NCBI RefSeq assembly: GCF_001570985.1
Contig: NZ_BCSS01000010.1
Span: 1 to 64,000, forward strand
Length of the DNA stretch: 64,000 nt
Source: Janibacter limosus NBRC 16128
GTDB lineage: Bacteria; Actinomycetota; Actinomycetes; Actinomycetales; Dermatophilaceae
Direction: 5' to 3'
The notes below the pieces were generated by a model. That model ran no database searches and was not told where the DNA came from. It saw only the letters and a program-made list of their open reading frames with translations. The translations under genes and the position numbers were made by a program. Below, one piece after another: positions 1-64,000 of the stretch (positions are counted from its first letter, which is position 1; each line of letters opens with the position of its first letter).

Positions 1-486
1 GAGCCGATCCCCTTCGCCGGGGTCGTCGACGAGGTCGGGCAGGCGCTCGCCGAGCGGGCTCGCGACCTCACCGTCCGGATCCTGCAGCGCGGCAACGAGA
101 TCGCCACTGAGCGCGGGATCATCCTCGCGGACACCAAGGTCGAGTTCGGCCTGCATGGCCTGACCCTGGCCGAAGGGGAGGACGAGCGGGCCGCCATCCG
201 CGACCGTGGGGCCGACTGCGAGATCGTCCTCGCGGACGAGGTCCTCACGCCGGACTCCTCACGTTTTTGGCCGGCCGAGTCCTGGGAGCCGGGACGCCAG
301 CAGCCCAGCTATGACAAGCAGTACGTCCGCGACTGGTTGACGTCACCGGCCTCCGGCTGGGACAAGAGCTCGGGCGAGGCGCCCCCTTCGCTGCCTGAGG
401 ACGTCGTCGCGCAGACCCGCGCGAAGTACATCGAGGCCTACGAGCGGCTGACGGGCCAGTCCTTCTCCCCAGCACCCCGCGCCTGA
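1..486 (+). CDS. purC: SAICAR synthetase PurC (C-terminal part, 5' end outside window)
   Basis: This is the C-terminal 161 residues of phosphoribosylaminoimidazole-succinocarboxamide synthase, which joins aspartate to CAIR using ATP in de novo purine synthesis. The frame is open from base 1 to TGA at 484-486, so the start lies left of the window. Visible family motifs are RGIILADTKVEFG and LADEVLTPDSSRFWP, which form part of the nucleotide/substrate site, followed by the usual short helical C-terminus. Its place ahead of purS, purQ and purL fits a purine locus, although three unrelated genes intervene. I am confident of the family. Confidence 0.95.
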   Translation, partial: EPIPFAGVVDEVGQALAERARDLTVRILQRGNEIATERGIILADTKVEFGLHGLTLAEGEDERAAIRDRGADCEIVLADEVLTPDSSRFWPAESWEPGRQQPSYDKQYVRDWLTSPASGWDKSSGEAPPSLPEDVVAQTRAKYIEAYERLTGQSFSPAPRA

Positions 487-585
487 GGCACGCCCGGACG
501 ACTCGGTGCAGAGGGTCGGGCGGGGGGTGGCCGATACACTCGCGAGTCGAGGACACCAGCACCCAGCGAAGGCGTAGTCATAAAC

Positions 586-3252
586 ATGAGTTCCACCCGC
601 CGGTCCATTGATCCGCTGCTTCCGCCCCTGAAGAGGGGCCTGAAGAAGGTGCTGCGGCCTGCAGCGGGACGGGCCATGCCCACCATCGCCCGGCTGGCCG
701 ACGTGCGTGAGGCCGACGTCTCGGTGCCCGACCCCAAGCCCTTCGTCAGCGGGTACCGCGCCCTCGAGCGCGAGTTCCCCGAGGCGGACTCGCCGGGCAA
801 CGGCACGGGCGACGTGCCGCCGACCAAGGCGGCCGTCAAGCTCAAGGTCGAGGCCGCGCGCAAGGCGCGCTCCCGCACCGTCAACGCCGACCGGGTGGCG
901 CGCGGCGTCTCCCTCGAGGTCTCCGCGCTGGACGAGGTCCGTGCGCTGGTCAAGCAGGGCGAGCGGGACAAGGCCGTCGCCTTCGGTCACGCCCTTCACG
1001 AGCAGGCAGCGACCCGCGGTCTGGGCTGCGCGGTCCTCGGGGTGGCCCTGCTCAACAGCTCGGGTCCGGTCAAGGCCTGGTCGGTCATGTCGGAGATCGC
1101 CGGCACGCCCGCCTCGCAGTCCGTGGCCAACGAGCTCTACGCTGCGGCCTTCGGTGCCCTCGGTGACGACGCCGCCCCGATCCTCGACGCGGACATCGAG
1201 TCCGGCCGGTACCGCTCCTGGAGTGGCCTGGCGCTGCTGCGCGTCGCCCAGAAGGCGCTCGTTCGTGGGCTGCACGACCAGTCCCGCCTGCTGATCACGA
1301 CCGCCCAGGAGCTGCCCGACGCCGCGACGAGCACGAGCGTGCGCAAGGAGCTCGCCCGCCTCGCGACCTGGCTCCCGGAGGGCTCCAAGCGAGCCGAGAT
1401 CCCGCAGGTGCCCGGCGCCATCAACTACGGGGTCATCGGCTACGACCAGCCCGATGTCGTCTCGCGCAACATCGGTGACTACATCCAGACGGTCGCCTCC
1501 ATGGGCCACATCGTGCGCCAGCAGAACTTCCGCTTCGTGGGCAACGAGGACATCGTCGAGTTCGCCGGCGAGCTGCGGTCCACGACCAAGACCGAGCGTC
1601 TCGTCGACGGCCCGTCCGCCACGCTCAACCTCTTCGAGCTCAACCGTGACGGCAACCCCTTCCAGGCGATCCCCGAGCAGACCTACGCGGTGACCTTCGG
1701 CTGGTTCATGCACCACATGTTCGGTCAGGGCTTCGCCATCCCCTTCCACGACAACGTGCGGCCGATCATCCTGTCGGTCTACGTCCGCTTCCCGGAGATG
1801 CTGACGCCCGAGGTCGTCGACTACCTGCGCAAGTACGCCCCGATCGGCTGCCGGGACTGGCAGAGCGTCGCCCTGCTGCGCGCCGTGGGCGTCCCCGCCT
1901 TCTTCTCCGGCTGCATGACGACCACCGTCGACACGGTCTTCCGCCGTGACGGCGAGGACACGCGAGACGCCACCATCTACGTCGACTCCCCGCAGACCGG
2001 CCCGGGGGTCTCACGCACCCAGGTCCAGACCGGGATCCGGGACCTCTCCTTCGTCGAGAACCTGCGGCTCGCCCGCGACTGGGTCTCCCACTACCACCTC
2101 GAGTACGACAAGGTCATCACCTCCCGCCTGCACTGCAACCTTCCGTCGCGCTCGGTCGGCTCCAAGGTCACCTTCCTGCCCAAGAACCGGTCCGACACCC
2201 GCTTCGGTGGCCTGATCGACACCACCGACGAGGACTTCGAGCGGATCCGTCAGGGGATCCTCGACAAGGTCGCGGTCGTGCTGCAGACGATCGCCTCCGG
2301 TGCCAGTGAGGACGAGGTCTATGCGACCTGGCGCGAGGTCACCGCCCCGGCGATGGCCGAGGCTGACGAGTTCCTCGGGTCCAAGCACCTGCGCGTGCTC
2401 GAGACCGCTGAGGTCGACTCCCTCGTCGCCGCGTCGGGCCTCGGCGCCGCAGCCACGGACGGTGACGCCATCGACGTCGTCGTCGACGTCCGGCGGGGTG
2501 AGCTGAAGCACCTGCCGCGACTCCTCCGGTCGATCGACGCCCACACCTCGGCGCCCGTGCGGGTCTGGGCGGTCGACGCCCACTCGAGCAGCGCCGAGCA
2601 GGAAAAGCTCCTCGCCGAGGACCTGCCCCTCACGGTGCGCTGGCTGCGCCCCGACGAGGCCACGCTCCGCGAGCTGGGCGGCGCCACGCCGGCCACCCGG
2701 CACGAGCTGACCCTCGCCCTTGCGTCGGCCGCGCTGCCGCAGGCGCAGCGGGTGGTCTTCCTTCCCGCGGCAGCGCTCGTGCGGCAGGACCTGGCCACGC
2801 TGGCCGACGTGACGCCCGCGGACGGCACCTTCGTGGCGGCGGCTGCCGAGCGTCACCGGGGTCGCCAGAACGGCTTGGAGCTCATCCACCGCGTCTCCAG
2901 CCGTCAGGGCGACGACAACCACAAGGCCCTCGACTTCCTCATCGCCGCGCACCGCGAGCACTCCGGGCAGTGGGAGACCTTCGACACCAATGTCATGGTC
3001 GTCGACCTCGAGGCCGCTCGCCGTGACAACCTCACCGGCCACATCCTGCCGCTGGTCACGGACTACGGCATGACCTTCCGTGAGGCGGTCAACCTCCACG
3101 TCGGGCAGCACCACACGGTCCTCGACGCCGAGTGGAACCACGCCCCCGGCTACGAGGTCCAGGAGGACCCGGCCCTCGTGAGCTGGCGCGACACCACCAA
3201 GCCGTGGTCCGGCTCGGTGACCCCCTTCGCCGGGGAGTGGCAGGCGAGCTGA
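586..3252 (+). CDS. Polysaccharide pyruvyltransferase-like protein with C-terminal GT8-like domain
   Basis: This 888-residue protein has three parts. Residues 1-275 are a helical, Lys/Arg/Ala-rich region of unknown role. Residues 279-590 form a polysaccharide pyruvyltransferase-family domain, with SRNIGDYIQT near 293-302, a GCRD motif near 421 and TSRLHC near 512-517. Residues 627-880 resemble a GT8 (LgtC-type) glycosyltransferase, with an FDTNVMVVDL stretch and a late DAEWN and KPW. The GT8 metal-binding D-x-D appears lost: VVFLPAAALV (723-732) occupies the place of a typical VxYLDADxLV. The protein probably modifies a cell-surface glycan in the cytoplasm; the substrate is unknown. It stands alone between purC and an acyl-CoA synthetase, about 16 kb from the glycopolymer locus it resembles. 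ATG 586 is used; a TACACT box lies about 50 bases upstream. Confidence 0.72.
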   Translation: MSSTRRSIDPLLPPLKRGLKKVLRPAAGRAMPTIARLADVREADVSVPDPKPFVSGYRALEREFPEADSPGNGTGDVPPTKAAVKLKVEAARKARSRTVNADRVARGVSLEVSALDEVRALVKQGERDKAVAFGHALHEQAATRGLGCAVLGVALLNSSGPVKAWSVMSEIAGTPASQSVANELYAAAFGALGDDAAPILDADIESGRYRSWSGLALLRVAQKALVRGLHDQSRLLITTAQELPDAATSTSVRKELARLATWLPEGSKRAEIPQVPGAINYGVIGYDQPDVVSRNIGDYIQTVASMGHIVRQQNFRFVGNEDIVEFAGELRSTTKTERLVDGPSATLNLFELNRDGNPFQAIPEQTYAVTFGWFMHHMFGQGFAIPFHDNVRPIILSVYVRFPEMLTPEVVDYLRKYAPIGCRDWQSVALLRAVGVPAFFSGCMTTTVDTVFRRDGEDTRDATIYVDSPQTGPGVSRTQVQTGIRDLSFVENLRLARDWVSHYHLEYDKVITSRLHCNLPSRSVGSKVTFLPKNRSDTRFGGLIDTTDEDFERIRQGILDKVAVVLQTIASGASEDEVYATWREVTAPAMAEADEFLGSKHLRVLETAEVDSLVAASGLGAAATDGDAIDVVVDVRRGELKHLPRLLRSIDAHTSAPVRVWAVDAHSSSAEQEKLLAEDLPLTVRWLRPDEATLRELGGATPATRHELTLALASAALPQAQRVVFLPAAALVRQDLATLADVTPADGTFVAAAAERHRGRQNGLELIHRVSSRQGDDNHKALDFLIAAHREHSGQWETFDTNVMVVDLEAARRDNLTGHILPLVTDYGMTFREAVNLHVGQHHTVLDAEWNHAPGYEVQEDPALVSWRDTTKPWSGSVTPFAGEWQAS

Positions 3253-3307
3253 CCCCGTCGGCCCGATCGGCCGGCCGCTGATCCTTCGGTCCGCACCTCA
3301 CTCGGGG

Positions 3308-3313
3308 CAGACT
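3308..3313 (+). promoter_or_regulatory. Possible -10 box for a leaderless acyl-CoA synthetase mRNA
   Basis: CAGACT sits 6 bases before the ATG at 3320, the spacing expected for an actinobacterial leaderless transcript. The first base departs from TAnnnT, so this is weak. Confidence 0.3.
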
Positions 3314-3319
3314 GCGGTC

Positions 3320-4873
3320 ATGTCGACGACGACCGAGATGGACACCGCCCGCGCCAACGGACTGGGAGAGGTGCTGCGCCGCAGCGCTGCCCGCTTCCAC
3401 GACAAGACCGCGATCATCGACGGGGAGACCCGCTGGAGCTTCCGTGAGCTCGACGCGATCGTCTCGTCGGTGGCGGCCGGTCTGGCCGACCACGGCGTGG
3501 CGAAGGGGGACCGGGTCGCCCTGCTCAGCCGCAACAGCGCCGACTTCGCCGCGATCGCCTGGGGCGCGGCGCGTCTGGGCGCGATCCTCGTCCCGATCAA
3601 TTTCATGCTCACCGCCGACGAGGTCGGCTGGATCCTCGGCGACGCCGAGCCGGTCGCCTTCATCGCCCAGCCCGAGTTCGTCGCGACCGTCGAGTCCGGG
3701 ATCGAGAGCAGTGGGCAGGAGGTGACCACGCGGATCGTCTCCGGGGGAGAGGCCGCGGGGTGGACCCCCTTCGCCGATCTGGTGGGGACCGACGCCTCGG
3801 GCTGGACGCCGCCGCTCGTCGCGGACGACGACCCGATCCGCCTCATGTACACCTCGGGCACCGAGTCACGGCCCAAGGGAGCGCTGCTCACCTCCCGTGC
3901 CCTGCAGGCCGAGTACCTGAGCGCGATCATCGACGGCGGGATGACCGGTGACGACATCGACCTGCACACCCTGCCGCTCTACCACTGCGCGCAGCTGGAC
4001 TGCTTCCTCGGACCGGACATCATGCTGGGCGCGACGAGCATCATCCTGCCCGCGCCGGAGCCGGGCGCGGTGCTGCGGGCGATCGCCGAGCACGGGATCA
4101 CCAAGTACTTCGCGCCGCCGACCGTGTGGATCGGGCTGCTGCGCCACGCGGACTTCGACTCCACCGATCTGTCCTCGCTGCGCAAGGGCTACTACGGCGC
4201 CGCCGCGATGCCGGTCGAGGTGCTCAAGGAGATCCTGCAGCGGCTGCCGGAGCTCAGCCTGTGGAACTTCTACGGCCAGACCGAGCTCGCTCCCGTCGCG
4301 ACGATCCTGCCGCCGCACGAGCAGCTGAGCCACGCCGGCTCGGCCGGCCGGCCGGTGCTCAATGTCGAGACTCGGCTCGTCGACGACGACGGCAACGAGG
4401 TGCCGATGGGTGAGGTCGGCGAGGTCGTGCACCGCAGCCCGCAGATCGCAGCCGGCTACTGGCGCAACGAGGACAAGACCGCGGAGGCCTTCGCCGGCGG
4501 TTGGTTCCACTCCGGTGACCTGGCCGTCGCGGACGATGACGGTCGGATCACGATCGTCGACCGCAAGAAGGACATGATCAAGACCGGTGGTGAGAATGTC
4601 GCCTCCCGCGAGGTCGAGGAGGCGATCTACACCCACCCCGACGTGGCCGAGGTCGCCGTCTTCGCGCTGGCCGACCCCAAGTGGATCGAGGCCGTCACCG
4701 CGACGGTCGTGGCCAAGGAGGGGTCCGCCCTGACCGCCGAGTCAGTCCAGGAGCACTGCGCCGGCCTGCTCGCCCCCTACAAGCGGCCCAAGCGGATCGA
4801 GATCCTCACCGAGCTGCCCAAGAACCCGAGCGGCAAGATCCTCAAGCGCGAGCTGCGGGAGCGCTTCAGCTGA
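3320..4873 (+). CDS. Acyl-CoA synthetase (AMP-forming, FadD-like)
   Basis: A 517-residue adenylate-forming enzyme that would activate a carboxylic acid, probably a fatty or aromatic acid, to its CoA thioester through an acyl-AMP. The motifs appear in order: LMYTSGTESRPKG (phosphate-binding loop), GYYGAAAMP, NFYGQTELAP, then GWFHSGDLAV and DRKKDMIKTGGENV (hinge region), and PKNPSGKILKREL with the catalytic Lys near the C-terminus. The length is normal for the family. It is a single gene converging on the UbiB-like kinase with a 16-base gap. The acid specificity cannot be read from sequence. ATG 3320 is chosen; a second Met, six codons later, is possible. Confidence 0.88.
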   Translation: MSTTTEMDTARANGLGEVLRRSAARFHDKTAIIDGETRWSFRELDAIVSSVAAGLADHGVAKGDRVALLSRNSADFAAIAWGAARLGAILVPINFMLTADEVGWILGDAEPVAFIAQPEFVATVESGIESSGQEVTTRIVSGGEAAGWTPFADLVGTDASGWTPPLVADDDPIRLMYTSGTESRPKGALLTSRALQAEYLSAIIDGGMTGDDIDLHTLPLYHCAQLDCFLGPDIMLGATSIILPAPEPGAVLRAIAEHGITKYFAPPTVWIGLLRHADFDSTDLSSLRKGYYGAAAMPVEVLKEILQRLPELSLWNFYGQTELAPVATILPPHEQLSHAGSAGRPVLNVETRLVDDDGNEVPMGEVGEVVHRSPQIAAGYWRNEDKTAEAFAGGWFHSGDLAVADDDGRITIVDRKKDMIKTGGENVASREVEEAIYTHPDVAEVAVFALADPKWIEAVTATVVAKEGSALTAESVQEHCAGLLAPYKRPKRIEILTELPKNPSGKILKRELRERFS

Positions 4874-4889
4874 TGGTGCGCCGCTCGGG

Positions 4890-6545
4890 CTAGTCCTCCT
4901 CACGCGAAGGGTGGTTGCGCGCGATCTCCCGGTCGGTGAGCACGATGTGCACCGCGAGCGCGACGGCCGCCAGCACGGCGACGGTGAAGAAGACCATCGC
5001 GATCGCCGGGAAACCGAGGATGCGCGCGTCGGTCTCGACGCGCATCATCATCGCCGCTCCGATGATCGTCGCCGCGATGATCAGGCCGAGGGTCAGCCGG
5101 TTGGCGACCCGCTGGAGCACGAGGTGCAGCCGCTGCTCGTCGATGGCGTCGACCCGCACCCGCATCTCGCCGCGGGCGAGGGTGTCCAGGATCCGGTTGG
5201 CCCGCTTGGGCAGCTGCGCGGTGAACTCCTTGGTCTCGATGGCTGCCGTGAGCAGCCCTCCGGGCGAGACCTTGAGCGACGAGGCGAAGATGTCGGACAC
5301 GTTGTCCCGGATCGCGTCCGCGGGGGAGAAGTCCGGGTCGAGGTGGATGGTCGTCTGGTCGAGGTTGAGCAGCGCCTTGCCGATCATCGCCATCTCCGCC
5401 GGTGGTCGCAGGCCGTGGACCCCCGAGAGGCGCGACAGCTCGACGAGCAGTCGGCCGGCCTGCAGGTCGGAGCCGCTGGCCACCGCCTCGCTCACGAGGT
5501 GCGCCACGTCGTCGCGGAAGGCCGCGGCGTCGTGGTCCTCGAGAGGGTGGCCCATGTCCGCCAGGACTGCTGCGGCCTCCTCGCCCTCACCATCGTTGAT
5601 CGCGAGCAGGAGCTTGGTGACGTGCGTCTGCACCCGCTGGGGCACCGTCGCGACCATCCCGAGGTCCAGCAGGGCCAGGCGCCCGTCGTCGGTGACGAGC
5701 AGGTTGCCCGGGTGCGGGTCGGCGTGGAGGACCCCGTCGTCGAGGATCATCCGCAGATAGCAGTGGAAGAGCTGCTCCACGAGCGGGCGGGCGTCGAGGT
5801 CGATGAGCGCCAGGGGCCCGAGGTCGGTGACCTTGCGGCCCTCGATGTGCTCCATCGTCAGCACCCGGGTCGTCGTCAGCTGCATCACCGGCTCCGGCAC
5901 GACGAGCCGGTCGTGCTCGGCGGTCAGCTCGATGAAGCGCAGCAGGTTGCGCGCCTCGCGGCGGTAGTCGAGCTCGTCGACGAGCGATCGGCGGAACTGG
6001 CGCAGCAGCTGGTTGAGACCGTAGGAGCGACCGATGCTGGTGTGCTTGTCCGCCAGGCCGGTGACGGTGTCCAGGGCGTCCATGTCGCCACGGACCGTCT
6101 CGCGCACGTCGGGACGCTGCACCTTGACGACGACGTCCCTCCCGGAGCGGGTCGTCGCCTGGTGGACCTGGCCGAGCGAGGCCGCCGCGAGCGGCTCCTC
6201 GTCGAAGAACGCGAAGAGGTCCTTGATCCGCGCCCCGAGCTCCTCCTCGACGATCTCGCGGACCTGCTCGAAGGGGAAGGGCTTCACCGAGTCCTGCAGC
6301 CGGGTCAGGGCCTGGGTGTAGGCCGGCGGCAGCAGGTCGAAGCGCGTGGAGAGCAGCTGGCCGAGCTTGATGTACGTGGGCCCCATCGCCTCGAGGTCCG
6401 CGGCGAAGGCCTCCGCCCCCTTCGTCGCCCCGTCCGGCAGGTCCTCGTCGGCGCCGAGGTCGTCCTGCTGCGCTCCGGCGAGCAGGTCACCCCGGCCGTG
6501 ACGCAGGAGGAGTCGCACGAGGTCGGAGTACCGGCTGCTGCTCAT
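4890..6545 (-). CDS. ABC1/UbiB/AarF-family atypical kinase
   Basis: A 551-residue membrane-associated member of the ABC1 (UbiB/ADCK) family, atypical kinases or ATPases linked to isoprenoid-quinone and lipid homeostasis. It shows the family marks: IKLGQLLSTRFDLLPP (KxGQ extension), AAASLGQVHQA in place of a P-loop, VVVKVQRPDV with the ATP-site Lys, and LHADPHPGNLL then LLDLGM for the metal and catalytic region. Two hydrophobic segments close the C-terminus (IIAATIIGAAMMM and AMVFFTVAVLAAVALAV). It starts at ATG 6545, divergent from purS with 62 bases between them. The substrate is unknown. Confidence 0.88.
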   Translation of the reverse strand: MSSSRYSDLVRLLLRHGRGDLLAGAQQDDLGADEDLPDGATKGAEAFAADLEAMGPTYIKLGQLLSTRFDLLPPAYTQALTRLQDSVKPFPFEQVREIVEEELGARIKDLFAFFDEEPLAAASLGQVHQATTRSGRDVVVKVQRPDVRETVRGDMDALDTVTGLADKHTSIGRSYGLNQLLRQFRRSLVDELDYRREARNLLRFIELTAEHDRLVVPEPVMQLTTTRVLTMEHIEGRKVTDLGPLALIDLDARPLVEQLFHCYLRMILDDGVLHADPHPGNLLVTDDGRLALLDLGMVATVPQRVQTHVTKLLLAINDGEGEEAAAVLADMGHPLEDHDAAAFRDDVAHLVSEAVASGSDLQAGRLLVELSRLSGVHGLRPPAEMAMIGKALLNLDQTTIHLDPDFSPADAIRDNVSDIFASSLKVSPGGLLTAAIETKEFTAQLPKRANRILDTLARGEMRVRVDAIDEQRLHLVLQRVANRLTLGLIIAATIIGAAMMMRVETDARILGFPAIAMVFFTVAVLAAVALAVHIVLTDREIARNHPSREED

Positions 6546-6563
6546 GGGTCCATCCTGCCCAAC

Positions 6564-6569
6564 TAGACT
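6564..6569 (+). promoter_or_regulatory. -10 box (TAGACT) of the purSQL operon
   Basis: TAGACT lies 38 bases before the purS GTG, in the divergent gap with the UbiB-like gene. An AGGAG ribosome-binding site follows at 6596-6600, seven bases before the start. No clear -35 was found. Confidence 0.5.
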
Positions 6570-6607
6570 CGCCGCGGACGCACCCCCTTCGCACCAGGAG
6601 ATTCCCC

Positions 6608-6898
6608 GTGGGACGCATCGTCGTCGACGTCATGCTCAAGCCCGAGATCCTCGACCCCCAGGGTCAGGCCGTCCGCGGGGCACTGCCCCGGCTGGGCCTG
6701 GACCAGTTCACCGATGTGCGGCAGGGCAAGCGCTTCGTCCTCTCCGTCGACGGTGAGGTCACCGACGAGCACCTCGCCAAGGCCCGCGAGGCCGCCGAGA
6801 CGCTCCTGTCCAACCCCGTCATCGAGGACGTCGTCAACGTCCACGAGCTGACGAGCGACGAGCCGGAGCAGGCGCCGATCACCGGGGCGGGCGCGTGA
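6608..6898 (+). CDS. purS: FGAM synthase subunit PurS
   Basis: A 96-residue PurS, the small scaffold subunit that joins the glutaminase PurQ to the synthetase PurL in the three-part formylglycinamide ribonucleotide amidotransferase. It begins with the typical VxVxLKxxILDPQG pattern and contains VRQGKRF and LSNPVIEDV, as in other PurS proteins; the C-terminal tail past residue 85 is short and acidic. The GTG start is supported by AGGAG seven bases upstream. Its stop overlaps the purQ GTG (GTGA), so translation is coupled and the subunits are likely made in matched amounts. Confidence 0.93.
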   Translation: MGRIVVDVMLKPEILDPQGQAVRGALPRLGLDQFTDVRQGKRFVLSVDGEVTDEHLAKAREAAETLLSNPVIEDVVNVHELTSDEPEQAPITGAGA

Positions 6899-7566
6899 AG
6901 ATCGGCGTCGTCACCTTCCCCGGCAGCCTCGACGACTCCGACGCCCGCCGCGCCGTGCGCATCGCCGGCGGCGAGGCCGTCGAGCTGTGGCACGGCGACG
7001 CCGACCTGCTCGGCGTCGACGCGGTCGTCATCCCCGGCGGCTTCTCCTACGGCGACTACCTGCGCGCCGGAGCCATCGCCCGTTTCGCCCCGGTCATGAC
7101 CGAGGTCATCACGGCCGCGAAGGGCGGCATGCCGGTCCTCGGCATCTGCAACGGCTTCCAGATCCTCACCGAGTCGCACCTGCTGCCCGGGTCGATGATC
7201 CAGAACGACCACCGCAAGTTCCTTTGCCGTGACCAGGTCCTGCGGGTCGAGAACGCGAGCAGCGCCTGGACCAACGGCTTCGAGGTCGACCAGGAGATCA
7301 GCATCGTGCTGAAGAACCAGGACGGCCAGTTCGTCGCCGACGAGGCCACCCTCGACCGGCTCGAAGGGGAGGGACAGGTCGCCTTCCGCTATGTCGGGGA
7401 CAACCCCAACGGCTCCTCCCGGGGGATCGCCGGCATCACCAACGAGCGCGGCAATGTCGTCGGGCTCATGCCGCACCCCGAGCACGCCGTCGAGGAGGGC
7501 TTCGGCCCGAGCCTGGACGGTCGCACCTTCTTCACGTCCGTCCTCCAGCAGGTGGTGTCCGCATGA
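6895..7566 (+). CDS. purQ: FGAM synthase glutaminase subunit PurQ
   Basis: A 223-residue class I glutamine amidotransferase that releases ammonia from glutamine for PurL. It starts [13 protein letters not shown]. The nucleophile elbow is VLGICNGFQ (catalytic Cys), and the His and Glu of the triad are in [10 protein letters not shown] near the C-terminus. The oxyanion strand is [14 protein letters not shown]. The GTG start overlaps the purS stop, and the end overlaps the purL ATG (ATGA), so this is the middle gene of a tightly coupled trio. Confidence 0.96.
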
Positions 7567-9830
7567 GCGCCCTCGACACGGTCGACCAGGCCAGCCAGAC
7601 CCCCGACGTCGAGCAGCCGTGGGCCGACCTCGGGCTCAAGCAGGACGAGTACGAGCGCATCGTCTCCATCCTCGAGCGTCGCCCCACGAGCGCCGAGCTG
7701 GCCATGTACTCGGTCATGTGGTCCGAGCACTGCAGCTACAAGTCCTCCAAGGTGCACCTGAAGCGCTTCGGTGACCTGCCCTCTGAGACGCCGCTGGGCA
7801 AGACCCTCGCCGGCATCGGCGAAAACGCGGGCGTCATCGACATCGGCCAGGGCTGGGCGGTGACCTTCAAGGTCGAGTCCCACAACCACCCGAGCTATGT
7901 CGAGCCCTACCAGGGCGCGGCCACCGGCATCGGCGGCATCGTCCGCGACATCATGGCGATGGGCGCCCGCCCGATTGCCGTCATGGACCCCCTGCGCTTC
8001 GGCGCCATCGACCACCCCGACACCACTCGGGTCCTGCCCGGCGTCGTCAAGGGCATCGGCGGCTACGGCAACTCCCTCGGCCTGCCCAACATCGGCGGCG
8101 AGATCGTCTTCGACGACTGCTACCAGGGCAACCCGCTCGTCAACGCCCTGTGCGTCGGCTCCCTTCGCCACGAGGACCTGCACCTGGCCAATGCCACGGG
8201 CGCGGGCAACAAGATCGTGCTCTTCGGCGCCAAGACCGGAGGCGACGGCATCGGTGGCGTCTCGATCCTTGCGTCCGAGACCTTCGACGAGGGCGGCCCC
8301 GCCAAGCGGCCCGCCGTCCAGGTCGGCGACCCCTTCGCGGAGAAGGTGCTCATCGAGTGCTGCCTCGACCTCTACGCCGCAGGCGTCGTCGAGGGCATCC
8401 AGGACCTCGGGGGCGCGGGCCTGTCCTGCGCCACCTCCGAGCTCGCCTCCGCCGGTGACGGCGGCATGAGCATCGAGCTCGACCGCGTCCCGCTGCGCGA
8501 CTCCACGCTCTCCCCCGAGGAGATCCTGATGTCGGAGTCGCAGGAGCGGATGATGGCCGTCGTCGCGCCCGACAAGCTCGACGCCTTCCTCGAGATCACC
8601 GGCCGTTGGGATGTCGAGGCCGCCGTCCTCGGTGAGGTCACCGAGGGTGACCGTCTCGTCGTCACCTGGCACGGTCAGACCATCGTCGACGTGCCGCCGC
8701 GCTCCGTGGCCCACGACGGCCCGGTCTACGACCGTCCGATCGCCCGCCCGGAGTGGATCGACGCGGTGCAGGCGGACTCGAGCTCCTCCCTCCCCCGCCC
8801 CGCGGACCTGGGCGCCGACCTGCTGGCGCTGCTCGCCTCGCCCAACATCTGCGACAAGTCCTGGGTCACCGACCAGTACGACCGCTATGTCCTGGGCAAC
8901 ACCAAGCGCGCGATGCCGCACGACTCCGGTGTCGTGCGCGTCGACGAGGAGAGTGGCCTCGGCGTCGCGCTCTCGACCGACTGCAACGGCCGTTTCGGTC
9001 GGCTCGACCCCTACGCCGGTGCGCAGCTGGCGCTGGCCGAGTCCTACCGCAATGTCGCGACCACCGGCGCTCTGCCCCTGGCCGTCACCGACTGCCTCAA
9101 CTTCGGTTCGCCCGAGGACCCGGCCGTCATGTGGCAGTTCCAGCAGGCCATCGGCGGGCTCTTCGATGCCTGCCTCGAGCTGGGCATCCCGGTGACCGGC
9201 GGCAATGTCTCCTTCTACAACCAGACCGGTGAGACGGCGATCCACCCGACGCCCGTCGTCGGCGTGCTCGGCGTCATCGACGATGTCGCGACGGTCGTGT
9301 CCTCCGGCTTCGAGACGAAGGGGGAGATCGTCCTCCTCCTCGGCGAGACCCGCGACGAGCTCGACGGCGGTGAGTGGGCGCACGCGCTGCACGGCCACCT
9401 CGGTGGACTGCCGCCCACGGTCGACCTCACCGCAGAGAAGGCGCTCGCCGACTTCTTCGTCGACGCGGTCCGTCGTGGCGTGCTGTCCAGCTCGCACGAC
9501 CTGTCCGATGGCGGCCTGGCGGTCACGTTGGCGGAGTCGGCGATGACTGGCGGCATCGGGGCATCGCTCGACCTGTCGCCGGTCCTGGACCGCGATGGCG
9601 TTGACGCCTTCACCGCGCTGTACTCCGAGTCCGCCGCGCGCGCCCTGGTCACCGTGCGCTCCGAGGCCGACCTGGCCACCGTCGTCGGCATCGCCGAGGC
9701 CCACGGTGTCCCGATCGCCCGTCTCGGCAGCACCGACGGTGATCGGCTCAAGGTCAAGGACGTCTTCGAGCTGTCGATCGAGGAGATGCGCACGGCCCAC
9801 ACCGGGACGATGCAGCGGTACTTCGGCTGA
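7563..9830 (+). CDS. purL: FGAM synthase large subunit PurL (small-PurL type)
   Basis: A 755-residue PurL of the short type that works with separate PurS and PurQ. It carries out the ATP-dependent amidation of FGAR to FGAM. Visible features are [11 protein letters not shown] near residue 55, [12 protein letters not shown] with the metal/ATP site, a Gly-rich [15 protein letters not shown], and the duplicated second half with DCLNFG and [11 protein letters not shown]. The length matches the small-PurL class. ATG 7563 overlaps the purQ stop. A HAD hydrolase follows after one base and may be co-transcribed. Confidence 0.96.
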
Positions 9831-9831
9831 C

Positions 9832-10497
9832 ATGGCTCCCGACTGGCTGGTCATCTTCGACTGCGACGGCGTGCTCGTCGACAGCGAGCGGCTCAACGTG
9901 CGGACCTGGACCGGGATGATGCGTGATGCCGGGGTCGACTTCACCGAGGCCGACGCGGTCGAGACCTTCGTCGGCAAGGCCTACAAGGACAACCGGGTCA
10001 CCCTCGCCGAGCTCACCGGCGCCGTGCCCGATCCCGAGTGGGAGCGGGCCTGGCGGGCTGAGTTCCACCGCAGTCAGGATGAGCTCGAGCCGATCGCCGG
10101 TGCCGGCGAGGCCGTCGAGGCGGTCCGGGACCTCGGGCACGAGGTCTGCGTCGCCTCGGGCTCGCTCATGGCTGCCATCGGGAGCAAGCTCGCTCGCACG
10201 GGGCTGGAGCCGCTCTTCCCCGACGAGGCGCGCTTCAGCGCCGAGCAGGTCGAGCACGGCAAGCCGGCGCCCGATGTCTTCCTCCTCGCGGCCCGCGAGA
10301 TGGGCTTCGACCCGCAGCGCTGCATCGTCGTTGAAGACAGCCGGGCCGGGATCGAGGCAGCAGTGGCGGCAGACATGCCGGTCGTGGGCTACCGCAGCGA
10401 CATGACCCCGACGGGCTGGCTGGACGAGGCCAGCGCCGTCATCGACGACATGGCCGACCTGCCGTCGGTCATCGCGCGCCTGAGCGCTCACGCCTGA
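9832..10497 (+). CDS. HAD-superfamily phosphatase (beta-phosphoglucomutase-like)
   Basis: A 221-residue HAD subfamily IA hydrolase. Motif I, IFDCDGVLVDSE (residues 8-19), has both Asp residues of the nucleophile/acid pair. Motif II is VASGS, motif III Lys is in HGKPAPDVF, and motif IV is VVEDSRAGIEAA. A helical cap follows motif I. The substrate is probably a sugar phosphate or similar small phosphomonoester, but this cannot be decided. The ATG is placed one base after the purL stop, so the start is fixed by operon spacing and by motif I; upstream in-frame sequence is purL read in another frame. It converges with the next gene. Confidence 0.85.
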   Translation: MAPDWLVIFDCDGVLVDSERLNVRTWTGMMRDAGVDFTEADAVETFVGKAYKDNRVTLAELTGAVPDPEWERAWRAEFHRSQDELEPIAGAGEAVEAVRDLGHEVCVASGSLMAAIGSKLARTGLEPLFPDEARFSAEQVEHGKPAPDVFLLAAREMGFDPQRCIVVEDSRAGIEAAVAADMPVVGYRSDMTPTGWLDEASAVIDDMADLPSVIARLSAHA

Positions 10498-10509
10498 CCG
10501 CTCGGTCAG
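10494..10509. terminator. Short palindrome spanning both convergent stop codons
   Basis: CTGACCG-CT-CGGTCAG is a 7-bp inverted repeat that includes the TGA of the HAD gene and the TGA of the convergent methyltransferase-like gene. It may act as a small bidirectional terminator; there is no T-tract. Confidence 0.4.
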
Positions 10510-11321
10510 CGCACGCGCCACTGACCGGGCTCGGGAGCCGCGGGCGAAGGGCGGGACTCGCCATCCGTGAGCGGCCGACCCGCGGTCGTCCGCTTGGCTA
10601 GGGCCGGGCCCGCCAGCACGCCTGAGGGGAAGGGCCAGCGCGCAACCTGCCTCCGGACCTCGTCGAGATCGAGTGGGCGATGGGCCGCGACGAGCACCGC
10701 ATTGCCGTAACGCCGCCCCTTGAGTACGTCGCGCATCGCGATCAGGGCCACGCTCGCAGCGGGCCCGAAGGCTGCGCTCAACCCGGCGTGGACGTCAGAG
10801 AGGTGCCGCCAGCCCGGCTCGTCTGGGGAGTTCATGACGAGCACGCCGTCAGGGCGCAGTACGCGAGCGACATGACCGAAGAACTCGGTGGTCTGCAGAT
10901 CGGCGGGGACCCTCCCTTCGTCGAAGGCGTCGACGACGACCGCATGCGCGGAGGCGTCCTTGAGGGCCTCGACACCGGGTCGGCCGAGCTGCGGGCGCAC
11001 TCGGATGCGGTGGCCGCGGGGGAGTGGGAGCTCCTTGCGGACTGCGGCGGTCAGCACCTCGTCGGGCTCGAGGACGATCTGGGGCGAGCCGGGGCGGGTG
11101 GCCTGCACCCAGCGTGGCAGGGAGAGCCCCGCCCCACCGACGTGCGTCACGCCGATCGGATCGGGGCCGGGGAAGACTGTGTCGAGCACGGCCGCCATGT
11201 GCTGCACATACTCGAAGACGAGGTGGTCGGGATCGTCGATGTCGACGTGGCTCTGCGGGTGCCCATCGCGCATGACGGTCACGCCACCGTGCTCGTCGGG
11301 CACGAACTCCACCTCTGTCAT
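10506..11321 (-). CDS. Spermidine-synthase-like SAM-dependent protein
   Basis: A 271-residue protein of the spermidine/spermine synthase fold. VTHVGGAGLSLPRW matches the glycine-rich SAM/dcSAM loop (GGGxxxLPR in such proteins), IVLEPDEVL carries the ribose-binding acid, and VVVDAFDEGRVP with TTEFFGHVARVLRPDG matches the later strands. Actinobacterial homologues are often named spermidine synthase, but a true polyamine role is unproven; a methyltransferase role is equally possible. The start at 11321 is preferred because GAAGG lies about 7 bases upstream and the protein begins MTEVEF; the longer frame to 11396 has no support. The C-terminal 30 residues look disordered. Confidence 0.7.
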   Translation of the reverse strand: MTEVEFVPDEHGGVTVMRDGHPQSHVDIDDPDHLVFEYVQHMAAVLDTVFPGPDPIGVTHVGGAGLSLPRWVQATRPGSPQIVLEPDEVLTAAVRKELPLPRGHRIRVRPQLGRPGVEALKDASAHAVVVDAFDEGRVPADLQTTEFFGHVARVLRPDGVLVMNSPDEPGWRHLSDVHAGLSAAFGPAASVALIAMRDVLKGRRYGNAVLVAAHRPLDLDEVRRQVARWPFPSGVLAGPALAKRTTAGRPLTDGESRPSPAAPEPGQWRVR

Positions 11322-11341
11322 GGCGACACCTTCACACACGC

Positions 11342-11436
11342 GCGCCCACCCTGAGCAGTCTGCTGGGCGCGTCGTGCTGGGTACTCGCCAGTACACAGCA
11401 CGACACGCCCACCTGAATCGGGTTCAGGTGGGCGTG
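11342..11436. terminator. Three consecutive hairpins after the 5'-nucleotidase gene
   Basis: Three inverted repeats lie side by side. 11342-11370 has a 7-bp outer stem (GCGCCCA/TGGGCGC). 11371-11404 has a 15-bp stem with one mismatch and loop CGCC. 11404-11436 has a perfect 14-bp stem (CACGCCCACCTGAA) with loop TCGGG. Reading leftward, they follow the stop of the nucleotidase at 11462 and precede the start of the next gene at 11321, so they probably end or protect that mRNA. No T-tract is present. Confidence 0.65.
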
Positions 11437-11461
11437 GGGGGTGTGCAGCGGCCCGGCAGCC

Positions 11462-13570
11462 TCAGTCGACGATGTCGGTCTCGATGACTGGGCCGTGCGG
11501 GGTGTCGGAACCCTGGTCATCACCGTCCTGGTCGCCACCGTCCTGGTCGTCGTCGCCCGAGCCCGGGCCGGCGACGACGCTCACGGGGAAGGAGGCCTCC
11601 GAGTCGCTGGGGGAGGCCACGAGGCGGATCGACGAGGCGCCCTCCGTCAGGCCGTCCGGAGCGGTGAAGGTGATGTCCGCGCTGCCCTTGCGGGTCGGCG
11701 TGCCGTCGATGGAGTCCGGGGTGACCGCGAAGGTACCGACCGAGGTGTCACCGACGAAGACCTCGACCTGCGTGTTGGTCGGCGACCCCAGCGACGTCAG
11801 ATCGAGGTCAGAGGCGGTGAAGGAGACCTCGTCACCGGTCGTGATCTCGCTCGGGGCGTCGGTCACCGCGATGGCCTGCTTGCGGAAGTCCGGGCTGACC
11901 GAGTCGTGCCGCGAGAAGTAGTTGACGAAGGCGTCCGTGTCGATGAGCCCGGTGTCCGTCGCATTGGTGCCCTCGGCGAGGACAGCGAAGTTGTCGCCGC
12001 CGCCGATGAGGAAGGACCCGGAGGCCACCGTGTACGTGCCGTCCGCGTCGATGGGCGCGTCGTCGACGCTCACGGCGGTGACCCGCTCGCCCAGCGCCGC
12101 GTCGGGGTCGTAGGTGTAGGAGACGTTGTCGGACAGGCCGAGCTTGAGGAAGGGCCGCGAGCTGCCCTCCGGCTGCCACTGCTGCTCCAGCAGGGTGACG
12201 AACTGGGTGCCCGTGAGGTCGACCGTCATCATCGTGTTGGCGAAGGGGTTGATGGCAGCGGCCTCGGCATAGGTCACCTCGCCCGGCTCCTCGGAGCCCG
12301 TGGGCTCGTACAGCAGCTCGTCACGCAGCCCACCGGAGTTCATGATGCCGATGTCAGCGCCGCTGCGGCCGGGCTGGTTGAGGGCATCGAGCCAGATGTC
12401 GGCCGTCAGGTTGCCCAGGGTGGACTCGCGCAGCCGGTCGTCACGCTCGCCGTCCTTGTGCGCGGTCGTGATGTTGTCGGTGACCTCGCCGATGACCTGC
12501 TTGCCGAGCTCGTTGCCCTCGGCCACGGCGTCGTCGACGATGCCGGCAGCCGTCGTGTAGACCGGATTGGCCGCGCACTCGTCGGTGGCGTCCTCGACCG
12601 CGATGTTGGTGGCCGAGTACTCCACGACCTCACCCGTCGCGGGGTCGATACCCAGCTGGAGCTGGCCGAGGGTGTCGCCGTAGGAGTTGGACTGGATGAT
12701 CGGGCGGGTGCCGTCACCGTCGGGCGCCGGGGCGTCCCAGGCGTAGCCCTTGTGGGTGTGGCCGGTGAAGATCGCGTCGACCTCGGCACCCGTGTCGTTG
12801 GCGATCGCAGCGAAGGCGCCTCCGGCCCGGACCTGGTCGTCGAAGGTGCTCAGGGAGTCACCCTCGGTCGCACCCTCGTGGTACTCGGCGACGACGACAT
12901 CGGCCTCACCGTTGGTCGCATCGCCGTCCTTGAGCTGCGCGGCCACGCGGTTGACGGCCGCGACAGGGTCGCCGAAGTCGAGGCCGGCCACGCCGGTCGG
13001 GGTGACGAGCGACGGGGTCTGCTGCGTGATCGCGCCGACGACGCCGACCTTGATGCCGTCCACCTCGACGATCTCGTACTCCGACAGGGCCGGGTTGCTC
13101 GTGCCTCGCTCGTAGACATTGGCACCGAGCTGCTCGTAGTCGGCCGCCTGGTCGACCCGACCGGTCAGGTCGGAGAACCCGCGGTCGAACTCGTGGTTGC
13201 CGACCGCGCTGGCCTTGAGCCCGAGCGCGTTGAGGAAGGTGATCGTCGGCAGGTCCTCCTGCGACGCGGAGGTGAAGGGGGAGGCCCCGATGTTGTCGCC
13301 AGCGGACAGCAACGCGGTGGAGTCCTCGCCCAGTGCGGCCCTGGTCGTGACGACGGTGCACGCCAGGGCCTTGCCGGACGCGCCGGTCCCGTCCGTGTCG
13401 ATCCGACCGTGGAAGTCGTTGATGTTGAGCAGGTTGACCGTGGTCAGCGCCGGGTCGATGCCACCCGGGTCGACGGGGTCGGCAGCGTGAGCGGCGCCGG
13501 CCGTGGCGACGAGTGCGGTGACCGCACCGGTGGCGACGAGCAGCGAGGCGCCCTTCTTCGCGAGGGACAT
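11462..13570 (-). CDS. Secreted bifunctional metallophosphatase/5'-nucleotidase (UshA-like)
   Basis: A 702-residue exported nucleotidase that would release nucleosides and phosphate from extracellular nucleotides. A signal peptide (MSLAKKG, hydrophobic core, cut near AGAAHA-AD) is followed by the metallophosphatase domain: NINDFHGRI, GDNIGASPF, NHEFDRG, VVAEYHEGA and FTGHTHKGY carry the two-metal ligands. The 5'-nucleotidase C-terminal domain follows (NSGGLRDEL, NPFANTMMT). Residues beyond about 570 resemble an Ig-like or bacterial adhesion-type domain and end in a very Asp-rich tail with no LPxTG sorting signal. The start at 13570 has a strong GGGAGGA 8 bases upstream. A GTTCACC heptamer at 13692-13686 hints at phosphate control, but no clear repeat array is present. 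Confidence 0.9.
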   Translation of the reverse strand: MSLAKKGASLLVATGAVTALVATAGAAHAADPVDPGGIDPALTTVNLLNINDFHGRIDTDGTGASGKALACTVVTTRAALGEDSTALLSAGDNIGASPFTSASQEDLPTITFLNALGLKASAVGNHEFDRGFSDLTGRVDQAADYEQLGANVYERGTSNPALSEYEIVEVDGIKVGVVGAITQQTPSLVTPTGVAGLDFGDPVAAVNRVAAQLKDGDATNGEADVVVAEYHEGATEGDSLSTFDDQVRAGGAFAAIANDTGAEVDAIFTGHTHKGYAWDAPAPDGDGTRPIIQSNSYGDTLGQLQLGIDPATGEVVEYSATNIAVEDATDECAANPVYTTAAGIVDDAVAEGNELGKQVIGEVTDNITTAHKDGERDDRLRESTLGNLTADIWLDALNQPGRSGADIGIMNSGGLRDELLYEPTGSEEPGEVTYAEAAAINPFANTMMTVDLTGTQFVTLLEQQWQPEGSSRPFLKLGLSDNVSYTYDPDAALGERVTAVSVDDAPIDADGTYTVASGSFLIGGGDNFAVLAEGTNATDTGLIDTDAFVNYFSRHDSVSPDFRKQAIAVTDAPSEITTGDEVSFTASDLDLTSLGSPTNTQVEVFVGDTSVGTFAVTPDSIDGTPTRKGSADITFTAPDGLTEGASSIRLVASPSDSEASFPVSVVAGPGSGDDDQDGGDQDGDDQGSDTPHGPVIETDIVD

Positions 13571-13716
13571 GACGGGGTTCCTCCCAGAACACAGCAGTGA
13601 CGTGCCCGACACGGGCATACCGAGATGACTCTGCCGTACTCAGGGGACGGATGTGGGCTGAGCGAGGTCACGGATGTGGCCATCAGGTGAACGGTCGCCG
13701 GTGGGAGGATGGGGCC

Positions 13717-14094
13717 GTGGCTGGACGACGTCGGATCCCCGTGGACGAAGGATGGGCTGCGCTGCGCGCCTGGGCCTCCGAGGAGGACCGGTCGAGCGTG
13801 CCCCGCCCGACCCTGGCGACCGCGGTCCGGCACACCATCGCCGAGCTCGCGGACGCGGCACCCGGGCGCAGCGTGGAGGTGCGGGTCCCTCCCTTCGCCG
13901 CAGCGCAGTGCGTGGAGGGCCCGATCCACACCCGCGGGACCCCACCCGCAGTCGTCGAGACCGACCCGCAGACCTGGCTGGAGCTGGCGGTCGGCGACCT
14001 CACGTGGGCCGACGGCGTGGCCGCCGGGCGGGTCCGGGTCAGCGGTCAGCGCACCGACCTGTCGGCTCACCTGCCCCTCACCGAAGGGAGCTGA
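13717..14094 (+). CDS. Sterol-carrier-family protein (bacterial SCP2 relative)
   Basis: A 125-residue protein resembling the small actinobacterial sterol carrier family, which is proposed to bind hydrophobic ligands; no enzymatic activity is known. Visible features are an N-terminal helix, SVEVRVPPFAAAQCVEGP, and a C-terminal TWLELAVGDLTWADGVAAG typical of SCP2 folds (small helical/sheet sandwich). The GTG at 13717 is chosen because GGGAGGATGGGGCC precedes it. The last 17 bases overlap the 3' end of the convergent oxidoreductase. The name is by family resemblance only. Confidence 0.7.
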   Translation: MAGRRRIPVDEGWAALRAWASEEDRSSVPRPTLATAVRHTIAELADAAPGRSVEVRVPPFAAAQCVEGPIHTRGTPPAVVETDPQTWLELAVGDLTWADGVAAGRVRVSGQRTDLSAHLPLTEGS

Positions 14095-15124
14095 GCAACT
14101 CCTCGGCGACCGCGAGGATCCGCACGGACTCGTCCAGGGGCATGACCGGGGACTCCGTCTCGCCGGCCGTGACCCGCAGCGCGACCTCGGTCGCCTCGTG
14201 GCGCAGGCCGCGGTGCTGCTCGATCGGGTCGCCGACCATCTCGTCGAGCACGACCCCGTCCTTGCCGACCAGCCGCATCGTCGTCGGCTGGTAGAACATC
14301 GTGTCCAGCTCCAGGCGGGCCCAGGTGCCGTTGATCGAGGCCGTCGTGGGAGACGAGACGGACATGTCCGTGGCCAGCGACCCGACCGCGCCGCTGGGTC
14401 CCTGCACGACGAAGGCCAGCCGGCGGTCCACCCCGCGGTCGGTGAGCGACCCCAGTCCCACCGCGGAGGAGATGCCACCGAGCGCCAGCGAGGCGAAGGA
14501 CAAGGGGTAGATGCCCAGATCGAGCATCGCGCCCCCCGCCAGGTCCGGGCTGGCCAACCGCTCGGGCCCGTCCGGCCACAGCGGGATCGAGTGGTCGGCG
14601 AGCACGGTGCTCACCTCGCCGAGGATCCCCGAGTCGAGGACCTGGCGCAGGACGTCCATGTGCGGGAGGAACCGGGTCCACATCGCCTCCATGCAGAAGA
14701 CACCGGCCGCCCGGGCCGCGGCGACGATCTGCGCGGCCGCGTCACCGGTCGGGGCCATCGCCTTCTCGACGAGGACGTGCTTGCCGGCCCTGATGGCGAG
14801 CAACGCGTGCTCGAGGTGCTCGCTGTGGGGGGTCGCGACGTAGACGACGTCGACCTGCGGGTCGGCGACGAGGCTCGCGTAGTCGCCGAGGGCACGGGCA
14901 CCCGGGGCATGGTCGGCGACGAAGTCCTGCGCGCGGCGCAGGTCGCGCGAGCCGACGGCCACCACCTGCTGGCTCGTGTCCCGCAGGGAGAAGGCCATCT
15001 CGGAGGCGATCCACCCGGCGCCCAGCAGCCCCCAGCGCAGGGATGGAGCGCGTGCAGGGTCGGGCGTGCGGGCTGGGGGGAGCTTCATTCCCGGGACGTC
15101 GGCATGCGGGCGTTGGCTGCTCAT
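14078..15124 (-). CDS. Gfo/Idh/MocA-family NAD(P)-dependent oxidoreductase
   Basis: A 348-residue Rossmann oxidoreductase. RWGLLGAGWIASEMA (residues 29-44) is the dinucleotide loop, YVATPHSEHLEHALLA the second half of the fold, and AGKHVLVEKAMAP the EKP-type active-site motif, with the Pro replaced by Ala. The C-terminal substrate domain is complete. The substrate is probably a sugar or polyol and cannot be assigned. Starts at 15124 or 15088 (MKLPP) are possible; the Rossmann strand begins after both. It converges on the sterol-carrier gene with a 17-base overlap. Confidence 0.85.
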   Translation of the reverse strand: MSSQRPHADVPGMKLPPARTPDPARAPSLRWGLLGAGWIASEMAFSLRDTSQQVVAVGSRDLRRAQDFVADHAPGARALGDYASLVADPQVDVVYVATPHSEHLEHALLAIRAGKHVLVEKAMAPTGDAAAQIVAAARAAGVFCMEAMWTRFLPHMDVLRQVLDSGILGEVSTVLADHSIPLWPDGPERLASPDLAGGAMLDLGIYPLSFASLALGGISSAVGLGSLTDRGVDRRLAFVVQGPSGAVGSLATDMSVSSPTTASINGTWARLELDTMFYQPTTMRLVGKDGVVLDEMVGDPIEQHRGLRHEATEVALRVTAGETESPVMPLDESVRILAVAEELLSSLR

Positions 15125-15134
15125 CGCCCCAACC

Positions 15135-15140
15135 TACGAT
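15135..15140 (+). promoter_or_regulatory. -10 box (TACGAT) for a leaderless small membrane gene
   Basis: TACGAT ends 6 bases before the GTG at 15147, the spacing of an actinobacterial leaderless start. Confidence 0.45.
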
Positions 15141-15146
15141 GGGGGA

Positions 15147-15380
15147 GTGAGTACCAAGCGTCCTCGGAGCAATCCCAAGCCCCTCGCCTTCGTCGCGACC
15201 GGGGCGATCATCGGCTTCATCGTCTTCGGTGTCATCTCGTGGATCGGGCCCAACCGCAACGAGGGCTTCGACATCACCTACGACCCCGGCGCGGCCCTCG
15301 GCTACATGAGCGTGCTCGGCCTGGCGGTCGGCGCGCTCGTCGGCGCCGTCGTCGTCGCGCTGCTCACCTACCGCAAGTAG
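15147..15380 (+). CDS. Small two-helix membrane protein, unknown function
   Basis: A 77-residue protein with a basic N-terminus (STKRPRSNPK) and two predicted membrane helices (PLAFVATGAIIGFIVFGVIS and MSVLGLAVGALVGAVVVALL) joined by a short loop with GPNRNEGFDITYDP. I do not recognise a function; similar tiny proteins are common upstream of purF in actinobacteria. GTG 15147 is chosen because the basic N-terminus and helix follow directly and a -10 box sits just upstream; longer frames run antisense through the oxidoreductase gene. The purF start is 33 bases downstream. Confidence 0.7.
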   Translation: MSTKRPRSNPKPLAFVATGAIIGFIVFGVISWIGPNRNEGFDITYDPGAALGYMSVLGLAVGALVGAVVVALLTYRK

Positions 15381-15400
15381 GAGGGCTCCCGGCGCTGTGG

Positions 15401-15406
15401 GACACT
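15401..15406 (+). promoter_or_regulatory. Possible -10 box for leaderless purF
   Basis: GACACT ends 7 bases before the purF GTG at 15414. The first base is off consensus, but the A at position 2 and T at position 6 are kept. Confidence 0.3.
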
Positions 15407-15413
15407 TGTCCTC

Positions 15414-16940
15414 GTGCCACGCGGAGACGGAAATCTGTCCCATGACCTGCTGCCGGGCGAAAAGGGACCTCAAGACGCCTGCGGCGTCTTCGGCGTCTGG
15501 GCGCCCGGTGAGGATGTCGCCAAGCTGACCTACTACGGGCTGTACGCGCTGCAGCACCGTGGCCAGGAGTCGGCGGGCATCGCGACATCCAACGGTCGGC
15601 AGATCCTCGTCTACAAGGACATGGGGCTCGTCTCCCAGGTCTTCGACGAGCGGAGCCTGTCCACCCTGCGTGGGCACATCGCCGTCGGCCACTGCCGCTA
15701 CTCCACGACCGGTGGGTCGACCTGGGAAAATGCGCAGCCGACCCTCGGCGGGCACGCGACCGGCACGGTGGCGCTCGCCCACAACGGCAACCTCGTCAAC
15801 TCCGCCGAGCTGCGCGAGCTCGTCGAGAGCCACGGCGACGAGATCCCCGGTGACGACGGCAAGATCCGCCGGATCACCGATGGCGAGCTGCGCCGTGGCA
15901 ACACCTCCGACACCGCCTTGGTCACCGCGCTCCTCGCGCATGACGAGGACACGTCGCTCGAGGACGCCGCGATGGACCTGCTGCCCAAGCTGCGGGGCGC
16001 CTTCTGCTTCGTCTTCATGGACGAAGAGACCCTCTACGCCGCGCGTGACCCCCAGGGCCTGCGCCCTCTGGTCATCGGCCGGCTCGAGCGTGGCTGGGTC
16101 GTGGCCTCCGAGACCGCGGCCCTGGACATCGTCGGCGCCTCCTTCGTGCGTGAGATCGAGCCCGGCGAGCTCGTCACGATCGACGAGGACGGTCTGCGGA
16201 CCCAGCAGTTCGCGGAGCCGGCCCGCAAGGGCTGCGTCTTCGAGTACGTCTACCTCGCCCGGCCCGACACGACGATCAACGGCACCACGGTCCACGAGGC
16301 CCGCGTCGAGATGGGCCGCACCCTCGCCCGCGAGCACCCGGCCGAGGCCGACCTCGTCATCGCGACCCCGGAGTCCGGGACCCCCGCGGCGATCGGTTAT
16401 GCGCAGGAGTCGGGCATCCCGTTCGGCCAGGGTCTGGTCAAGAATGCCTATGTCGGGCGCACCTTCATCCAGCCGAGCCAGACCATCCGCCAGCTCGGCA
16501 TCCGGCTCAAGCTCAACCCCCTGCACCACGTGATCAAGGGCAAGCGCCTGATCATCGTCGACGACTCCATCGTGCGCGGCAACACCCAGCGGGCTGTCGT
16601 GCGCATGCTGCGCGAGGCCGGGGCGGCCGAGGTGCACGTGCGCATCTCCTCCCCGCCGATCAAGTGGCCCTGCTTCTTCGGCATCGACTTCGCCACCCGG
16701 GCGGAGCTCATCGCGACCGGACTCGGAGTCGACGAGATCTGCAACTCCCTGGGCGCGGACTCCCTCGGCTACATCAGCGAGGACGGCATGATCGCCGCGA
16801 CCGACCAGTCCCGTGACGAGCTGTGCACCGCATGCTTCTCCGGTGTCTACCCGATGGAGCTGCCGAGCGAGGACCGCCTCGGCAAGTCCCTGCTCGAGCT
16901 CGAGTTCACCCCGACCGAAGAGGCGGTACGCCGACCGTGA
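15414..16940 (+). CDS. purF: Amidophosphoribosyltransferase PurF
   Basis: A 508-residue glutamine PRPP amidotransferase, the committed step of purine synthesis. A 22-residue propeptide precedes the catalytic Cys of DACGVFGVW (Cys23), as in the Bacillus-type enzyme that self-processes. Glutaminase marks are LQHRGQESAG and GHCRYSTTG. The PRPP loop is IIVDDSIVRGNTQR. Cysteines in GCVFEYVY, KWPCFFGID and DELCTACFSGVYP match the four ligands of an oxygen-sensitive 4Fe-4S cluster. The GTG at 15414 is required to keep the propeptide short. The stop overlaps the purM GTG. Confidence 0.96.
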   Translation: MPRGDGNLSHDLLPGEKGPQDACGVFGVWAPGEDVAKLTYYGLYALQHRGQESAGIATSNGRQILVYKDMGLVSQVFDERSLSTLRGHIAVGHCRYSTTGGSTWENAQPTLGGHATGTVALAHNGNLVNSAELRELVESHGDEIPGDDGKIRRITDGELRRGNTSDTALVTALLAHDEDTSLEDAAMDLLPKLRGAFCFVFMDEETLYAARDPQGLRPLVIGRLERGWVVASETAALDIVGASFVREIEPGELVTIDEDGLRTQQFAEPARKGCVFEYVYLARPDTTINGTTVHEARVEMGRTLAREHPAEADLVIATPESGTPAAIGYAQESGIPFGQGLVKNAYVGRTFIQPSQTIRQLGIRLKLNPLHHVIKGKRLIIVDDSIVRGNTQRAVVRMLREAGAAEVHVRISSPPIKWPCFFGIDFATRAELIATGLGVDEICNSLGADSLGYISEDGMIAATDQSRDELCTACFSGVYPMELPSEDRLGKSLLELEFTPTEEAVRRP

Positions 16941-18052
16941 CCCAGCAGACCCCGATCACCTACGCCGACGCCGGAGTCGATGTCGAGGCCGGCGACAAGG
17001 CCGTCGACCTGATGAAGGAGTCGGTCCGCCGCGCGACGCGTCCCGAGGTTCTCGGTGGCCTCGGTGGCTTCGCCGGGATGTTTGACGCCTCCGCGCTGCA
17101 GGGCATGCGTCACCCGGTCCTCGCGACCTCCACGGACGGGGTCGGGACCAAGGTCGCCATCGCCCAGGCCCTCGACCGCCACGACACCATTGGTCAGGAC
17201 CTCGTCGGCATGGTCGTCGACGACATCGTCGTCTGCGGAGCCGAGCCGCTCTTCATGACCGACTACATCGCGACGGGCAAGGTCGTGCCCGAGCGGATCG
17301 CGGCCATCGTCGCCGGCATCGCCAAGGGCTGCGAGCTCGCCGGTGTGGCGCTCGTCGGCGGCGAGACCGCGGAGCACCCCGGCCTGCTCGACCCTGACGA
17401 GTACGACGTCGCGGGCGCGGCCACCGGCGTCGTCGAGCGCGACGACGTCCTGGGCCCCGACCGGGTCGCCGCGGGCGATGTCGTCCTCGCCCTGGCCTCC
17501 TCGGGCCTGCACTCCAACGGGTACTCCCTCGTGCGCCGGGTCATCGCCTCGGCGGGCTGGGAGCTCGACCGGCAGGTCGCCGAGCTCGGCCGCACCCTCG
17601 GCGAGGAGCTCCTCGAGCCGACCCGCATCTACACCAAGGCGCTGCTCGACCTCGTGCGCGCCGATGACGTCGACGTGCACGCGCTCAGCCACGTCACGGG
17701 TGGCGGGCTGGCCGCCAACCTCGCCCGGGTGCTGCCGGAGGGCACACTGGCTCGGGTCGACCGCGCCACGTGGACGCCGCCGCCGATCTTTTCCCTGATC
17801 GGCACGCTCGGCGCCGTGCCTCGCGCGGACCTGGAGCGCACGCTCAACATGGGCATCGGCTTCGTCGCCGCCCTGCCGCAGGAGTCCGTCGACGCCGCGA
17901 TCGCGCGCTCCAAGGCGGCGGGCATCGACGCGTGGGTCCTCGGTGAGGTCTCTGATGCCGCGACGACCAGCCCGCAGGCGGGCATCGAGGTCGTCCAGGG
18001 GGCGAAGGGAGTGCACGGCGGGGCCGTGCAGGTCGTCGGGGAGCACGCCTGA
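16937..18052 (+). CDS. purM: AIR synthetase PurM
   Basis: A 371-residue phosphoribosylformylglycinamidine cyclo-ligase that closes the imidazole ring of AIR with ATP. Characteristic stretches are DAGVDVEAGDKAV at the N-terminus, STDGVGTKVAIAQ (ATP/phosphate binding), DDIVVCGAEPLFMTDYIA, and LVGGETAEHPGLL. The fold is that of the PurM/PurL/SelD family. The GTG overlaps the purF stop (GTGA), so the two are translationally coupled; the frame is open upstream, but that sequence is purF read out of frame. Confidence 0.96.
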   Translation: MTQQTPITYADAGVDVEAGDKAVDLMKESVRRATRPEVLGGLGGFAGMFDASALQGMRHPVLATSTDGVGTKVAIAQALDRHDTIGQDLVGMVVDDIVVCGAEPLFMTDYIATGKVVPERIAAIVAGIAKGCELAGVALVGGETAEHPGLLDPDEYDVAGAATGVVERDDVLGPDRVAAGDVVLALASSGLHSNGYSLVRRVIASAGWELDRQVAELGRTLGEELLEPTRIYTKALLDLVRADDVDVHALSHVTGGGLAANLARVLPEGTLARVDRATWTPPPIFSLIGTLGAVPRADLERTLNMGIGFVAALPQESVDAAIARSKAAGIDAWVLGEVSDAATTSPQAGIEVVQGAKGVHGGAVQVVGEHA

Positions 18053-18072
18053 GACCCCTCACCCGGGTCCTC

Positions 18073-18660
18073 GTGGCCGATGCCGCCGAGCGGCGTCGCC
18101 AGGCGCTCGTCGCGGTCCTGGCCGCCGAGCCGGACCTGGAGGTCACCACACCAGCGGCCACGCTCACCGAGGTCACGTCGACCCCGGGGGTCGACGTGGT
18201 GGTGCTGGTGGGTGGTCTCGACGCCGGTGACGGTCCGATGGACGTGCTGCGGGACCCGCAGCGGATCGACGGTGCCGCTTGGATCGTGCTCGCCGACGAC
18301 GTGGACTCCACCGACGAGATCATCGCCGCAGGCGCCCACGGGTGCGTGGTCGACTCGAGCACGCCGGTGCAGATCGGCGCAGCGATCCGGGCGGCGGCTC
18401 GTGGTGATGTCGCCGAGCCGGACCAGCCCGTGACCGGGCCCCTTGTCCAGCGGGTACGACGTGCGACCTCACCGCTGACGGCTCGTGAGGTGGAGGTGCT
18501 GCGACTCGTGGAAGCCGGTCTGCGCAACCAGGAGATCGCAGAGCGTCTCTACCTCAGCCAGTCAGCGGTGAAGTCACACCTGTCCCACACGTACGGACGC
18601 CTCGGCGTGCGGCGCCGCGAGGCTGCCGCCGCCGAGGCCCGTCGTCAAGGATTGATCTGA
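18073..18660 (+). CDS. LuxR/NarL-type regulator with a degenerate receiver domain
   Basis: About 195 residues. The C-terminal third is a clear LuxR-type helix-turn-helix (SPLTAREVEVLRLVEAGLRN, QEIAERLYLSQSAVKSHLSH). The N-terminal part has the receiver fold, but the phospho-acceptor Asp is missing (VDVVVLVGGLD where VVxxD is usual) and the conserved Lys position reads CVVDSS. It is probably a phosphorylation-independent regulator. The first beta strand (RVLVAD) begins before the GTG at 18073. In frame upstream, the nearest alternative is a CTG at 18049 overlapping the purM stop, so the true start is uncertain. It follows purM closely and may share its transcript. Confidence 0.8.
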   Translation: MADAAERRRQALVAVLAAEPDLEVTTPAATLTEVTSTPGVDVVVLVGGLDAGDGPMDVLRDPQRIDGAAWIVLADDVDSTDEIIAAGAHGCVVDSSTPVQIGAAIRAAARGDVAEPDQPVTGPLVQRVRRATSPLTAREVEVLRLVEAGLRNQEIAERLYLSQSAVKSHLSHTYGRLGVRRREAAAAEARRQGLI

Positions 18661-18667
18661 GAGGCAG

Positions 18668-18865
18668 TCACCGCTGTGGCGGCGACCAGTCGTCGTAGTC
18701 GTCCGAGTCCGCGTCGCGTGCGTCATCGTGCGTCGCACGTGCCGCCGGCTTGGTGGACTGACCGTGAAGTTCCGACTCAAGCGCCCGCAGATCGGTGTCC
18801 GGCGAGTAGTACTTGAGCTCGCGGGCAACCTTGGTCTGCTTTGCTTTCGCTCGGCCGCGCCCCAT
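18668..18865 (-). CDS. DUF3073 family protein
   Basis: A 65-residue basic protein beginning MGRGRAKAKQTKVARELKYY, the hallmark of actinobacterial DUF3073, with an acidic C-terminal half (DDARDADSDDYDD). Function unknown; it commonly sits beside purM. A likely promoter (TAGCGT) and a GAGGGGG ribosome-binding site lie upstream at about 18889-18875 on this strand. It converges with the LuxR-type gene. Confidence 0.88.
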   Translation of the reverse strand: MGRGRAKAKQTKVARELKYYSPDTDLRALESELHGQSTKPAARATHDDARDADSDDYDDWSPPQR

Positions 18866-19077
18866 GGCGTGACCCCCTCATACGCTAGTGCGGGTCGGCG
18901 CTGATCCTCCGCCGCTCCCGAGGGAATGGCAGAACTACCAGAGCGGACCCGGATCTGTGTGGTTTCTCGTGATGCCAACGGTACATGAGCGGCACCACTT
19001 CCGCGCCATCGGTCCACGGGGCGGGCTGTCCGCCGCACGATCCGGCCCGGGCAGTGCTGCACAGGCCTCCGCCGTGG
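18866..19077. other. Intergenic stretch, 212 bases, no gene seen
   Basis: Apart from the DUF3073 promoter and ribosome-binding site at its left end, nothing convincing is visible. Short open frames here have no start signal or family likeness. Confidence 0.5.
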
Positions 19078-20859
19078 TCACGGGTGGGCGGCGTCCGCCG
19101 CCGTCCCGCTCGGCGTGACGATCTCGCCGAGCGTCCGCCGCAGCTCCGGCGGCAGCGCGTCCATGACGCCGCTGAGCACGATCTGCGAGGGAGCGAGGCG
19201 CTCCAGGGACTCGCGCACGACGTCCGGCAGGCGGCCGGTCGTGGTGAGCAGCACGGGCGACCCGTGGTGCCCCGAGGCCGCGGCCGCGGTGAGCAGCTCG
19301 AGGACCGACGGGCCGCAGACGATCGCCCGGCCGCCGGGCGGCACCTCGTCCCACAGCCCCGCCACGACGGCCATCGGGCCCTCGTCGGAGAAGAACTCGA
19401 CGTCGGCTCCCGTGGCCTGCGCCAAGGGCGCGACGACCTGGGCGGGCCAGTCCTCCTCGTAGCCGACGAAGACCAGGCGACGCGGGCCGACGGAGGACAG
19501 CGCGGCGCAGAGCTCGTCGGGCACCTCGCTCGTGTCGCACACGACCACGGCCCGGCCGCTGGCCGCTGCCTCGAGCGAGATCGCCGGCGCGAGCCCGGTG
19601 TTGGTGGCGGTGGTGAGGTAGACCGTCGAGGTGTCCGCAGGGGGGAAGGTCTCGAGGAGGCGGGCCGCGGTGCGCGCGAGATCGTCCTCGACCAGCCGCT
19701 CGACCGCTCCGACGGCGATCTTGGCGATGGTGCCGTGGGTCTCGGCGGCGATCTCGTCGGAGTCGCCGACGACGACGACCCGCTCGGGAGCCAGCCGCAC
19801 CAGCTCGTCACGCGTGGCGGCCGGCAGCGCCCCCGGGCGCACCCACAGCAGCGGCCAGCCGATGCGAGCCGCGATCGGGGCGACCATGCGCCCGGTCGCG
19901 ACCCCTTGGGCGCTCACGACGAGGCACCCGGCGACCCCGGGCTCCCAGGCGTCGCGGGTGATCTCCCGGGCGACGTCGGTGCGGTTCCTACCCGTCCATC
20001 GGACGGTGCCGGGCACCTCCTCCTCGCGGGGGGCGGTCTCCTTGGCGCCGCGCGACTTGGCCTTGGGCAGGGTGGCCTCGTAGGCGGGCAGAACCTCCTC
20101 GGTGGGACCGTCCATGATGAGCTGGCCGTGGTCCATCCACAGCACCCGGTCGCAGATGTCGCGGATGTTGGAGTTGGAGTGGGAGACGAGGAAGACGGTG
20201 CCGGCGGCCTCGCGGATCGACTTGATGCGCTCGGCGCTCTTCTTGCGGAAGGCCGCGTCACCGGTGGCCAGCGCCTCGTCGATCATCAGCACGTCGGGGG
20301 TCGCCGCCGTCGAGATCGCGAAGCGCAGGCGCGCGCCCATGCCGGAGGAGTAGGTGCTCATCGGCAGGTGGACGGCGTCACCGATCCCGGAGAACTCGAC
20401 GATGTCGTCGAACTTGGCGTCGATCTCGGCCTTGCTGAGCCCGAGCGCCTGGGCACCGATGTAGATGTTGCGGGCACCGCTGAGCTTGCGGATGAGCACG
20501 GCGTTGACGCCCAGCAGCGAGGGTTCGCCGGAGACCCACAGGGAGCCGGCGGACGGGGGGATGAGCCCGGCGACCGCCCGCAGCAGCGTCGACTTGCCGG
20601 ACCCGTTGTGGCCGATGATGCCGATGGACTCGCCGTGGTCGGCGACGAAGCTGACGTCCTTGACCGCTTGGATCTCGCGGGTCCGTTCGCCCTTGCTGCC
20701 GCGCAGCACCTGTCGCAGGGAGCGCTGCTCGCCGCGGTTGCCGGCCTTGCCGCGGCGCTCTCCGCCGAGGACCCGGTAGGTGACGCTCACGTGGTTGACG
20801 ACGACGGTCGGCGTGCCGTGCCGCGGGTCGGCCTCGCCGGTGGGTGCGGGGTCAGCCAC
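19078..20859 (-). CDS. Teichoic acid/polysaccharide export ATPase (TagH/Wzt-like) with C-terminal cell-wall-binding-type repeats
   Basis: A 593-residue ABC ATPase of the polysaccharide export type. Residues 18-260 hold the nucleotide-binding domain: Walker A GHNGSGKST near 83-91, signature YSSGMGARLRF near 170-180, Walker B VLMIDEALATGD near 190-201, switch His in VSHSNSN. Residues 285-590 look like three cell-wall-binding repeat 2 units (VRWTGRNRTDVARE, VERLVEDDLARTAARLL, with PLLWV, RVVVVGDSDEI and RRLVFVGYEE-type strands). Such repeats normally sit outside the cell on exported proteins, yet no signal peptide is present. They may recognise the polymer before export, as the Wzt C-terminal domain does. 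The gene overlaps its permease partner upstream by 8 bases. Confidence 0.85.
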   Translation of the reverse strand: MADPAPTGEADPRHGTPTVVVNHVSVTYRVLGGERRGKAGNRGEQRSLRQVLRGSKGERTREIQAVKDVSFVADHGESIGIIGHNGSGKSTLLRAVAGLIPPSAGSLWVSGEPSLLGVNAVLIRKLSGARNIYIGAQALGLSKAEIDAKFDDIVEFSGIGDAVHLPMSTYSSGMGARLRFAISTAATPDVLMIDEALATGDAAFRKKSAERIKSIREAAGTVFLVSHSNSNIRDICDRVLWMDHGQLIMDGPTEEVLPAYEATLPKAKSRGAKETAPREEEVPGTVRWTGRNRTDVAREITRDAWEPGVAGCLVVSAQGVATGRMVAPIAARIGWPLLWVRPGALPAATRDELVRLAPERVVVVGDSDEIAAETHGTIAKIAVGAVERLVEDDLARTAARLLETFPPADTSTVYLTTATNTGLAPAISLEAAASGRAVVVCDTSEVPDELCAALSSVGPRRLVFVGYEEDWPAQVVAPLAQATGADVEFFSDEGPMAVVAGLWDEVPPGGRAIVCGPSVLELLTAAAASGHHGSPVLLTTTGRLPDVVRESLERLAPSQIVLSGVMDALPPELRRTLGEIVTPSGTAADAAHP

Positions 20860-21751
20860 GGCCGTACCTCGTCTCCGCCTGCCAGAAGACGACCAGACCC
20901 ACGACGGCGAGCCCGACGGCCCAGCCGGTCATGATGAGCCAGTCGGAGAGCACCACGGGCTCGCTGTTGAGCAGCGACTGCCGCACGACGGTGAGCATGA
21001 GGGCGAAGGGCTGCAACGTCAGGACCGCCTGGACGAGCTGAGGGGCCGACTCCACGTAGTGGGCCACGGGGAAGAACACGCCCGAGACGTACCGCAGCAG
21101 GCGGATGACGACCGGGATGAGGTTGGCCATGTCCTCGGAGGCGTTGACCAGCCGCGCCGCGATGAAGGCCAGGCCGAGCAGGGCGACGGCCTGGAGGATG
21201 ACCGCGACCGGGAAGAGCAGCCACTCCCAGTCGGGTCGCTCGCCGGTGGCGAGCATGAGCACGAAGAGGAGCGCGAAGGCCGGCACGGAGGCGAGGAACT
21301 CGGTGAGGGTCACCGACATCGGCAGAATGGCCCGGGGGAAGTGCAACGAGCGCACGAGGCCGATCCGGCCGGTGATCGCTCGGGCTCCCCGGGTGACGAC
21401 CGCCGACGTGAAGCCGAACATCACGACGCCGATGCTGAGGAAGCCGATGAAGTTGTCGATGCCGCCCCGGGTGCTCAGCAGCAGACCGAAGATCAGGTAG
21501 TAGCTCCCGATGAGGATCGCCGGGTTGAGCACTGCCCAGAGCTGACCGAGGTGGTTGGCCTCGTTCTTGGCGTAGGACTCGGCCGAGGACAGGGTCCACA
21601 GGAAGGGGCGGCGGCGCCACAGGTCGGCCACGTACTGCGGCAGCGGCGGTCGCTCGTTGAGCGATCGCAGGCCATGGCGGCGCGCCAGCGCCCGGGCCTC
21701 GTCGGTGGACAGCTCAGCGGGAACGGGGTGGCGCCCGGTTGCCTGAGTCAC
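20852..21751 (-). CDS. ABC-2 type polysaccharide/teichoic acid export permease (TagG/Wzm-like)
   Basis: A 299-residue ABC-2 permease, partner of the downstream ATPase. After a cytoplasmic N-terminus (about 70 residues, with NEANHLGQLWAVLNP, the typical start of the ABC-2 domain), six hydrophobic segments follow, among them ILIGSYYLIFGLLL, FIGFLSIGVVMFGFTSAVV, FLASVPAFALLFVLML and VGLAVVGLVVFW. RSLHFPRAILP is the conserved cytoplasmic loop. GTG 21751 has GGAG five bases upstream. A good -10 (TATGAT) lies at 21859-21854, in the region divergent from the TagF-like gene. Confidence 0.88.
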   Translation of the reverse strand: MTQATGRHPVPAELSTDEARALARRHGLRSLNERPPLPQYVADLWRRRPFLWTLSSAESYAKNEANHLGQLWAVLNPAILIGSYYLIFGLLLSTRGGIDNFIGFLSIGVVMFGFTSAVVTRGARAITGRIGLVRSLHFPRAILPMSVTLTEFLASVPAFALLFVLMLATGERPDWEWLLFPVAVILQAVALLGLAFIAARLVNASEDMANLIPVVIRLLRYVSGVFFPVAHYVESAPQLVQAVLTLQPFALMLTVVRQSLLNSEPVVLSDWLIMTGWAVGLAVVGLVVFWQAETRYGRG

Positions 21752-21853
21752 AGGCTCCGAACCTTGACGGCGACGTCAGCCACAGTGGATCCCTTGTCAT
21801 TGGTCGTCCCCCGCGTCCACGGGGCGGTCGGGGGGTGCCCCGCACTGGCAGCG

Positions 21854-21859
21854 ATCATA
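21854..21859 (-). promoter_or_regulatory. -10 box (TATGAT) for the export ABC operon
   Basis: TATGAT on the minus strand, about 100 bases upstream of the permease start. It implies a leader near 95 nt. The -35 is not clear. Confidence 0.45.
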
Positions 21860-21913
21860 CCGATCCGTCCTCCGGAGTCGGGGTGGCGCGACGGCCGTCG
21901 CGCCGGCCGCTCA

Positions 21914-21919
21914 TAGACT
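21914..21919 (+). promoter_or_regulatory. -10 box (TAGACT) for the TagF-GT4 gene
   Basis: TAGACT lies 34 bases before the ATG at 21954, followed by AGAGGTGG as ribosome-binding site. Confidence 0.45.
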
Positions 21920-21953
21920 GGCCAGCCGCGACTGCGGACGAGAGGTGGACACG

Positions 21954-24491
21954 ATGAGGGTGCAGCGAGCCATGGAGCTGGTGCGCCGCGGCCGCAGTCT
22001 TCCCCGCTCCGAGTGGGTCGCCCACTGGCGTGCCCGCCCCGTCGAGCGCGACACGGTGCTCTACGAGGCGACCTTCGGGGCCGGGCTGCTCGACAGCCCG
22101 CTGGCGATCTTCCGCCACCTCGTAGCGGCGCCGGACCTCGCCCACCTGCGACACGTGTGGGTCGTCGCCGACGCAGGGAGGCGGCAGCGGGCGCGCGAGC
22201 ACCTGTCCGCCCTCGGGCTGGACGAGTCGCGGGTGCGGCTCGTCGGGTACCGCACCCCCGGGTACTTCCGCCACCTCGCCACGGCCGGCTACCTGGTCAA
22301 CAACTCCACCTTCCCCGCGGAGTTCGGCAAGAGGCCGGGACAGACCTACGTCAACACCTGGCACGGGACCCCGCTCAAGGCGATGGGCTACGACGTCCCG
22401 GGGGGCGCGCTCGGCGCGGCCAACATCATCCGCAACTTCCTCGCCGCGGACCACCTGCTCTCCACCGGCCCGTACATGACCGACACGATGTACCGGCAGG
22501 CCTACCGGCTCGAGGGCATCGCGACCGGGTCGGTGCTCGAGGTGGGCATGCCCCGCACGGACGTGCAGGTCGGCACCACCGAGGCCGAGCGCGAGAGCAT
22601 CCGGGAGCGGCTGAGGGTCGCTGGCGTCGACGTGGACCCACGACGTCGCGTCGTGCTCGTCGCGCCGACGTGGCGTGGGGAGGCCTTCGCTGATCCTCGC
22701 CTCGACGCCGAGGACCTGATCGAGCTCGTCGGTCTCCTGCAGGCGAGCCTGGGCGACCGGTGGCAGGTTCTCGTCAAGGCCCACCCCGTGGTGCACGGGC
22801 AGGCACGGTCCATGCCCGGCCTCGAGGGGCGCCTCGTCCCGGCAGAGCTCCCGGTCAACGACGTCCTGGCGGTCATCGACCACCTGGTCACCGACTACTC
22901 CAGCGTCCTCTTCGACGCGCTCGTCGACCCACGGCTGCCGATCACCTTCCACGTGCCCGATCGCGAGCTCTACGAGCGGACCCGGCCGCTCTACCTGCCC
23001 GCGGGGGACCTGCCCGGCCGGGTCTGCACGACGGCGCAGGAGACGGCGGCGGACGTGTCCGCCGGAGGGTCGCGAGCCGACGTGCGTAGCGACTGGGCCG
23101 CGCGGTACGCCCCCTTCGACGACGGGGGCGCCAGCCAGCGTGTGGTCGACGTGGTCTGGCGCGGAGCCTCGCCGTCGGTCGGCCGGAGCGTCCGGCTGGA
23201 GGAGCGGACGGTGGACGGGCGCCGGGTCCCGCGCCTGCTGGTCCACGGCGGCTCCCTCCAGCGCAACGGCGTCACCTCCTCCCTCATCGCGCTCCTCGGG
23301 CAGATCGACCTGGACCGGACCGACGTGTCGGTCGCGTGGGGACCGGCCCGCGACGCCGACCCCGACGCCTTCGCGGCGGCTGTCGACGACCGGGTACGTC
23401 TCCTGCCCCGCGTGGGTTCGCCCAACGGTTCCCAGCGGGTCCTGGGTCTGCGACACCTGCTCGAGCGGCTCGGCGCCGACCACCCGGCCGTGCCGGTGGG
23501 GCCGCTCGTGCGCCTCCTGCGGGAGGAGTGGGTGCGCTGCTTCGGGCAGACGAGGTTCGACCACGTCATCGACTTCGGCGGGTACTCGCCGTACTGGGCG
23601 CTCCTGATGTCGCGGGGGGTCGCGCTGGGTGAGGTGCGCACCCACTCGATGTGGCTGCACAACGACCTTGCGGCCGAGGTCGCCAGCACCGTCGGGCAGG
23701 GGAGCGCGCGAGCTCGCCACCTCGAGCAGGTCTTCAGCCTGTACCGCCGGTACGACCGGCTGGTCTCGGTGTCGCCCTCCCTGTCCCGCGTCAACGAGCA
23801 GTCCCTGGCCGGCCACGCGGGCAGCGCGCAGTTCCGCAGCGCCCGCAATGTCATCGACGTGCAGCGCGTGCGATCGCTGGCCGGGGTGCCCCTCGACGAC
23901 CTCGGGCTGGCCGATGAGGTCGTGGCCGCGCTTCGGGACGAGGCGACGGTGACCTTCGTGACCGCGGGGCGCCTGACCCCGACCAAGAACCAGGCCCGGC
24001 TCGTGCGCGCCACCGCGGCCGTGCGTGCCGCGGGGCACGACGTCGCCGTCATCATCATGGGCTCTGGTCCGCTGGAGGCCGACCTGCGAGCCCTCGTGGC
24101 CGAGCTGGGTCTCGAGGGCTCGGTCCACCTCACCGGGCAGGTGGCCAACCCCTTCCCCATCATCGCGGCAGCCGACTGCTTCGTCCTGACGAGCGAGCAC
24201 GAAGGCCTGCCCATGGTGATCCTCGAGGCGCTCGCCCTGACCACCCCGGTCCTGACGACCGCCTTCTCCTCGGTCGAGGGCGTGCTGCCCCCCGGGTGCG
24301 GCGTCGTCGTCGACAGGGACGATGCCGCGGTCGCCCGTGCCATGATGGATCTTGTCGCCCGACGCCCGGACTTCAGCACTCTGGACGTCGACGCCTACAA
24401 CGCCGCCGCGCTCCAGGAGTTCGCGGCCGCGATCGGGCTGGGTGACAGCCCACGCACACCAGACGGACCACGACGCACAGGACACACGTGA
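21954..24491 (+). CDS. Fusion of CDP-glycerol glycerophosphotransferase (TagF-like) and GT4 glycosyltransferase
   Basis: An 845-residue two-domain enzyme. Residues 30-400 resemble CDP-glycerol:polyglycerophosphate transferase: NTWHGTPLKAMG near 134-145 carries the catalytic His, VEVGMPRTD-type and VLVAPTWRGEAF follow, and LVTDYSSVLFDAL near 312-324 is the CDP-glycerol site. Residues 420-840 are a GT4 glycosyltransferase, with LLVHGGSLQRNGVTSSL, FVTAGRLTPTKNQARLV near 668 and the nucleotide-sugar motif SEHEGLPMVILEAL near 747. It could add glycerol phosphate and a sugar to the same growing teichoic chain. ATG 21954 is preferred over GTG 21945 because AGAGGTGG lies just upstream. The stop overlaps the next start (GTGA). 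Confidence 0.85.
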   Translation: MRVQRAMELVRRGRSLPRSEWVAHWRARPVERDTVLYEATFGAGLLDSPLAIFRHLVAAPDLAHLRHVWVVADAGRRQRAREHLSALGLDESRVRLVGYRTPGYFRHLATAGYLVNNSTFPAEFGKRPGQTYVNTWHGTPLKAMGYDVPGGALGAANIIRNFLAADHLLSTGPYMTDTMYRQAYRLEGIATGSVLEVGMPRTDVQVGTTEAERESIRERLRVAGVDVDPRRRVVLVAPTWRGEAFADPRLDAEDLIELVGLLQASLGDRWQVLVKAHPVVHGQARSMPGLEGRLVPAELPVNDVLAVIDHLVTDYSSVLFDALVDPRLPITFHVPDRELYERTRPLYLPAGDLPGRVCTTAQETAADVSAGGSRADVRSDWAARYAPFDDGGASQRVVDVVWRGASPSVGRSVRLEERTVDGRRVPRLLVHGGSLQRNGVTSSLIALLGQIDLDRTDVSVAWGPARDADPDAFAAAVDDRVRLLPRVGSPNGSQRVLGLRHLLERLGADHPAVPVGPLVRLLREEWVRCFGQTRFDHVIDFGGYSPYWALLMSRGVALGEVRTHSMWLHNDLAAEVASTVGQGSARARHLEQVFSLYRRYDRLVSVSPSLSRVNEQSLAGHAGSAQFRSARNVIDVQRVRSLAGVPLDDLGLADEVVAALRDEATVTFVTAGRLTPTKNQARLVRATAAVRAAGHDVAVIIMGSGPLEADLRALVAELGLEGSVHLTGQVANPFPIIAAADCFVLTSEHEGLPMVILEALALTTPVLTTAFSSVEGVLPPGCGVVVDRDDAAVARAMMDLVARRPDFSTLDVDAYNAAALQEFAAAIGLGDSPRTPDGPRRTGHT

Positions 24492-25306
24492 GCGAGCACA
24501 AGACCCGGGGCGCACGCCCGACACTGGAAGAGCTGCGCGCGGTGGCGCAGCCGCCCTCGGTCGTCGGGCGCCGCAACTCCGAGCACTGGGCCGGCACGCT
24601 CTACCTGCGCCGGATGTCCCTGCACTTCACCCGCCTGATCCTGCCGACGGGCATCTCCGCCAACGGCGTCACGTGGCTGATGATCCTCATCGGCATCATT
24701 GGCGCTGCGGTCCTGATGATCCCGTCGTGGTGGGCGGTCTTCGCCTGCGCCCTCATCATGCAGTTCCAGATCCTCGTCGACTGCTCCGACGGGGAGGTCG
24801 CCCGGTGGCGGGGGACCTCGTCGCCGATGGGCGTCTACCTCGACCGGGTCGGTCACTACGTCACCGAGGCGGCGCTGCCCATCGCGCTCGGCGTCCACGT
24901 CGACGGCGGACCCACCTCGATCGGAGGATGGACCACCATCGGCGCGCTCGTCGGCTGCCTGGTGCTGCTCAAGAAGTCCTTCGGCGACCTGGTCCTCGTG
25001 GCGCGGCTGTACGCCGGTTTGCCGAAGGGGGACGAGTCTCAGGAGAGCACCGCCGCCCGGTCCGCGGGACTGCGGTCCATCCGCAGCGTCCTGCGGTTCT
25101 TTCCCTTCTTCCGCGCCTTCGTGGCGATCGAGTTCTCGCTCATCACCCTCCTCGCGGCGACGATCGGTCTCGTGCTCGCCGAGGCGGGTGTCGTGGACGA
25201 CGGCACGGTCCTCGCGGGGTGGCTGCTGCTCTCGCTGCCCCTGGCCCTGGCCACGGCCGCCGGCTTCCTGCTGATGATCGTCAACTCGCGGCGCTTCGAC
25301 GCCTGA
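24488..25306 (+). CDS. CDP-alcohol phosphatidyltransferase family protein with an altered active-site motif
   Basis: A 272-residue membrane enzyme of the CDP-alcohol phosphotransferase family, with about six hydrophobic segments. The signature D-x2-D-G-x2-A-R-x8-G-x3-D-x3-D is present as D98, D101, G102, A105, R106, G115 and D119, but the eighth position, normally the catalytic Asp, is His123 (LDRVGH). The family moves a phospho-alcohol from a CDP donor to an acceptor alcohol. Its place between two teichoic-acid enzymes suggests it makes a lipid-linked or phosphodiester part of that polymer. The GTG overlaps the previous stop. The substrate cannot be told. Confidence 0.82.
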   Translation: MSEHKTRGARPTLEELRAVAQPPSVVGRRNSEHWAGTLYLRRMSLHFTRLILPTGISANGVTWLMILIGIIGAAVLMIPSWWAVFACALIMQFQILVDCSDGEVARWRGTSSPMGVYLDRVGHYVTEAALPIALGVHVDGGPTSIGGWTTIGALVGCLVLLKKSFGDLVLVARLYAGLPKGDESQESTAARSAGLRSIRSVLRFFPFFRAFVAIEFSLITLLAATIGLVLAEAGVVDDGTVLAGWLLLSLPLALATAAGFLLMIVNSRRFDA

Positions 25307-25323
25307 GGCCGCGCGCGGTGCGA

Positions 25324-25329
25324 TAGCGT
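25324..25329 (+). promoter_or_regulatory. Possible -10 box (TAGCGT)
   Basis: TAGCGT lies in the 80-base gap before the small accessory-domain gene at 25387; an internal promoter for the following two genes is possible. Confidence 0.3.
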
Positions 25330-25386
25330 CGGACACTCTGCTGGCCGTGATCCGGCCGCAGTCGGTCGACGTCCTGAGGGTGTGTT

Positions 25387-25761
25387 GTGAGCGAGATTCT
25401 TCTCGATCGGATCAGTCTGCGCGGCAACGGCGAGATGGGCGTGGTCGTGGTCGTCAGGTCAGCGGCCGCAGAGCCCAGCAGCGCGAGGGTCCGTCTCGAC
25501 GCCCGAGGCGGCGGCGAGAGCCTGTCCTTCCCGGCGACCATCACCCCGGACGGCCCCGGGCAGTGGTCCGTCACCTGCACCATCCCGGCGGGAGGGCTCG
25601 ACGGCTTCGCCCACGGGACGGACATCGTCGACGGCTTCCTCGACGTGACCTTCGGTGACGAGCTCGTGGCCACGCGGCTGGGCTGGAGCTCGGCCGGCCA
25701 GGAGTGGTTGCCCTACCCGACGGCAAGTCGCAAGCTGAGCCTGACGCAGGTGCGGGGATGA
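25387..25761 (+). CDS. Stand-alone beta-rich accessory domain protein of the teichoic acid locus
   Basis: A 124-residue protein with no signal peptide or membrane segment and alternating hydrophobic strands (GVVVVVRS, SLSFPATI, QWSVTCTI, GFLDVTF). It ends EWLPYPTASRKLSLTQ. The same kind of ending, WLPYST...LSIQ, closes the next gene product, and LPYVNRNGHLALV occurs near the N-terminus of the large TagF-like protein encoded at 29899-33297. It therefore looks like an independent copy of a domain attached to teichoic acid enzymes. Function unknown; it may bind polymer or partner enzymes. GTG 25387; the stop overlaps the next ATG (ATGA). Confidence 0.65.
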   Translation: MSEILLDRISLRGNGEMGVVVVVRSAAAEPSSARVRLDARGGGESLSFPATITPDGPGQWSVTCTIPAGGLDGFAHGTDIVDGFLDVTFGDELVATRLGWSSAGQEWLPYPTASRKLSLTQVRG

Positions 25762-27614
25762 GCGCGGTGCACGACGCACGAGGGGCCGAGCGCACCTTCA
25801 TGGTGACGTGGGGCATCGCCGACGAGTTCGGCGGGATGACGTCCATGTGTCTCCAGCGCGCCCGGATGTACCAGACCCACGTGGGCCAGCGGGCGCCCAT
25901 CCTGACCTTCGAGCCCAAGCCCGGCTACGGCGAGGTCCTGGCCGCACTGGAGGCGGCGGGCCACGCCTTCGAGGGCCTGGAGATCCTCAACATCTACCAC
26001 TACTACCGCTCCGCGCTCCTCGGTGACCGGTCGACGGTGCGCGGCGCGACGCTCCTCGCTCCCAGCGCGCCGGAGGGCTCGTTCCCGCAGGAGCAGCAGG
26101 ACGACGACGGGCGCGTCTTCTGCCGCCTGTGGACGCAGTCCGGTGTCGACAAGATCGTCCGACGCGAGTACCTGCGCGCGGACGCCACCCCCTTCCTCGT
26201 CGACGAGGCGCCCGTCGACACCGCCGGTGACGTCGTCAGGCGACGCCTCTCCCTGCTCGCGCCGGACGGCCGAGTCGTGGGCGCCTGGACGCGTGCCGGT
26301 GACTTCTACCGGGACTGGCTGCGCGAGCTCGCCGGCACGGCGACCACGGCGATGATCGTCGACAGCAACTTCGCCGCGGGCATCTTCACGCAGCTCGAGG
26401 AACCCCACATCGTCAAGCTCAAGGTGCTCCACAGCAGCCACGTCGTGGCCGCGGCGGACCCCTTCGTCGGGGCGATCGCCAAGCCGCACCGTCCGATCCT
26501 CGACGACCCGGCCCGCTGGGACGGCGTGGTCTTCCTCACGGAGGGGCAGAAGGCGGATTTCGTCGACCGCTTCGGCGACGCCGACAACCTCGTCGCGATC
26601 TCCAACGCCCGCGAGCGACTGCCGCAACCGCCGCCCGTCGAGGGGCGCAAGCGGTCGACCGGGGCCATGGTGTGCGCCCTCACGCGGCTGAAGAACGTCG
26701 AGTCGGCGATCCGCGTCATCCAGCGGGCCGCCGAGCAGGCGCCCGAGGTGCACCTCGACATCTACGGCGGTGGGCCGGAGATGTCCAACCTCCAGTCACT
26801 CGTGGACGAGCTGCAGCTGCAGGACCACATCACCCTGCACGGGCACACCCGCAACGCGGCCCGCGCCTTCGAGTCCGCGACCTTCTCGATGCTCACCAGT
26901 CGCAAGGAGGGACAGCCGTTGGTGCTCATGGAGAGCCTCGGGCGCGGCTGCCCCCCGATCGCCTACGACATCCGCTACGGGCCGAGGTCGCTCATCCAGG
27001 ACGGGCACAACGGCTTCCTCGTCACGGAGGGCGATGAGGAGGCGGCCGCCGCCCGCATCGTGCAGCTGTGCCGCGACGAGGAGCTGGTCAGGTTCCTCAG
27101 CGAGCAGGCGTGGGCCTCGAGCGAGGGCTTCGGCGAGCGCGCGGTCGTCGACCAGTGGCAGAGCGTCATCTCCCGTGCCCTCGAGGCCAAGCCGGAGCGG
27201 CTGCACCTCCGGGGTGCCGCCTTCGTCGCCTCGTCGGTGACGCTCCACGGCTCCGGGACCCTGGAGATCGAGGGTGACCTCACCTGGACCGAGGCCGGTG
27301 GGCCCCCAGCCCACGAGGTGATGACGCCCCACGTCGTCGTGCGTCGTCGCCACCACGGCGCCCCCGTGGTCCTCCCCGTCGAGGTCCTCTCCCGCGGCCC
27401 GCTCCGGATGGGGCTGCGCCTGCGGATCACCCAGGACGACGCCCATCGTGAGGTGCCCGAGGGCAACAAGCAGCTGGACATCGTCCTCGCACTCAACGGA
27501 CGCAACGTCATCAGGCACTTGAGGCTCGACTACGGGGCGGGCGGCGAAGGCTGGCTGCCGTACTCCACCGTGCATGGAGCGCTGAGCATCCAGCGGCGGG
27601 ACAAGACCGCCTGA
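25758..27614 (+). CDS. TagE-like GT4 glycosyltransferase (teichoic acid glucosyltransferase type)
   Basis: A 618-residue cytoplasmic glycosyltransferase. The N-terminal part (FMVTWGIADEFGGMTSMCL, then IVKLKVLHSSHV near 220) resembles poly(glycerol-phosphate) alpha-glucosyltransferases. The GT4 donor domain has CALTRLKNVESAIRVI near 304, LDIYGGGPE, ITLHGHTRN and TSRKEGQPLVLMESLGRG. Residues from about 480 form a separate beta-rich domain ending WLPYSTVHGALSIQR, like the small protein encoded just upstream. It probably adds glucose or another hexose to the teichoic backbone. ATG 25758 overlaps the upstream stop; the longer frame to 25704 runs through that gene. Confidence 0.82.
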   Translation: MSAVHDARGAERTFMVTWGIADEFGGMTSMCLQRARMYQTHVGQRAPILTFEPKPGYGEVLAALEAAGHAFEGLEILNIYHYYRSALLGDRSTVRGATLLAPSAPEGSFPQEQQDDDGRVFCRLWTQSGVDKIVRREYLRADATPFLVDEAPVDTAGDVVRRRLSLLAPDGRVVGAWTRAGDFYRDWLRELAGTATTAMIVDSNFAAGIFTQLEEPHIVKLKVLHSSHVVAAADPFVGAIAKPHRPILDDPARWDGVVFLTEGQKADFVDRFGDADNLVAISNARERLPQPPPVEGRKRSTGAMVCALTRLKNVESAIRVIQRAAEQAPEVHLDIYGGGPEMSNLQSLVDELQLQDHITLHGHTRNAARAFESATFSMLTSRKEGQPLVLMESLGRGCPPIAYDIRYGPRSLIQDGHNGFLVTEGDEEAAAARIVQLCRDEELVRFLSEQAWASSEGFGERAVVDQWQSVISRALEAKPERLHLRGAAFVASSVTLHGSGTLEIEGDLTWTEAGGPPAHEVMTPHVVVRRRHHGAPVVLPVEVLSRGPLRMGLRLRITQDDAHREVPEGNKQLDIVLALNGRNVIRHLRLDYGAGGEGWLPYSTVHGALSIQRRDKTA

Positions 27615-27648
27615 CGGGCACGATCCATCGACTTGGCGCCTCAGCGCT

Positions 27649-27654
27649 TAGGCT
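27649..27654 (+). promoter_or_regulatory. Possible -10 box (TAGGCT) for the acyltransferase gene
   Basis: TAGGCT lies 79 bases before the ATG at 27734. No clear -35. Confidence 0.35.
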
Positions 27655-27733
27655 TTCCTCCCGTCAGGCGACCGGACGAGCACGAGTGTGTGTGTGGCCG
27701 GTCCGCGCACACATCGCCCGAAGGCCCTACTTG

Positions 27734-29809
27734 ATGACAGAGCAGACCCCCCGGAAGACCCACGAGACCCGCAAGGACTCGTCCTCCCGCGGATTTCGCA
27801 AGGACATCCAGGGGTTGCGCGCTGTCGCGGTCTCGCTCGTCGTCATCTACCACCTGTGGCCCACCGCGCTGACGGGTGGTTTCGCCGGCGTCGACGTCTT
27901 CTTCGTCATCTCGGGCTTCCTCATCACGGCGCACCTGCTGTCGCGCCCTCCGCAGACCGGGCGTGACCTGGGGCAGTTCTGGGCCCGCCGCATCCGCCGT
28001 CTCCTGCCCGCAGCGCTCACCGTCCTCGCGGTGACGGCGGTCGGGACCCGGTTGCTCGCCCCGAGCACGCAGTGGATGGGGACCGCCAAGGAGATCATCG
28101 CCTCGGCCCTCTACGTGCAGAACTGGCGACTGGCCACCTCCGCGGTCGACTACCTCGCCGAGGACAACGCGCCCAGCCCCGTGCAGCACTACTGGTCGCT
28201 GTCGATCGAGGAGCAGTTCTACCTCATCTGGCCGCTCCTGATGTTCGCGGCCTTCTTCATCGCTCGTCGCTACCACCGCAACGGCCTGTCGCTGGCCCGT
28301 GGCGTCATCCTCGCGATGGTCGTCGTCTCCCTCGCCTACTCGGTGTACGCCACGGCCAGCTCGCCATCGACCGCCTACTTCATCACCCCCACACGCATGT
28401 GGGAGCTGGCCGCCGGCGGTCTCGTGGCGACCTTCGGCACGATCGCCGCGAGCCGCTTCAAGGCCGCAGCCGCGCCCGTCGCCTGGCTCGGTCTGGCCGC
28501 CGTCGTCATCACCGGCTTCACGTACACGGGGGCGACCCCCTTCCCCGGCTACACGGCGCTGCTGCCCGTGATGGGGACGGCCGCGGTCATCCTCGCGGGC
28601 TCTGACCACCCGCTGTCACCGCTCGCGATCTTCCGGTTCCGGCCGGTCCAGTGGCTCGGTGACGTCTCCTACTCCGTCTACCTGTGGCACTGGCCGCTCA
28701 TCATCCTCGTGCCCTTCGTGAGTGGCGGCAGCCTCGGCATCCTCGACAAGTCGGCCATCCTCGTCGTCACCCTGGTCCTCGCCGGGCTGAGCAAGACCTT
28801 CATCGAGGACCGCTTCCGTCAGCCGAAGCCGGGCGCCCCCCTTCGCCACAGCTACCGCGTCGCCGTCGTCGGCATGGTCCTCCTCAGCGTGCTGGGCAGT
28901 GCCCAGATCGCCGAGGCCCAGTACCGGACCGACCAGGCGGCCAAGGAGCTCGAGGCCGCGACCAGCGGCGGCAACCCCTGCTTGGGCGCGGGCACGCTGG
29001 CGAAGGGTGCGAAGACGTGTCCGGCGGTGCCGGAGGCGGAGCTCGTCCCGTCACCCGAGCTGGCGAAGGAGGACAGGTCCGCCGCCTACGCCGACAAGTG
29101 CTGGACCAACTCGCCGTTCACCGGTCGCAAGACCTGCACCTACGGCGATGGTCCGAAGAAGGTCGCCCTGGTGGGCAACTCCCACGCCGGCCACTGGCTG
29201 CCGGCTCTGGAGATCCTCGCAAAGAAGAACGGCTGGACGATCACCACCTACCTGGTGTCTGCCTGTGCCGTGATCGACGCTCCTCAGACCTACGAGACCA
29301 AGGCCAAGGTGGACAACTGCCACGCCTACGGTCAGTGGGCCCAGAAGCAGACGTCCGGCAACCGGTTCGACCTCGTCATCATGTCCAACCGGCTGCCCCT
29401 GCACAGCGCGACGAGGGGCACCAGCGCGGCGGAGGGCAGGGCCGGGTACGAGCGGTACCTGCGCACGTGGGCGAAGTCGGACACCAATGTCCTGGCGATC
29501 AAGGACCCGTCCTACCCCGGGGTCAACGTCCCCGACTGCTTGGCCGAGAACCCCGATGACCAGGACAAGTGCTCCGCCCCGAGGAAGGAATGGATCGTCG
29601 AGGACCCCATCGTGGCGGCAGTCAAGGCCGTGGACGATCCCCGGATCACCTCTCTCGACCTGGACGACTTGGTTTGCGAGCCGACCGTGTGCCGCGGTGC
29701 CAACGGTGGCGTCATCACGTACTTCGACAAGTCGCACCTGAGCGCGACCTATGTCGAGACGATGGCACCGTACATGGCCAAGGAGATCGAGGCGGCCGTC
29801 AACCGATAG
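27734..29809 (+). CDS. OafA/YrhL-type acyltransferase with SGNH domain
   Basis: A 691-residue membrane acyltransferase that probably O-acetylates a surface glycopolymer. The N-terminal half is an acyltransferase-3 domain with about ten membrane helices: DIQGLRAVAVSLVVIYHLWP holds the conserved R and H, and GVDVFFVISGFLI, FWARRIRRLLPAA and YWSLSIEEQFYLIWPLL follow. The C-terminal extracytoplasmic domain is SGNH-type: VGNSHAGHW near 480-488 is block I with the nucleophile Ser, and DKSHLSATYV near 664-673 carries the Asp/His pair. Four or more Cys in the extracytoplasmic domain may form disulphides. ATG 27734 leads directly into the cytoplasmic basic N-terminus. Substrate by context: the teichoic polymer. 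Confidence 0.88.
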   Translation: MTEQTPRKTHETRKDSSSRGFRKDIQGLRAVAVSLVVIYHLWPTALTGGFAGVDVFFVISGFLITAHLLSRPPQTGRDLGQFWARRIRRLLPAALTVLAVTAVGTRLLAPSTQWMGTAKEIIASALYVQNWRLATSAVDYLAEDNAPSPVQHYWSLSIEEQFYLIWPLLMFAAFFIARRYHRNGLSLARGVILAMVVVSLAYSVYATASSPSTAYFITPTRMWELAAGGLVATFGTIAASRFKAAAAPVAWLGLAAVVITGFTYTGATPFPGYTALLPVMGTAAVILAGSDHPLSPLAIFRFRPVQWLGDVSYSVYLWHWPLIILVPFVSGGSLGILDKSAILVVTLVLAGLSKTFIEDRFRQPKPGAPLRHSYRVAVVGMVLLSVLGSAQIAEAQYRTDQAAKELEAATSGGNPCLGAGTLAKGAKTCPAVPEAELVPSPELAKEDRSAAYADKCWTNSPFTGRKTCTYGDGPKKVALVGNSHAGHWLPALEILAKKNGWTITTYLVSACAVIDAPQTYETKAKVDNCHAYGQWAQKQTSGNRFDLVIMSNRLPLHSATRGTSAAEGRAGYERYLRTWAKSDTNVLAIKDPSYPGVNVPDCLAENPDDQDKCSAPRKEWIVEDPIVAAVKAVDDPRITSLDLDDLVCEPTVCRGANGGVITYFDKSHLSATYVETMAPYMAKEIEAAVNR

Positions 29810-29831
29810 GCCGCCCGGTGGTGACGGGGAC

Positions 29832-29857
29832 GGCCCGCGCGATCGATCACGCGGGCC
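29832..29857. terminator. Bidirectional hairpin terminator
   Basis: GGCCCGCG and CGCGGGCC form a perfect 8-bp stem around CGATCGATCA, between the convergent acyltransferase and TagF-like genes. No T-tract. Confidence 0.55.
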
Positions 29858-29898
29858 CTCCTCGTCGCGGCCAAGGGGGCAACCCGCCGCTCCTCGGA

Positions 29899-32800
29899 TC
29901 ACCCCTGGTCGTGCGCCTCCGGCGGGGCGAGGACGGAGTCCACGACACGGGCGGCGGCGTGACCGTCGTCGTGCGGCGCGAACCGCGCGATGAAGGCATC
30001 GATGAGCGAGCGGTCTGTGCCGCCGGGGGCGAGGCTGGTGCGCAGGGCCGTGTACAGCTCGTCCTCGGTCGTGGTGATGGGCCCGGGCACCTCGCTCGGG
30101 TAGTCGAGGTAGAAGCCGCGCAGCTGGTCGCGGTACTTGTCGAGGTCGTACGCGTGGAAGACCATGGGACGCTCGAGAAGCGCGAAGTCGAAGAAGACGG
30201 ACGAGTAGTCGGTGACCAGGACGTCGCTGATGAGGTAGAGCTCTTGGATGTCCGGGTACTTCGACACGTCGACGACCCGGTGCCGCAGGTGCTTGGGCAC
30301 GACCAGCTTGTCGGCGATGAGGACGTGCATGCGCAGGAGCAGCACGACGTCGTCACCCATCTCCTGCGCGAAGCGCTCCAGGTCGAAGGGCAGCTCGAAG
30401 GAGAACCCGCGCCGCCCCTTGGAGTCGTCGCGGAAGGTGGGGGCGTACAGGACGATCCGCTTGCCCTCGGGCAGCTGCAGCCGCTGCATCACCTGCTCGA
30501 CGAGGGTGGAGCTGTCCGGCGCGCAGAGGATGTCGTTGCGCGGATAACCGACCTCGAGGACATCGCCGTCGTACTGGAACGCAGACCGGAAGGCCTGCGT
30601 CGCGTACGGGCTCGGCGACAGCAGGGTGGTCCACTGGGCCACCGCGTTGGTGACGCGATCGACATAGCCCTCGTCACGACCCACGACCTCGTCGAGGTCG
30701 TGGAGCATGCGCTTGAGCGGCGTGCCGTGCCACGTCTGGAGATAGACGCCGTCGCGGCGACGGCGGATGTAGTGGGGGAAGTTCTGGTTGTTGACCCAGT
30801 ACCGCGAGCGTCCGAGGTGCCAGAAGTACGCCGGTGACAGCCGCTTGACGACGGTGAGGTTGGGCTCCCACACCGGGATCGACTTGTCGTAGACCCACAC
30901 CTTGTGACGAGGGTCCTCGCGGCGCACGAGCTCCTCGTAGATGTAGCGGGGGCTGTCGCTGTACTGACGACCAATGCCGCTCTCGAAGAGGATGGCCTCC
31001 CGGGCCGGCAGCAGCCGGGCGAGGGCGAAGAGCCGCCGCATCACCGGGAAGTACTGCTGGCTGCGGCGAGCGCGCTGCAGGACGAGCTGGGGGAGCTCGG
31101 CACCCGTGACCGCGCCCACGAACGAGCGGTCGCGCCGCGCGCCGCGGACCGCGTCGATGATCCGCTCGCTGTTGTCGCGATCACGGTGGGTGAGGAAGCG
31201 TGCGGCCCGGGCCGCGTACCTCGGCTCGATCGTTCCCCCACGCGCGAGGGTGTCGTCCAGCAGGTCGAGGGCACGGTCGCGGTCGTGGGCGATGGGCCCG
31301 GGCAGCTCGTTGCCGAGATCGAGGTGGCTCCCCCAGCGGCCCAGGAAGCGCATGACGTCGAACTGGAAGTAGATGACGGGCTTGTCGAGGAAGGAGAAGT
31401 CGAACCCGGGACTCGAGTAGTCGGTGATCATGACCTCGCTCTGCTTGAGCAGGTCCTGGACATCGACATCTCCCTGGTGGACCACCGTGACGCCCGGGGC
31501 GTGGAAGTGGTGGCTGAACTGCTGCATGTTGGGGTGCAGGCAGAAGACGATGCTGGCGTCGTGCCGTGCCAGGAGGGCCGACAGCCGTGGGTCCGTGAGG
31601 AGACCGTGCCACTGCTCGAAGTACTCGGTCTGTGTGAAGGCATCCGGGTCCTGCAACCAGTCCCGCCAGGTCGGCAGCACGAGGATCTGCCCCTTGACCG
31701 GGGCGATGGACCCGTCGAAGAGGGTGTCGAAACGGGCCAGGCCCGTCACCGCGACCTCGTCGGGCTGGTAACCGAAGTCCTGGACGATGTACTCCTTCTC
31801 GCGCTCGGAGGAGACGAGGAAGAGGTCGGTCTCGAAGGAGGTGACCCGCTTGCCGTAGTTGAGGGCCATCCACTTGGTCCCCATGACGCCGTGCTGGAGG
31901 AAGACCTTGGGGGCCTTCATCTTGCGGGCGAAGCGCGGGGTGCGGGCTGGGTAGAGGAAGTTGGGGTGGTGGGTGCCCACGAGACGGTCCGCGCGCAGGC
32001 AGGTCTCGATGTGCTCCAAGGACTTGAAGTCGAGGACGTGGTCGAGCCCCTCGAGGTTGGCCCGCTCCGGGGAGTCCTCCTCGATGACGTAGTACGCGTC
32101 GATCTCGGGATGGTGCGTGCGCAGGTGGCGGAAGAGGTGCAGGCCGTTGTCCTGGGCCTTGTACGGGCGCTCGCCGAGCAGCCAGACCGGCTTGGAGCCG
32201 GGACGCAGCCGGTGCAGCGACAAGGACCCGGGCCGCATGAGGCCGCGCAGCCGCTTGTGGGCGTCGGTGGGGAAGAGCTCCAGGTGCAGCGAGGGAAACT
32301 TCGCCTTGAAGGTGAAGTAGGGCGTGATGGCCAAGGTGGTGTCGCCCGACGCCACCCAGCCGTCGTTGGTCCCCTTGCGCACGAGGTACGGGGTGCGCCC
32401 GACCCGGCCGCGCACCACTTGGCCATCGGTCGTCGTCGCCTGGATCCACAGGTCGCCGATCGTGTCCTTGCCGATCCCGTCCACCAGGTCACGGAGGAAG
32501 TCGTGCTCCGTGGAGAACTCGTAGAAGTGGCCGCCGAAGGTGCGGACCGAGCGCATGGGGTCCGTGGTGATCCGCGCCGGGCTGCTCGACTGGAAGGCCC
32601 CGTCCCGGCCGACGAGCTGCAGCTCGGCGCCGGTGAGGACGGTGTGCCGGGACGCGAGCGCGCCGGCGAGCACGAGACGCCCGTCCTCGATGCGCAGGTG
32701 GGAGACCTCGACGCGCAGGTTGGGGCTGATCTCCTGGTCGATGACCAGGGCCAGGTGGCCGTTGCGGTTGACGTACGGCAGCACGGACTGCCCCGCCGAG

Positions 32801-33297
32801 TTGGTCAGGGGCGCGAAGACCGGCTCGGCGGTACGCTGGAAACGACCGAGCGGGACCCGGTAGCTGAGGACCTCGTCCTCCTGAACGACCTCGGTGGCGT
32901 ACCGCGGCGGACGCTCACGGTCCTCCGTCACCGAGATCCAGACGGAGGTCTTGGCGCCCTGCTCGGGCTCCTCGTCCGGGTCGCCCGGATCGGGCAGGAC
33001 CTCCGGCGCGACGATGTCCAGGTCGAAGCTCGTGCGGTGACGGACGGCCGCCTCACCCAGGACCGTCGTCTGCTCGGACTGCCAGGAGCCGAGGCGGATC
33101 CACTCGTCGGCGATGAGGACGAAGACCTCGTGGAGGTGCAGCGACGGCCCGGTGAGGGCCTCGACGCTCATCGTGCTGCCGGTCTGCTGCATGTCCAGGT
33201 GGATGCGCGAGTACGGCCCGACGGTCGGCGGCCGGGACCGGCGTCGTTCGCGGCGCAGGAGCAGGGCCTTGTGGGCGAGGAGGGCGGGGACTGGCAT
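29899..33297 (-). CDS. Large teichoic acid synthase with two TagF-like glycerophosphotransferase domains
   Basis: A 1132-residue protein. Residues 1-330 are beta-rich accessory sequence including LPYVNRNGHLALV. A first CDP-glycerol glycerophosphotransferase domain (about 340-720) has VFLQHGVMGTKWM, ILVLPTWRDWL, LHPNMQQFSHHF and MITDYSSPGFDFSF. A second (about 760-1120) has YLQTWHGTPLKRMLHD, VLYAPTFRDDSKG, LLRMHVLIAD and VLVTDYSSVFFDFAL. Both keep the catalytic His and the TDYSS CDP-glycerol site, so both may be active, for example as primase and polymerase or for two acceptor linkages. ATG 33297 is used; a TTG at 33306 overlapping the previous stop is the alternative, and neither has a strong ribosome-binding site. 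It follows the Stealth gene directly. Confidence 0.88.
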   Translation of the reverse strand: MPVPALLAHKALLLRRERRRSRPPTVGPYSRIHLDMQQTGSTMSVEALTGPSLHLHEVFVLIADEWIRLGSWQSEQTTVLGEAAVRHRTSFDLDIVAPEVLPDPGDPDEEPEQGAKTSVWISVTEDRERPPRYATEVVQEDEVLSYRVPLGRFQRTAEPVFAPLTNSAGQSVLPYVNRNGHLALVIDQEISPNLRVEVSHLRIEDGRLVLAGALASRHTVLTGAELQLVGRDGAFQSSSPARITTDPMRSVRTFGGHFYEFSTEHDFLRDLVDGIGKDTIGDLWIQATTTDGQVVRGRVGRTPYLVRKGTNDGWVASGDTTLAITPYFTFKAKFPSLHLELFPTDAHKRLRGLMRPGSLSLHRLRPGSKPVWLLGERPYKAQDNGLHLFRHLRTHHPEIDAYYVIEEDSPERANLEGLDHVLDFKSLEHIETCLRADRLVGTHHPNFLYPARTPRFARKMKAPKVFLQHGVMGTKWMALNYGKRVTSFETDLFLVSSEREKEYIVQDFGYQPDEVAVTGLARFDTLFDGSIAPVKGQILVLPTWRDWLQDPDAFTQTEYFEQWHGLLTDPRLSALLARHDASIVFCLHPNMQQFSHHFHAPGVTVVHQGDVDVQDLLKQSEVMITDYSSPGFDFSFLDKPVIYFQFDVMRFLGRWGSHLDLGNELPGPIAHDRDRALDLLDDTLARGGTIEPRYAARAARFLTHRDRDNSERIIDAVRGARRDRSFVGAVTGAELPQLVLQRARRSQQYFPVMRRLFALARLLPAREAILFESGIGRQYSDSPRYIYEELVRREDPRHKVWVYDKSIPVWEPNLTVVKRLSPAYFWHLGRSRYWVNNQNFPHYIRRRRDGVYLQTWHGTPLKRMLHDLDEVVGRDEGYVDRVTNAVAQWTTLLSPSPYATQAFRSAFQYDGDVLEVGYPRNDILCAPDSSTLVEQVMQRLQLPEGKRIVLYAPTFRDDSKGRRGFSFELPFDLERFAQEMGDDVVLLLRMHVLIADKLVVPKHLRHRVVDVSKYPDIQELYLISDVLVTDYSSVFFDFALLERPMVFHAYDLDKYRDQLRGFYLDYPSEVPGPITTTEDELYTALRTSLAPGGTDRSLIDAFIARFAPHDDGHAAARVVDSVLAPPEAHDQG

Positions 33298-33302
33298 GCG
33301 GC

Positions 33303-34919
33303 TCAACGTTCGTAGGGGGAGGGGAAGGGCAGGAGCGCGGCGACGATCCGGTCGACGCGTTGCTGGGCGAGGGCGGGGTCGTCGGTGTGGGTCTCGTTCA
33401 GGCAGTAGGAGTCGAGGTCGGAGCGCACGAGCATCCGGTCGATGCGCCGGTCGCTGCCCGGGTCGCCGATGTCAATGAACTCGTACCGGGTGTCGGCCGG
33501 GACGGCACGGCCGGTGGCAGCCGCCCAGAAGGCCTGCAGCTGCGCGGCGAGGGAGACGTCGCTGGGGTGTCGGAAGCGGGACGCGCTCGTGCGCTCCACG
33601 ACCTCGGGGCAGGCGGCGTCGATCTCCTCGAGGACGTCCCTGCGCTGCGGGTGCGGCGTGTGTCGGGGCCGCGTCATCGGACGTCGGCCAAATCTGTCCT
33701 CGATGATCCGACGACCGTTCTTGAAGGCAGCGACCACCGGGAGGTCTGCAGCATCGGCCGCGCCATCCTCGACGGGGATCATGGACGGAAAGTACCTCAG
33801 CAGCCCGCTGGCGGTGAAGAACTGCTCCGGCCGCAGAGGACGCGCGAGGAAGACGTCGTCGTTGAGGTACAGGTAGTGCTGCGCCAGACCCGGGATGCGG
33901 TGGAGGTTGGCCTCGATCGCGTGCGAGTTGAAGGTCGGCAGATGCGTGCGGTCGGGGAAGATCTCCGCGTGGTGCACGAGGTGGATCTGCGGATGGTCGG
34001 TGTCCAGCCACGCCGGCACCTGGCCGTTGGTGACGATGTGGATCCTGCGGACCCAGCCGGCGTAGGCGGCGACGGACCGCAGCGAGTACCGCAGCTCCTC
34101 GCGACTGGTGAAGCGCGACGAGGACCGGGCGCTCGTGTGCGCCGCCGCGTCGTCGTCACCCCGGCGCGCGGCGGCGAAGTCCGCCTGCCAGTCGGGGTCG
34201 TCCGCGTCCACCCACGTGTAGACGATGTCGATGGGGAAGGTCACCTGCTCCAGCGGTGCACAGGCCCCCGGAGCGGGGGCGCCGGTGAGTGCCTCGGGCG
34301 GCAGGAAGCGAGCGTGCGAGTTGGTGCGGGGGGCCACCAGGCTGCCGGTCGGCAGGAGCGGCCCGTCCGGCGACATGCGGGGCGTGCTGACCTGCTCCCA
34401 CACCTCGAGGTCGACGCCCAGATCGGCCGTCGGCAGCAGCCGGCCGGCTCGGGAGACCTGGGCGGAGAAGATCCGGACCACATCGCCCGGTCGGACGGAG
34501 GCCAGGCGGGAGAGCGGTCGCGCCGGCGATCGCCGGGTCCCGTGGATGGGGGCGACGTGCAGCTCGGGTCGCGCCGCCAGCGGCGACAAGGCGTCTGGGA
34601 CGCGGTGGGCGTCCGCGGCCGAGACGATGACTCGGTGCGGTTGCTCTTGCGGGCTGTCGAGCCCGAGGTGGTCGATGCCGGCGCGGGCGAGCGCGGCGGC
34701 GACCTCGTCACGACACCGGTCCCGCAGGGCCCAGGCGTCGAACCGCTCGACGATGCGGGCGGTGAGCAGGGACCGGCCGCTCCGCACCCGGACGGTGTCA
34801 CCGTCTGACCTGCCGTCGAGGGAGACGGTGCGGGTCCCGTCACGCAACGACCGGACGTGGTTGCGAGCTGTGGCGCTGAAGTCCGCGAGCACGTCCTGGA
34901 TCCCTTCGTCGGCGGTCAT
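33303..34919 (-). CDS. Stealth-family sugar-phosphate transferase (capsule/phosphoglycan type)
   Basis: About 538 residues. The C-terminal 310 residues carry the Stealth conserved regions: CR1 FPIDIVYTWVDADDPDW near 226-242, CR2 SRFTSREELRYSLRSV through LPTFNSHAIEANL, HYLYLNDDVFLARPL and RHPSDVSLAAQ, ending in NETHTDD. Stealth proteins transfer hexose-1-phosphate or related units to make phosphodiester-linked glycans. The N-terminal 220 residues form an additional region of no recognised family. The start is set at ATG 34919 (MTADEGI); an in-frame GTG at 34946 is possible. The product suggests that the locus makes a mixed sugar-phosphate/glycerol-phosphate polymer. Confidence 0.85.
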   Translation of the reverse strand: MTADEGIQDVLADFSATARNHVRSLRDGTRTVSLDGRSDGDTVRVRSGRSLLTARIVERFDAWALRDRCRDEVAAALARAGIDHLGLDSPQEQPHRVIVSAADAHRVPDALSPLAARPELHVAPIHGTRRSPARPLSRLASVRPGDVVRIFSAQVSRAGRLLPTADLGVDLEVWEQVSTPRMSPDGPLLPTGSLVAPRTNSHARFLPPEALTGAPAPGACAPLEQVTFPIDIVYTWVDADDPDWQADFAAARRGDDDAAAHTSARSSSRFTSREELRYSLRSVAAYAGWVRRIHIVTNGQVPAWLDTDHPQIHLVHHAEIFPDRTHLPTFNSHAIEANLHRIPGLAQHYLYLNDDVFLARPLRPEQFFTASGLLRYFPSMIPVEDGAADAADLPVVAAFKNGRRIIEDRFGRRPMTRPRHTPHPQRRDVLEEIDAACPEVVERTSASRFRHPSDVSLAAQLQAFWAAATGRAVPADTRYEFIDIGDPGSDRRIDRMLVRSDLDSYCLNETHTDDPALAQQRVDRIVAALLPFPSPYER

Positions 34920-35033
34920 GCGGTCATCGGGACGATCCTCGGGCACGTGGGTGGGAGGACGTGACGTCGATTGTCGTCGAGGGCGGCCCTCCGGTCCATT
35001 CCGACACGGTGGCACACGGGCGCCCGCGCACGC

Positions 35034-35897
35034 TCAGATGACTGGCGGGTGCCCGAGGCGCACGAGCCTCCACACCGTCCGCCACCTCATGGGTCGGCGC
35101 CCTCCGGGGTCCGTCGTGATTCCTTCGCGGAAGCCGCGAAACCACTGCCGCAGGTCCGTGGGCCGGCGCCAGTTGCGGGCGATCGTTATGGCAGTCCAGG
35201 ACCCGACGTAGACGACGGCGAGGGGCCACGGGAGGTTGCGACGCGCGACCCACACGCGGTTGCGAGCGTTGAGACGCCAGAAGAGGCTGTGCCGGGTGGC
35301 CTCGGTGGCGGGGTGGTGGATGAGGACGGACGGGTCGTAGGTGAGCTCCCAGCCGTGGTCGCGCAGACGCCAGGCCAGCTCGATCCCTTCGTGCCCGAAG
35401 AAGAACACGCCGGGGTAGCCTCCGGTCTCCTCCCAGGCCTGACGCCGGATCACCACGACCCCTTCGGCGATCGCGAATGCGGGACTGCCCCTGTCCGGGT
35501 CGCCGGTCCACACCCGGGGGATCCACCGCCGCAGGGTGACGCCGTCGGTGTCGGCCACCCGGGCGTGCACCAGCCCGAGCCGTCGGTCGGCTCGGAAGCG
35601 CGCCACGGCGTGGGCGAAGGAGGTGGTGTCGGGGAGCCAGGCGTCGTTGTCGAGGAAGAAGACGAATTCCGAGGTTCCGTGCTCGACCCCGATGTTGCGC
35701 CCCTCCGCGGGGCCGACGTTGTCCTGGAGGTGCACGGTGTGGACGTCGTCGGCGAACCCCTGGGGCTGCCACCCGTTGCCGACGAGGATCAGGGTGACGG
35801 CCACCCCTTCCTGCGCCCGCGCCGAGTCCAGGGCGCGCAGGGTCTCGGTGTGGCGATCGCCCTGCGTGAGGACGATGACGTCGACTGTGGGGGTCAC
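35034..35897 (-). CDS. GT2-family glycosyltransferase
   Basis: A 287-residue GT-A glycosyltransferase. VDVIVLTQGDR opens the nucleotide-binding fold, NVGPAEGRNIGVEHG is the conserved middle motif, and FFLDNDAWLPD holds the D-x-D (D83, D85). FFFGHEGIELAWRLRDHGW resembles the ED-type acceptor-site motif of rhamnosyl/galactosyl transferases of this class. A C-terminal hydrophobic stretch (PLAVVYVGSWTAITIA) may attach it to the membrane. GTG 35897; a possible -10 (TAGGGT) lies at 35951-35946. It is divergent from tagD, and about 115 bases separate its stop from the Stealth start. Confidence 0.85.
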   Translation of the reverse strand: MTPTVDVIVLTQGDRHTETLRALDSARAQEGVAVTLILVGNGWQPQGFADDVHTVHLQDNVGPAEGRNIGVEHGTSEFVFFLDNDAWLPDTTSFAHAVARFRADRRLGLVHARVADTDGVTLRRWIPRVWTGDPDRGSPAFAIAEGVVVIRRQAWEETGGYPGVFFFGHEGIELAWRLRDHGWELTYDPSVLIHHPATEATRHSLFWRLNARNRVWVARRNLPWPLAVVYVGSWTAITIARNWRRPTDLRQWFRGFREGITTDPGGRRPMRWRTVWRLVRLGHPPVI

Positions 35898-36030
35898 GTC
35901 GACAACCTGAGCATGTGGGGTCCTCTCGAACGGGATCGACTTTCGACCCTACTGGCTGGGGTGGGAAGGGGGTAATGCTGCGGCCCGAGTCCCGGTCGCC
36001 GGCGTCCCACGACGGTGGGACCGGTCGCCA

Positions 36031-36036
36031 TAGACT
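36031..36036 (+). promoter_or_regulatory. -10 box (TAGACT) of tagD
   Basis: TAGACT lies 41 bases before the tagD ATG; GAGG about 9 bases upstream of the ATG serves as ribosome-binding site. Confidence 0.45.
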
Positions 36037-36077
36037 GGGGCGCTGCAGCCCCGAGCGTCGTTACGAGGTATTCACCC

Positions 36078-36539
36078 ATGGGCAAGACCGTCATCACGTA
36101 TGGCACCTTCGATCTCTTCCACATCGGACACCTGAACATCATCAAGCGGCTGAGTGCCCTCGGGGACCGGCTGATCGTGGGGGTGTCCACGGACGAGTTC
36201 AACGCCATCAAGGGCAAGCGGCCCATCGTGCCCTTCGAGCAGCGCCTCGAGATCGTCCAGAACATCAGGGACGTCGACCTGGCCATCCCCGAGGACCGGT
36301 GGAGCCAGAAGGCTGAGGACATCGTCACCTACGACGTGGACATCCTCGGGATGGGTGCGGACTGGACGGGCAAGTTCGACGACATCTCCGACGACATCGA
36401 GGTCGTGTACCTGCCCCGGACCGATGGCATCTCCACGACCGAGATGAAGCGCGTCCTCAGCGCCTTCGACGCCCGCCACGTCGAGGAGCTCAAGCGGACG
36501 ATCGACAACATCGGCCAGATCGTCAAGGAGCTCAGCTGA
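36078..36539 (+). CDS. tagD: Glycerol-3-phosphate cytidylyltransferase TagD
   Basis: A 153-residue cytidylyltransferase making CDP-glycerol from glycerol-3-phosphate and CTP, the donor used by the TagF-like enzymes of this locus. VITYGTFDLFHIGHLNII contains the HxGH motif (residues 15-18), IPEDRWSQK the conserved Trp region, and RTDGISTTEMK the RTxGISTT signature. It is slightly longer than Bacillus TagD (129 residues), with a C-terminal helix (HVEELKRTIDNIGQIVK). ATG 36078 is well supported. It stands alone, divergent from the GT2 gene, with its own terminator. Confidence 0.93.
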   Translation: MGKTVITYGTFDLFHIGHLNIIKRLSALGDRLIVGVSTDEFNAIKGKRPIVPFEQRLEIVQNIRDVDLAIPEDRWSQKAEDIVTYDVDILGMGADWTGKFDDISDDIEVVYLPRTDGISTTEMKRVLSAFDARHVEELKRTIDNIGQIVKELS

Positions 36540-36544
36540 CGCAT

Positions 36545-36579
36545 GCGCTCGCGTGGTGGTGACCACCACCCGCGGGCGC
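36545..36579 (+). terminator. Hairpin terminator after tagD
   Basis: Nested arms GCGC, CGCG and TGGTGG pair with CCACCA, CGCG and GCGC around loop TGA, with one-base and two-base interruptions. It starts 6 bases after the tagD stop. Confidence 0.7.
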
Positions 36580-36600
36580 TCCTTGGCTGCACACATGCCG

Positions 36601-36630
36601 AAGCCGTAGGTCGGTGAGGACCTACGGCTT
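36601..36630. terminator. Hairpin terminator between tagD and the tRNA cluster
   Basis: AAGCCGTAGGT and ACCTACGGCTT form a perfect 11-bp stem around CGGTGAGG. It lies just past the 3' end of tRNA-Phe on the minus strand and probably ends the tRNA transcript. Confidence 0.65.
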
Positions 36631-36632
36631 GA

Positions 36633-36709
36633 TGGTGGCCAGGGGCGGGGTCGAACCGCCGACCTTCCGATTTTCAGTCGGACGCTCGTACCAACTGAGC
36701 TACCTGGCC
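36633..36709 (-). tRNA. tRNA-Phe (GAA)
   Basis: The minus strand folds into a cloverleaf: acceptor GGCCAGG, D arm AGCTCAGTTGG, anticodon loop CTGAAAA (anticodon GAA), T loop GTTCGAC in the GGCGG stem, and an encoded CCA end (36635-36633). It is the last of three tRNAs read leftward. Confidence 0.95.
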
Positions 36710-36735
36710 GAGCCGGTCCGGACTGGACCAGCGAG

Positions 36736-36809
36736 CGACCCTGACGGGACTCGAACCCGCGACCTCCGCCGTGACAGGGCGGCGCGCTAACCAACTGCGC
36801 TACAGGGCC
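36736..36809 (-). tRNA. tRNA-Asp (GTC)
   Basis: Cloverleaf on the minus strand: acceptor GGCCCTG pairing with CAGGGTC (one G-U), D arm AGCGCAGTTGGTTAGCGC, anticodon loop CTGTCAC (GTC), T loop GGGTTCGAGTCCC, discriminator G. CCA is not encoded. Confidence 0.95.
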
Positions 36810-36840
36810 TTGTGTCGTACAAGGCTTCGTGCTTCTTGCG

Positions 36841-36913
36841 TATCCCCAACGGGATTCGAACCCGTGCTACCGCCGTGAAAGGGCGGGGTCCTAGGCCGCT
36901 AGACGATGGGGAC
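36841..36913 (-). tRNA. tRNA-Glu (TTC)
   Basis: Cloverleaf on the minus strand: acceptor GTCCCCA with TGGGGAT (terminal G-U pair), anticodon loop CTTTCAC (TTC), T loop GGGTTCGAATCCC, discriminator A, no encoded CCA. It is the first gene of the Glu-Asp-Phe cluster. Confidence 0.95.
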
Positions 36914-36974
36914 CCGTCTTCGAGAACCCCTCGCTACGCAGCAGGCAGCACCCGAATCCGTCGAGGACTCGGAA

Positions 36975-37003
36975 AGCATACGAAAGATCTGGCCGAACGC
37001 CAA
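36975..37003 (-). promoter_or_regulatory. Promoter of the tRNA Glu-Asp-Phe cluster
   Basis: On the minus strand, TTGGCG (37003-36998) and TATGCT (36980-36975) are separated by exactly 17 bases and lie about 60 bases before tRNA-Glu. This is the clearest housekeeping-type promoter in the window. Confidence 0.75.
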
Positions 37004-37010
37004 AACGGCT

Positions 37011-37814
37011 TCACGGACGGGTTCCGTCCAGGGCGAATCGCGCGGCTGCGCGCCATCCACCGAGCTTCTCGGCGTGCCGGTTGGCGAAGGCCAGACGGAC
37101 GATCGGGGCCTTCCAGCCGAAGGCCCGGTTGAGCACCGCCGCGCGGACCCGGGCGTCGCCGGCGCCCCATCGGTGACCCGAGCTGTCGGCCGGGTGGATG
37201 CCGTAGACGTGGTCGATGGCGTCCGCTCGCCGCCCAGCCCGGAAGAGGTCGAAGATGAAGAGGTACTCGTCGCCGAGATAGAGATCGACGCCCGCGCCGA
37301 AGCGCTCGTCGAAGCGAACGCCTGCCGCCTTGACCTGCTCGACGTCGACGAGCATCTCGTAGGTCGCTGCGCGGGCCGCGGAGAAGCTCGTGAGCCTCTC
37401 TCGACCGCCCATGGGCCGCCGCTTGCGCACCACCCCGTCAGGGGTCGTCCCCAGGCCCAGGGCCAAGGCGGAACCCGACCTCGAGAGGTACTCGATCCCG
37501 GCCGCGACACCCTCGAGGTCGACCTGCACGTCGTCGTCGCAGAAGAGGAGGTAGCGGCGGGTGGTGGCCTCGATGACCGCGTTGCGGCTGCGGGCCACTC
37601 CTCGACCCGGGACGTCGATCAGGCGGTCCCACCCGTGGAGGGGGTGGACCCGGTCGAGCCCGCCCTGGACGGCCACGATCACCTCGACCTCGTCCGCGCC
37701 GTCCGGGATGGTGATCGCGCCGGTGCGCTCGGCCAGGCTCGACCAGCCGATGGTCAGCTGGGACAGCGCGCTGCTCGTGGAGCTGCTCATGGGGCTGGTG
37801 GTCGTCAGGCTCAT
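37011..37814 (-). CDS. GT2-like glycosyltransferase
   Basis: A 267-residue GT-A type glycosyltransferase. After a Ser/Thr-rich start, VEVIVAVQGG begins the fold, GRGVARSRNAVIEA is the conserved helix, and LLFCDDDVQVD carries the metal-binding DDD (93-95). The acceptor half contains FDERFGAGVDLYLGDEYLFIFD, with the GDEY version of the catalytic ED motif. It is the last gene of an operon with the two pyruvyltransferase-like genes; its ATG overlaps the upstream stop (ATGA). The acceptor is probably a surface glycan. Confidence 0.82.
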   Translation of the reverse strand: MSLTTTSPMSSSTSSALSQLTIGWSSLAERTGAITIPDGADEVEVIVAVQGGLDRVHPLHGWDRLIDVPGRGVARSRNAVIEATTRRYLLFCDDDVQVDLEGVAAGIEYLSRSGSALALGLGTTPDGVVRKRRPMGGRERLTSFSAARAATYEMLVDVEQVKAAGVRFDERFGAGVDLYLGDEYLFIFDLFRAGRRADAIDHVYGIHPADSSGHRWGAGDARVRAAVLNRAFGWKAPIVRLAFANRHAEKLGGWRAAARFALDGTRP

Positions 37815-39727
37815 GCGTCGTCCTCGTCGTCCTCGTCGTCATCATCGTGCAGGGAGAGGTTCTCGATCACGATGTCGATGGCCTCCGTGAGTGCGTCAGC
37901 AACCTCGTCGAGCGTGTCGTCGCCGACCCGGACGGGCGTGGTCAGGGCCCGCAGGTCGATCCCCGTGAGATCGAGCGGTAGGTGGGGGATGTCGAGGGCG
38001 ACCTCGACGCCGGCGCCCAGGGCGTAGTCCTCGACCTTGAGGGGTCCGTCGGCGCGTGCCGGGTCGAAGCCGTGGAGGCCGACGAAGCCGACGGGGATGC
38101 CGTAGCTGTGGCAGGCCACGAGCACCGGCAGGGAGCTCGTGACCACGGCGTCGTGGTCGGTGAGCGAGGCGAGGAAGGCGCGGACCTCGTCCGGGTGGCT
38201 GAAGAGCAGCGTCATGTCGTCGACGTCGTCGGGAGTGACGAGCTGAGCACTCGCGTGGAGGGGGTGCCGGACAAGAGCGACGCGGCCATTGCCCTCGCCC
38301 CGCTCGAGCGGGACGAGACGCCTCAGGAGCAGGCCGGGGTCCCCCCAGCGATCGATGGTCGGGCCGCCCTGTCGCGCGAGGCGGTCGGCGGAGATGGGGC
38401 CGCGGAGCGAGATGTAGGTCGCGTCGGGTGTCATCGGGTGGGCGGTGGAGCTGATGCCCGTCCCGACGACGACGGACGACGGGGTGATCAGGCGCCCGAG
38501 GGAGCCGAGGCCGACGAGGTGGGGCTCGGTGGGAGACGACGTCGGCGAGACATAGCTGATGCCGCGCTGCGCGTGCGTGCCCACCACGAGCGGGCTCATC
38601 CACTCACCGGCATTGCCGGGGAGGGGCTTGGGCCACCACGCGAGCGGGATCGGCTCGCTCCCCGGGTGGGCCGTCAGGTGCGCGGCGAACGACGTCGCGG
38701 CCGCCTGCGCCCCGGTGACGGCCTCGCTCCGCCGCGCCTCGGGGCCGACCCGCTCCATGATCGTCGCGATCATCGCGCGGTCCCCCCGCTGCCCGGCCGC
38801 CAGCAGCCACACAGGGGCCTTCGAGGCCGGGATCGTCTGCTGCAGCTGTTCGCTCGAGGGCCGCGCGCGGGCGGCCTTGGCGAGCGTGGTGTTGGCGCGG
38901 GCCGAGGCGCGGGCGAAGCGCATCATCGAGGAGGAGAGGTTGCCGACCTGGCCGAAGGCAATGCGGCCGGCGAGGAGGAAGACGACGGCGTCGCCGACCG
39001 AGACCTCACCGTGCACGGTGCGCTGCAGCACGCACACGAGGGTGACGACCAGGCCGAGGCTGCCGATGATGCCGCCGAGCTCGGAGGTGCGGATCCGCGT
39101 GCCGATGCGCTCTCCGACCGAGATGGTCCCCGGATGGTTGCCCATGGCCACGTAGTCGCGCTGGAGCCCCAGGTGCCGGGAGAAGAGCCAGACGATGATC
39201 GCCAGGACGGTGGCGGCCGAGATGGCGTTGACCAGGCCGGTCACCGGGTCGAGGACCGCGATGAGGGCCGCGAGGGCGATGATCTGGACGACGCCGACCA
39301 TCTGGTTGGACAGCTCGAGCGCCATCGCCCAGTCCCAGCTCTCCTGGGCGCGGTTGCGATCGGCCAAGGAGGTCTCGAAGCGGCGGCGGAAGACCGCGAT
39401 CCGGGCGATCTTCACGACGTGGTGGACGACCCGGGCCCCTGCGAAGAGGACGAAGAAGAGCGCACCGCTGCGCACGATCGCGCCCGGGTCGCGCTGGAGG
39501 GTCTGCGCGCCCGTCGTGATGAGGTGGGTGAACATCCGGATGACGAGCATCTCCATCACGGGGACGCTGGCCATAACGAGGGCGAGGCCGGCGGCCTCCC
39601 CCTTCGCTCCCGGGGTGGGGAAGAGGCGCTGGAAGACCTCTCGCAGGTGGCGCCACGTGCTCTCGTGAGCGGGGGGCGACGTCAGGGACGTCGACCCGGC
39701 CGTGGCGACCACCTGGTCACTCGGCAC
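37811..39727 (-). CDS. ABC-exporter-type membrane domain fused to a pyruvyltransferase-like domain, without ATPase
   Basis: A 638-residue protein of unusual build. Residues 40-270 have six hydrophobic segments with the layout of an ABC exporter membrane domain: LALVMASVPVMEMLVIRMF, ALFFVLFAGARVVHHVV, IIALAALIAVL, AATVLAIIVWLF, GSLGLVVTLVCVLQ, then GEVSVGDAVVFLLAGRIAFG, the usual run before the ATPase. No Walker motifs follow. Residues 335-610 are a polysaccharide pyruvyltransferase-like domain (LAWWPKPLPGNAGEWMSPLV, SSVVVGTGIS, SLRGPISADRL, ACHSYGIPVGFVGL) close to that of the gene upstream. It ends in a run of Asp/Glu. GTG 39727 with GGAGGA upstream is preferred over GTG 39754; both overlap the upstream gene. 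It may pyruvylate a glycan at the membrane; this is inference. Confidence 0.75.
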   Translation of the reverse strand: MPSDQVVATAGSTSLTSPPAHESTWRHLREVFQRLFPTPGAKGEAAGLALVMASVPVMEMLVIRMFTHLITTGAQTLQRDPGAIVRSGALFFVLFAGARVVHHVVKIARIAVFRRRFETSLADRNRAQESWDWAMALELSNQMVGVVQIIALAALIAVLDPVTGLVNAISAATVLAIIVWLFSRHLGLQRDYVAMGNHPGTISVGERIGTRIRTSELGGIIGSLGLVVTLVCVLQRTVHGEVSVGDAVVFLLAGRIAFGQVGNLSSSMMRFARASARANTTLAKAARARPSSEQLQQTIPASKAPVWLLAAGQRGDRAMIATIMERVGPEARRSEAVTGAQAAATSFAAHLTAHPGSEPIPLAWWPKPLPGNAGEWMSPLVVGTHAQRGISYVSPTSSPTEPHLVGLGSLGRLITPSSVVVGTGISSTAHPMTPDATYISLRGPISADRLARQGGPTIDRWGDPGLLLRRLVPLERGEGNGRVALVRHPLHASAQLVTPDDVDDMTLLFSHPDEVRAFLASLTDHDAVVTSSLPVLVACHSYGIPVGFVGLHGFDPARADGPLKVEDYALGAGVEVALDIPHLPLDLTGIDLRALTTPVRVGDDTLDEVADALTEAIDIVIENLSLHDDDDEDDEDDA

Positions 39728-41555
39728 GGCGAAGGTACTCCTCCACGCCGCCACGCATGGCCTGCTCCACCTCGTCGAGCTTGTCGTCGCTCAGGCGGAC
39801 CTGCGACACGAGGTCCTCGAGCGAGATCTTGGTCAGGTCGAAGCGGATGAGCTGCGGGTCGTAGTCCCTGTCGAGCCCTGCACCGCGGCTGTAGTCGGCG
39901 TACTTGATGCCTGTGCCGGGGACGGCGTTCTGGAGGCCCTCGAAGTTGATCAGCCCACACGGGATGCCGTAGCTGTGGCAGGCGATCATCACGTGCATCG
40001 CGCTGGTGAGGACGTAGTCGGAGCCGACGAGCTGCTCGAGGAACCCCTGGATCCTCGACGGGTGCGACATCCGCACGTCGAGCTCGTCGACGTGGTCCGG
40101 CAGCACGAGCGGGACATTGGCGTGGGTGAAGTGACGCACCAGCGTCACCCGGCCGGTCGTCTCACCGCGCTCGAGAGGGACGGCCCGACGCAGCAGCACG
40201 CCCGGGTCGCCGAAGGACTCGACATCGGGTCCGCCGGAGTCGCGCAGCGACTGGGCCGTGATCGGACCACGCACCGAGTGGTACGACGCGCTGCCCTCGA
40301 GCAGGTGCTCGGTCGTGCTGATGCCCGTCCCCACGACGATCGAGGAGGGCTTGATGAAGCGGCCCACCGACCCGATGCCGAAGAGGTGCGGGTCGCTCGT
40401 CTTGGCGGTCGTCGGGACGTAGCGCACCGGGTGGGGCGTCTCGTGTGCGAGCACGAGCGGGCTGAGCCAGTCGCCGAAGTTGCCGGGGAAGGGCTTGACC
40501 CACCACGCGAGCGTCACTGGTGTGCCCGGGCGCTCGGGCGAGGCGTAGTGCGCGAAGGAGTTGGCGACCTCCTTGGCAGCGATCTCCGGCTTGCCGGGGA
40601 CGATGCGGTCCTCGATCTTGCCGTAGAAGTTCTCGACGGCGGCCGCGTCACCCTTCTGGCCGGACGAGATCATCCAGTTGACGAGCTTGGCTTGGGTGCT
40701 CGGCCCGGTGCTCCCGGGGCCGGCGGTGTGAGCGGTGAGGCGGTGGGTCATACCGGTCCGGTCGGCGATGCGGCGCAGGCGGTGCGCGGCCTCGGTCGGC
40801 AGGGCGCGCTCGACGCGCTTGGCGGCCTGGAGGGCCACGTGCTTGGCAGCGGTCCGTCCGGACATGGCGCCGATGAGGGCACCGCCGACAGCACCGGCGG
40901 TGCCGCCGATCGCGGAGTGCTGCTCGACCTTGAGCTTGAACTCGGCGACATTGCCGCTCGCGCCGAAGGAGAAGAAGGGGGTGATGCCGCTGTCGGGCTG
41001 CGCCTTGGAGAGCATCGCCGGAGACGGGATGATCTGGAAGGTCATGTTGGCGCCGTTGGCGCGCCACGACTCCTCGAAGAAGTAGTCGTCGGTGGCCTTG
41101 ATGTCCATCTCGCGCTCGAAGGTCGCGGCGTCGGCCATGAACTTGCGGGCAGCAGGCGTGGTGTTGATCCCGAAGAAGCAGGGCTCCCAGAAGCGGGTCT
41201 TGGACAGGTAGCCGATTGACGAGGGGGTCCCGAAGCCGCGCTGGAAGCCGATGAGGTCGGCGGTCGTCGAGGCGATGAACTCGGGGAAGGCCAGGAGCGA
41301 GCAGTCGACGTCGATCCAGTAGACGCGCTTGTCCGGGTTGGCCAGACACACACCGTTGAGGAAGCCGATCTTGCGCCGGGTCAGGTCGGCCCAGTCGTCG
41401 TCGGGTCCCTTGTGGATCTCCTCGAGCTCCAGCTGTACACCCAGCCCCGCGACATTGCCGCGCAGCGTGTCGGCGTGCGCTCGGTAGTAGTCGTCGTCCG
41501 TGTAGAAGGAGCAGACGACGATGTCGTCACGCACAGTCAGGGTGTCTGCTGTCAT
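39717..41555 (-). CDS. GT-A domain fused to a pyruvyltransferase-like domain
   Basis: A 612-residue protein. Residues 10-215 resemble a nucleotide-diphospho-sugar transferase: DIVVCSFYTDDDYYRAHADT, KIGFLNGVCL and YWIDVDCSLLAF with D-x-D at 82-84. Residues 215-330 hold a Gly/Ala-rich stretch (GGTAGAVGGALIGAMSG) that could be a hydrophobic loop. Residues 340-590 are a pyruvyltransferase-like domain: LAWWVKPFPGNFGDWLSPLV, FGIGSVGRFI, SSIVVGTGIS, SVRGPITAQSL, ACHSYGIPCGLINFEGL. This domain is clearly paralogous to the one in the next gene. The start at 41555 (MTADTLTV) has GAGG/AAGAG upstream. It is the first gene of the three-gene operon reading left. Confidence 0.78.
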   Translation of the reverse strand: MTADTLTVRDDIVVCSFYTDDDYYRAHADTLRGNVAGLGVQLELEEIHKGPDDDWADLTRRKIGFLNGVCLANPDKRVYWIDVDCSLLAFPEFIASTTADLIGFQRGFGTPSSIGYLSKTRFWEPCFFGINTTPAARKFMADAATFEREMDIKATDDYFFEESWRANGANMTFQIIPSPAMLSKAQPDSGITPFFSFGASGNVAEFKLKVEQHSAIGGTAGAVGGALIGAMSGRTAAKHVALQAAKRVERALPTEAAHRLRRIADRTGMTHRLTAHTAGPGSTGPSTQAKLVNWMISSGQKGDAAAVENFYGKIEDRIVPGKPEIAAKEVANSFAHYASPERPGTPVTLAWWVKPFPGNFGDWLSPLVLAHETPHPVRYVPTTAKTSDPHLFGIGSVGRFIKPSSIVVGTGISTTEHLLEGSASYHSVRGPITAQSLRDSGGPDVESFGDPGVLLRRAVPLERGETTGRVTLVRHFTHANVPLVLPDHVDELDVRMSHPSRIQGFLEQLVGSDYVLTSAMHVMIACHSYGIPCGLINFEGLQNAVPGTGIKYADYSRGAGLDRDYDPQLIRFDLTKISLEDLVSQVRLSDDKLDEVEQAMRGGVEEYLRRAE

Positions 41556-41744
41556 CGGGAACTCTTGGCCTCTTTCGTGCACAGTGCTCGGTCAGGGTGT
41601 GCTCGTGCGGGGGGCAGGCGACCATCGCTCCCGTATCACTGGATTGTGCCCAGCGCAGCGGCGGACCGGTGGTTGCCCCGCCGAAGGTTCCCTCACCAAA
41701 GTGTCTGCGGCGTGTCGTCCAGGTGGCCAGCCGGTGGGACGAGC
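41556..41744. other. Intergenic region with possible terminator and promoter
   Basis: An imperfect hairpin (CGGCGG 41659-41664 with CCGCCG 41678-41683) may end the PHP transcript. The operon of pyruvyltransferase-like genes presumably starts here, but no -10/-35 pair is convincing. Confidence 0.35.
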
Positions 41745-42791
41745 TCAGCCCCGGGTCCACGACCGGACGCGCTCGACGTCCCAGGTCGTGACGATGCGCT
41801 CCAGAGGCACCCCGAGGCGCTCGGCGCGCTCGGCGCCGTAGGCCTTCATCTCCAGCTGACCCGGCGCGTGCGCGTCCGAGTCGACGGCGAAGAGGCAGCC
41901 GATCTCCAGCGCCAGCTCGATGAGCTCGTCGGGCGGGTCGCAGCGCTCGGGCCGGGAGTTGATCTCGACCGCCGTGTCGTGCTCCGCGCAGGCCTCGAAG
42001 ACCGCGCGGGCATCGAAGTCGCTCTGCGGCCTGGTGCCACGCCCACCGGTCACGAGGCGGCCGGTGCAGTGACCGAGGACGTTGACCCTCGGGTTGCTGA
42101 CCGCGGCGACCATCCGGCGTGTCATCGCGTCCCGGCCCATCTTCAGCTTGGAGTGGACCGAGGCGGTCACGAGGTCGAGCCGACCGAGCATCTCCTCGGT
42201 CTGGTCCAGCGACCCGTCGTCGAGGATGTCGACCTCGATGCCGGCGAGGAGGGTGAAGGCGTCCCCGAGCGAGTCGTCGATCCGGGCGACCAGGTCCAGC
42301 TGGCGCGAGAGGCGCTCAGCAGACAGTCCGTTGGCGATCCGCAGGCGTGGGGAGTGGTCGGTGAGGACCATCCACTCCTGACCGAGCTCGACGGCGGTGA
42401 GCACCATCTCGTCGATCGGGCTACCTCCGTCGGACCAGTCCGAGTGCAGGTGGCAGTCACCGATGATCGCCTCGGCGTAGGTCTCGCCACCCTCGACGAG
42501 GGCCCCCCCGTGCTCCTCCTGCTGGGTGACGAGGTAGTCGGGCAGCTCGCCCCGCACAGCCTGCTCGATGACGCCGGCGGTGGACTTGCCGATGCCTGCG
42601 AGATCGGTGATCGTGCCGGCCTCGACCCGCTGCTCGACCTCTCCCGGGTCCAGGTCGCGCAGGACCTGGACCGCGCCGCGGAAGGCCTCCACGCGCCGGC
42701 TGTGCTGCCGGGAGCGTTCGAGGAGGAAACCGACGCGACGCAGTGCCTCGATCGGGTCGACGGGTGCCTGCAGCGGCTCGAGGGACCTCAC
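41745..42791 (-). CDS. PHP-domain phosphoesterase with N-terminal helix-hairpin-helix region
   Basis: A 348-residue protein resembling the PHP part of family X DNA polymerases. Residues 1-115 contain helical DNA-binding-like sequence (ITDLAGIGKSTAGVIEQAV, a helix-hairpin-helix). The PHP domain follows: DCHLHSDWSDGGSP, MVLTDHSPRLRIANGLS, LAGIEVDIL, VTASVHSK, LGHCTGR, EINSRP and FAVDSDAHAPG supply the metal ligands. No polymerase domain is present. It may hydrolyse phosphoesters in nucleotide or DNA metabolism. The GTG at 42791 is 4 bases after the guaB1 stop, so the genes are co-transcribed. Confidence 0.82.
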   Translation of the reverse strand: MRSLEPLQAPVDPIEALRRVGFLLERSRQHSRRVEAFRGAVQVLRDLDPGEVEQRVEAGTITDLAGIGKSTAGVIEQAVRGELPDYLVTQQEEHGGALVEGGETYAEAIIGDCHLHSDWSDGGSPIDEMVLTAVELGQEWMVLTDHSPRLRIANGLSAERLSRQLDLVARIDDSLGDAFTLLAGIEVDILDDGSLDQTEEMLGRLDLVTASVHSKLKMGRDAMTRRMVAAVSNPRVNVLGHCTGRLVTGGRGTRPQSDFDARAVFEACAEHDTAVEINSRPERCDPPDELIELALEIGCLFAVDSDAHAPGQLEMKAYGAERAERLGVPLERIVTTWDVERVRSWTRG

Positions 42792-42795
42792 GACG

Positions 42796-45530
<2,735 letters not shown>

Positions 45531-45551
45531 GTCCCGGGCGGTCTGCCCGTG

Positions 45552-46664
45552 TCAGCGGTGCGCGGCGAAGGTGGCGCGCTGGTGGATGTGCTCCGGCAGG
45601 TGCACGGGCATGTCGGCCGGGTGTAGGTCTCCGGTGGAACGGGCGGGGAGCGAGGGGAGCGTGGCACGCATCGCCGGTCGCTCGACGAGGCGCCACGAGG
45701 CGAGCGCCAGCGGCAGGGTGCAGGCGAAGGAGACCGCGGCGAACACGGGGACCGGGACGAGGGCCCCGAGCCCGAGCATGCCGAGCACCTGCTGCACCGG
45801 CCAGCCGTAGACGTAGAGGCCGTAGGAGTGGTCCTCCTTGGCCGCGATCGACGTCTTCCACGTGTTGCCGATGTGCAGCAGCGCGTAGGTGAGCGGGATC
45901 GGCGAGAGCAGGTTGAGCGCGGACTCGTCAGTGATGCCCAGGACCGTGACGCATGCGACCGCAGCGATCGTCAGGGGCGTGGTGGTGTGCAGTCGGTCGC
46001 GCAGCGCATAGGCGAGTACCCCGACGGCGAAGAAGGAGAAGAGCCGCAGGGCGCTGGTGAGCATGTGCCCCGTGCCGGGCAGGTCGCCGACCCACCAGCT
46101 GAGCACGGGCAGGGCCACGGTCGCGATGGCGGCCGAGGTCACGAGGTGGCGGCGCACCCAGACGATGCCGAGCGCTGCCCCGCACAGCAGGTAGGCCGCG
46201 AACTCGTACATGAGGGTCCACAGCGAGCCGTTCCACATGCCCGGGTTGGGTGCGCCGGCGAGGGTGCCGCCGATCGCCGGGTTGGTCATCCACAGGGTCG
46301 CGTTGTCGAGGACATAGGACAGCGAGTGCGCGGGGTTCCACCCATGGCCGCCGATGATCCCGCCGAGTGGTGCGAAGACGAAGCCGGTGACGAGCAGGCA
46401 GCCCCAGAAGCCGGGGAAGATCCGCCGCGCACGGCGGGTGATGTAGGTCCGGAAGTCGTTGCGCACCCGGCTGCCGGCGATGAGGAAGCCGGACAGGGCG
46501 AAGAAGCCGTCGACCCCCACCGCGCCGAGCCGCTCCATGGCGTTGGCCCCGTAGCCGCCGAGCGGCCAGGAGTGGGCCAGGATGACCGCCGCTGCGAGGC
46601 AGAGCCGGACGGCATTGAGTGAGTTGTCACGGCTGGTCAGGAGTTTGTCGACGGGAGAAGGCAT
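45552..46664 (-). CDS. Acyltransferase-3 (OafA-like) membrane protein
   Basis: A 370-residue integral membrane acyltransferase with about ten helices. LNAVRLCLAAAVILAHSWPL holds the conserved Arg and His, GVDGFFALSGFLIAGSR and RRARRIFPGFW follow, and NGSLWTLMYEFAAYLL is the SLxxExxFY equivalent. There is no C-terminal SGNH domain, unlike the gene at 27734. Likely acylation of a surface glycan; substrate unknown. ATG 46664 is chosen because TACCGT lies 7 bases upstream (leaderless type); the frame continues upstream without support. Confidence 0.82.
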   Translation of the reverse strand: MPSPVDKLLTSRDNSLNAVRLCLAAAVILAHSWPLGGYGANAMERLGAVGVDGFFALSGFLIAGSRVRNDFRTYITRRARRIFPGFWGCLLVTGFVFAPLGGIIGGHGWNPAHSLSYVLDNATLWMTNPAIGGTLAGAPNPGMWNGSLWTLMYEFAAYLLCGAALGIVWVRRHLVTSAAIATVALPVLSWWVGDLPGTGHMLTSALRLFSFFAVGVLAYALRDRLHTTTPLTIAAVACVTVLGITDESALNLLSPIPLTYALLHIGNTWKTSIAAKEDHSYGLYVYGWPVQQVLGMLGLGALVPVPVFAAVSFACTLPLALASWRLVERPAMRATLPSLPARSTGDLHPADMPVHLPEHIHQRATFAAHR

Positions 46665-46671
46665 CCCCTCG

Positions 46672-46677
46672 ACGGTA
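46672..46677 (-). promoter_or_regulatory. -10 box (TACCGT) for a leaderless acyltransferase mRNA
   Basis: Minus-strand TACCGT, seven bases before ATG 46664. GAGGGG abuts the ATG and is too close to be a normal ribosome-binding site. Confidence 0.45.
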
Positions 46678-46744
46678 ACGGAACGATAACGGCCAAGCAT
46701 GTCGGGGAGGGTGGTCTGCCTCACCCGCCCCGACGTGCCGCCGA

Positions 46745-48001
46745 TCAGCGCAGCGGGTCGAAGGGGGTCAGCTCGGGGGCAGGCCGGCCCGTCATGATCG
46801 TCTGGGCGAGCAGCCGTCCCGTGGCCGGGCCCAGCGTCATGCCCCACATGCCGTGACCGCCGGCGACGTGCACGCGGCGCGAGGTCGTGGCACCGATGAG
46901 GGGCAGCCCGTCGGAGGTGCAAGGGCGCGAGCCGACCCACTCGTCCTGCCGGTCGTCGAGGTCGATGCCCGTGAGGTAGGGGCGGGTCGCGTCGACGATC
47001 GCTTCGATGCGCCGCGGGTCGAGCGCTGCCTCGGGCTTGCGGAACTCCATCATCCCGGCGACCCGCAGGCGGTCCCCGAGCGGCGTGCAGGCGACGCGCT
47101 GTGCGGGCAGGTAGATCGGCCCCTTGGGCTGGTGGTCGATCGGGACGCTGAAGCTGTAGCCGCGTCCTGCCTGGACGTGCATCCGCACGCCGAAGGGGCG
47201 GACGAGGGCGTCCAGCCAGGTGCCGGTCGCGACGACGACCTGGTCGAAGGACTGGGTGCCGGCCTGGTCGAGAGCCAGGCGCACCCCCTTGGTCTCGTCG
47301 GTGATGCCGGTGACGCGGGCACCCTCGTGGATCTTGCCGCCACGAGCCCGCACGGAGTCGGCGAGGGCGGCGACGTACTCGCCGGGGTTGAGGTAGCGCT
47401 GACCGAGCAGCCGGATGCCGGCGCCGATGCGCTCGGAGAAGGTCGGCTCGGCGGCCCGGACCTCGTCACCGGTGAGCAGCTCGAAGCCGACGTCCTGACC
47501 GGAGTCGGCGATGTGCTCGAGCTCGGTGAGGAGGAACTCGGAGTCGGCGCGGGTCTCGTAGCCGGCGATGAAGGACTGCGCATCGTGCGCCGTGGAGCTC
47601 ACGCCACCGGCGGCCAGGTCGTCGAAGGCGGGCAGCGCGTGCCCGTTGATCGGGACGAGGGCGCGCATCGAGCGGCTCCAGCGTCGCATCGTGCTGTTGC
47701 GGGTGAAGGTCGCGAGGAACTTCAGCAGCCGCGGGTCGCCGGTCACCGGGACGTAGACGGGCGACGCGGGGGAGATGACCGCCTTGATCCCGTAGGAGAG
47801 GACCGCGGGGTCCGGAAGCGGCGTGGAGATGCCCGGCGTGATCCAACCTGCGTTGCCCCATGACGAGCCAGCGGCGACGCCGTCACGATCGAAGACCTCG
47901 ACCTCGACCCCGTGCTCCTGCAGGAACCACGCGGTCGACAGTCCGACCATGCCGGCGCCGATGACGGCGACCTTCTGGGGGGCGGGGGTGGGGGTGCTCA
48001 T
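46745..48001 (-). CDS. D-amino-acid dehydrogenase-like FAD oxidoreductase (DadA type)
   Basis: A 418-residue FAD-dependent oxidoreductase of the DAO family. VAVIGAGMVGLSTAWFLQ is the FAD loop, VEVFDRDGVAAGSSWGNAGW is the DadA-type second motif, and HVAGGHGMWGMTLGPATGRL is the C-terminal flavin motif. Such enzymes oxidise D-amino acids (often D-alanine) to keto acids and pass electrons to the respiratory chain. ATG 48001 has AGAGGA 5 bases upstream. Relatives include glycine and sarcosine oxidases, so the substrate is probable, not certain. Confidence 0.85.
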   Translation of the reverse strand: MSTPTPAPQKVAVIGAGMVGLSTAWFLQEHGVEVEVFDRDGVAAGSSWGNAGWITPGISTPLPDPAVLSYGIKAVISPASPVYVPVTGDPRLLKFLATFTRNSTMRRWSRSMRALVPINGHALPAFDDLAAGGVSSTAHDAQSFIAGYETRADSEFLLTELEHIADSGQDVGFELLTGDEVRAAEPTFSERIGAGIRLLGQRYLNPGEYVAALADSVRARGGKIHEGARVTGITDETKGVRLALDQAGTQSFDQVVVATGTWLDALVRPFGVRMHVQAGRGYSFSVPIDHQPKGPIYLPAQRVACTPLGDRLRVAGMMEFRKPEAALDPRRIEAIVDATRPYLTGIDLDDRQDEWVGSRPCTSDGLPLIGATTSRRVHVAGGHGMWGMTLGPATGRLLAQTIMTGRPAPELTPFDPLR

Positions 48002-48122
48002 GGCGTCCTCTCGGGCATCGGGCCGCAGGGTCTCCACGGCAACCAGCCCACTGTGCCCCACGTCACAGGGCCGTGGCAAAGTGCACCCGGATCGGCGTCG
48101 CGGGGCGGGGGTCGGCTACGAC

Positions 48123-48128
48123 TACGCT
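48123..48128 (+). promoter_or_regulatory. Possible -10 box (TACGCT) of tRNA-Lys
   Basis: TACGCT ends 10 bases before tRNA-Lys. No -35 element is clear. Confidence 0.4.
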
Positions 48129-48138
48129 GTGCCCGGTG

Positions 48139-48213
48139 GGGCCTCTAGCTCAATGGTAGAGCTGCGGACTTTTAATCCGTAGGTTGTGGGTTCGAGTCCC
48201 ACGGGGCCCACCA
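48139..48213 (+). tRNA. tRNA-Lys (TTT)
   Basis: Cloverleaf on the plus strand: acceptor GGGCCTC with GGGGCCC (one U-G), D arm GCTCAATGGTAGAGC, anticodon loop CTTTTAA (TTT), T loop GTGGGTTCGAGTCCCAC, discriminator A, encoded CCA (48211-48213). Confidence 0.95.
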
Positions 48214-48234
48214 CCACACCACGGGGCCCACCAC
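48199..48234. repeat. Direct repeat of the tRNA-Lys 3' end
   Basis: CCACGGGGCCCACCAC occurs at 48199-48214, covering the last bases of tRNA-Lys with CCA, and again at 48219-48234. The copies are 20 bases apart. Duplicated tRNA ends mark attachment sites, but nothing lies between them. Confidence 0.6.
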
Positions 48235-48255
48235 GGCGGCCGAAGGGGGATCCCC

Positions 48256-49959
48256 TCACCTCACCGCCGCAGCCGCGTCGACGACGCCCTCTCCGAAGAT
48301 CCCGTTGCGCTGCGTCGTGCCCGCACATGTGACGACGCCTTCGTCCGCGGGGCAGGGCTGGTCGGTCGCCGTCTCCTGCAGCTTCGCCGCCACGTCCTCG
48401 GGGCGCATGCGCTCCCCATGGGCGCTGATGACCAGGGCCGCCGTCCCGGCGACGTGTGGGGAGGCCATCGAGGTCCCCTGCAGCCAGGTGTAGAGACCGC
48501 AGCGCTCGTCGGGGTCCGGGTCGGTGGCGCCGATGCCGTCGGGGCAGGCGCGCACGACTCGCTGGTTGCCGCTCTCGGTCACCCGGCCCTCGTCGTCGAT
48601 CGCACCTTCGGTGCGGGCGAGGGCACGCGGCATGGCCGAGAGGATGCCGCCGCGGCCATCGCTCTCCTGGCCGCCGGGAGCGGCAATGTCGACCCGGTCG
48701 TCGCTCGGGTCCGAGGTCCAGTTGGAAAAGGTGGAGCGGACGTCGCCCTCGTCGACGGACGCGACGCCGATGACGTGCTCGCCGTCGAGGGGGAGGCGCT
48801 CGCAACCCTGGGGGTCGACCGTGCGGTCGTGGGCGGCCCCGCCGTAGTTGGGGCTCGTCCCGTCCTGGCCCCTGGCCCCGACGTCCGCGCCTTCGTTGCC
48901 GGCCGAGCTGACGATGGTCACGCCGGCCTCGTCGGTGACGTCGTAGGCGCGGTGCATGAGCTCGATCGCGACGTCCTGGAAGGCGGCCTGCTCGGGGGAG
49001 TCCCCGTCGGCCCCGCCGCGGCAGGCGATGATCCACGGGTCGACGTAGTAGCTCATGTTGACCACGTCGAGGCGCTGGTCAGCGGCATAGGTCAGAGCGT
49101 TGACCGTCGGGCCGAGGAAGAACATGCCCGAGTCCTGTCCGGCGCGCAGGTCCACGAGTGTGATGCCCGGCGCGACTCCGGTGACGCCGAGGTCGTTGGC
49201 CGCGGCGGCGATGGTGCCGGCGACATGGGTGCCGTGCCCACCGTCGTCCGTGCCGACGGGATCGACGCAGCTGTCGACCTCGCAGGGCCCGTCGATGTCG
49301 GGCATGTCGGTGACGAAGGAGCGCGACAGCCCAGTGTCGAGCACCGGCGCCAGGTCGGGGTGGCTCGCGTCGACGCCGGTGTCGATGACACCGACCCGCA
49401 CCTCGCGCCGTCCTGTGGTCACCTCGTGCGCGCCGGCCACGTCGATGGCCTGCGTGCCCCAGAGCCACCCGTCGAAGGGGTCCCCGCCGTCAGGGGCCGA
49501 GGGCGGCGGTGGGATGTCCGTCGCCGGGGTGAGGTCGCCGGCCGTCGGCACCTGCGGGTCGTCCGGTGTCCAGTCCGCATTGCGGTCGGTGACGGCCGCG
49601 GAGACGCCGTCGACCCCCTTCGCCCTTTGCTCGACGTCGTCGTCGCTGCTGCGCAGGGTGACCATGCCGATCGAGGTGTTGATCGAGGTGAGGGCCAGCC
49701 CGTCGCCCTTGAGGGCGTCCGCGATGTCCTGGGTGGCCGCGGGGTCCTCCGCGACGACGACCCAGTCGCGTCCCTCACGCGGGGGAGCGAAGGTCTGCAC
49801 GGCGGTGTCCGTGGGAGCGCTCGACGGCGCGGGATCCGCGCTCGAGCTCGAGCTCGTTGCCGTCGAGGAGTCGCCTCCCACGAGGGAGCACCCGCCCACG
49901 GTCATCGTCAGCGCGACGAGCGCGCCCCAGGTCCTGCGTGCCTGCATGTGCATCCCCAT
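48256..49959 (-). CDS. Subtilisin-like serine protease, lipoprotein (peptidase S8)
   Basis: A 567-residue exported protease. The signal peptide ends in a lipobox (TMTVGGC), so the enzyme is probably lipid-anchored; a Ser-rich linker follows. A propeptide-like region (about 60-150) precedes the catalytic domain: VRVGVIDTGVD (Asp), DDGGHGTHVAGTIAA (His), VSSAGNEGAD (Asn) and LQGTSMASPHVAGTAALV (Ser). The domain is long because of loops rich in Cys. Start choice is uncertain: ATG 49959, 49953 and 49947 are all near, and 49947 has GGGGA at the best spacing. It is divergent from the cobalamin riboswitch and btu genes. Confidence 0.88.
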   Translation of the reverse strand: MGMHMQARRTWGALVALTMTVGGCSLVGGDSSTATSSSSSADPAPSSAPTDTAVQTFAPPREGRDWVVVAEDPAATQDIADALKGDGLALTSINTSIGMVTLRSSDDDVEQRAKGVDGVSAAVTDRNADWTPDDPQVPTAGDLTPATDIPPPPSAPDGGDPFDGWLWGTQAIDVAGAHEVTTGRREVRVGVIDTGVDASHPDLAPVLDTGLSRSFVTDMPDIDGPCEVDSCVDPVGTDDGGHGTHVAGTIAAAANDLGVTGVAPGITLVDLRAGQDSGMFFLGPTVNALTYAADQRLDVVNMSYYVDPWIIACRGGADGDSPEQAAFQDVAIELMHRAYDVTDEAGVTIVSSAGNEGADVGARGQDGTSPNYGGAAHDRTVDPQGCERLPLDGEHVIGVASVDEGDVRSTFSNWTSDPSDDRVDIAAPGGQESDGRGGILSAMPRALARTEGAIDDEGRVTESGNQRVVRACPDGIGATDPDPDERCGLYTWLQGTSMASPHVAGTAALVISAHGERMRPEDVAAKLQETATDQPCPADEGVVTCAGTTQRNGIFGEGVVDAAAAVR

Positions 49960-50017
49960 CGATCGGTGCGTCGTCGCAGTCTACGGACGGAGGTGGCCCG
50001 CCTCCCGGCCCATGGCG

Positions 50018-50023
50018 TACTGT
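50018..50023 (+). promoter_or_regulatory. -10 box (TACTGT) upstream of the cobalamin riboswitch
   Basis: TACTGT would start transcription near 50030, just before the riboswitch core. Confidence 0.4.
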
Positions 50024-50029
50024 CGCCAG

Positions 50030-50185
50030 CGAGTCAGACGCACACCAGTGCAAAGGGAATCCGGTGAGAGTCCGGAGCTGTCGCGCAGCGGTATGGGTGA
50101 CCGACGGGGTAGGAACCACTGGACCGAGAGGTCCGGGAAGGAACCCCGTCGGGTCGATCCCGAGTCCGAAAACCTGCTGGCTCGT
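50030..50185 (+). promoter_or_regulatory. Cobalamin riboswitch
   Basis: The leader of the btu genes has the class hallmarks in order: GGGAATCCGGTGAGAGTCCGG, then GAGCTGTCGCGCAGCGGTA, the B12-box-like AACCACTGG near 50114-50122, GGGAAGG, and the closing GTCCGAAAACCTGCTGG. A short GGGCCT/AGGCCC hairpin (50197-50215) follows, and the btuC ribosome-binding site GGAGA at 50225-50229 lies close by, so control of translation or of termination is possible. Cobalamin excess would reduce import. Confidence 0.88.
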
Positions 50186-50235
50186 CTCATCCGACCGGGC
50201 CTCGCGATCAGGCCCCCGATGCACTGGAGACCTCC

Positions 50236-51294
50236 GTGTCCCACAACCGCCCCGGCGGCCGTCGCGTCCCCGCGACCCCGCTGGTCGTCACGCTCGTCGG
50301 CCTCGCCCTCGTGAGCGCCGTCGCGTCGCTCGCCCTCGGCTCCGAGCCGCTCGCCGTGTCGGGGGTGATCGACGTCCTGCGCGCCCGCCTCACCGGCGCC
50401 CCCGGGCCCGACCCCACCTACGACACGATCGTCTGGGAGCTGCGTGCGCCCCGCGTCATCATGGCGATGGTCGTGGGAGCGGGTCTGGCCATGGCGGGTG
50501 CCTGCATGCAGACCCTCGTGCGCAACCCGCTCGCTGACCCCTATCTCCTGGGTGTCTCCTCCGGGGCGGGCGTCGGCGCGACCCTGGTCATCGTGCTCGG
50601 GGTGCTGAGCGGCTTCGGGATCTGGGCGCTCTCGCTCGGCGCGCTCGCCGGAGCGCTCGCCGCGACCGGCCTCGTCTTCGGCGTCTCCATGTGGCAGGGC
50701 GGGATCACCCCCCTTCGTCTCGTCCTGACGGGCGTGGTGATGTCCGCCGCCTTCTCGTCGGTCTCGAGCTTCCTCGTCTTCTTCAGCGCCGACCCGCGGG
50801 CGACGCAGTCGGTGCTCTTCTGGCTGCTGGGCAGCCTCTCGGGCTCCGTCTGGGACCAGATCCTGCCGTCCGTGATCGTCGTCGTCGTCGCGACGGGGGT
50901 GCTCATGGCGCTGCACGCCTGGCTCGATGCGCTGGCCGCCGGCGCGGACGTCGCGGCAACGCTCGGGGTGCCGGTCAAGGGGCTGCGGATCGGGCTCTTC
51001 GTCCTCACGTCCGTGCTCGTCGGCGTGCTCGTCGCCGTCTCGGGTGGGATCGGCTTCGTCGGCCTCGTCGTGCCGCACCTCGCCCGGATCCTCGTCGGTG
51101 CGCTCCACCGCAATGTCCTGCCCGTCGCCGCCGTGGGCGGTGCGCTCCTCATGCTCTGGGTCGACGTCGCCGCCCGGGTCGTCGTGCGACCGCAGGAGAT
51201 CCCGCTGAGCGTCGTCACCGGGATCGTCGGGGCCCCGATCTTCCTCCTGCTCCTCGGGCGACGGCACTACACCTACTCCGGAGGCGACGCATGA
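50236..51294 (+). CDS. btuC: Cobalamin-type ABC transporter permease (FecCD/BtuC family)
   Basis: A 352-residue permease with ten predicted helices. RAPRVIMAMVVGAGLAMAGA, QTLVRNPLADPYLLGVSSGAG, SGGIGFVGLVVPHLAR (the coupling-helix region) and RPQEIPLSVVTGIVGAPIF are diagnostic of the BtuC/FecCD family. The family also carries iron siderophores; the cobalamin assignment rests on the riboswitch in its leader. GTG 50236 has GGAGA 6 bases upstream. The stop overlaps the ATPase ATG (ATGA). Confidence 0.9.
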   Translation: MSHNRPGGRRVPATPLVVTLVGLALVSAVASLALGSEPLAVSGVIDVLRARLTGAPGPDPTYDTIVWELRAPRVIMAMVVGAGLAMAGACMQTLVRNPLADPYLLGVSSGAGVGATLVIVLGVLSGFGIWALSLGALAGALAATGLVFGVSMWQGGITPLRLVLTGVVMSAAFSSVSSFLVFFSADPRATQSVLFWLLGSLSGSVWDQILPSVIVVVVATGVLMALHAWLDALAAGADVAATLGVPVKGLRIGLFVLTSVLVGVLVAVSGGIGFVGLVVPHLARILVGALHRNVLPVAAVGGALLMLWVDVAARVVVRPQEIPLSVVTGIVGAPIFLLLLGRRHYTYSGGDA

Positions 51295-52091
51295 GCCACC
51301 TCACCAGCCGTGGCCTGACCTGCTCGATCGACGGCCGTCCGATCGTCTCCGATGTCGACCTCGAGATCGAGCGTGGCGAGATGGTCGCGCTCGTCGGTCG
51401 CAATGGCAGCGGCAAGTCCACGCTGATCCGCTCCCTGACGGGCCTGCGAGCGCCGGCCCGTGGCTCCGTGCACGTCGACGGCACGGACCTCGCCGCGCTC
51501 ACACCGCGCCAGCGTGCAGGTCTCATGGCCCACGTCGGGCAGGAGGACGGGCCACCCGAGGACCTCCTGGTCGGGGAGATGGTCGCCATGGGACGCATCC
51601 CTCACCGACCCCCGTGGTCCGTCGGGGCGAAGGGAGAGCGCCGTCTCGTCCTCGATGCGCTGGCCGCCGTCGGCATGGCGGCGCATGTCGACCACCCCTG
51701 CCAGCACCTGTCGGGCGGCGAGCGCCGTCGGGTGATGCTCGCCCGGGGTCTCGCCCAGGGCACCGACCTGCTCGTCCTCGACGAGCCGACCAACCACCTG
51801 GACATCCACCACCAGGTCCAGCTCCTCGACACCGTCCGCGGGCTGGGCCGCACGGTCCTCGCCGCCGTCCACGACCTGTCCCTGGCGGCGACGCACTTCG
51901 ACCGGGTGGCCGTCCTCCACGAGGGCCGGCTGCACGCGGTCGGCACGCCGACCGAGGTGCTCACCCCGCAGACCATCGGGCTGGTCTTCGGCGTCGAGGC
52001 CGCCCAGCTCACCGACCCGGCCACCGGCCGGGTCCACCTGGTCCTCGGAGCCGGAGCGTCCGTCCCCGCCCCACGAAAGGTCCCGGCATGA
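51291..52091 (+). CDS. btuD: Cobalamin-type ABC transporter ATPase (BtuD/FecE family)
   Basis: A 266-residue ABC ATPase energising the importer. Walker A ALVGRNGSGKSTLIR, Q-loop in AHVGQEDG, signature HLSGGERRRVMLARGLAQG, Walker B LLVLDEPTNHLD and switch His in AVHDLSLAATH are all intact. An ATG overlapping the btuC stop sets the start; the open frame extends well upstream inside btuC but is not coding. It ends overlapping the binding protein's ATG. Confidence 0.92.
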   Translation: MSHLTSRGLTCSIDGRPIVSDVDLEIERGEMVALVGRNGSGKSTLIRSLTGLRAPARGSVHVDGTDLAALTPRQRAGLMAHVGQEDGPPEDLLVGEMVAMGRIPHRPPWSVGAKGERRLVLDALAAVGMAAHVDHPCQHLSGGERRRVMLARGLAQGTDLLVLDEPTNHLDIHHQVQLLDTVRGLGRTVLAAVHDLSLAATHFDRVAVLHEGRLHAVGTPTEVLTPQTIGLVFGVEAAQLTDPATGRVHLVLGAGASVPAPRKVPA

Positions 52092-53131
52092 CCCCCCTTC
52101 GTCCCGTGCGCGCAGGCGCCGCCCTCCTCGTCGCAGGGCTGCTGGCCGCCTGCGGCACCGGCAGCGACGCCCGGTCCACCTCGGCCTCGACGCAGGTGAC
52201 CGTCACCAACTGCGGTGCGGAGGTGGCCTTCCCCGCACCCGCGCAGCGGATGTACGTGGGTGGCGACGGCAATCTGCTCGCGATGGTCCTGGCGCTCGGC
52301 GCGCAGGACCAGGTCGCCGGCGTGGTCGGCCTCGACGACACGAAGCCGGTGCTGTCGAGCGTCTACGGCGCCGATGTCGTCGACGGGCTGACCGAAGCCA
52401 CCCCGGATCACCCGACGATGGAAAATGTCATCGCCCAACGGCCGGATGTCGTGCTCGCGGGCTGGAGCTACGGGTACTCGGAGGAGAAGAAGCTCACCCC
52501 CGACCTGCTCGCCGACCGGGACATCGGTGGCTACGTCCTCTCGGAGAGCTGCCGTCAGGCCGATGGCCGGCGCGGCACCATGCCGCCGTGGGAGGCGCTG
52601 CGGGCAGACATCCACAACCTCGGCGCGATCACCGGGCGGGTCGATGCTGCCGCGCAGGTCAACGCGGACATCGACCGTCGACGCACCGCGCTCGACGACG
52701 CCCCGCAGGCGGCGGATGCGCCCACCGTCTTCCTCTTCGACTCCGGCACCCAGCAGATCTTCACGTCCGGCGCCTACGGCGGCCCCCAGGCGATCATCGA
52801 GACGGCCGGCGGCCGCAACGCGACGGAGGACGTCAAGGACACGTGGACCGAGGTCTCCTGGGAGCAGCTCGTCTCGTCCGAGCCGGATGCCTTCGCCTTC
52901 GTCGACTACGACGGGCAGAGCTTCGAGGACAAGGTCAAGGTGCTCAAGAGCAACCCCGCGACCAAGGACTTGCCGGCCGTCCTGGAGGAGCGGTTCGTCA
53001 ACCTGCCGATCTCCGCCTGGACGAGCAGCCCGCTCAACATCGACGCCGCCGAACAGCTGCGGGCCACGCTCGAGGAGCACGACCTCGTCCCCGAGAGCGG
53101 GATCGAGCCGCAGCACGACCTCCAGCCATGA
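52088..53131 (+). CDS. btuF: Cobalamin-type substrate-binding lipoprotein (BtuF/FepB-like)
   Basis: A 347-residue periplasmic-binding-type lipoprotein. The signal peptide ends in the lipobox LLAACG. The two-lobed fold shows AEVAFPAPAQRMYVGGDGN, then ALGAQDQVAGVVGLDD, RPDVVLAGWSYGY and a C-terminal lobe with SAWTSSPLNIDAAEQLR. It delivers the ligand to the permease. The ATG overlaps the ATPase stop. Ligand by context: cobalamin or a corrinoid; a siderophore is the alternative. Confidence 0.87.
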   Translation: MTPLRPVRAGAALLVAGLLAACGTGSDARSTSASTQVTVTNCGAEVAFPAPAQRMYVGGDGNLLAMVLALGAQDQVAGVVGLDDTKPVLSSVYGADVVDGLTEATPDHPTMENVIAQRPDVVLAGWSYGYSEEKKLTPDLLADRDIGGYVLSESCRQADGRRGTMPPWEALRADIHNLGAITGRVDAAAQVNADIDRRRTALDDAPQAADAPTVFLFDSGTQQIFTSGAYGGPQAIIETAGGRNATEDVKDTWTEVSWEQLVSSEPDAFAFVDYDGQSFEDKVKVLKSNPATKDLPAVLEERFVNLPISAWTSSPLNIDAAEQLRATLEEHDLVPESGIEPQHDLQP

Positions 53132-53189
53132 GTGCAGCAGGCGAAGGGAGGCACGCGCCACACCCATGGGCGTTGCCGGCGTCGATGGC

Positions 53190-53195
53190 TAAGGT
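53190..53195 (+). promoter_or_regulatory. -10 box (TAAGGT) for leaderless enoyl-CoA hydratase
   Basis: TAAGGT ends seven bases before GTG 53203; the ATG at 53185 has no ribosome-binding site. Confidence 0.45.
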
Positions 53196-53202
53196 TGAGG
53201 GC

Positions 53203-53925
53203 GTGGGAGTTACGTACGAAGCATCCGACCGCCTGGCCCGAATCGTCCTCGACCGGCCCGAGGCCGGCAATGCGCTCGACCTCGAGATGGCTCGCGCCCT
53301 GCGCGAGCAGGTCGAGCGTGCGCTGGGCGACCCCTATGTCGACATCCTGACGCTGACCGCCAACGGCAAGGACTTCTGCCTCGGCTCCGACACGAGCGAC
53401 GCTGAGGCAGCCGACGACCCGACGACCGCGGTCTTCGAGCTCGCGGCCGCGCTCGAGGAGCTCTTCTCGCTGCTCAACTCCTCGACCAAGCTGGTCCTCG
53501 TCGGCGTGCACGGCCGGGCCATGGGCTCCGGCCTGGGGCTCGTCCTCGCGGGCGACCTGGCGTTCTGTGCCGATGACGCGACCTTCTGCGTCGCGCCCAA
53601 GGGCGGCACGGGTGCCCCTGACCCGGGGCTGGCCTGGCTGTTGCCGCGAGCCATCGGCCAGCAGCGCGCGCTCGCGTTCGGCCTGGGGGGCCGCACCCTC
53701 GACGCGTCGACGGCGGACGACTGGGGGATCGCTGAGCTCGCCCCGGACGGCGACATCGTCGCCGCCCTCAAGGATGCGGCGGACAACCTCGGCGGCAAGC
53801 ACCTGTGGGCCAACTCCGAGATGCGTCGCCTGCTGCATGCCTCGTGGGAGACCTCACGCACCGAGCTGTCCCAGTCCGAGGCCGTCACCCTCGTGCGCGC
53901 CCTCCTCACCCGCAGCAAGGGCTGA
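53203..53925 (+). CDS. Enoyl-CoA hydratase/isomerase family protein
   Basis: A 240-residue crotonase-fold protein. ARIVLDRPEAGNALDLEMA and LTLTANGKDFCLGSDTSD carry the first oxyanion-hole region, and GRAMGSGLGLVLAGDLAFC the second. The usual catalytic Glu positions are not clearly kept, and the substrate is unknown. GTG 53203 (VGVTYE) is chosen because TAAGGT lies seven bases upstream; ATG 53185 would add six residues. It follows btuF by 71 bases and probably has its own promoter. Confidence 0.8.
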   Translation: MGVTYEASDRLARIVLDRPEAGNALDLEMARALREQVERALGDPYVDILTLTANGKDFCLGSDTSDAEAADDPTTAVFELAAALEELFSLLNSSTKLVLVGVHGRAMGSGLGLVLAGDLAFCADDATFCVAPKGGTGAPDPGLAWLLPRAIGQQRALAFGLGGRTLDASTADDWGIAELAPDGDIVAALKDAADNLGGKHLWANSEMRRLLHASWETSRTELSQSEAVTLVRALLTRSKG

Positions 53926-53928
53926 GTC

Positions 53929-54531
53929 GTGGGCGAGCCGGGCAAGCCCCGCCGCCCGCTCCACTTCGGGCCGGACGCCATGGAGGCCCACGGCGGCACC
54001 ATGCCCGACCCCGCAGAGACCGCAGCGGCGGCGCATGCCGCGGCCGCGACGGTCGTCGAGGCCGGCCGTGGCGACTCCTCACCGGCGACGACGGCGCGCC
54101 TGGTGCGGCTCGTCGAGGACCTGGGCATCGACACGCTGGCCCAGCTGTGGGCGGGCCGTCCTGCGCGCAGCCTGCCGGGGGCGCTGTGGCGTGTCTACGT
54201 GCTCCGGGCATGGATCCAGCGCAACCCGGAGGTCGCTGCTCGCGAGTACGCGGCAGGACTGGTCGTCGCCCAGGTCAGCCATGTCATCGCCGGTGTCGTG
54301 GACCCGCCGGGCACCGATGAGGTCAAGGACCTGTCGGACCGGATCCTCGGGGGCGTCTTCGACGGCGACCTGGCAGTGGCCCTGGAGCGCGCGGGAGCCT
54401 TCTGTCGTGTGGTGGCCACCGGCCGCGCCCACCTCGAGGACGGGGACGTCGCTGCTGCCGCGGCGATGGTGACCACCGCGGAGGACCTGGAGGCCAGCGC
54501 TCGCCTGTGGCGGCGCGGCGCGCTCGACTGA
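53929..54531 (+). CDS. Conserved hypothetical helical protein
   Basis: A 200-residue, almost entirely alpha-helical protein (LVRLVEDLGIDTLAQLWAG, WRVYVLRAWIQRNP, ADLAVALERAGAF-type runs). No signal peptide, membrane segment or catalytic motif. I do not recognise it; the even, Ala-rich helices and the match of its codon use to its neighbours indicate a real gene. It begins 3 bases after the enoyl-CoA hydratase stop, so both are probably in one transcript. Confidence 0.7.
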   Translation: MGEPGKPRRPLHFGPDAMEAHGGTMPDPAETAAAAHAAAATVVEAGRGDSSPATTARLVRLVEDLGIDTLAQLWAGRPARSLPGALWRVYVLRAWIQRNPEVAAREYAAGLVVAQVSHVIAGVVDPPGTDEVKDLSDRILGGVFDGDLAVALERAGAFCRVVATGRAHLEDGDVAAAAAMVTTAEDLEASARLWRRGALD

Positions 54532-54580
54532 CCTCGGCGCGTCAGGACCAGCAGGGAATGAACGTGACCTTGCTCGCCGT

Positions 54581-54586
54581 TAGGCT
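54581..54586 (+). promoter_or_regulatory. -10 box (TAGGCT) of a candidate small RNA
   Basis: TAGGCT ends 6 bases before position 54593, where a strong closing stem begins. It predicts a transcript starting at about 54593. Confidence 0.45.
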
Positions 54587-54592
54587 GGGTGG

Positions 54593-54677
54593 GTGCACCG
54601 GGTCGCGGTAGCCCCGGGTCCCAAAATACGCCGCCACGAGCGGCCGTGCGCCGTGAGGCGCTCCCGACCCGGTGCAC
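54593..54677 (+). ncRNA. Candidate structured RNA or leader upstream of the PhoU-like/PiT genes
   Basis: A perfect 13-bp inverted repeat (GTGCACCGGGTCG 54593-54605, CGACCCGGTGCAC 54665-54677) encloses 59 bases. Inside are two smaller hairpins: GCCGC/GCGGC (630-634/640-644, loop CACGA) and GCGCC/GGCGC (648-652/657-661) closed by a GTGA tetraloop. The single-stranded part contains CCCAAAATAC. I do not match it to a named RNA family. The same start also reads as a 37-codon open frame (to 54706), but it uses ATA and other rare codons, so I favour RNA. Confidence 0.45.
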
Positions 54678-54778
54678 TCCTCGAGCAGCCGGTGAACGCC
54701 CGATGACGCGCAGATGGCCAGACGGTCCTACGCTATGGATGTCCCTGCTCCCATCTTACGAACCGGAGTCTGACGCCC

Positions 54779-55405
54779 GTGGGCATCTTCCGACCGTCCT
54801 CTCGTGACGACGCGTTCTTCCAGCTCTTCGCCGACAGCGCTCGCCAGAGCGTCTTGGCGGCCGAGACCCTCACCCAGATGTTGGCCGCAGATGCCGCCGA
54901 GCGCGAGGTGCTCCTGCCTCAGCTCAAGGACATCGAGCACGAGGCGGATGAGGCGACGCACGCGATCATCCGCAAGGTCAACACCAGCTTCGTCACCCCC
55001 TTCGACCACGGTGACATCGTCGAGCTGGCCGCGGCCCTCGACGACTGCACCGACGCCCTCGAGGCGGTGGGCCAGGCTGTCGTGCTCTACCGCATGGAGG
55101 CCCTGATGCCCGATGTCACCGGCCAGATGGAGGTCATCGTGCGGATGGCCCAGCTGACGGCGGACGCGATGCCACGCCTGGCGACGATGAAGGAGCTGCC
55201 CGAGTACTGGGTGGAGATCAATCGCCTCGAGAACGAAGGCGATGTCATCTATCGCACACTGCTGCGTGATCTCTTCTCCGGGGCGGTGACCGAGCCGATC
55301 GAGGTCATCAAGCACAAGGACATCATCGAGCGCCTCGAGCAGGCGGCCGATTGCTTCGAGACGGTCGCGCACCGGGTCGAGAGCATCGTCATCAAGGAGT
55401 CCTGA
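54779..55405 (+). CDS. DUF47/PhoU-like protein paired with PiT
   Basis: A 208-residue all-helical PhoU-like (DUF47) protein, usually encoded next to PiT transporters and thought to control them. The N-terminal MGIFRPSSRDDAFFQLFADSA and later DIEHEADEATHAIIRKVNTSFVTPFD are the metal-binding E-x3-D repeat; the second repeat is NRLENEGDVIYRT. Its job is probably to sense or limit phosphate uptake. GTG 54779 has GGAG 10 bases upstream. The stop is 5 bases before the PiT start. Confidence 0.9.
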   Translation: MGIFRPSSRDDAFFQLFADSARQSVLAAETLTQMLAADAAEREVLLPQLKDIEHEADEATHAIIRKVNTSFVTPFDHGDIVELAAALDDCTDALEAVGQAVVLYRMEALMPDVTGQMEVIVRMAQLTADAMPRLATMKELPEYWVEINRLENEGDVIYRTLLRDLFSGAVTEPIEVIKHKDIIERLEQAADCFETVAHRVESIVIKES

Positions 55406-55410
55406 CGCTC

Positions 55411-56412
55411 GTGGAGTGGATCCCCGTTGCACTCGTCACCATCCTGGCGATGGGCTTCAACTACACCAACGGCTTCCATGACGCAGCCAATGCGATCGCC
55501 ACGTCGGTCTCGACCCGTGCGCTCACGCCTCGGGCCGCGCTCGCCATGGCTGCCGTGGCCAACCTCTTCGGTGCCTTCTTCGGCGCCAAGGTCGCCGAGA
55601 CCGTGGGCAAGGGCATCATCGATGCCCCGGGCGGCAACCTGGGCCTCGTGCTCTGTGGCGCCGCACTGCTCGGCGCGATCATCTGGAACCTGCTCACCTG
55701 GTGGTTCGGTCTGCCGTCCTCCTCCTCGCACGCACTCATCGGCGGGCTCGGCGGGGCGGCCCTGGTCGCCGGTGCCGCGGTGAAGTGGATGGGCATCTTC
55801 GAGAAGGTCATCATCCCGATGCTCATCTCACCGGTGGTCGGGATCATCGTCGGCTTCCTGGTGATGAAGCTGATCCTGCGGGTCTTCCGCGACGCCAACC
55901 CCGGCAAGACCAAGAGAGGCTTCCGCCTGGCGCAGACGGCCTCCGCGGCCGCGATGGCCTTCGGCCACGGCATGCAGGACGCTGCCAAGACGGCCGGTGT
56001 CGTCGTCCTCGCGCTCACCGTCTCCGGTCACCAGCCCGACGGGGACCACAGCATCCCGATGTGGGTGCTCGTCATGTCGGCCGTCGTCATCTCGATGGGT
56101 ACCTATGCGGGGGGCTGGCGGATCATGCGCACGCTGGGTCGCGGCATCATCCACCTGGACCCGCCGCAGGGCTTCGCTGCCGAGGTCACGGCAGCGTCGA
56201 TCCTCTACGTCGCCACGATGCTCAAGGCGCCGATCTCGACGACGCACGCGATCACCGCGGCGATCATGGGGGTCGGGTCCACGAAGTCGCTCAAGGCGGT
56301 CCGGTGGGGCGTGGCCAAGAACATCGTCGGCGCGTGGATCTTCACCTTCCCCGGTGCGGGTCTCTGCGCGGCCGTGATGATGTGGATCGGGATGCTCGCC
56401 TTCGGCGTCTGA
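55411..56412 (+). CDS. pit: Low-affinity inorganic phosphate transporter PiT
   Basis: A 333-residue phosphate permease with about ten membrane helices and the duplicated family signature: GFNYTNGFHDAANAIAT near the N-terminus and MAFGHGMQDAAKTAG in the second half. LPSSSSHALIGGLGG and APISTTHAITAAIMG are the paired GxSSSH/STTH motifs. It moves metal-phosphate with protons or sodium. GTG 55411 has AAGGAG 11 bases upstream. It forms an operon with the DUF47 gene and converges on pstB. Confidence 0.93.
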   Translation: MEWIPVALVTILAMGFNYTNGFHDAANAIATSVSTRALTPRAALAMAAVANLFGAFFGAKVAETVGKGIIDAPGGNLGLVLCGAALLGAIIWNLLTWWFGLPSSSSHALIGGLGGAALVAGAAVKWMGIFEKVIIPMLISPVVGIIVGFLVMKLILRVFRDANPGKTKRGFRLAQTASAAAMAFGHGMQDAAKTAGVVVLALTVSGHQPDGDHSIPMWVLVMSAVVISMGTYAGGWRIMRTLGRGIIHLDPPQGFAAEVTAASILYVATMLKAPISTTHAITAAIMGVGSTKSLKAVRWGVAKNIVGAWIFTFPGAGLCAAVMMWIGMLAFGV

Positions 56413-56436
56413 CCCCTCCACCAGCTCCACGACGAG

Positions 56437-56471
56437 CGGCCGACGGATCCCCCCTGCGGGTCCGTCGGCCG
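56437..56471. terminator. Bidirectional terminator between pit and pstB
   Basis: CGGCCGACGGATCC and GGGTCCGTCGGCCG form a 14-bp stem with one mismatch and loop CCCCTGC, in the convergent gap. Confidence 0.7.
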
Positions 56472-56509
56472 TCGCCGTTCTGCTGACCCCCGACGAAGGG
56501 GGCGGTCTG

Positions 56510-57289
56510 TCAGCCGAAGCGGCCGGAGATGTAGTCCTCCGTCGCCTTCTCGCCCGGGTTGTTGAAGATCTTCTGGGTGTCGTCGAACTCCACGAGCTGA
56601 CCCGGCTTGCCGGTGCCCTCGATGTTGAAGAAGCCGGTGCGGTCGGAGCACCGCGCCGCCTGCTGCATGTTGTGGGTGACGATGACGATGGTGTAGTTCT
56701 CCTTCAGCTGCGCGATGAGGTCCTCGACCGCCAGCGTGGAGATCGGGTCCAGTGCCGAGCACGGCTCGTCCATGAGGACGACCTCGGGCTTCACGGCGAT
56801 CGTGCGCGCGATGCACAGACGCTGCTGCTGGCCGCCGGACAGGCCCGAGCCGGGCTTGTCGAGACGGTCCTTGACCTCGTTCCAGAGGTTGGCACCGCGC
56901 AGGCTGCTCTCGACGAGCTCGTCGGCGTCAGAACGCTTGATGCGCTTGTTGTTGAGCTTGACCCCGGCCAGGACGTTTTCCTTGATGGACATCGTGGGGA
57001 AGGGGTTGGGCTTCTGGAAGACCATGCCCACCTTGCGGCGGACCATGACCGGGTCGACACCCTTGGCGTAGAGGTTCTCCCCGTCGATGATGACCTCACC
57101 ATCGACCCGGGCTCCCGGGATCACCTCGTGCATGCGGTTGAGCGAGCGGAGGAAGGTTGACTTGCCACAGCCCGAGGGGCCGATGAGTGCCGTGACCGAG
57201 CGAGGCTCGATGGTGACGGACACGTCCTTCACAGCGAGGAAGTCGCTGTAGTAGATGTCAAGGTTCTTGACGTCGATGCGCTTGGACAC
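56510..57289 (-). CDS. pstB: Phosphate ABC transporter ATPase PstB
   Basis: A 259-residue ATPase of the high-affinity phosphate importer. Walker [16 protein letters not shown], the PstB-typical [12 protein letters not shown], signature [17 protein letters not shown], Walker [14 protein letters not shown] and switch His in [10 protein letters not shown] are all present. GTG 57289 has AAGGA 8 bases upstream; the open frame continues upstream into pstA and is not used. It is the last gene of the pst operon; no phoU follows, and the PhoU-like protein is beside PiT instead. Confidence 0.95.
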
Positions 57290-57314
57290 GTGATGGTTCC
57301 TTGTCTGAGTCGCG

Positions 57315-58376
57315 TCAGCGACCGGTCTTGGGGGCGAAGAACGTGGAGATGAGGCGGGCGACGATGTTGAGGACCATGACCAGCACCATGAGCACCAGGG
57401 CCGCAGTCCATGCGGCCGCGAGGCTGTCGTCCTTGTTGGTGCCCGGGTTGGCATAGGAGCTGTACGCGAAGAGCGGCAGCGCCGACATCGACCCCTCGAC
57501 CGGGTTGAAGTTGACCGCGCGGGAGGCGCCCATCGTGATCAGGAGCGGCGCGGTCTCACCCATGACGCGCGCGATGGCCAGGGTGATCCCCGTGGCGAGA
57601 CCGGCGATGGCGGTGGGCAGGACGACCTTGGCGATCGTCAGCCACTTGGAGACGCCCAGGGCGTAGCTGGCCTCGCGCAGCTCGTTGGGCACCAGGCGCA
57701 GCATCTCCTCGCTCGAGCGGACCACCGTCGGGATCATCAGCACCGACAGCGCGACGGCCCCGACGATGCCTGCCTGATAGGCGACGTCGCCGAGGGCCAT
57801 GGTGAAGAAGCCGATGGCGAAGAGCCCGGCGACGATCGAGGGGATGCCGGTCATGACGTCGACGAAGAAGGTCAGACCACGCGCCAGGACACCCTTGTTG
57901 CCGTACTCGACGAGGTAGATCGCGGCGAAGAGACCGATGGGGACCGAGATCAACGTGGCGATGCCCGTCGTGATGATCGTGCCGATGATCGCGTGGTAGG
58001 CCCCACCGATGTCCCCGGAGCCGACACCGCGCATCGAGTAGGTGAAGAACTCGATGTCGAAGCGGTCCAACCCCTTGGACAGGATGGTCCAGATCACCGA
58101 GATGAGCGGCACCATCGCCAGGAGGAAGGCCGTCGTGACCACGCCGGTCACCATGCGGTCCGTGGCGTGGCGTGCCCCCTCGACCGCGCGCGCCGCGACG
58201 TAGATGGCCACGCAGTAGATCAGCGCGCCGACGAGGATGGTGCTGAGCGGGTTGAGGGCGCCGAGCGCGGCCAGCAGGGCGATCGCGACGATGGCTGAGC
58301 CGGTGAGGATGGCCCAGCGGGCCGGCTTCTCCAGGCGACCGACGGCCTGCACGTCGTCATGGGTGGTGGCGGTCAT
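57315..58376 (-). CDS. pstA: Phosphate ABC transporter permease PstA
   Basis: A 353-residue permease with six core helices plus extra N-terminal hydrophobic segments ([35 protein letters not shown]). The EAA-type coupling loop is [21 protein letters not shown], and [14 protein letters not shown] matches PstA. ATG 58376 overlaps the pstC stop (TGATG), so the start is fixed by coupling. Confidence 0.94.
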
Positions 58377-59332
58377 CAGTTGGCTCCAGAGAACTCGGAC
58401 CGGCGGGAGATGATCCACCGGGCGAACATGTTGACGAGGAAGGTGACGACGAAGAGCGCCAGGCCGGAGACGAAGAGCGTGCTGCGCTCCACTCCGAAGG
58501 ACTCGGGGAAGTTCAGCGCGATGTCACCGGCGATGGTGCCCGGCGTGTTGGCCGTGAGCAGCTCCCACGAGTAGCCGCCGCCGCTGGCCGACAGGATGAT
58601 GGCCACGGCCATCGTCTCGCCGAGCGCGCGGCCCAGGCCGAGCATGGCGCCCGAGACGACACCGGACTTGCCGAAGGGGATGACCGTCTGGCGGATCATC
58701 TCCCACCGGGTGGCGCCGAGGGCGAGCGAGGCCTCCTCGTGCAGGCGCGGGGTCTGGAGGAAGACCTCGCGGTTCACGGCGGTCATGATCGGCAGGATCA
58801 TGATGGCCAGCACGATGCCGATCATGAGCATGGTGCGACCGGTCGTGGTCACCGTCCCCGAGAACAGGGGGATGAAGCCGAGGTGCTCGTTGAGGAACGC
58901 GAACGACGGGACCGCGCTGCCAGCGATCTGCATGCCCCAGAGGCCGAAGATGATCGACGGGACGGCGGCGAGCAGGTCGACGACGTAGCCCAGGCCCGAG
59001 GCCAGGCGGCGCGGGGCGTAGTGGCTGATGAAGAGGGCGATCCCCATGGACAGCGGCACCGCGATGAGCAGGGCGATGACCGAGGACAGCAGGGTCCCGA
59101 AGATCAGCGGACCGACATAGGCGACCAGCCCGGCACCACCGCGGACCTCGCTGCCGTCGGCGACGAGGGCGTCCTTGGCTCCCCAGAAGAGGAAGAAGGT
59201 GACGCCGATGAGGACGAGGAGGATGACGATCCCGGCGGAGTGGGACAGCGCGCTGAAGATCGCGTCACCGAACCGGCGCCCGGATCTCAGGCTGGATGTC
59301 TTGGTCGTGTCCACTGCTGGCGTGCTGCTCAC
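58376..59332 (-). CDS. pstC: Phosphate ABC transporter permease PstC
   Basis: A 318-residue permease with six membrane helices. The coupling loop HEEASLALGATRWEMIRQTV and GLGRALGETMAVAIILSAS identify PstC, and AAVPSIIFGLWGM is the shared Pst motif. GTG 59332 is preceded by AGGA and AAGGAAG. A strong hairpin separates it from pstS upstream. Confidence 0.94.
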   Translation of the reverse strand: MSSTPAVDTTKTSSLRSGRRFGDAIFSALSHSAGIVILLVLIGVTFFLFWGAKDALVADGSEVRGGAGLVAYVGPLIFGTLLSSVIALLIAVPLSMGIALFISHYAPRRLASGLGYVVDLLAAVPSIIFGLWGMQIAGSAVPSFAFLNEHLGFIPLFSGTVTTTGRTMLMIGIVLAIMILPIMTAVNREVFLQTPRLHEEASLALGATRWEMIRQTVIPFGKSGVVSGAMLGLGRALGETMAVAIILSASGGGYSWELLTANTPGTIAGDIALNFPESFGVERSTLFVSGLALFVVTFLVNMFARWIISRRSEFSGAN

Positions 59333-59381
59333 GGTGTCCTGCTGCTTCCTTCAGGGGGAGGGACGGGCGACGGGCGACACG

Positions 59382-59424
59382 CCGATCGGCCCTGTGACTG
59401 CTGGGCAGCCACAGGGCCGATCGG
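59382..59424 (-). terminator. Hairpin between pstS and pstC (partial terminator or mRNA stabiliser)
   Basis: CCGATCGGCCCTGTG and CACAGGGCCGATCGG form a perfect 15-bp stem; the 13-base loop contains GCTG/CAGC, which can extend it. Such a hairpin would let much more PstS than PstC/A/B be made. Confidence 0.7.
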
Positions 59425-59447
59425 ATCGACCGGTGGGGTCACGCTCG

Positions 59448-60563
59448 TCAGTCGGTCTTGATCTGGTCCAGCGCGGAGGTGGCGCTCTTGGTGGAGCCCT
59501 CGCTCAGCGCAGCGGAGCCGGCAGCGTCGGTGGAGGCCTTCTGGCCGTCCTCCGAGATGGCGTACTCGAGGTAGGCCTTGACGGTCTTGGCCGTCTCCGG
59601 GTCCTTGTAGTCGGTGCAGGCGACCGCGTAGGAGACCAGGACCACCGGGTAGACGCCCTCGCCGGCGTTGCCACGGTCGAGCTTGACGGCGAAGTTGGTC
59701 GCGCTGGACTCGTCGGTGCGCTTCGCGCTCTCGAGGATCTTGGCGGCGGCGTCGGGGCTGTACTCGATGAACTCCTTGCCGGCCTTGATCTTGGCCGCGG
59801 TGAGGTCACCGATCTGCGAGGCGTCGGCGTAGCCGATGTTGCCCTCGCCGGCGCCGATGGTGTCGACGACACCGGAGGTGCCCTTGGCCGCCTCGCCACC
59901 CTTGACGGGCCACACGTCGTCGGGCTCGTGCTTCCAGTTCTCCGGGGCTGCCTCAGCCAGGTACGAGGAGAAGTTCTTCGACGTGCCGGACTCGTCCGAG
60001 CGGTTGACCGGCGTGATCTTGGTGTCGGGCAGCGTGACGCCCTTGTTGTCCTTGGCGATCGCCGGGTCGTTCCAGGTCTTGATCTTGCCGGAGAAGATGT
60101 CCGCGATGACCGGCGCGCTCAGGTTGAGGCTGTCGACGCCCTTGAGGTTGAAGGCGACGGCGATCGGGGAGACGTAGATGGGGAACTGGATCGTCTCGCC
60201 GGTGCAGCCCTTCTCCTTCGCGGAGGCGATCTCCTCCTCGGACATGGCCGAGTCGGTGCCGGCGAAGTTGACGGCGCCGTTGATGAACTTCTCCCGGCCG
60301 GTGCCCGAGCCGTCGGGCGCGTACTCGACGGTGGCGTCGGGCGCCTCGTCGGTGAACTTGGCGATCCACTCGTTCTGGGCCTTCTCCATGGAGCTGGCGC
60401 CGGCACCCTTGATCGTGCCGGCCACGGCGTCGGAGCTCGAGTCGGAGCCGGAGGTGGAGTCGGAGCCACCTTCGTTGCCCGCGCCACAGGCGGCCATGGA
60501 GAAGGTGAGGGCGAGGGCAGCGGTCGTGGTGAGGACCTTGCGGCTGCGGGTGGAGCGAGTCAC
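59448..60563 (-). CDS. pstS: Phosphate-binding lipoprotein PstS
   Basis: A 371-residue phosphate-binding protein. The signal peptide ends in a lipobox (FSMAACG), then a Gly/Ser-rich linker. Phosphate-binding loops are visible in IKGAGASSMEK, APDGSGTGREKF and NRSDESGTSKNFSSYL. The protein delivers phosphate to PstCAB. GTG 60563 has AGAGG about 10 bases upstream. The gene is first in the pst operon and lies behind a PHO box, so it should be induced by PhoP at low phosphate. Confidence 0.94.
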   Translation of the reverse strand: MTRSTRSRKVLTTTAALALTFSMAACGAGNEGGSDSTSGSDSSSDAVAGTIKGAGASSMEKAQNEWIAKFTDEAPDATVEYAPDGSGTGREKFINGAVNFAGTDSAMSEEEIASAKEKGCTGETIQFPIYVSPIAVAFNLKGVDSLNLSAPVIADIFSGKIKTWNDPAIAKDNKGVTLPDTKITPVNRSDESGTSKNFSSYLAEAAPENWKHEPDDVWPVKGGEAAKGTSGVVDTIGAGEGNIGYADASQIGDLTAAKIKAGKEFIEYSPDAAAKILESAKRTDESSATNFAVKLDRGNAGEGVYPVVLVSYAVACTDYKDPETAKTVKAYLEYAISEDGQKASTDAAGSAALSEGSTKSATSALDQIKTD

Positions 60564-60645
60564 GTCTGTCAGACCTCTCTGAGGGGGTGGACACGGACAC
60601 GCGACGAGGGCAGCCCGCCGCGACCGCCGTGGTCGTACGTTGACG

Positions 60646-60651
60646 AAGGTA
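60646..60651 (-). promoter_or_regulatory. -10 box (TACCTT) of pstS
   Basis: Minus-strand TACCTT, about 10 bases downstream of the PHO box, which overlaps the expected -35 position, as in promoters switched on by PhoP. Confidence 0.45.
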
Positions 60652-60660
60652 GGGACGCTC

Positions 60661-60700
60661 GGTGACCGGACGGTCCGCAATCGGTGAACACTCGGTGAAT
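60661..60700 (-). promoter_or_regulatory. PHO box (PhoP operator) upstream of pstS
   Basis: Reading the minus strand, ATTCACC (60700-60694), GTTCACC (60689-60683), a degenerate GCGGACC (60678-60672) and GGTCACC (60667-60661) repeat every 11 bases. This is the direct-repeat layout of the actinobacterial (Streptomyces) PhoP operator. Confidence 0.75.
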
Positions 60701-60729
60701 CGCACCTGCACAGTGCGTGGTTCAGGTCG

Positions 60730-60746
60730 CGGGTGCGTCACACCCG
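60730..60746 (-). terminator. Small hairpin after mutT1
   Basis: CGGGTG and CACCCG pair around CGTCA, 20 bases past the mutT1 stop on the minus strand. A weak terminator is possible. Confidence 0.4.
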
Positions 60747-60765
60747 GGGTATGGCAGGAGGTCTC

Positions 60766-61722
60766 TCAGCCGCGATCGAGCGGGTGGTGCCGCTCGGCGG
60801 CGACGACCCGGGCGGCCTCACCCGTCCCCACGATGTGGGCGAGCAGGACCTCCCCCTTCGCCAGTCCGTCGGTGGCGACCTCGTCGATGACCGAGCGGGC
60901 CACCAGCCCCGGCGCCAGTGCGGGATCGACCCGATCGAGCAGCCGCTTGACGAGGTCGGGGAGCACCGGTCCGTGGCTGCACAGGCAGGCCGGGACACCT
61001 CGGACGAGCAGCCGGTCCAGGTGGTGCCCGGCACGGCTGGGGTCCTGGGCGTAGCCCTCCTCCGACAGCCCGGGCTTGAGATGGAGCCTGCCGCCGCTGG
61101 CCGTGGCATAGGGAGCGAGCGTGTCGCTGGCTCGCGTGGACGGGCTGCTCACCAGACGCTCGATGCCGTACCCGGCGAGCAGGGGGACGAGCTCGGAGGC
61201 CTGTGCGCGGCCTCGATCATCGAGGGGACGCAGCCAGTCGTCGTCAGTCCAGGAGGCGCGAGGTCGTGCCTTGGCGTGGCGCAGGATCGCCAGCGGCCAT
61301 GTCGTCAGGGTGCCGCTGGAGTCGGCGGCCAGGAGTGCCGCCACCTGCGCCCGGTCGTGCGCGTAGGTGAGGCGCTGCTGGGCCGCAGCGGCCTCGACCC
61401 AGTCGACTGCGTCGACCTCGTGCACCAGCCCGCCGTCACCGCCGGTGACCTCCGCGGCCCAGTAGCGCACCTCCTTGACCGCGGCGCCGGTCCGGGTGGC
61501 GACCGTGTAGGTCGTCGTGGGCAACGGATGCCCCAGGCGCACCCGTAGTCCGGTCTCCTCGAGGGTCTCCCGCACGCCGGCGACGGGGAAGGTCTCGCCG
61601 CGCTCGAGCTTGCCCTTGGCCCACGACCAGTCGTCGTACCGGGGGCGGTGGACGAGTGCGACCTGCAGGTGACCACGTCGGCGACGCCACGGCAGGGTGC
61701 CTGCCGCCAGGACCGTCGCCAT
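60766..61722 (-). CDS. mutT1: Nudix hydrolase fused to histidine phosphatase (MutT1-like)
   Basis: A 318-residue two-domain protein. The Nudix domain (1-140) has GKLERGETFPVAGVRETLEE followed by TGL, close to the GX5EX7REUXEEXGU box, with Thr at the U position. The C-terminal histidine-phosphatase domain starts at LAILRHAKARPR, has SSPSTRASDTL, and keeps a second His in CSHGPVL. The layout is that of mycobacterial MutT1, which removes oxidised guanine nucleotides and may act on diadenosine polyphosphates. The start is 2 bases after the ppk stop, so the pair is likely co-transcribed. Confidence 0.87.
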   Translation of the reverse strand: MATVLAAGTLPWRRRRGHLQVALVHRPRYDDWSWAKGKLERGETFPVAGVRETLEETGLRVRLGHPLPTTTYTVATRTGAAVKEVRYWAAEVTGGDGGLVHEVDAVDWVEAAAAQQRLTYAHDRAQVAALLAADSSGTLTTWPLAILRHAKARPRASWTDDDWLRPLDDRGRAQASELVPLLAGYGIERLVSSPSTRASDTLAPYATASGGRLHLKPGLSEEGYAQDPSRAGHHLDRLLVRGVPACLCSHGPVLPDLVKRLLDRVDPALAPGLVARSVIDEVATDGLAKGEVLLAHIVGTGEAARVVAAERHHPLDRG

Positions 61723-61724
61723 CG

Positions 61725-64000
61725 TCAGCGCCGAGCCTTGCGACGACGCTTGGCGTGCATCGCGATGAGGGCAGCCTGGATGTCGGGCAGCGGGAGCCCG
61801 TCGGTGTCCTGGTGGATGCGCGTCCAGCGGCCGTCCCCGTCGAGGGCCCAGTGGGCGTAGTCGTCGGACATCCCGCGGGCCACGAGGTCGAAGAGCTGAT
61901 CGACATGACGGGGGTCGGCGATGCGGACCAGGGCCTCCACGCGGCGGTCGAGGTTGCGGTGCATGAGGTCGGCGGAGCCGATCCAGGCCTCGCGGTCGTC
62001 TCCGGTGCCGAAGAGGAAGAGACGTGAGTGCTCGAGGAAGCGTCCGAGCACGGAGTGCACGCGGATGGTGTCGCTCAGCCCCTCGACGCCGGGCCGGAGG
62101 GCGCAGATGCCGCGGACCCAGATGTCGATCTGCACTCCGGCGGCGCTCGCGCGGTAGAGGGCGTCGATCGTCGCCTCGTCGACGAGGGAGTTGACCTTGA
62201 AGGCGACATGGCCGTCCCCGGTACGCGCCTGTCGCTGGACCTGCTTGTCGATCCGGGTGAGGAGCCCGTCGCGCAGGCTGCGTGGCGCGACGAGCAGTCG
62301 CTTGAACTTGCTGCGCGGCGCCAGGCCGGAGAGTTGGTTGAACAGTCGGGTCAGGTCCTGGCCGACCTCGGGGTCTGCCGTGAGCAGCCCGATGTCCTCG
62401 TAGTGCCGGGCGGTCTTGGGGTTGTAGTTGCCCGTGCCGACGTGGCAGTACCGCTTGACCCCGTCAGGCTCCTGCCGCACCACGAGTGCGAGCTTGCCGT
62501 GGGTCTTGAGGCCGACGATGCCATAGACGACGTGGACGCCTGCGTGCTCGAGCTTGCGCGCCCACTCGATGTTGTTCTGCTCGTCGAAGCGAGCCTTGAT
62601 CTCGACGACGGCCAGCACCTGCTTGCCCGCCTCGGCGGCGTCGATGAGGGCATCGACGATGGGGCTGTCGCCGCTCGTGCGGTAGAGGGTCTGCTTGATC
62701 GCGAGAACCTGGGGGTCGGCGGCTGCCTGCTCGAGGAAGGCCTGGACCGAGGTCGAGAAGGAGTCGTAGGGGTGCTGCAGCAGCACGTCCTGCTGGGCGA
62801 TGCGCTCGATGAGGTTGGCGGCCTTGGAGGACTCGGCGGGCGCGAGGTCGGCGTTGGTCCGGGCGACGAAGGGAGGGAAGTGCAGGTCGGTGCGGTCGAT
62901 GTCGGCGATCTCGTTGAGGCCGCGCAGGTCGAGCGGTGCGGGCAGCCGGTAGACCTCGTCGTCGGTCACGCCGAGCTCGCGGCTGAGCAGCTCCATGACG
63001 TGGTCGTCGAGGTCCTCCTCCACCTCGAGCCGCACGGGCGGGCCGAAGCGACGGCGGGTCAGTTCCTTCTCAAGGGCTGCGAGCAGGTTCTCCGCGTCGT
63101 CCTCCTCCACCTCGAGGTCCTCGTTGCGGGTGACCCTGAAGGAGTAGTGCTCGTGCACCTCCATGCCGGGGAAGAGCTGGTCGAGATGGGCGGCGATGAC
63201 GTCCTCGAGGGGGACGACCTGTGCCTCGAAGAGGTCGGCGGTCACCGAGGCCGTGGCCCGACGGACCTTGAGGAAGCGCGGGAGCGAGGGCGGCATCTTG
63301 ATCCGCGCGAAGTGCTCCTTGCCCGTCTTGGGGTTGATGAGGATGACGGCGAGGTTGAGCGAGAGCCCGGAGATGTAGGGGAAGGGGTGCGCCGGGTCGA
63401 CGGCCAGGGGGGTGAGCACGGGGAAGATCTCATTGCTGAAGAGCTCGGTCAAGCGCTCCTGCTCAGGCGGCTCGACCTCGCTCCAGCGCACGATGCTGAT
63501 GCCCTCGTCGACCAGGGCAGGGCGCACGCTCTCCTCGAAGATGCGCGTCTGCATGGCGACCAGGTCGTGGGTGATGCGGGAGATGTGCTCGAGGACCTCC
63601 CGTGGCTCCAGGCCCGAGGGGCTACGCACCGCGATACCGGTCGCAATGCGTCGTTTGAGGCCAGCGACGCGGACCATGAAGAACTCGTCGAGGTTGCTCG
63701 TGAAGATCGCCAGGAAACGGGCCCGCTCGAGCAGCGGCACGGACTCGTCGGCGGCGAGCTGCAGGACCCGCTCGTTGAACTGCAGCCAGCTGATCTCACG
63801 GTCGAGGAACCGGTCGCTCGGCAGGTCGGACGCACTCGCCTCCTCGTGCGAGGACACACGCACGAAGCGTCCGTTGGCCGCACGGGGGCGCAGCTCGTTG
63901 GTCGCAGCAGGTGAGGAGGACGAGATGGAGACATCGCCCGGGATGATCCCCGGTCGTGCGGTGAGGGCCGCCGGGGTGTCGAGGGAGGAGTCGTCCGACA
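61725..64000 (-). CDS. ppk: Polyphosphate kinase PPK1 (5' end probably outside window)
   Basis: At least 712 residues of PPK1, which makes and breaks down polyphosphate from [23 protein letters not shown] opens the N-terminal domain; [36 protein letters not shown] and [15 protein letters not shown] follow. The catalytic His region is [12 protein letters not shown] and [15 protein letters not shown]. The frame stays open, with high GC at third positions, from GTG 63863 to the end of the window and has no other start codon there, so translation probably begins just outside; GTG 63863 lacks a ribosome-binding site. Mycobacterial PPK1 has a similar extension of about 50 residues. Confidence 0.92.

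Follow-up and report, generated by a model that had tools for sequence, protein, structure and literature searches.

ABC-exporter-like membrane proteins without an ATPase, linked to glycan enzyme genes and in Janibacter limosus fused to a pyruvyltransferase-like domain

Known systems and the fusion gene

To our knowledge, no exporter-type ABC membrane domain functioning without an ATPase is better described than that of SbmA. A glutamate ladder for proton-driven transport is a defining trait of the SbmA/BacA group. In type-IV exporters, the coupling helices sit in the loops between TM2 and TM3 and between TM4 and TM5. Transmembrane glycosylation in Gram-positive bacteria (CsbB/GtcA) relies on membrane systems of several parts, including a family-2 glycosyltransferase (GT2), which glycosylate cell-wall polymers. 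Two coupling helices per ATPase domain were described (PMC11267003), while SbmA/BacA-type transporters (SLiPT) were reported to have an exporter-type six-TM domain that lost both the ATPase and the coupling helices and to run on protons (PMC13316013). Multi-component transmembrane glycosylation systems were likewise reported for Gram-positive bacteria (PMC8035078). Among the titles and abstract beginnings covered by our literature search, neither an ABC membrane domain with a pyruvyltransferase nor an ATPase-less exporter with glycosyltransferases appeared, and no existing name was found for the family of membrane subunits described here.

The window, i.e., the whole analysed stretch of 64,000 nucleotides from Janibacter limosus NBRC 16128, carries on its minus strand a gene for which an earlier note had claimed a six-TM ABC-exporter membrane domain, no ATPase, and a C-terminal pyruvyltransferase-like domain. 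This gene and its neighbours comprise the following features (PST, polysaccharide pyruvyltransferase; residue numbers throughout are those of a 647-aa frame explained below):

39717–41582, minus strand: GT-PST gene; the encoded protein combines a glycosyltransferase-like N-terminal part, showing a DVDC (DxD-like) motif, with a C-terminal PST (PF04230)
39738–39744, minus strand: Shine-Dalgarno-like GGAGGAG, read from the sequence, 10 nt before GTG 39727 and within the end of the upstream gene
37811–39727, minus strand: fusion gene, 638 aa from GTG 39727
38870–39661, minus strand: ABC-exporter-like six-TM domain with shortened cytoplasmic loops (aa 32–295)
37874–38842, minus strand: fused PST-like domain, probably catalytically impaired (aa 305–627)
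37011–37814, minus strand: GT2 gene (PF00535), overlapping the stop of the fusion gene by 4 nt

The longest open frame on the minus strand extends from 37811 to 39754 (647 aa from GTG 39754). Because of the GGAGGAG element 10 nt upstream and a dN/dS of about 1.1 over aa 1–33 (33 codons only), compared with 0.16 for the membrane part, GTG 39727 is likely the better start. The same gene was found in G010, a genome of the same genus that appears to correspond to NZ_LMRZ01000006 (91% identity). Comparison of the window with G010, a single genome pair, revealed purifying selection, with dN/dS values of 0.286 for the whole fusion gene, 0.159 for its membrane part, and 0.318 for the fused PST; the neighbouring genes gave 0.121 (GT2) and 0.124 (GT-PST; 0.120 for its PST part). 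A frameshift or assembly error that had separated a real ATPase was ruled out, since the same frame is under purifying selection in the second genome and the relatives in all 40 genomes covered are without an ATPase as well.

Distribution of the membrane gene and its cassette partners

A profile search detected the membrane gene in 6 of 186 genomes of the bacterial family. Clear members (E below 1e-20) were present in 5 of 396 genomes of the order, 8 of 394 of the class, and 2 of 396 of the phylum. With a threshold of E 1e-10, a family of small-genome bacteria had the gene in 31 of 141 genomes and a further family in 2 of 47. These genome sets overlap; the loci fetched from them represent 40 distinct genomes, outside of which stands G1287, a genome with the membrane gene that gave no locus. 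Weak matches (E above 1e-5), making up 7 of 12 in the order, 1 of 9 in the class, and 4 of 6 in the phylum genomes, were not counted. In none of the 40 genomes is the membrane domain joined to an ATPase; in most of them it forms a lone protein of about 260 aa. Among 15 closely studied genomes, 11 encode such a lone protein, three a TM-PST fusion (the window, G010, and G263), and one a TM-GT2 fusion (G391). In a genome of another genus (G067), the membrane part is a lone 256-aa protein encoded between GT-PST and a GT2. This survey of the domain order, which the earlier note had suggested, indicates that the fusion protein is one variant of a wider actinobacterial family and not an isolated oddity. 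Searches of viral contigs, plasmids, and phages resulted in no matches, and the single weak PADLOC match (E 0.0045) was taken as chance.

The end of the GT-PST gene overlaps the start of the fusion gene by 11 nt, and on account of this and the 4-nt overlap with the GT2 gene, the three genes probably form one operon. The N-terminal domain of GT-PST, without a Pfam match, would be glycosyltransferase-like, and the GT2 is presumably soluble; a GT-C protein was not detected among the cassette genes. Within the family, the GT part of GT-PST was present in 6 of 186 genomes, which are the very six with the membrane gene, and it occurred in 11 of the 15 genomes examined with that gene; 13 of the 15 loci contain a GT2. 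A complex of these proteins would not be of fixed composition, as GT-PST is missing in 4 of the 15 genomes and the GT2 was not found in 2 of the 15 loci. In a second fetch of 32 loci, seven of which repeat genomes of the 15, the fetched flanks contained a GT2 in 27 cases, a GT-PST in 7, and a shorter and a longer CDP-alcohol transferase in 23 and 22, respectively. In four loci from small genomes without GT-PST (L046–L049), the membrane gene occurs together with CDP-alcohol phosphatidyltransferase genes (identified by Pfam for L047 and L046 and by similarity for the others), and in L046 additionally with a MobA-like nucleotidyltransferase gene and a GDPD gene in the same stretch. The lone relatives in other Actinobacteria adjoin sugar-transferring enzymes.

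The exporter-like membrane domain and its cytoplasmic loops

Hydropathy analysis of the window protein revealed six hydrophobic segments (peaks at 32, 70, 131, 151, 203, and 231 of the scanned stretch). A Pfam search of the fusion protein at E up to 1 detected no ATPase domain, its sole match being PF04230, and PF00005 was not found in the fusions of G010, G263, and G391 at E 0.01. The lone relatives either leave no space for an ATPase after the TM part or total only 257–293 aa, with one protein of 328 aa among the 15 closely studied.

A profile of 15 family members was compared by hhalign with the membrane domains of seven exporters, resulting in a probability of 95.7% (E 9.4e-9, 246 columns), while reversed-profile controls reached 0.6, 0.8, and 0.4. 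The seven were taken into alignment A6 from 12 weak-match loci, of which eight carry Walker A and signature motifs and one (L053) PF00005, while L041, L054, and L055 have no demonstrated ATPase. The probability was 54.3 when the comparison was made with four exporters of PF00664 type from the own genome (10 matches, 8 loci tried, 4 passing the motif filter), and 1.5 with MsbA alone. The family profile matches several exporters immediately ahead of their ATPase, and the best NCBIfam match was an NHLM ABC exporter (E 0.0072), at 14.6 bits far below the cut-off of 853.3. All 10 PF00664 matches of the own genome lie in frames of 606–1177 aa, the fusion protein not being among them. PF00664 was matched neither by the fusion protein nor by any of 15 relatives of its membrane part (0/15), an outcome that the earlier note had named as refuting its reading; but this carries little weight, since three of five control exporters with a clear ATPase (L028, L033, and L053) miss PF00664 at E 0.1 too, with L031 matching under the cut-off and L056 strongly. 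PDB sequence searches with the membrane part resulted in no match, and two structure predictions were too poor for use (pLDDT 45.6 and 34.2), so that the exporter fold rests on sequence profiles and helix spacing. Both agree with the claimed six-TM exporter-like build, and the membrane domain appears to descend from that of a type-IV ABC exporter.

The spacings were determined for 12 exporters (the seven in A6, the four of the own genome, and E. coli MsbA) and for 47 rows of the family, representing 40 distinct genomes with seven repeats. Like NHLM-like exporters and MsbA, the family shows the six-TM order, with matching or overlapping spacings of TM3–4 (23 versus 22–24 in the exporters), TM5–6 (27 in both), and TM1–2 (34–38 versus 32–44). 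In contrast to the exporters, there is no ATPase domain, and the TM2–3 spacing is 54–57 instead of 77–82 and the TM4–5 spacing 49–53 instead of 84–89 in 47 of 47 rows. In all 40 genomes, the two cytoplasmic loops that dock the ATPase thus fall short of the exporter length by about 24 and 35 residues. Hydropathy peaks, determined separately for the two sets and with no alignment between them, led to the same result. Judged by loop length, the family appears to have lost the ends of these loops, where the coupling helices are located. According to the positive charges, both termini and the two short loops face the cytoplasm (N-in/C-in), so that the fused domain would be cytosolic.

This bears on the proposal that the protein is a half transporter borrowing an ATPase from another protein. 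The homology to exporter membrane domains and the N-in/C-in topology would suit such a role, but with both docking loops shortened in every row measured we consider it highly improbable. Searching the window and 14 fetched loci (12–19 kb) with one ATPase sequence (E 1e-6) revealed ATPase frames in the window and in four of the loci. The four comprise an ABC-F protein (L045), an ABC-2 system with its own permease (L048), a complete exporter-like protein (L042), and an ATPase in L043, where the following gene is truncated at the end of the locus and showed no Pfam match. In the window, the ATPase at 50538–52088 adjoins a FecCD permease, and the export ATPase at 19078, named earlier as a possible partner, resembles TagH and has a permease of its own, an ABC-2 protein whose gene at 20852 overlaps that of the ATPase. 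Apart from L043, the ATPases found nearby thus appear to have other roles or partners, with no lone partnerless ATPase among them.

Glu68, Arg220, and Glu225 are present in 47 of 47 rows and Arg264 in 45 of 47. That Glu68 and Arg264, in or near helices, are kept through class-level divergence goes beyond the need of a mere anchor and would fit an ATP-independent flippase or secondary transporter, in which a proton or substrate gradient moves a lipid-linked glycan coming from GT-PST and GT2. Such a transporter would have a precedent in the SbmA type (PMC13316013), whose loss of ATPase and coupling helices is shared by the family, the second loss being judged by loop length. Glu68 itself is no proof of transport, as a weak alignment shows a Glu at the corresponding position of L056, a full exporter. 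Against this reading, neither SbmA nor YddA showed a sequence link to the family (hhalign probability 0.2% each), no PDB match was obtained, and the fusions to PST and GT2 domains point first to an enzyme scaffold; we regard a gradient-driven transporter as possible, though clearly below an even chance. PF05992 was absent from the Pfam matches of the 15 members at E 5. The family further seems to differ from SbmA/BacA by lacking extra TM0 helices, as suggested by length and hydropathy, and to have, at the site of the elbow helix of exporters, a conserved LF segment near the N-terminus; its link to glycan enzymes and its fusions with PST or GT2 domains are further differences. The lack of a detectable sequence relation to SbmA, compared as a single sequence and thus as a weak profile, speaks for a loss of ATPase and loops separate from that of SbmA but does not prove it.

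The fused pyruvyltransferase-like domain and a possible enzyme complex

Residues 305–627 of the fusion protein share 42–43% identity (43% at E 2.5e-86) with the PST half of the neighbouring GT-PST, and through this neighbour the domain is homologous to the PF04230 pyruvyltransferases such as CsaB and Pvg1p. The claimed pyruvyltransferase-like domain was thereby confirmed, although the direct PF04230 search left the fused domain under the cut-off (13.7 bits, E 0.058, versus 25.3), which the neighbour passes with 35.7 bits. The fusions of G010 and G263 did not match PF04230 at E 0.01, so that the cut-off was missed by 3 of 3 fused domains, compared with 4 of 4 GT-PST tested that passed. A PDB search with the PST profile A5 resulted in chance matches to ribosomal L17 only.

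Differences were also detected in sequence motifs. At the histidine of the RxH motif, the three fusions have Pro, Pro, and Gly, while His is present in 11 of 11 GT-PST and in 12 of 12 canonical members, Pvg1p also showing RxH; in addition, all three fusions have GE or DE instead of GD. The register of RxH is based on the Pfam match of GT-PST, which reaches profile position 276 of 280, and on a weak alignment of PST profiles that puts SLP opposite RxH (probability 8.7). The histidine corresponds to the PEP-binding residue H308 of CsaB and H339 of Pvg1p (PMC10435577). In CsaB, H308A and H308R were dead and H308S and H308K still active (PMC10435577), so the loss of the histidine is no proof of inactivity. 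The arginine of the SLRGP motif, probably equivalent to CsaB R148, is kept in the fused PST, as is, in the fusions of the window and G010, the lysine at the position of K328.

Based on these residues, a membrane-anchored active pyruvyltransferase, in which the fused PST is a second working enzyme with another acceptor, has to be considered. It would be in line with the kept arginine and lysine, with the activity of CsaB H308S, and with purifying selection on the domain, but the loss of the histidine and of GD in all three fusions and the missed PF04230 cut-off stand against it, and we hold it to be improbable. In the one genome pair compared, the fused PST is also 2.6 times less constrained than the PST of the neighbour. 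Rather, the fused PST is likely catalytically inactive or impaired, and the more intact-looking enzyme is the neighbouring GT-PST (39717–41582). The idea of a membrane-anchored enzyme therefore needs changing. GT-PST itself has Ala in place of the RxH arginine, so that its chemistry can be given as a family-level guess.

In a tree of PST domains, the fused copies of the window and G010 group with their own GT-PST on a long branch (86/92, not strongly supported), while the fused copy of G263 is placed elsewhere; a single clade of all three was not rejected (p-AU 0.0855). In the TM tree, window and G010 group with lone relatives of genus g47 (85/90) and not with G263. Two separate TM-PST fusions would be the simpler reading, without strong support from the trees.

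Altogether, we favour, at a little better than an even chance, that the protein derives from an ABC exporter and serves, independently of ATP, as the membrane subunit (scaffold or flippase) of a complex of surface-glycan enzymes, its PST being a degenerate docking domain. An exporter membrane domain would have lost its ATPase domain and the loop ends bearing the coupling helices, and would now form, together with GT-PST and the GT2, a complex that works without an ABC ATPase. It would anchor the soluble enzymes to the membrane and probably present or flip their lipid-linked glycan. In the lineage of the window, a copy of the neighbour's PST domain would have been joined to the C-terminal end, the position of the ATPase in an exporter, and this fused PST may dock the active GT-PST, plausibly by PST-PST dimerisation; Pvg1p is described as a dimer with an interface away from the predicted active sites (PMC4872226). 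Compared with the known Gram-positive glycosylation systems, the membrane partner here would be derived from an ABC exporter.

Going further, and as a more tentative idea than even the gradient-driven transporter, the family may represent a second, independent route to ATPase-free exporters. Along this route, the ATPase would have been lost and both docking loops precisely shortened, leaving a subunit that couples the synthesis of the glycan with its flipping; a PST or GT2 domain would replace the ATPase, so that synthesis instead of ATP hydrolysis by an ABC motor drives or gates the movement of the lipid-linked glycan. A second lineage with the two losses seen in SbmA, to which no sequence link was detected at the level tested, and with a tie to glycan enzymes would show that exporter domains are re-used outside ATP-driven transport, and it would offer a handle on surface-glycan assembly in Actinobacteria, including the small-genome family with the gene in 31 of 141 genomes.

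Teichoic-acid or capsule-type genes and TagH-like ATPase

19078-20859 (-): export ATPase, TagH-like
20852-21751: ABC-2 permease, overlapping the ATPase gene
21945-24491 (+): CDP-glycerol glycerophosphotransferase domain and group-1 glycosyltransferase in one fused protein (848 aa)

The ATPase matched the NCBIfam TagH model with an E value of 2e-50 but fell short of the model's cut-off, and it carries a cell-wall-binding domain (CWB2, PF04122) C-terminal to the ATPase domain. The region 29899-35015 (-) is a teichoic-acid or capsule cluster, in which a Stealth protein adjoins a 1135-aa protein that has a TarS C-terminal domain in addition to two stretches of glycerophosphotransferase sequence.

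tRNA genes and FecCD importer

36633-36913 (-): tRNA-Phe, tRNA-Asp and tRNA-Glu, directly downstream of the cassette (TM gene, GT-PST, GT2)
48139-48213 (+): tRNA-Lys
50236-52088 (+): importer of the iron-siderophore type, with a FecCD permease gene and behind it the frame of an ABC ATPase

Neighbours of the TM gene in other genomes

L042:11764-13590: ABC transporter of exporter-like build, complete (608 aa, PF00005)

In genome G372, this transporter adjoins the cassette in divergent orientation. At four loci of small-genome Actinobacteria (L046-L049), two CDP-alcohol phosphatidyltransferase genes, one of them with DUF5941, accompany the TM gene and replace GT-PST, which suggests a phosphodiester-linked product for these loci.
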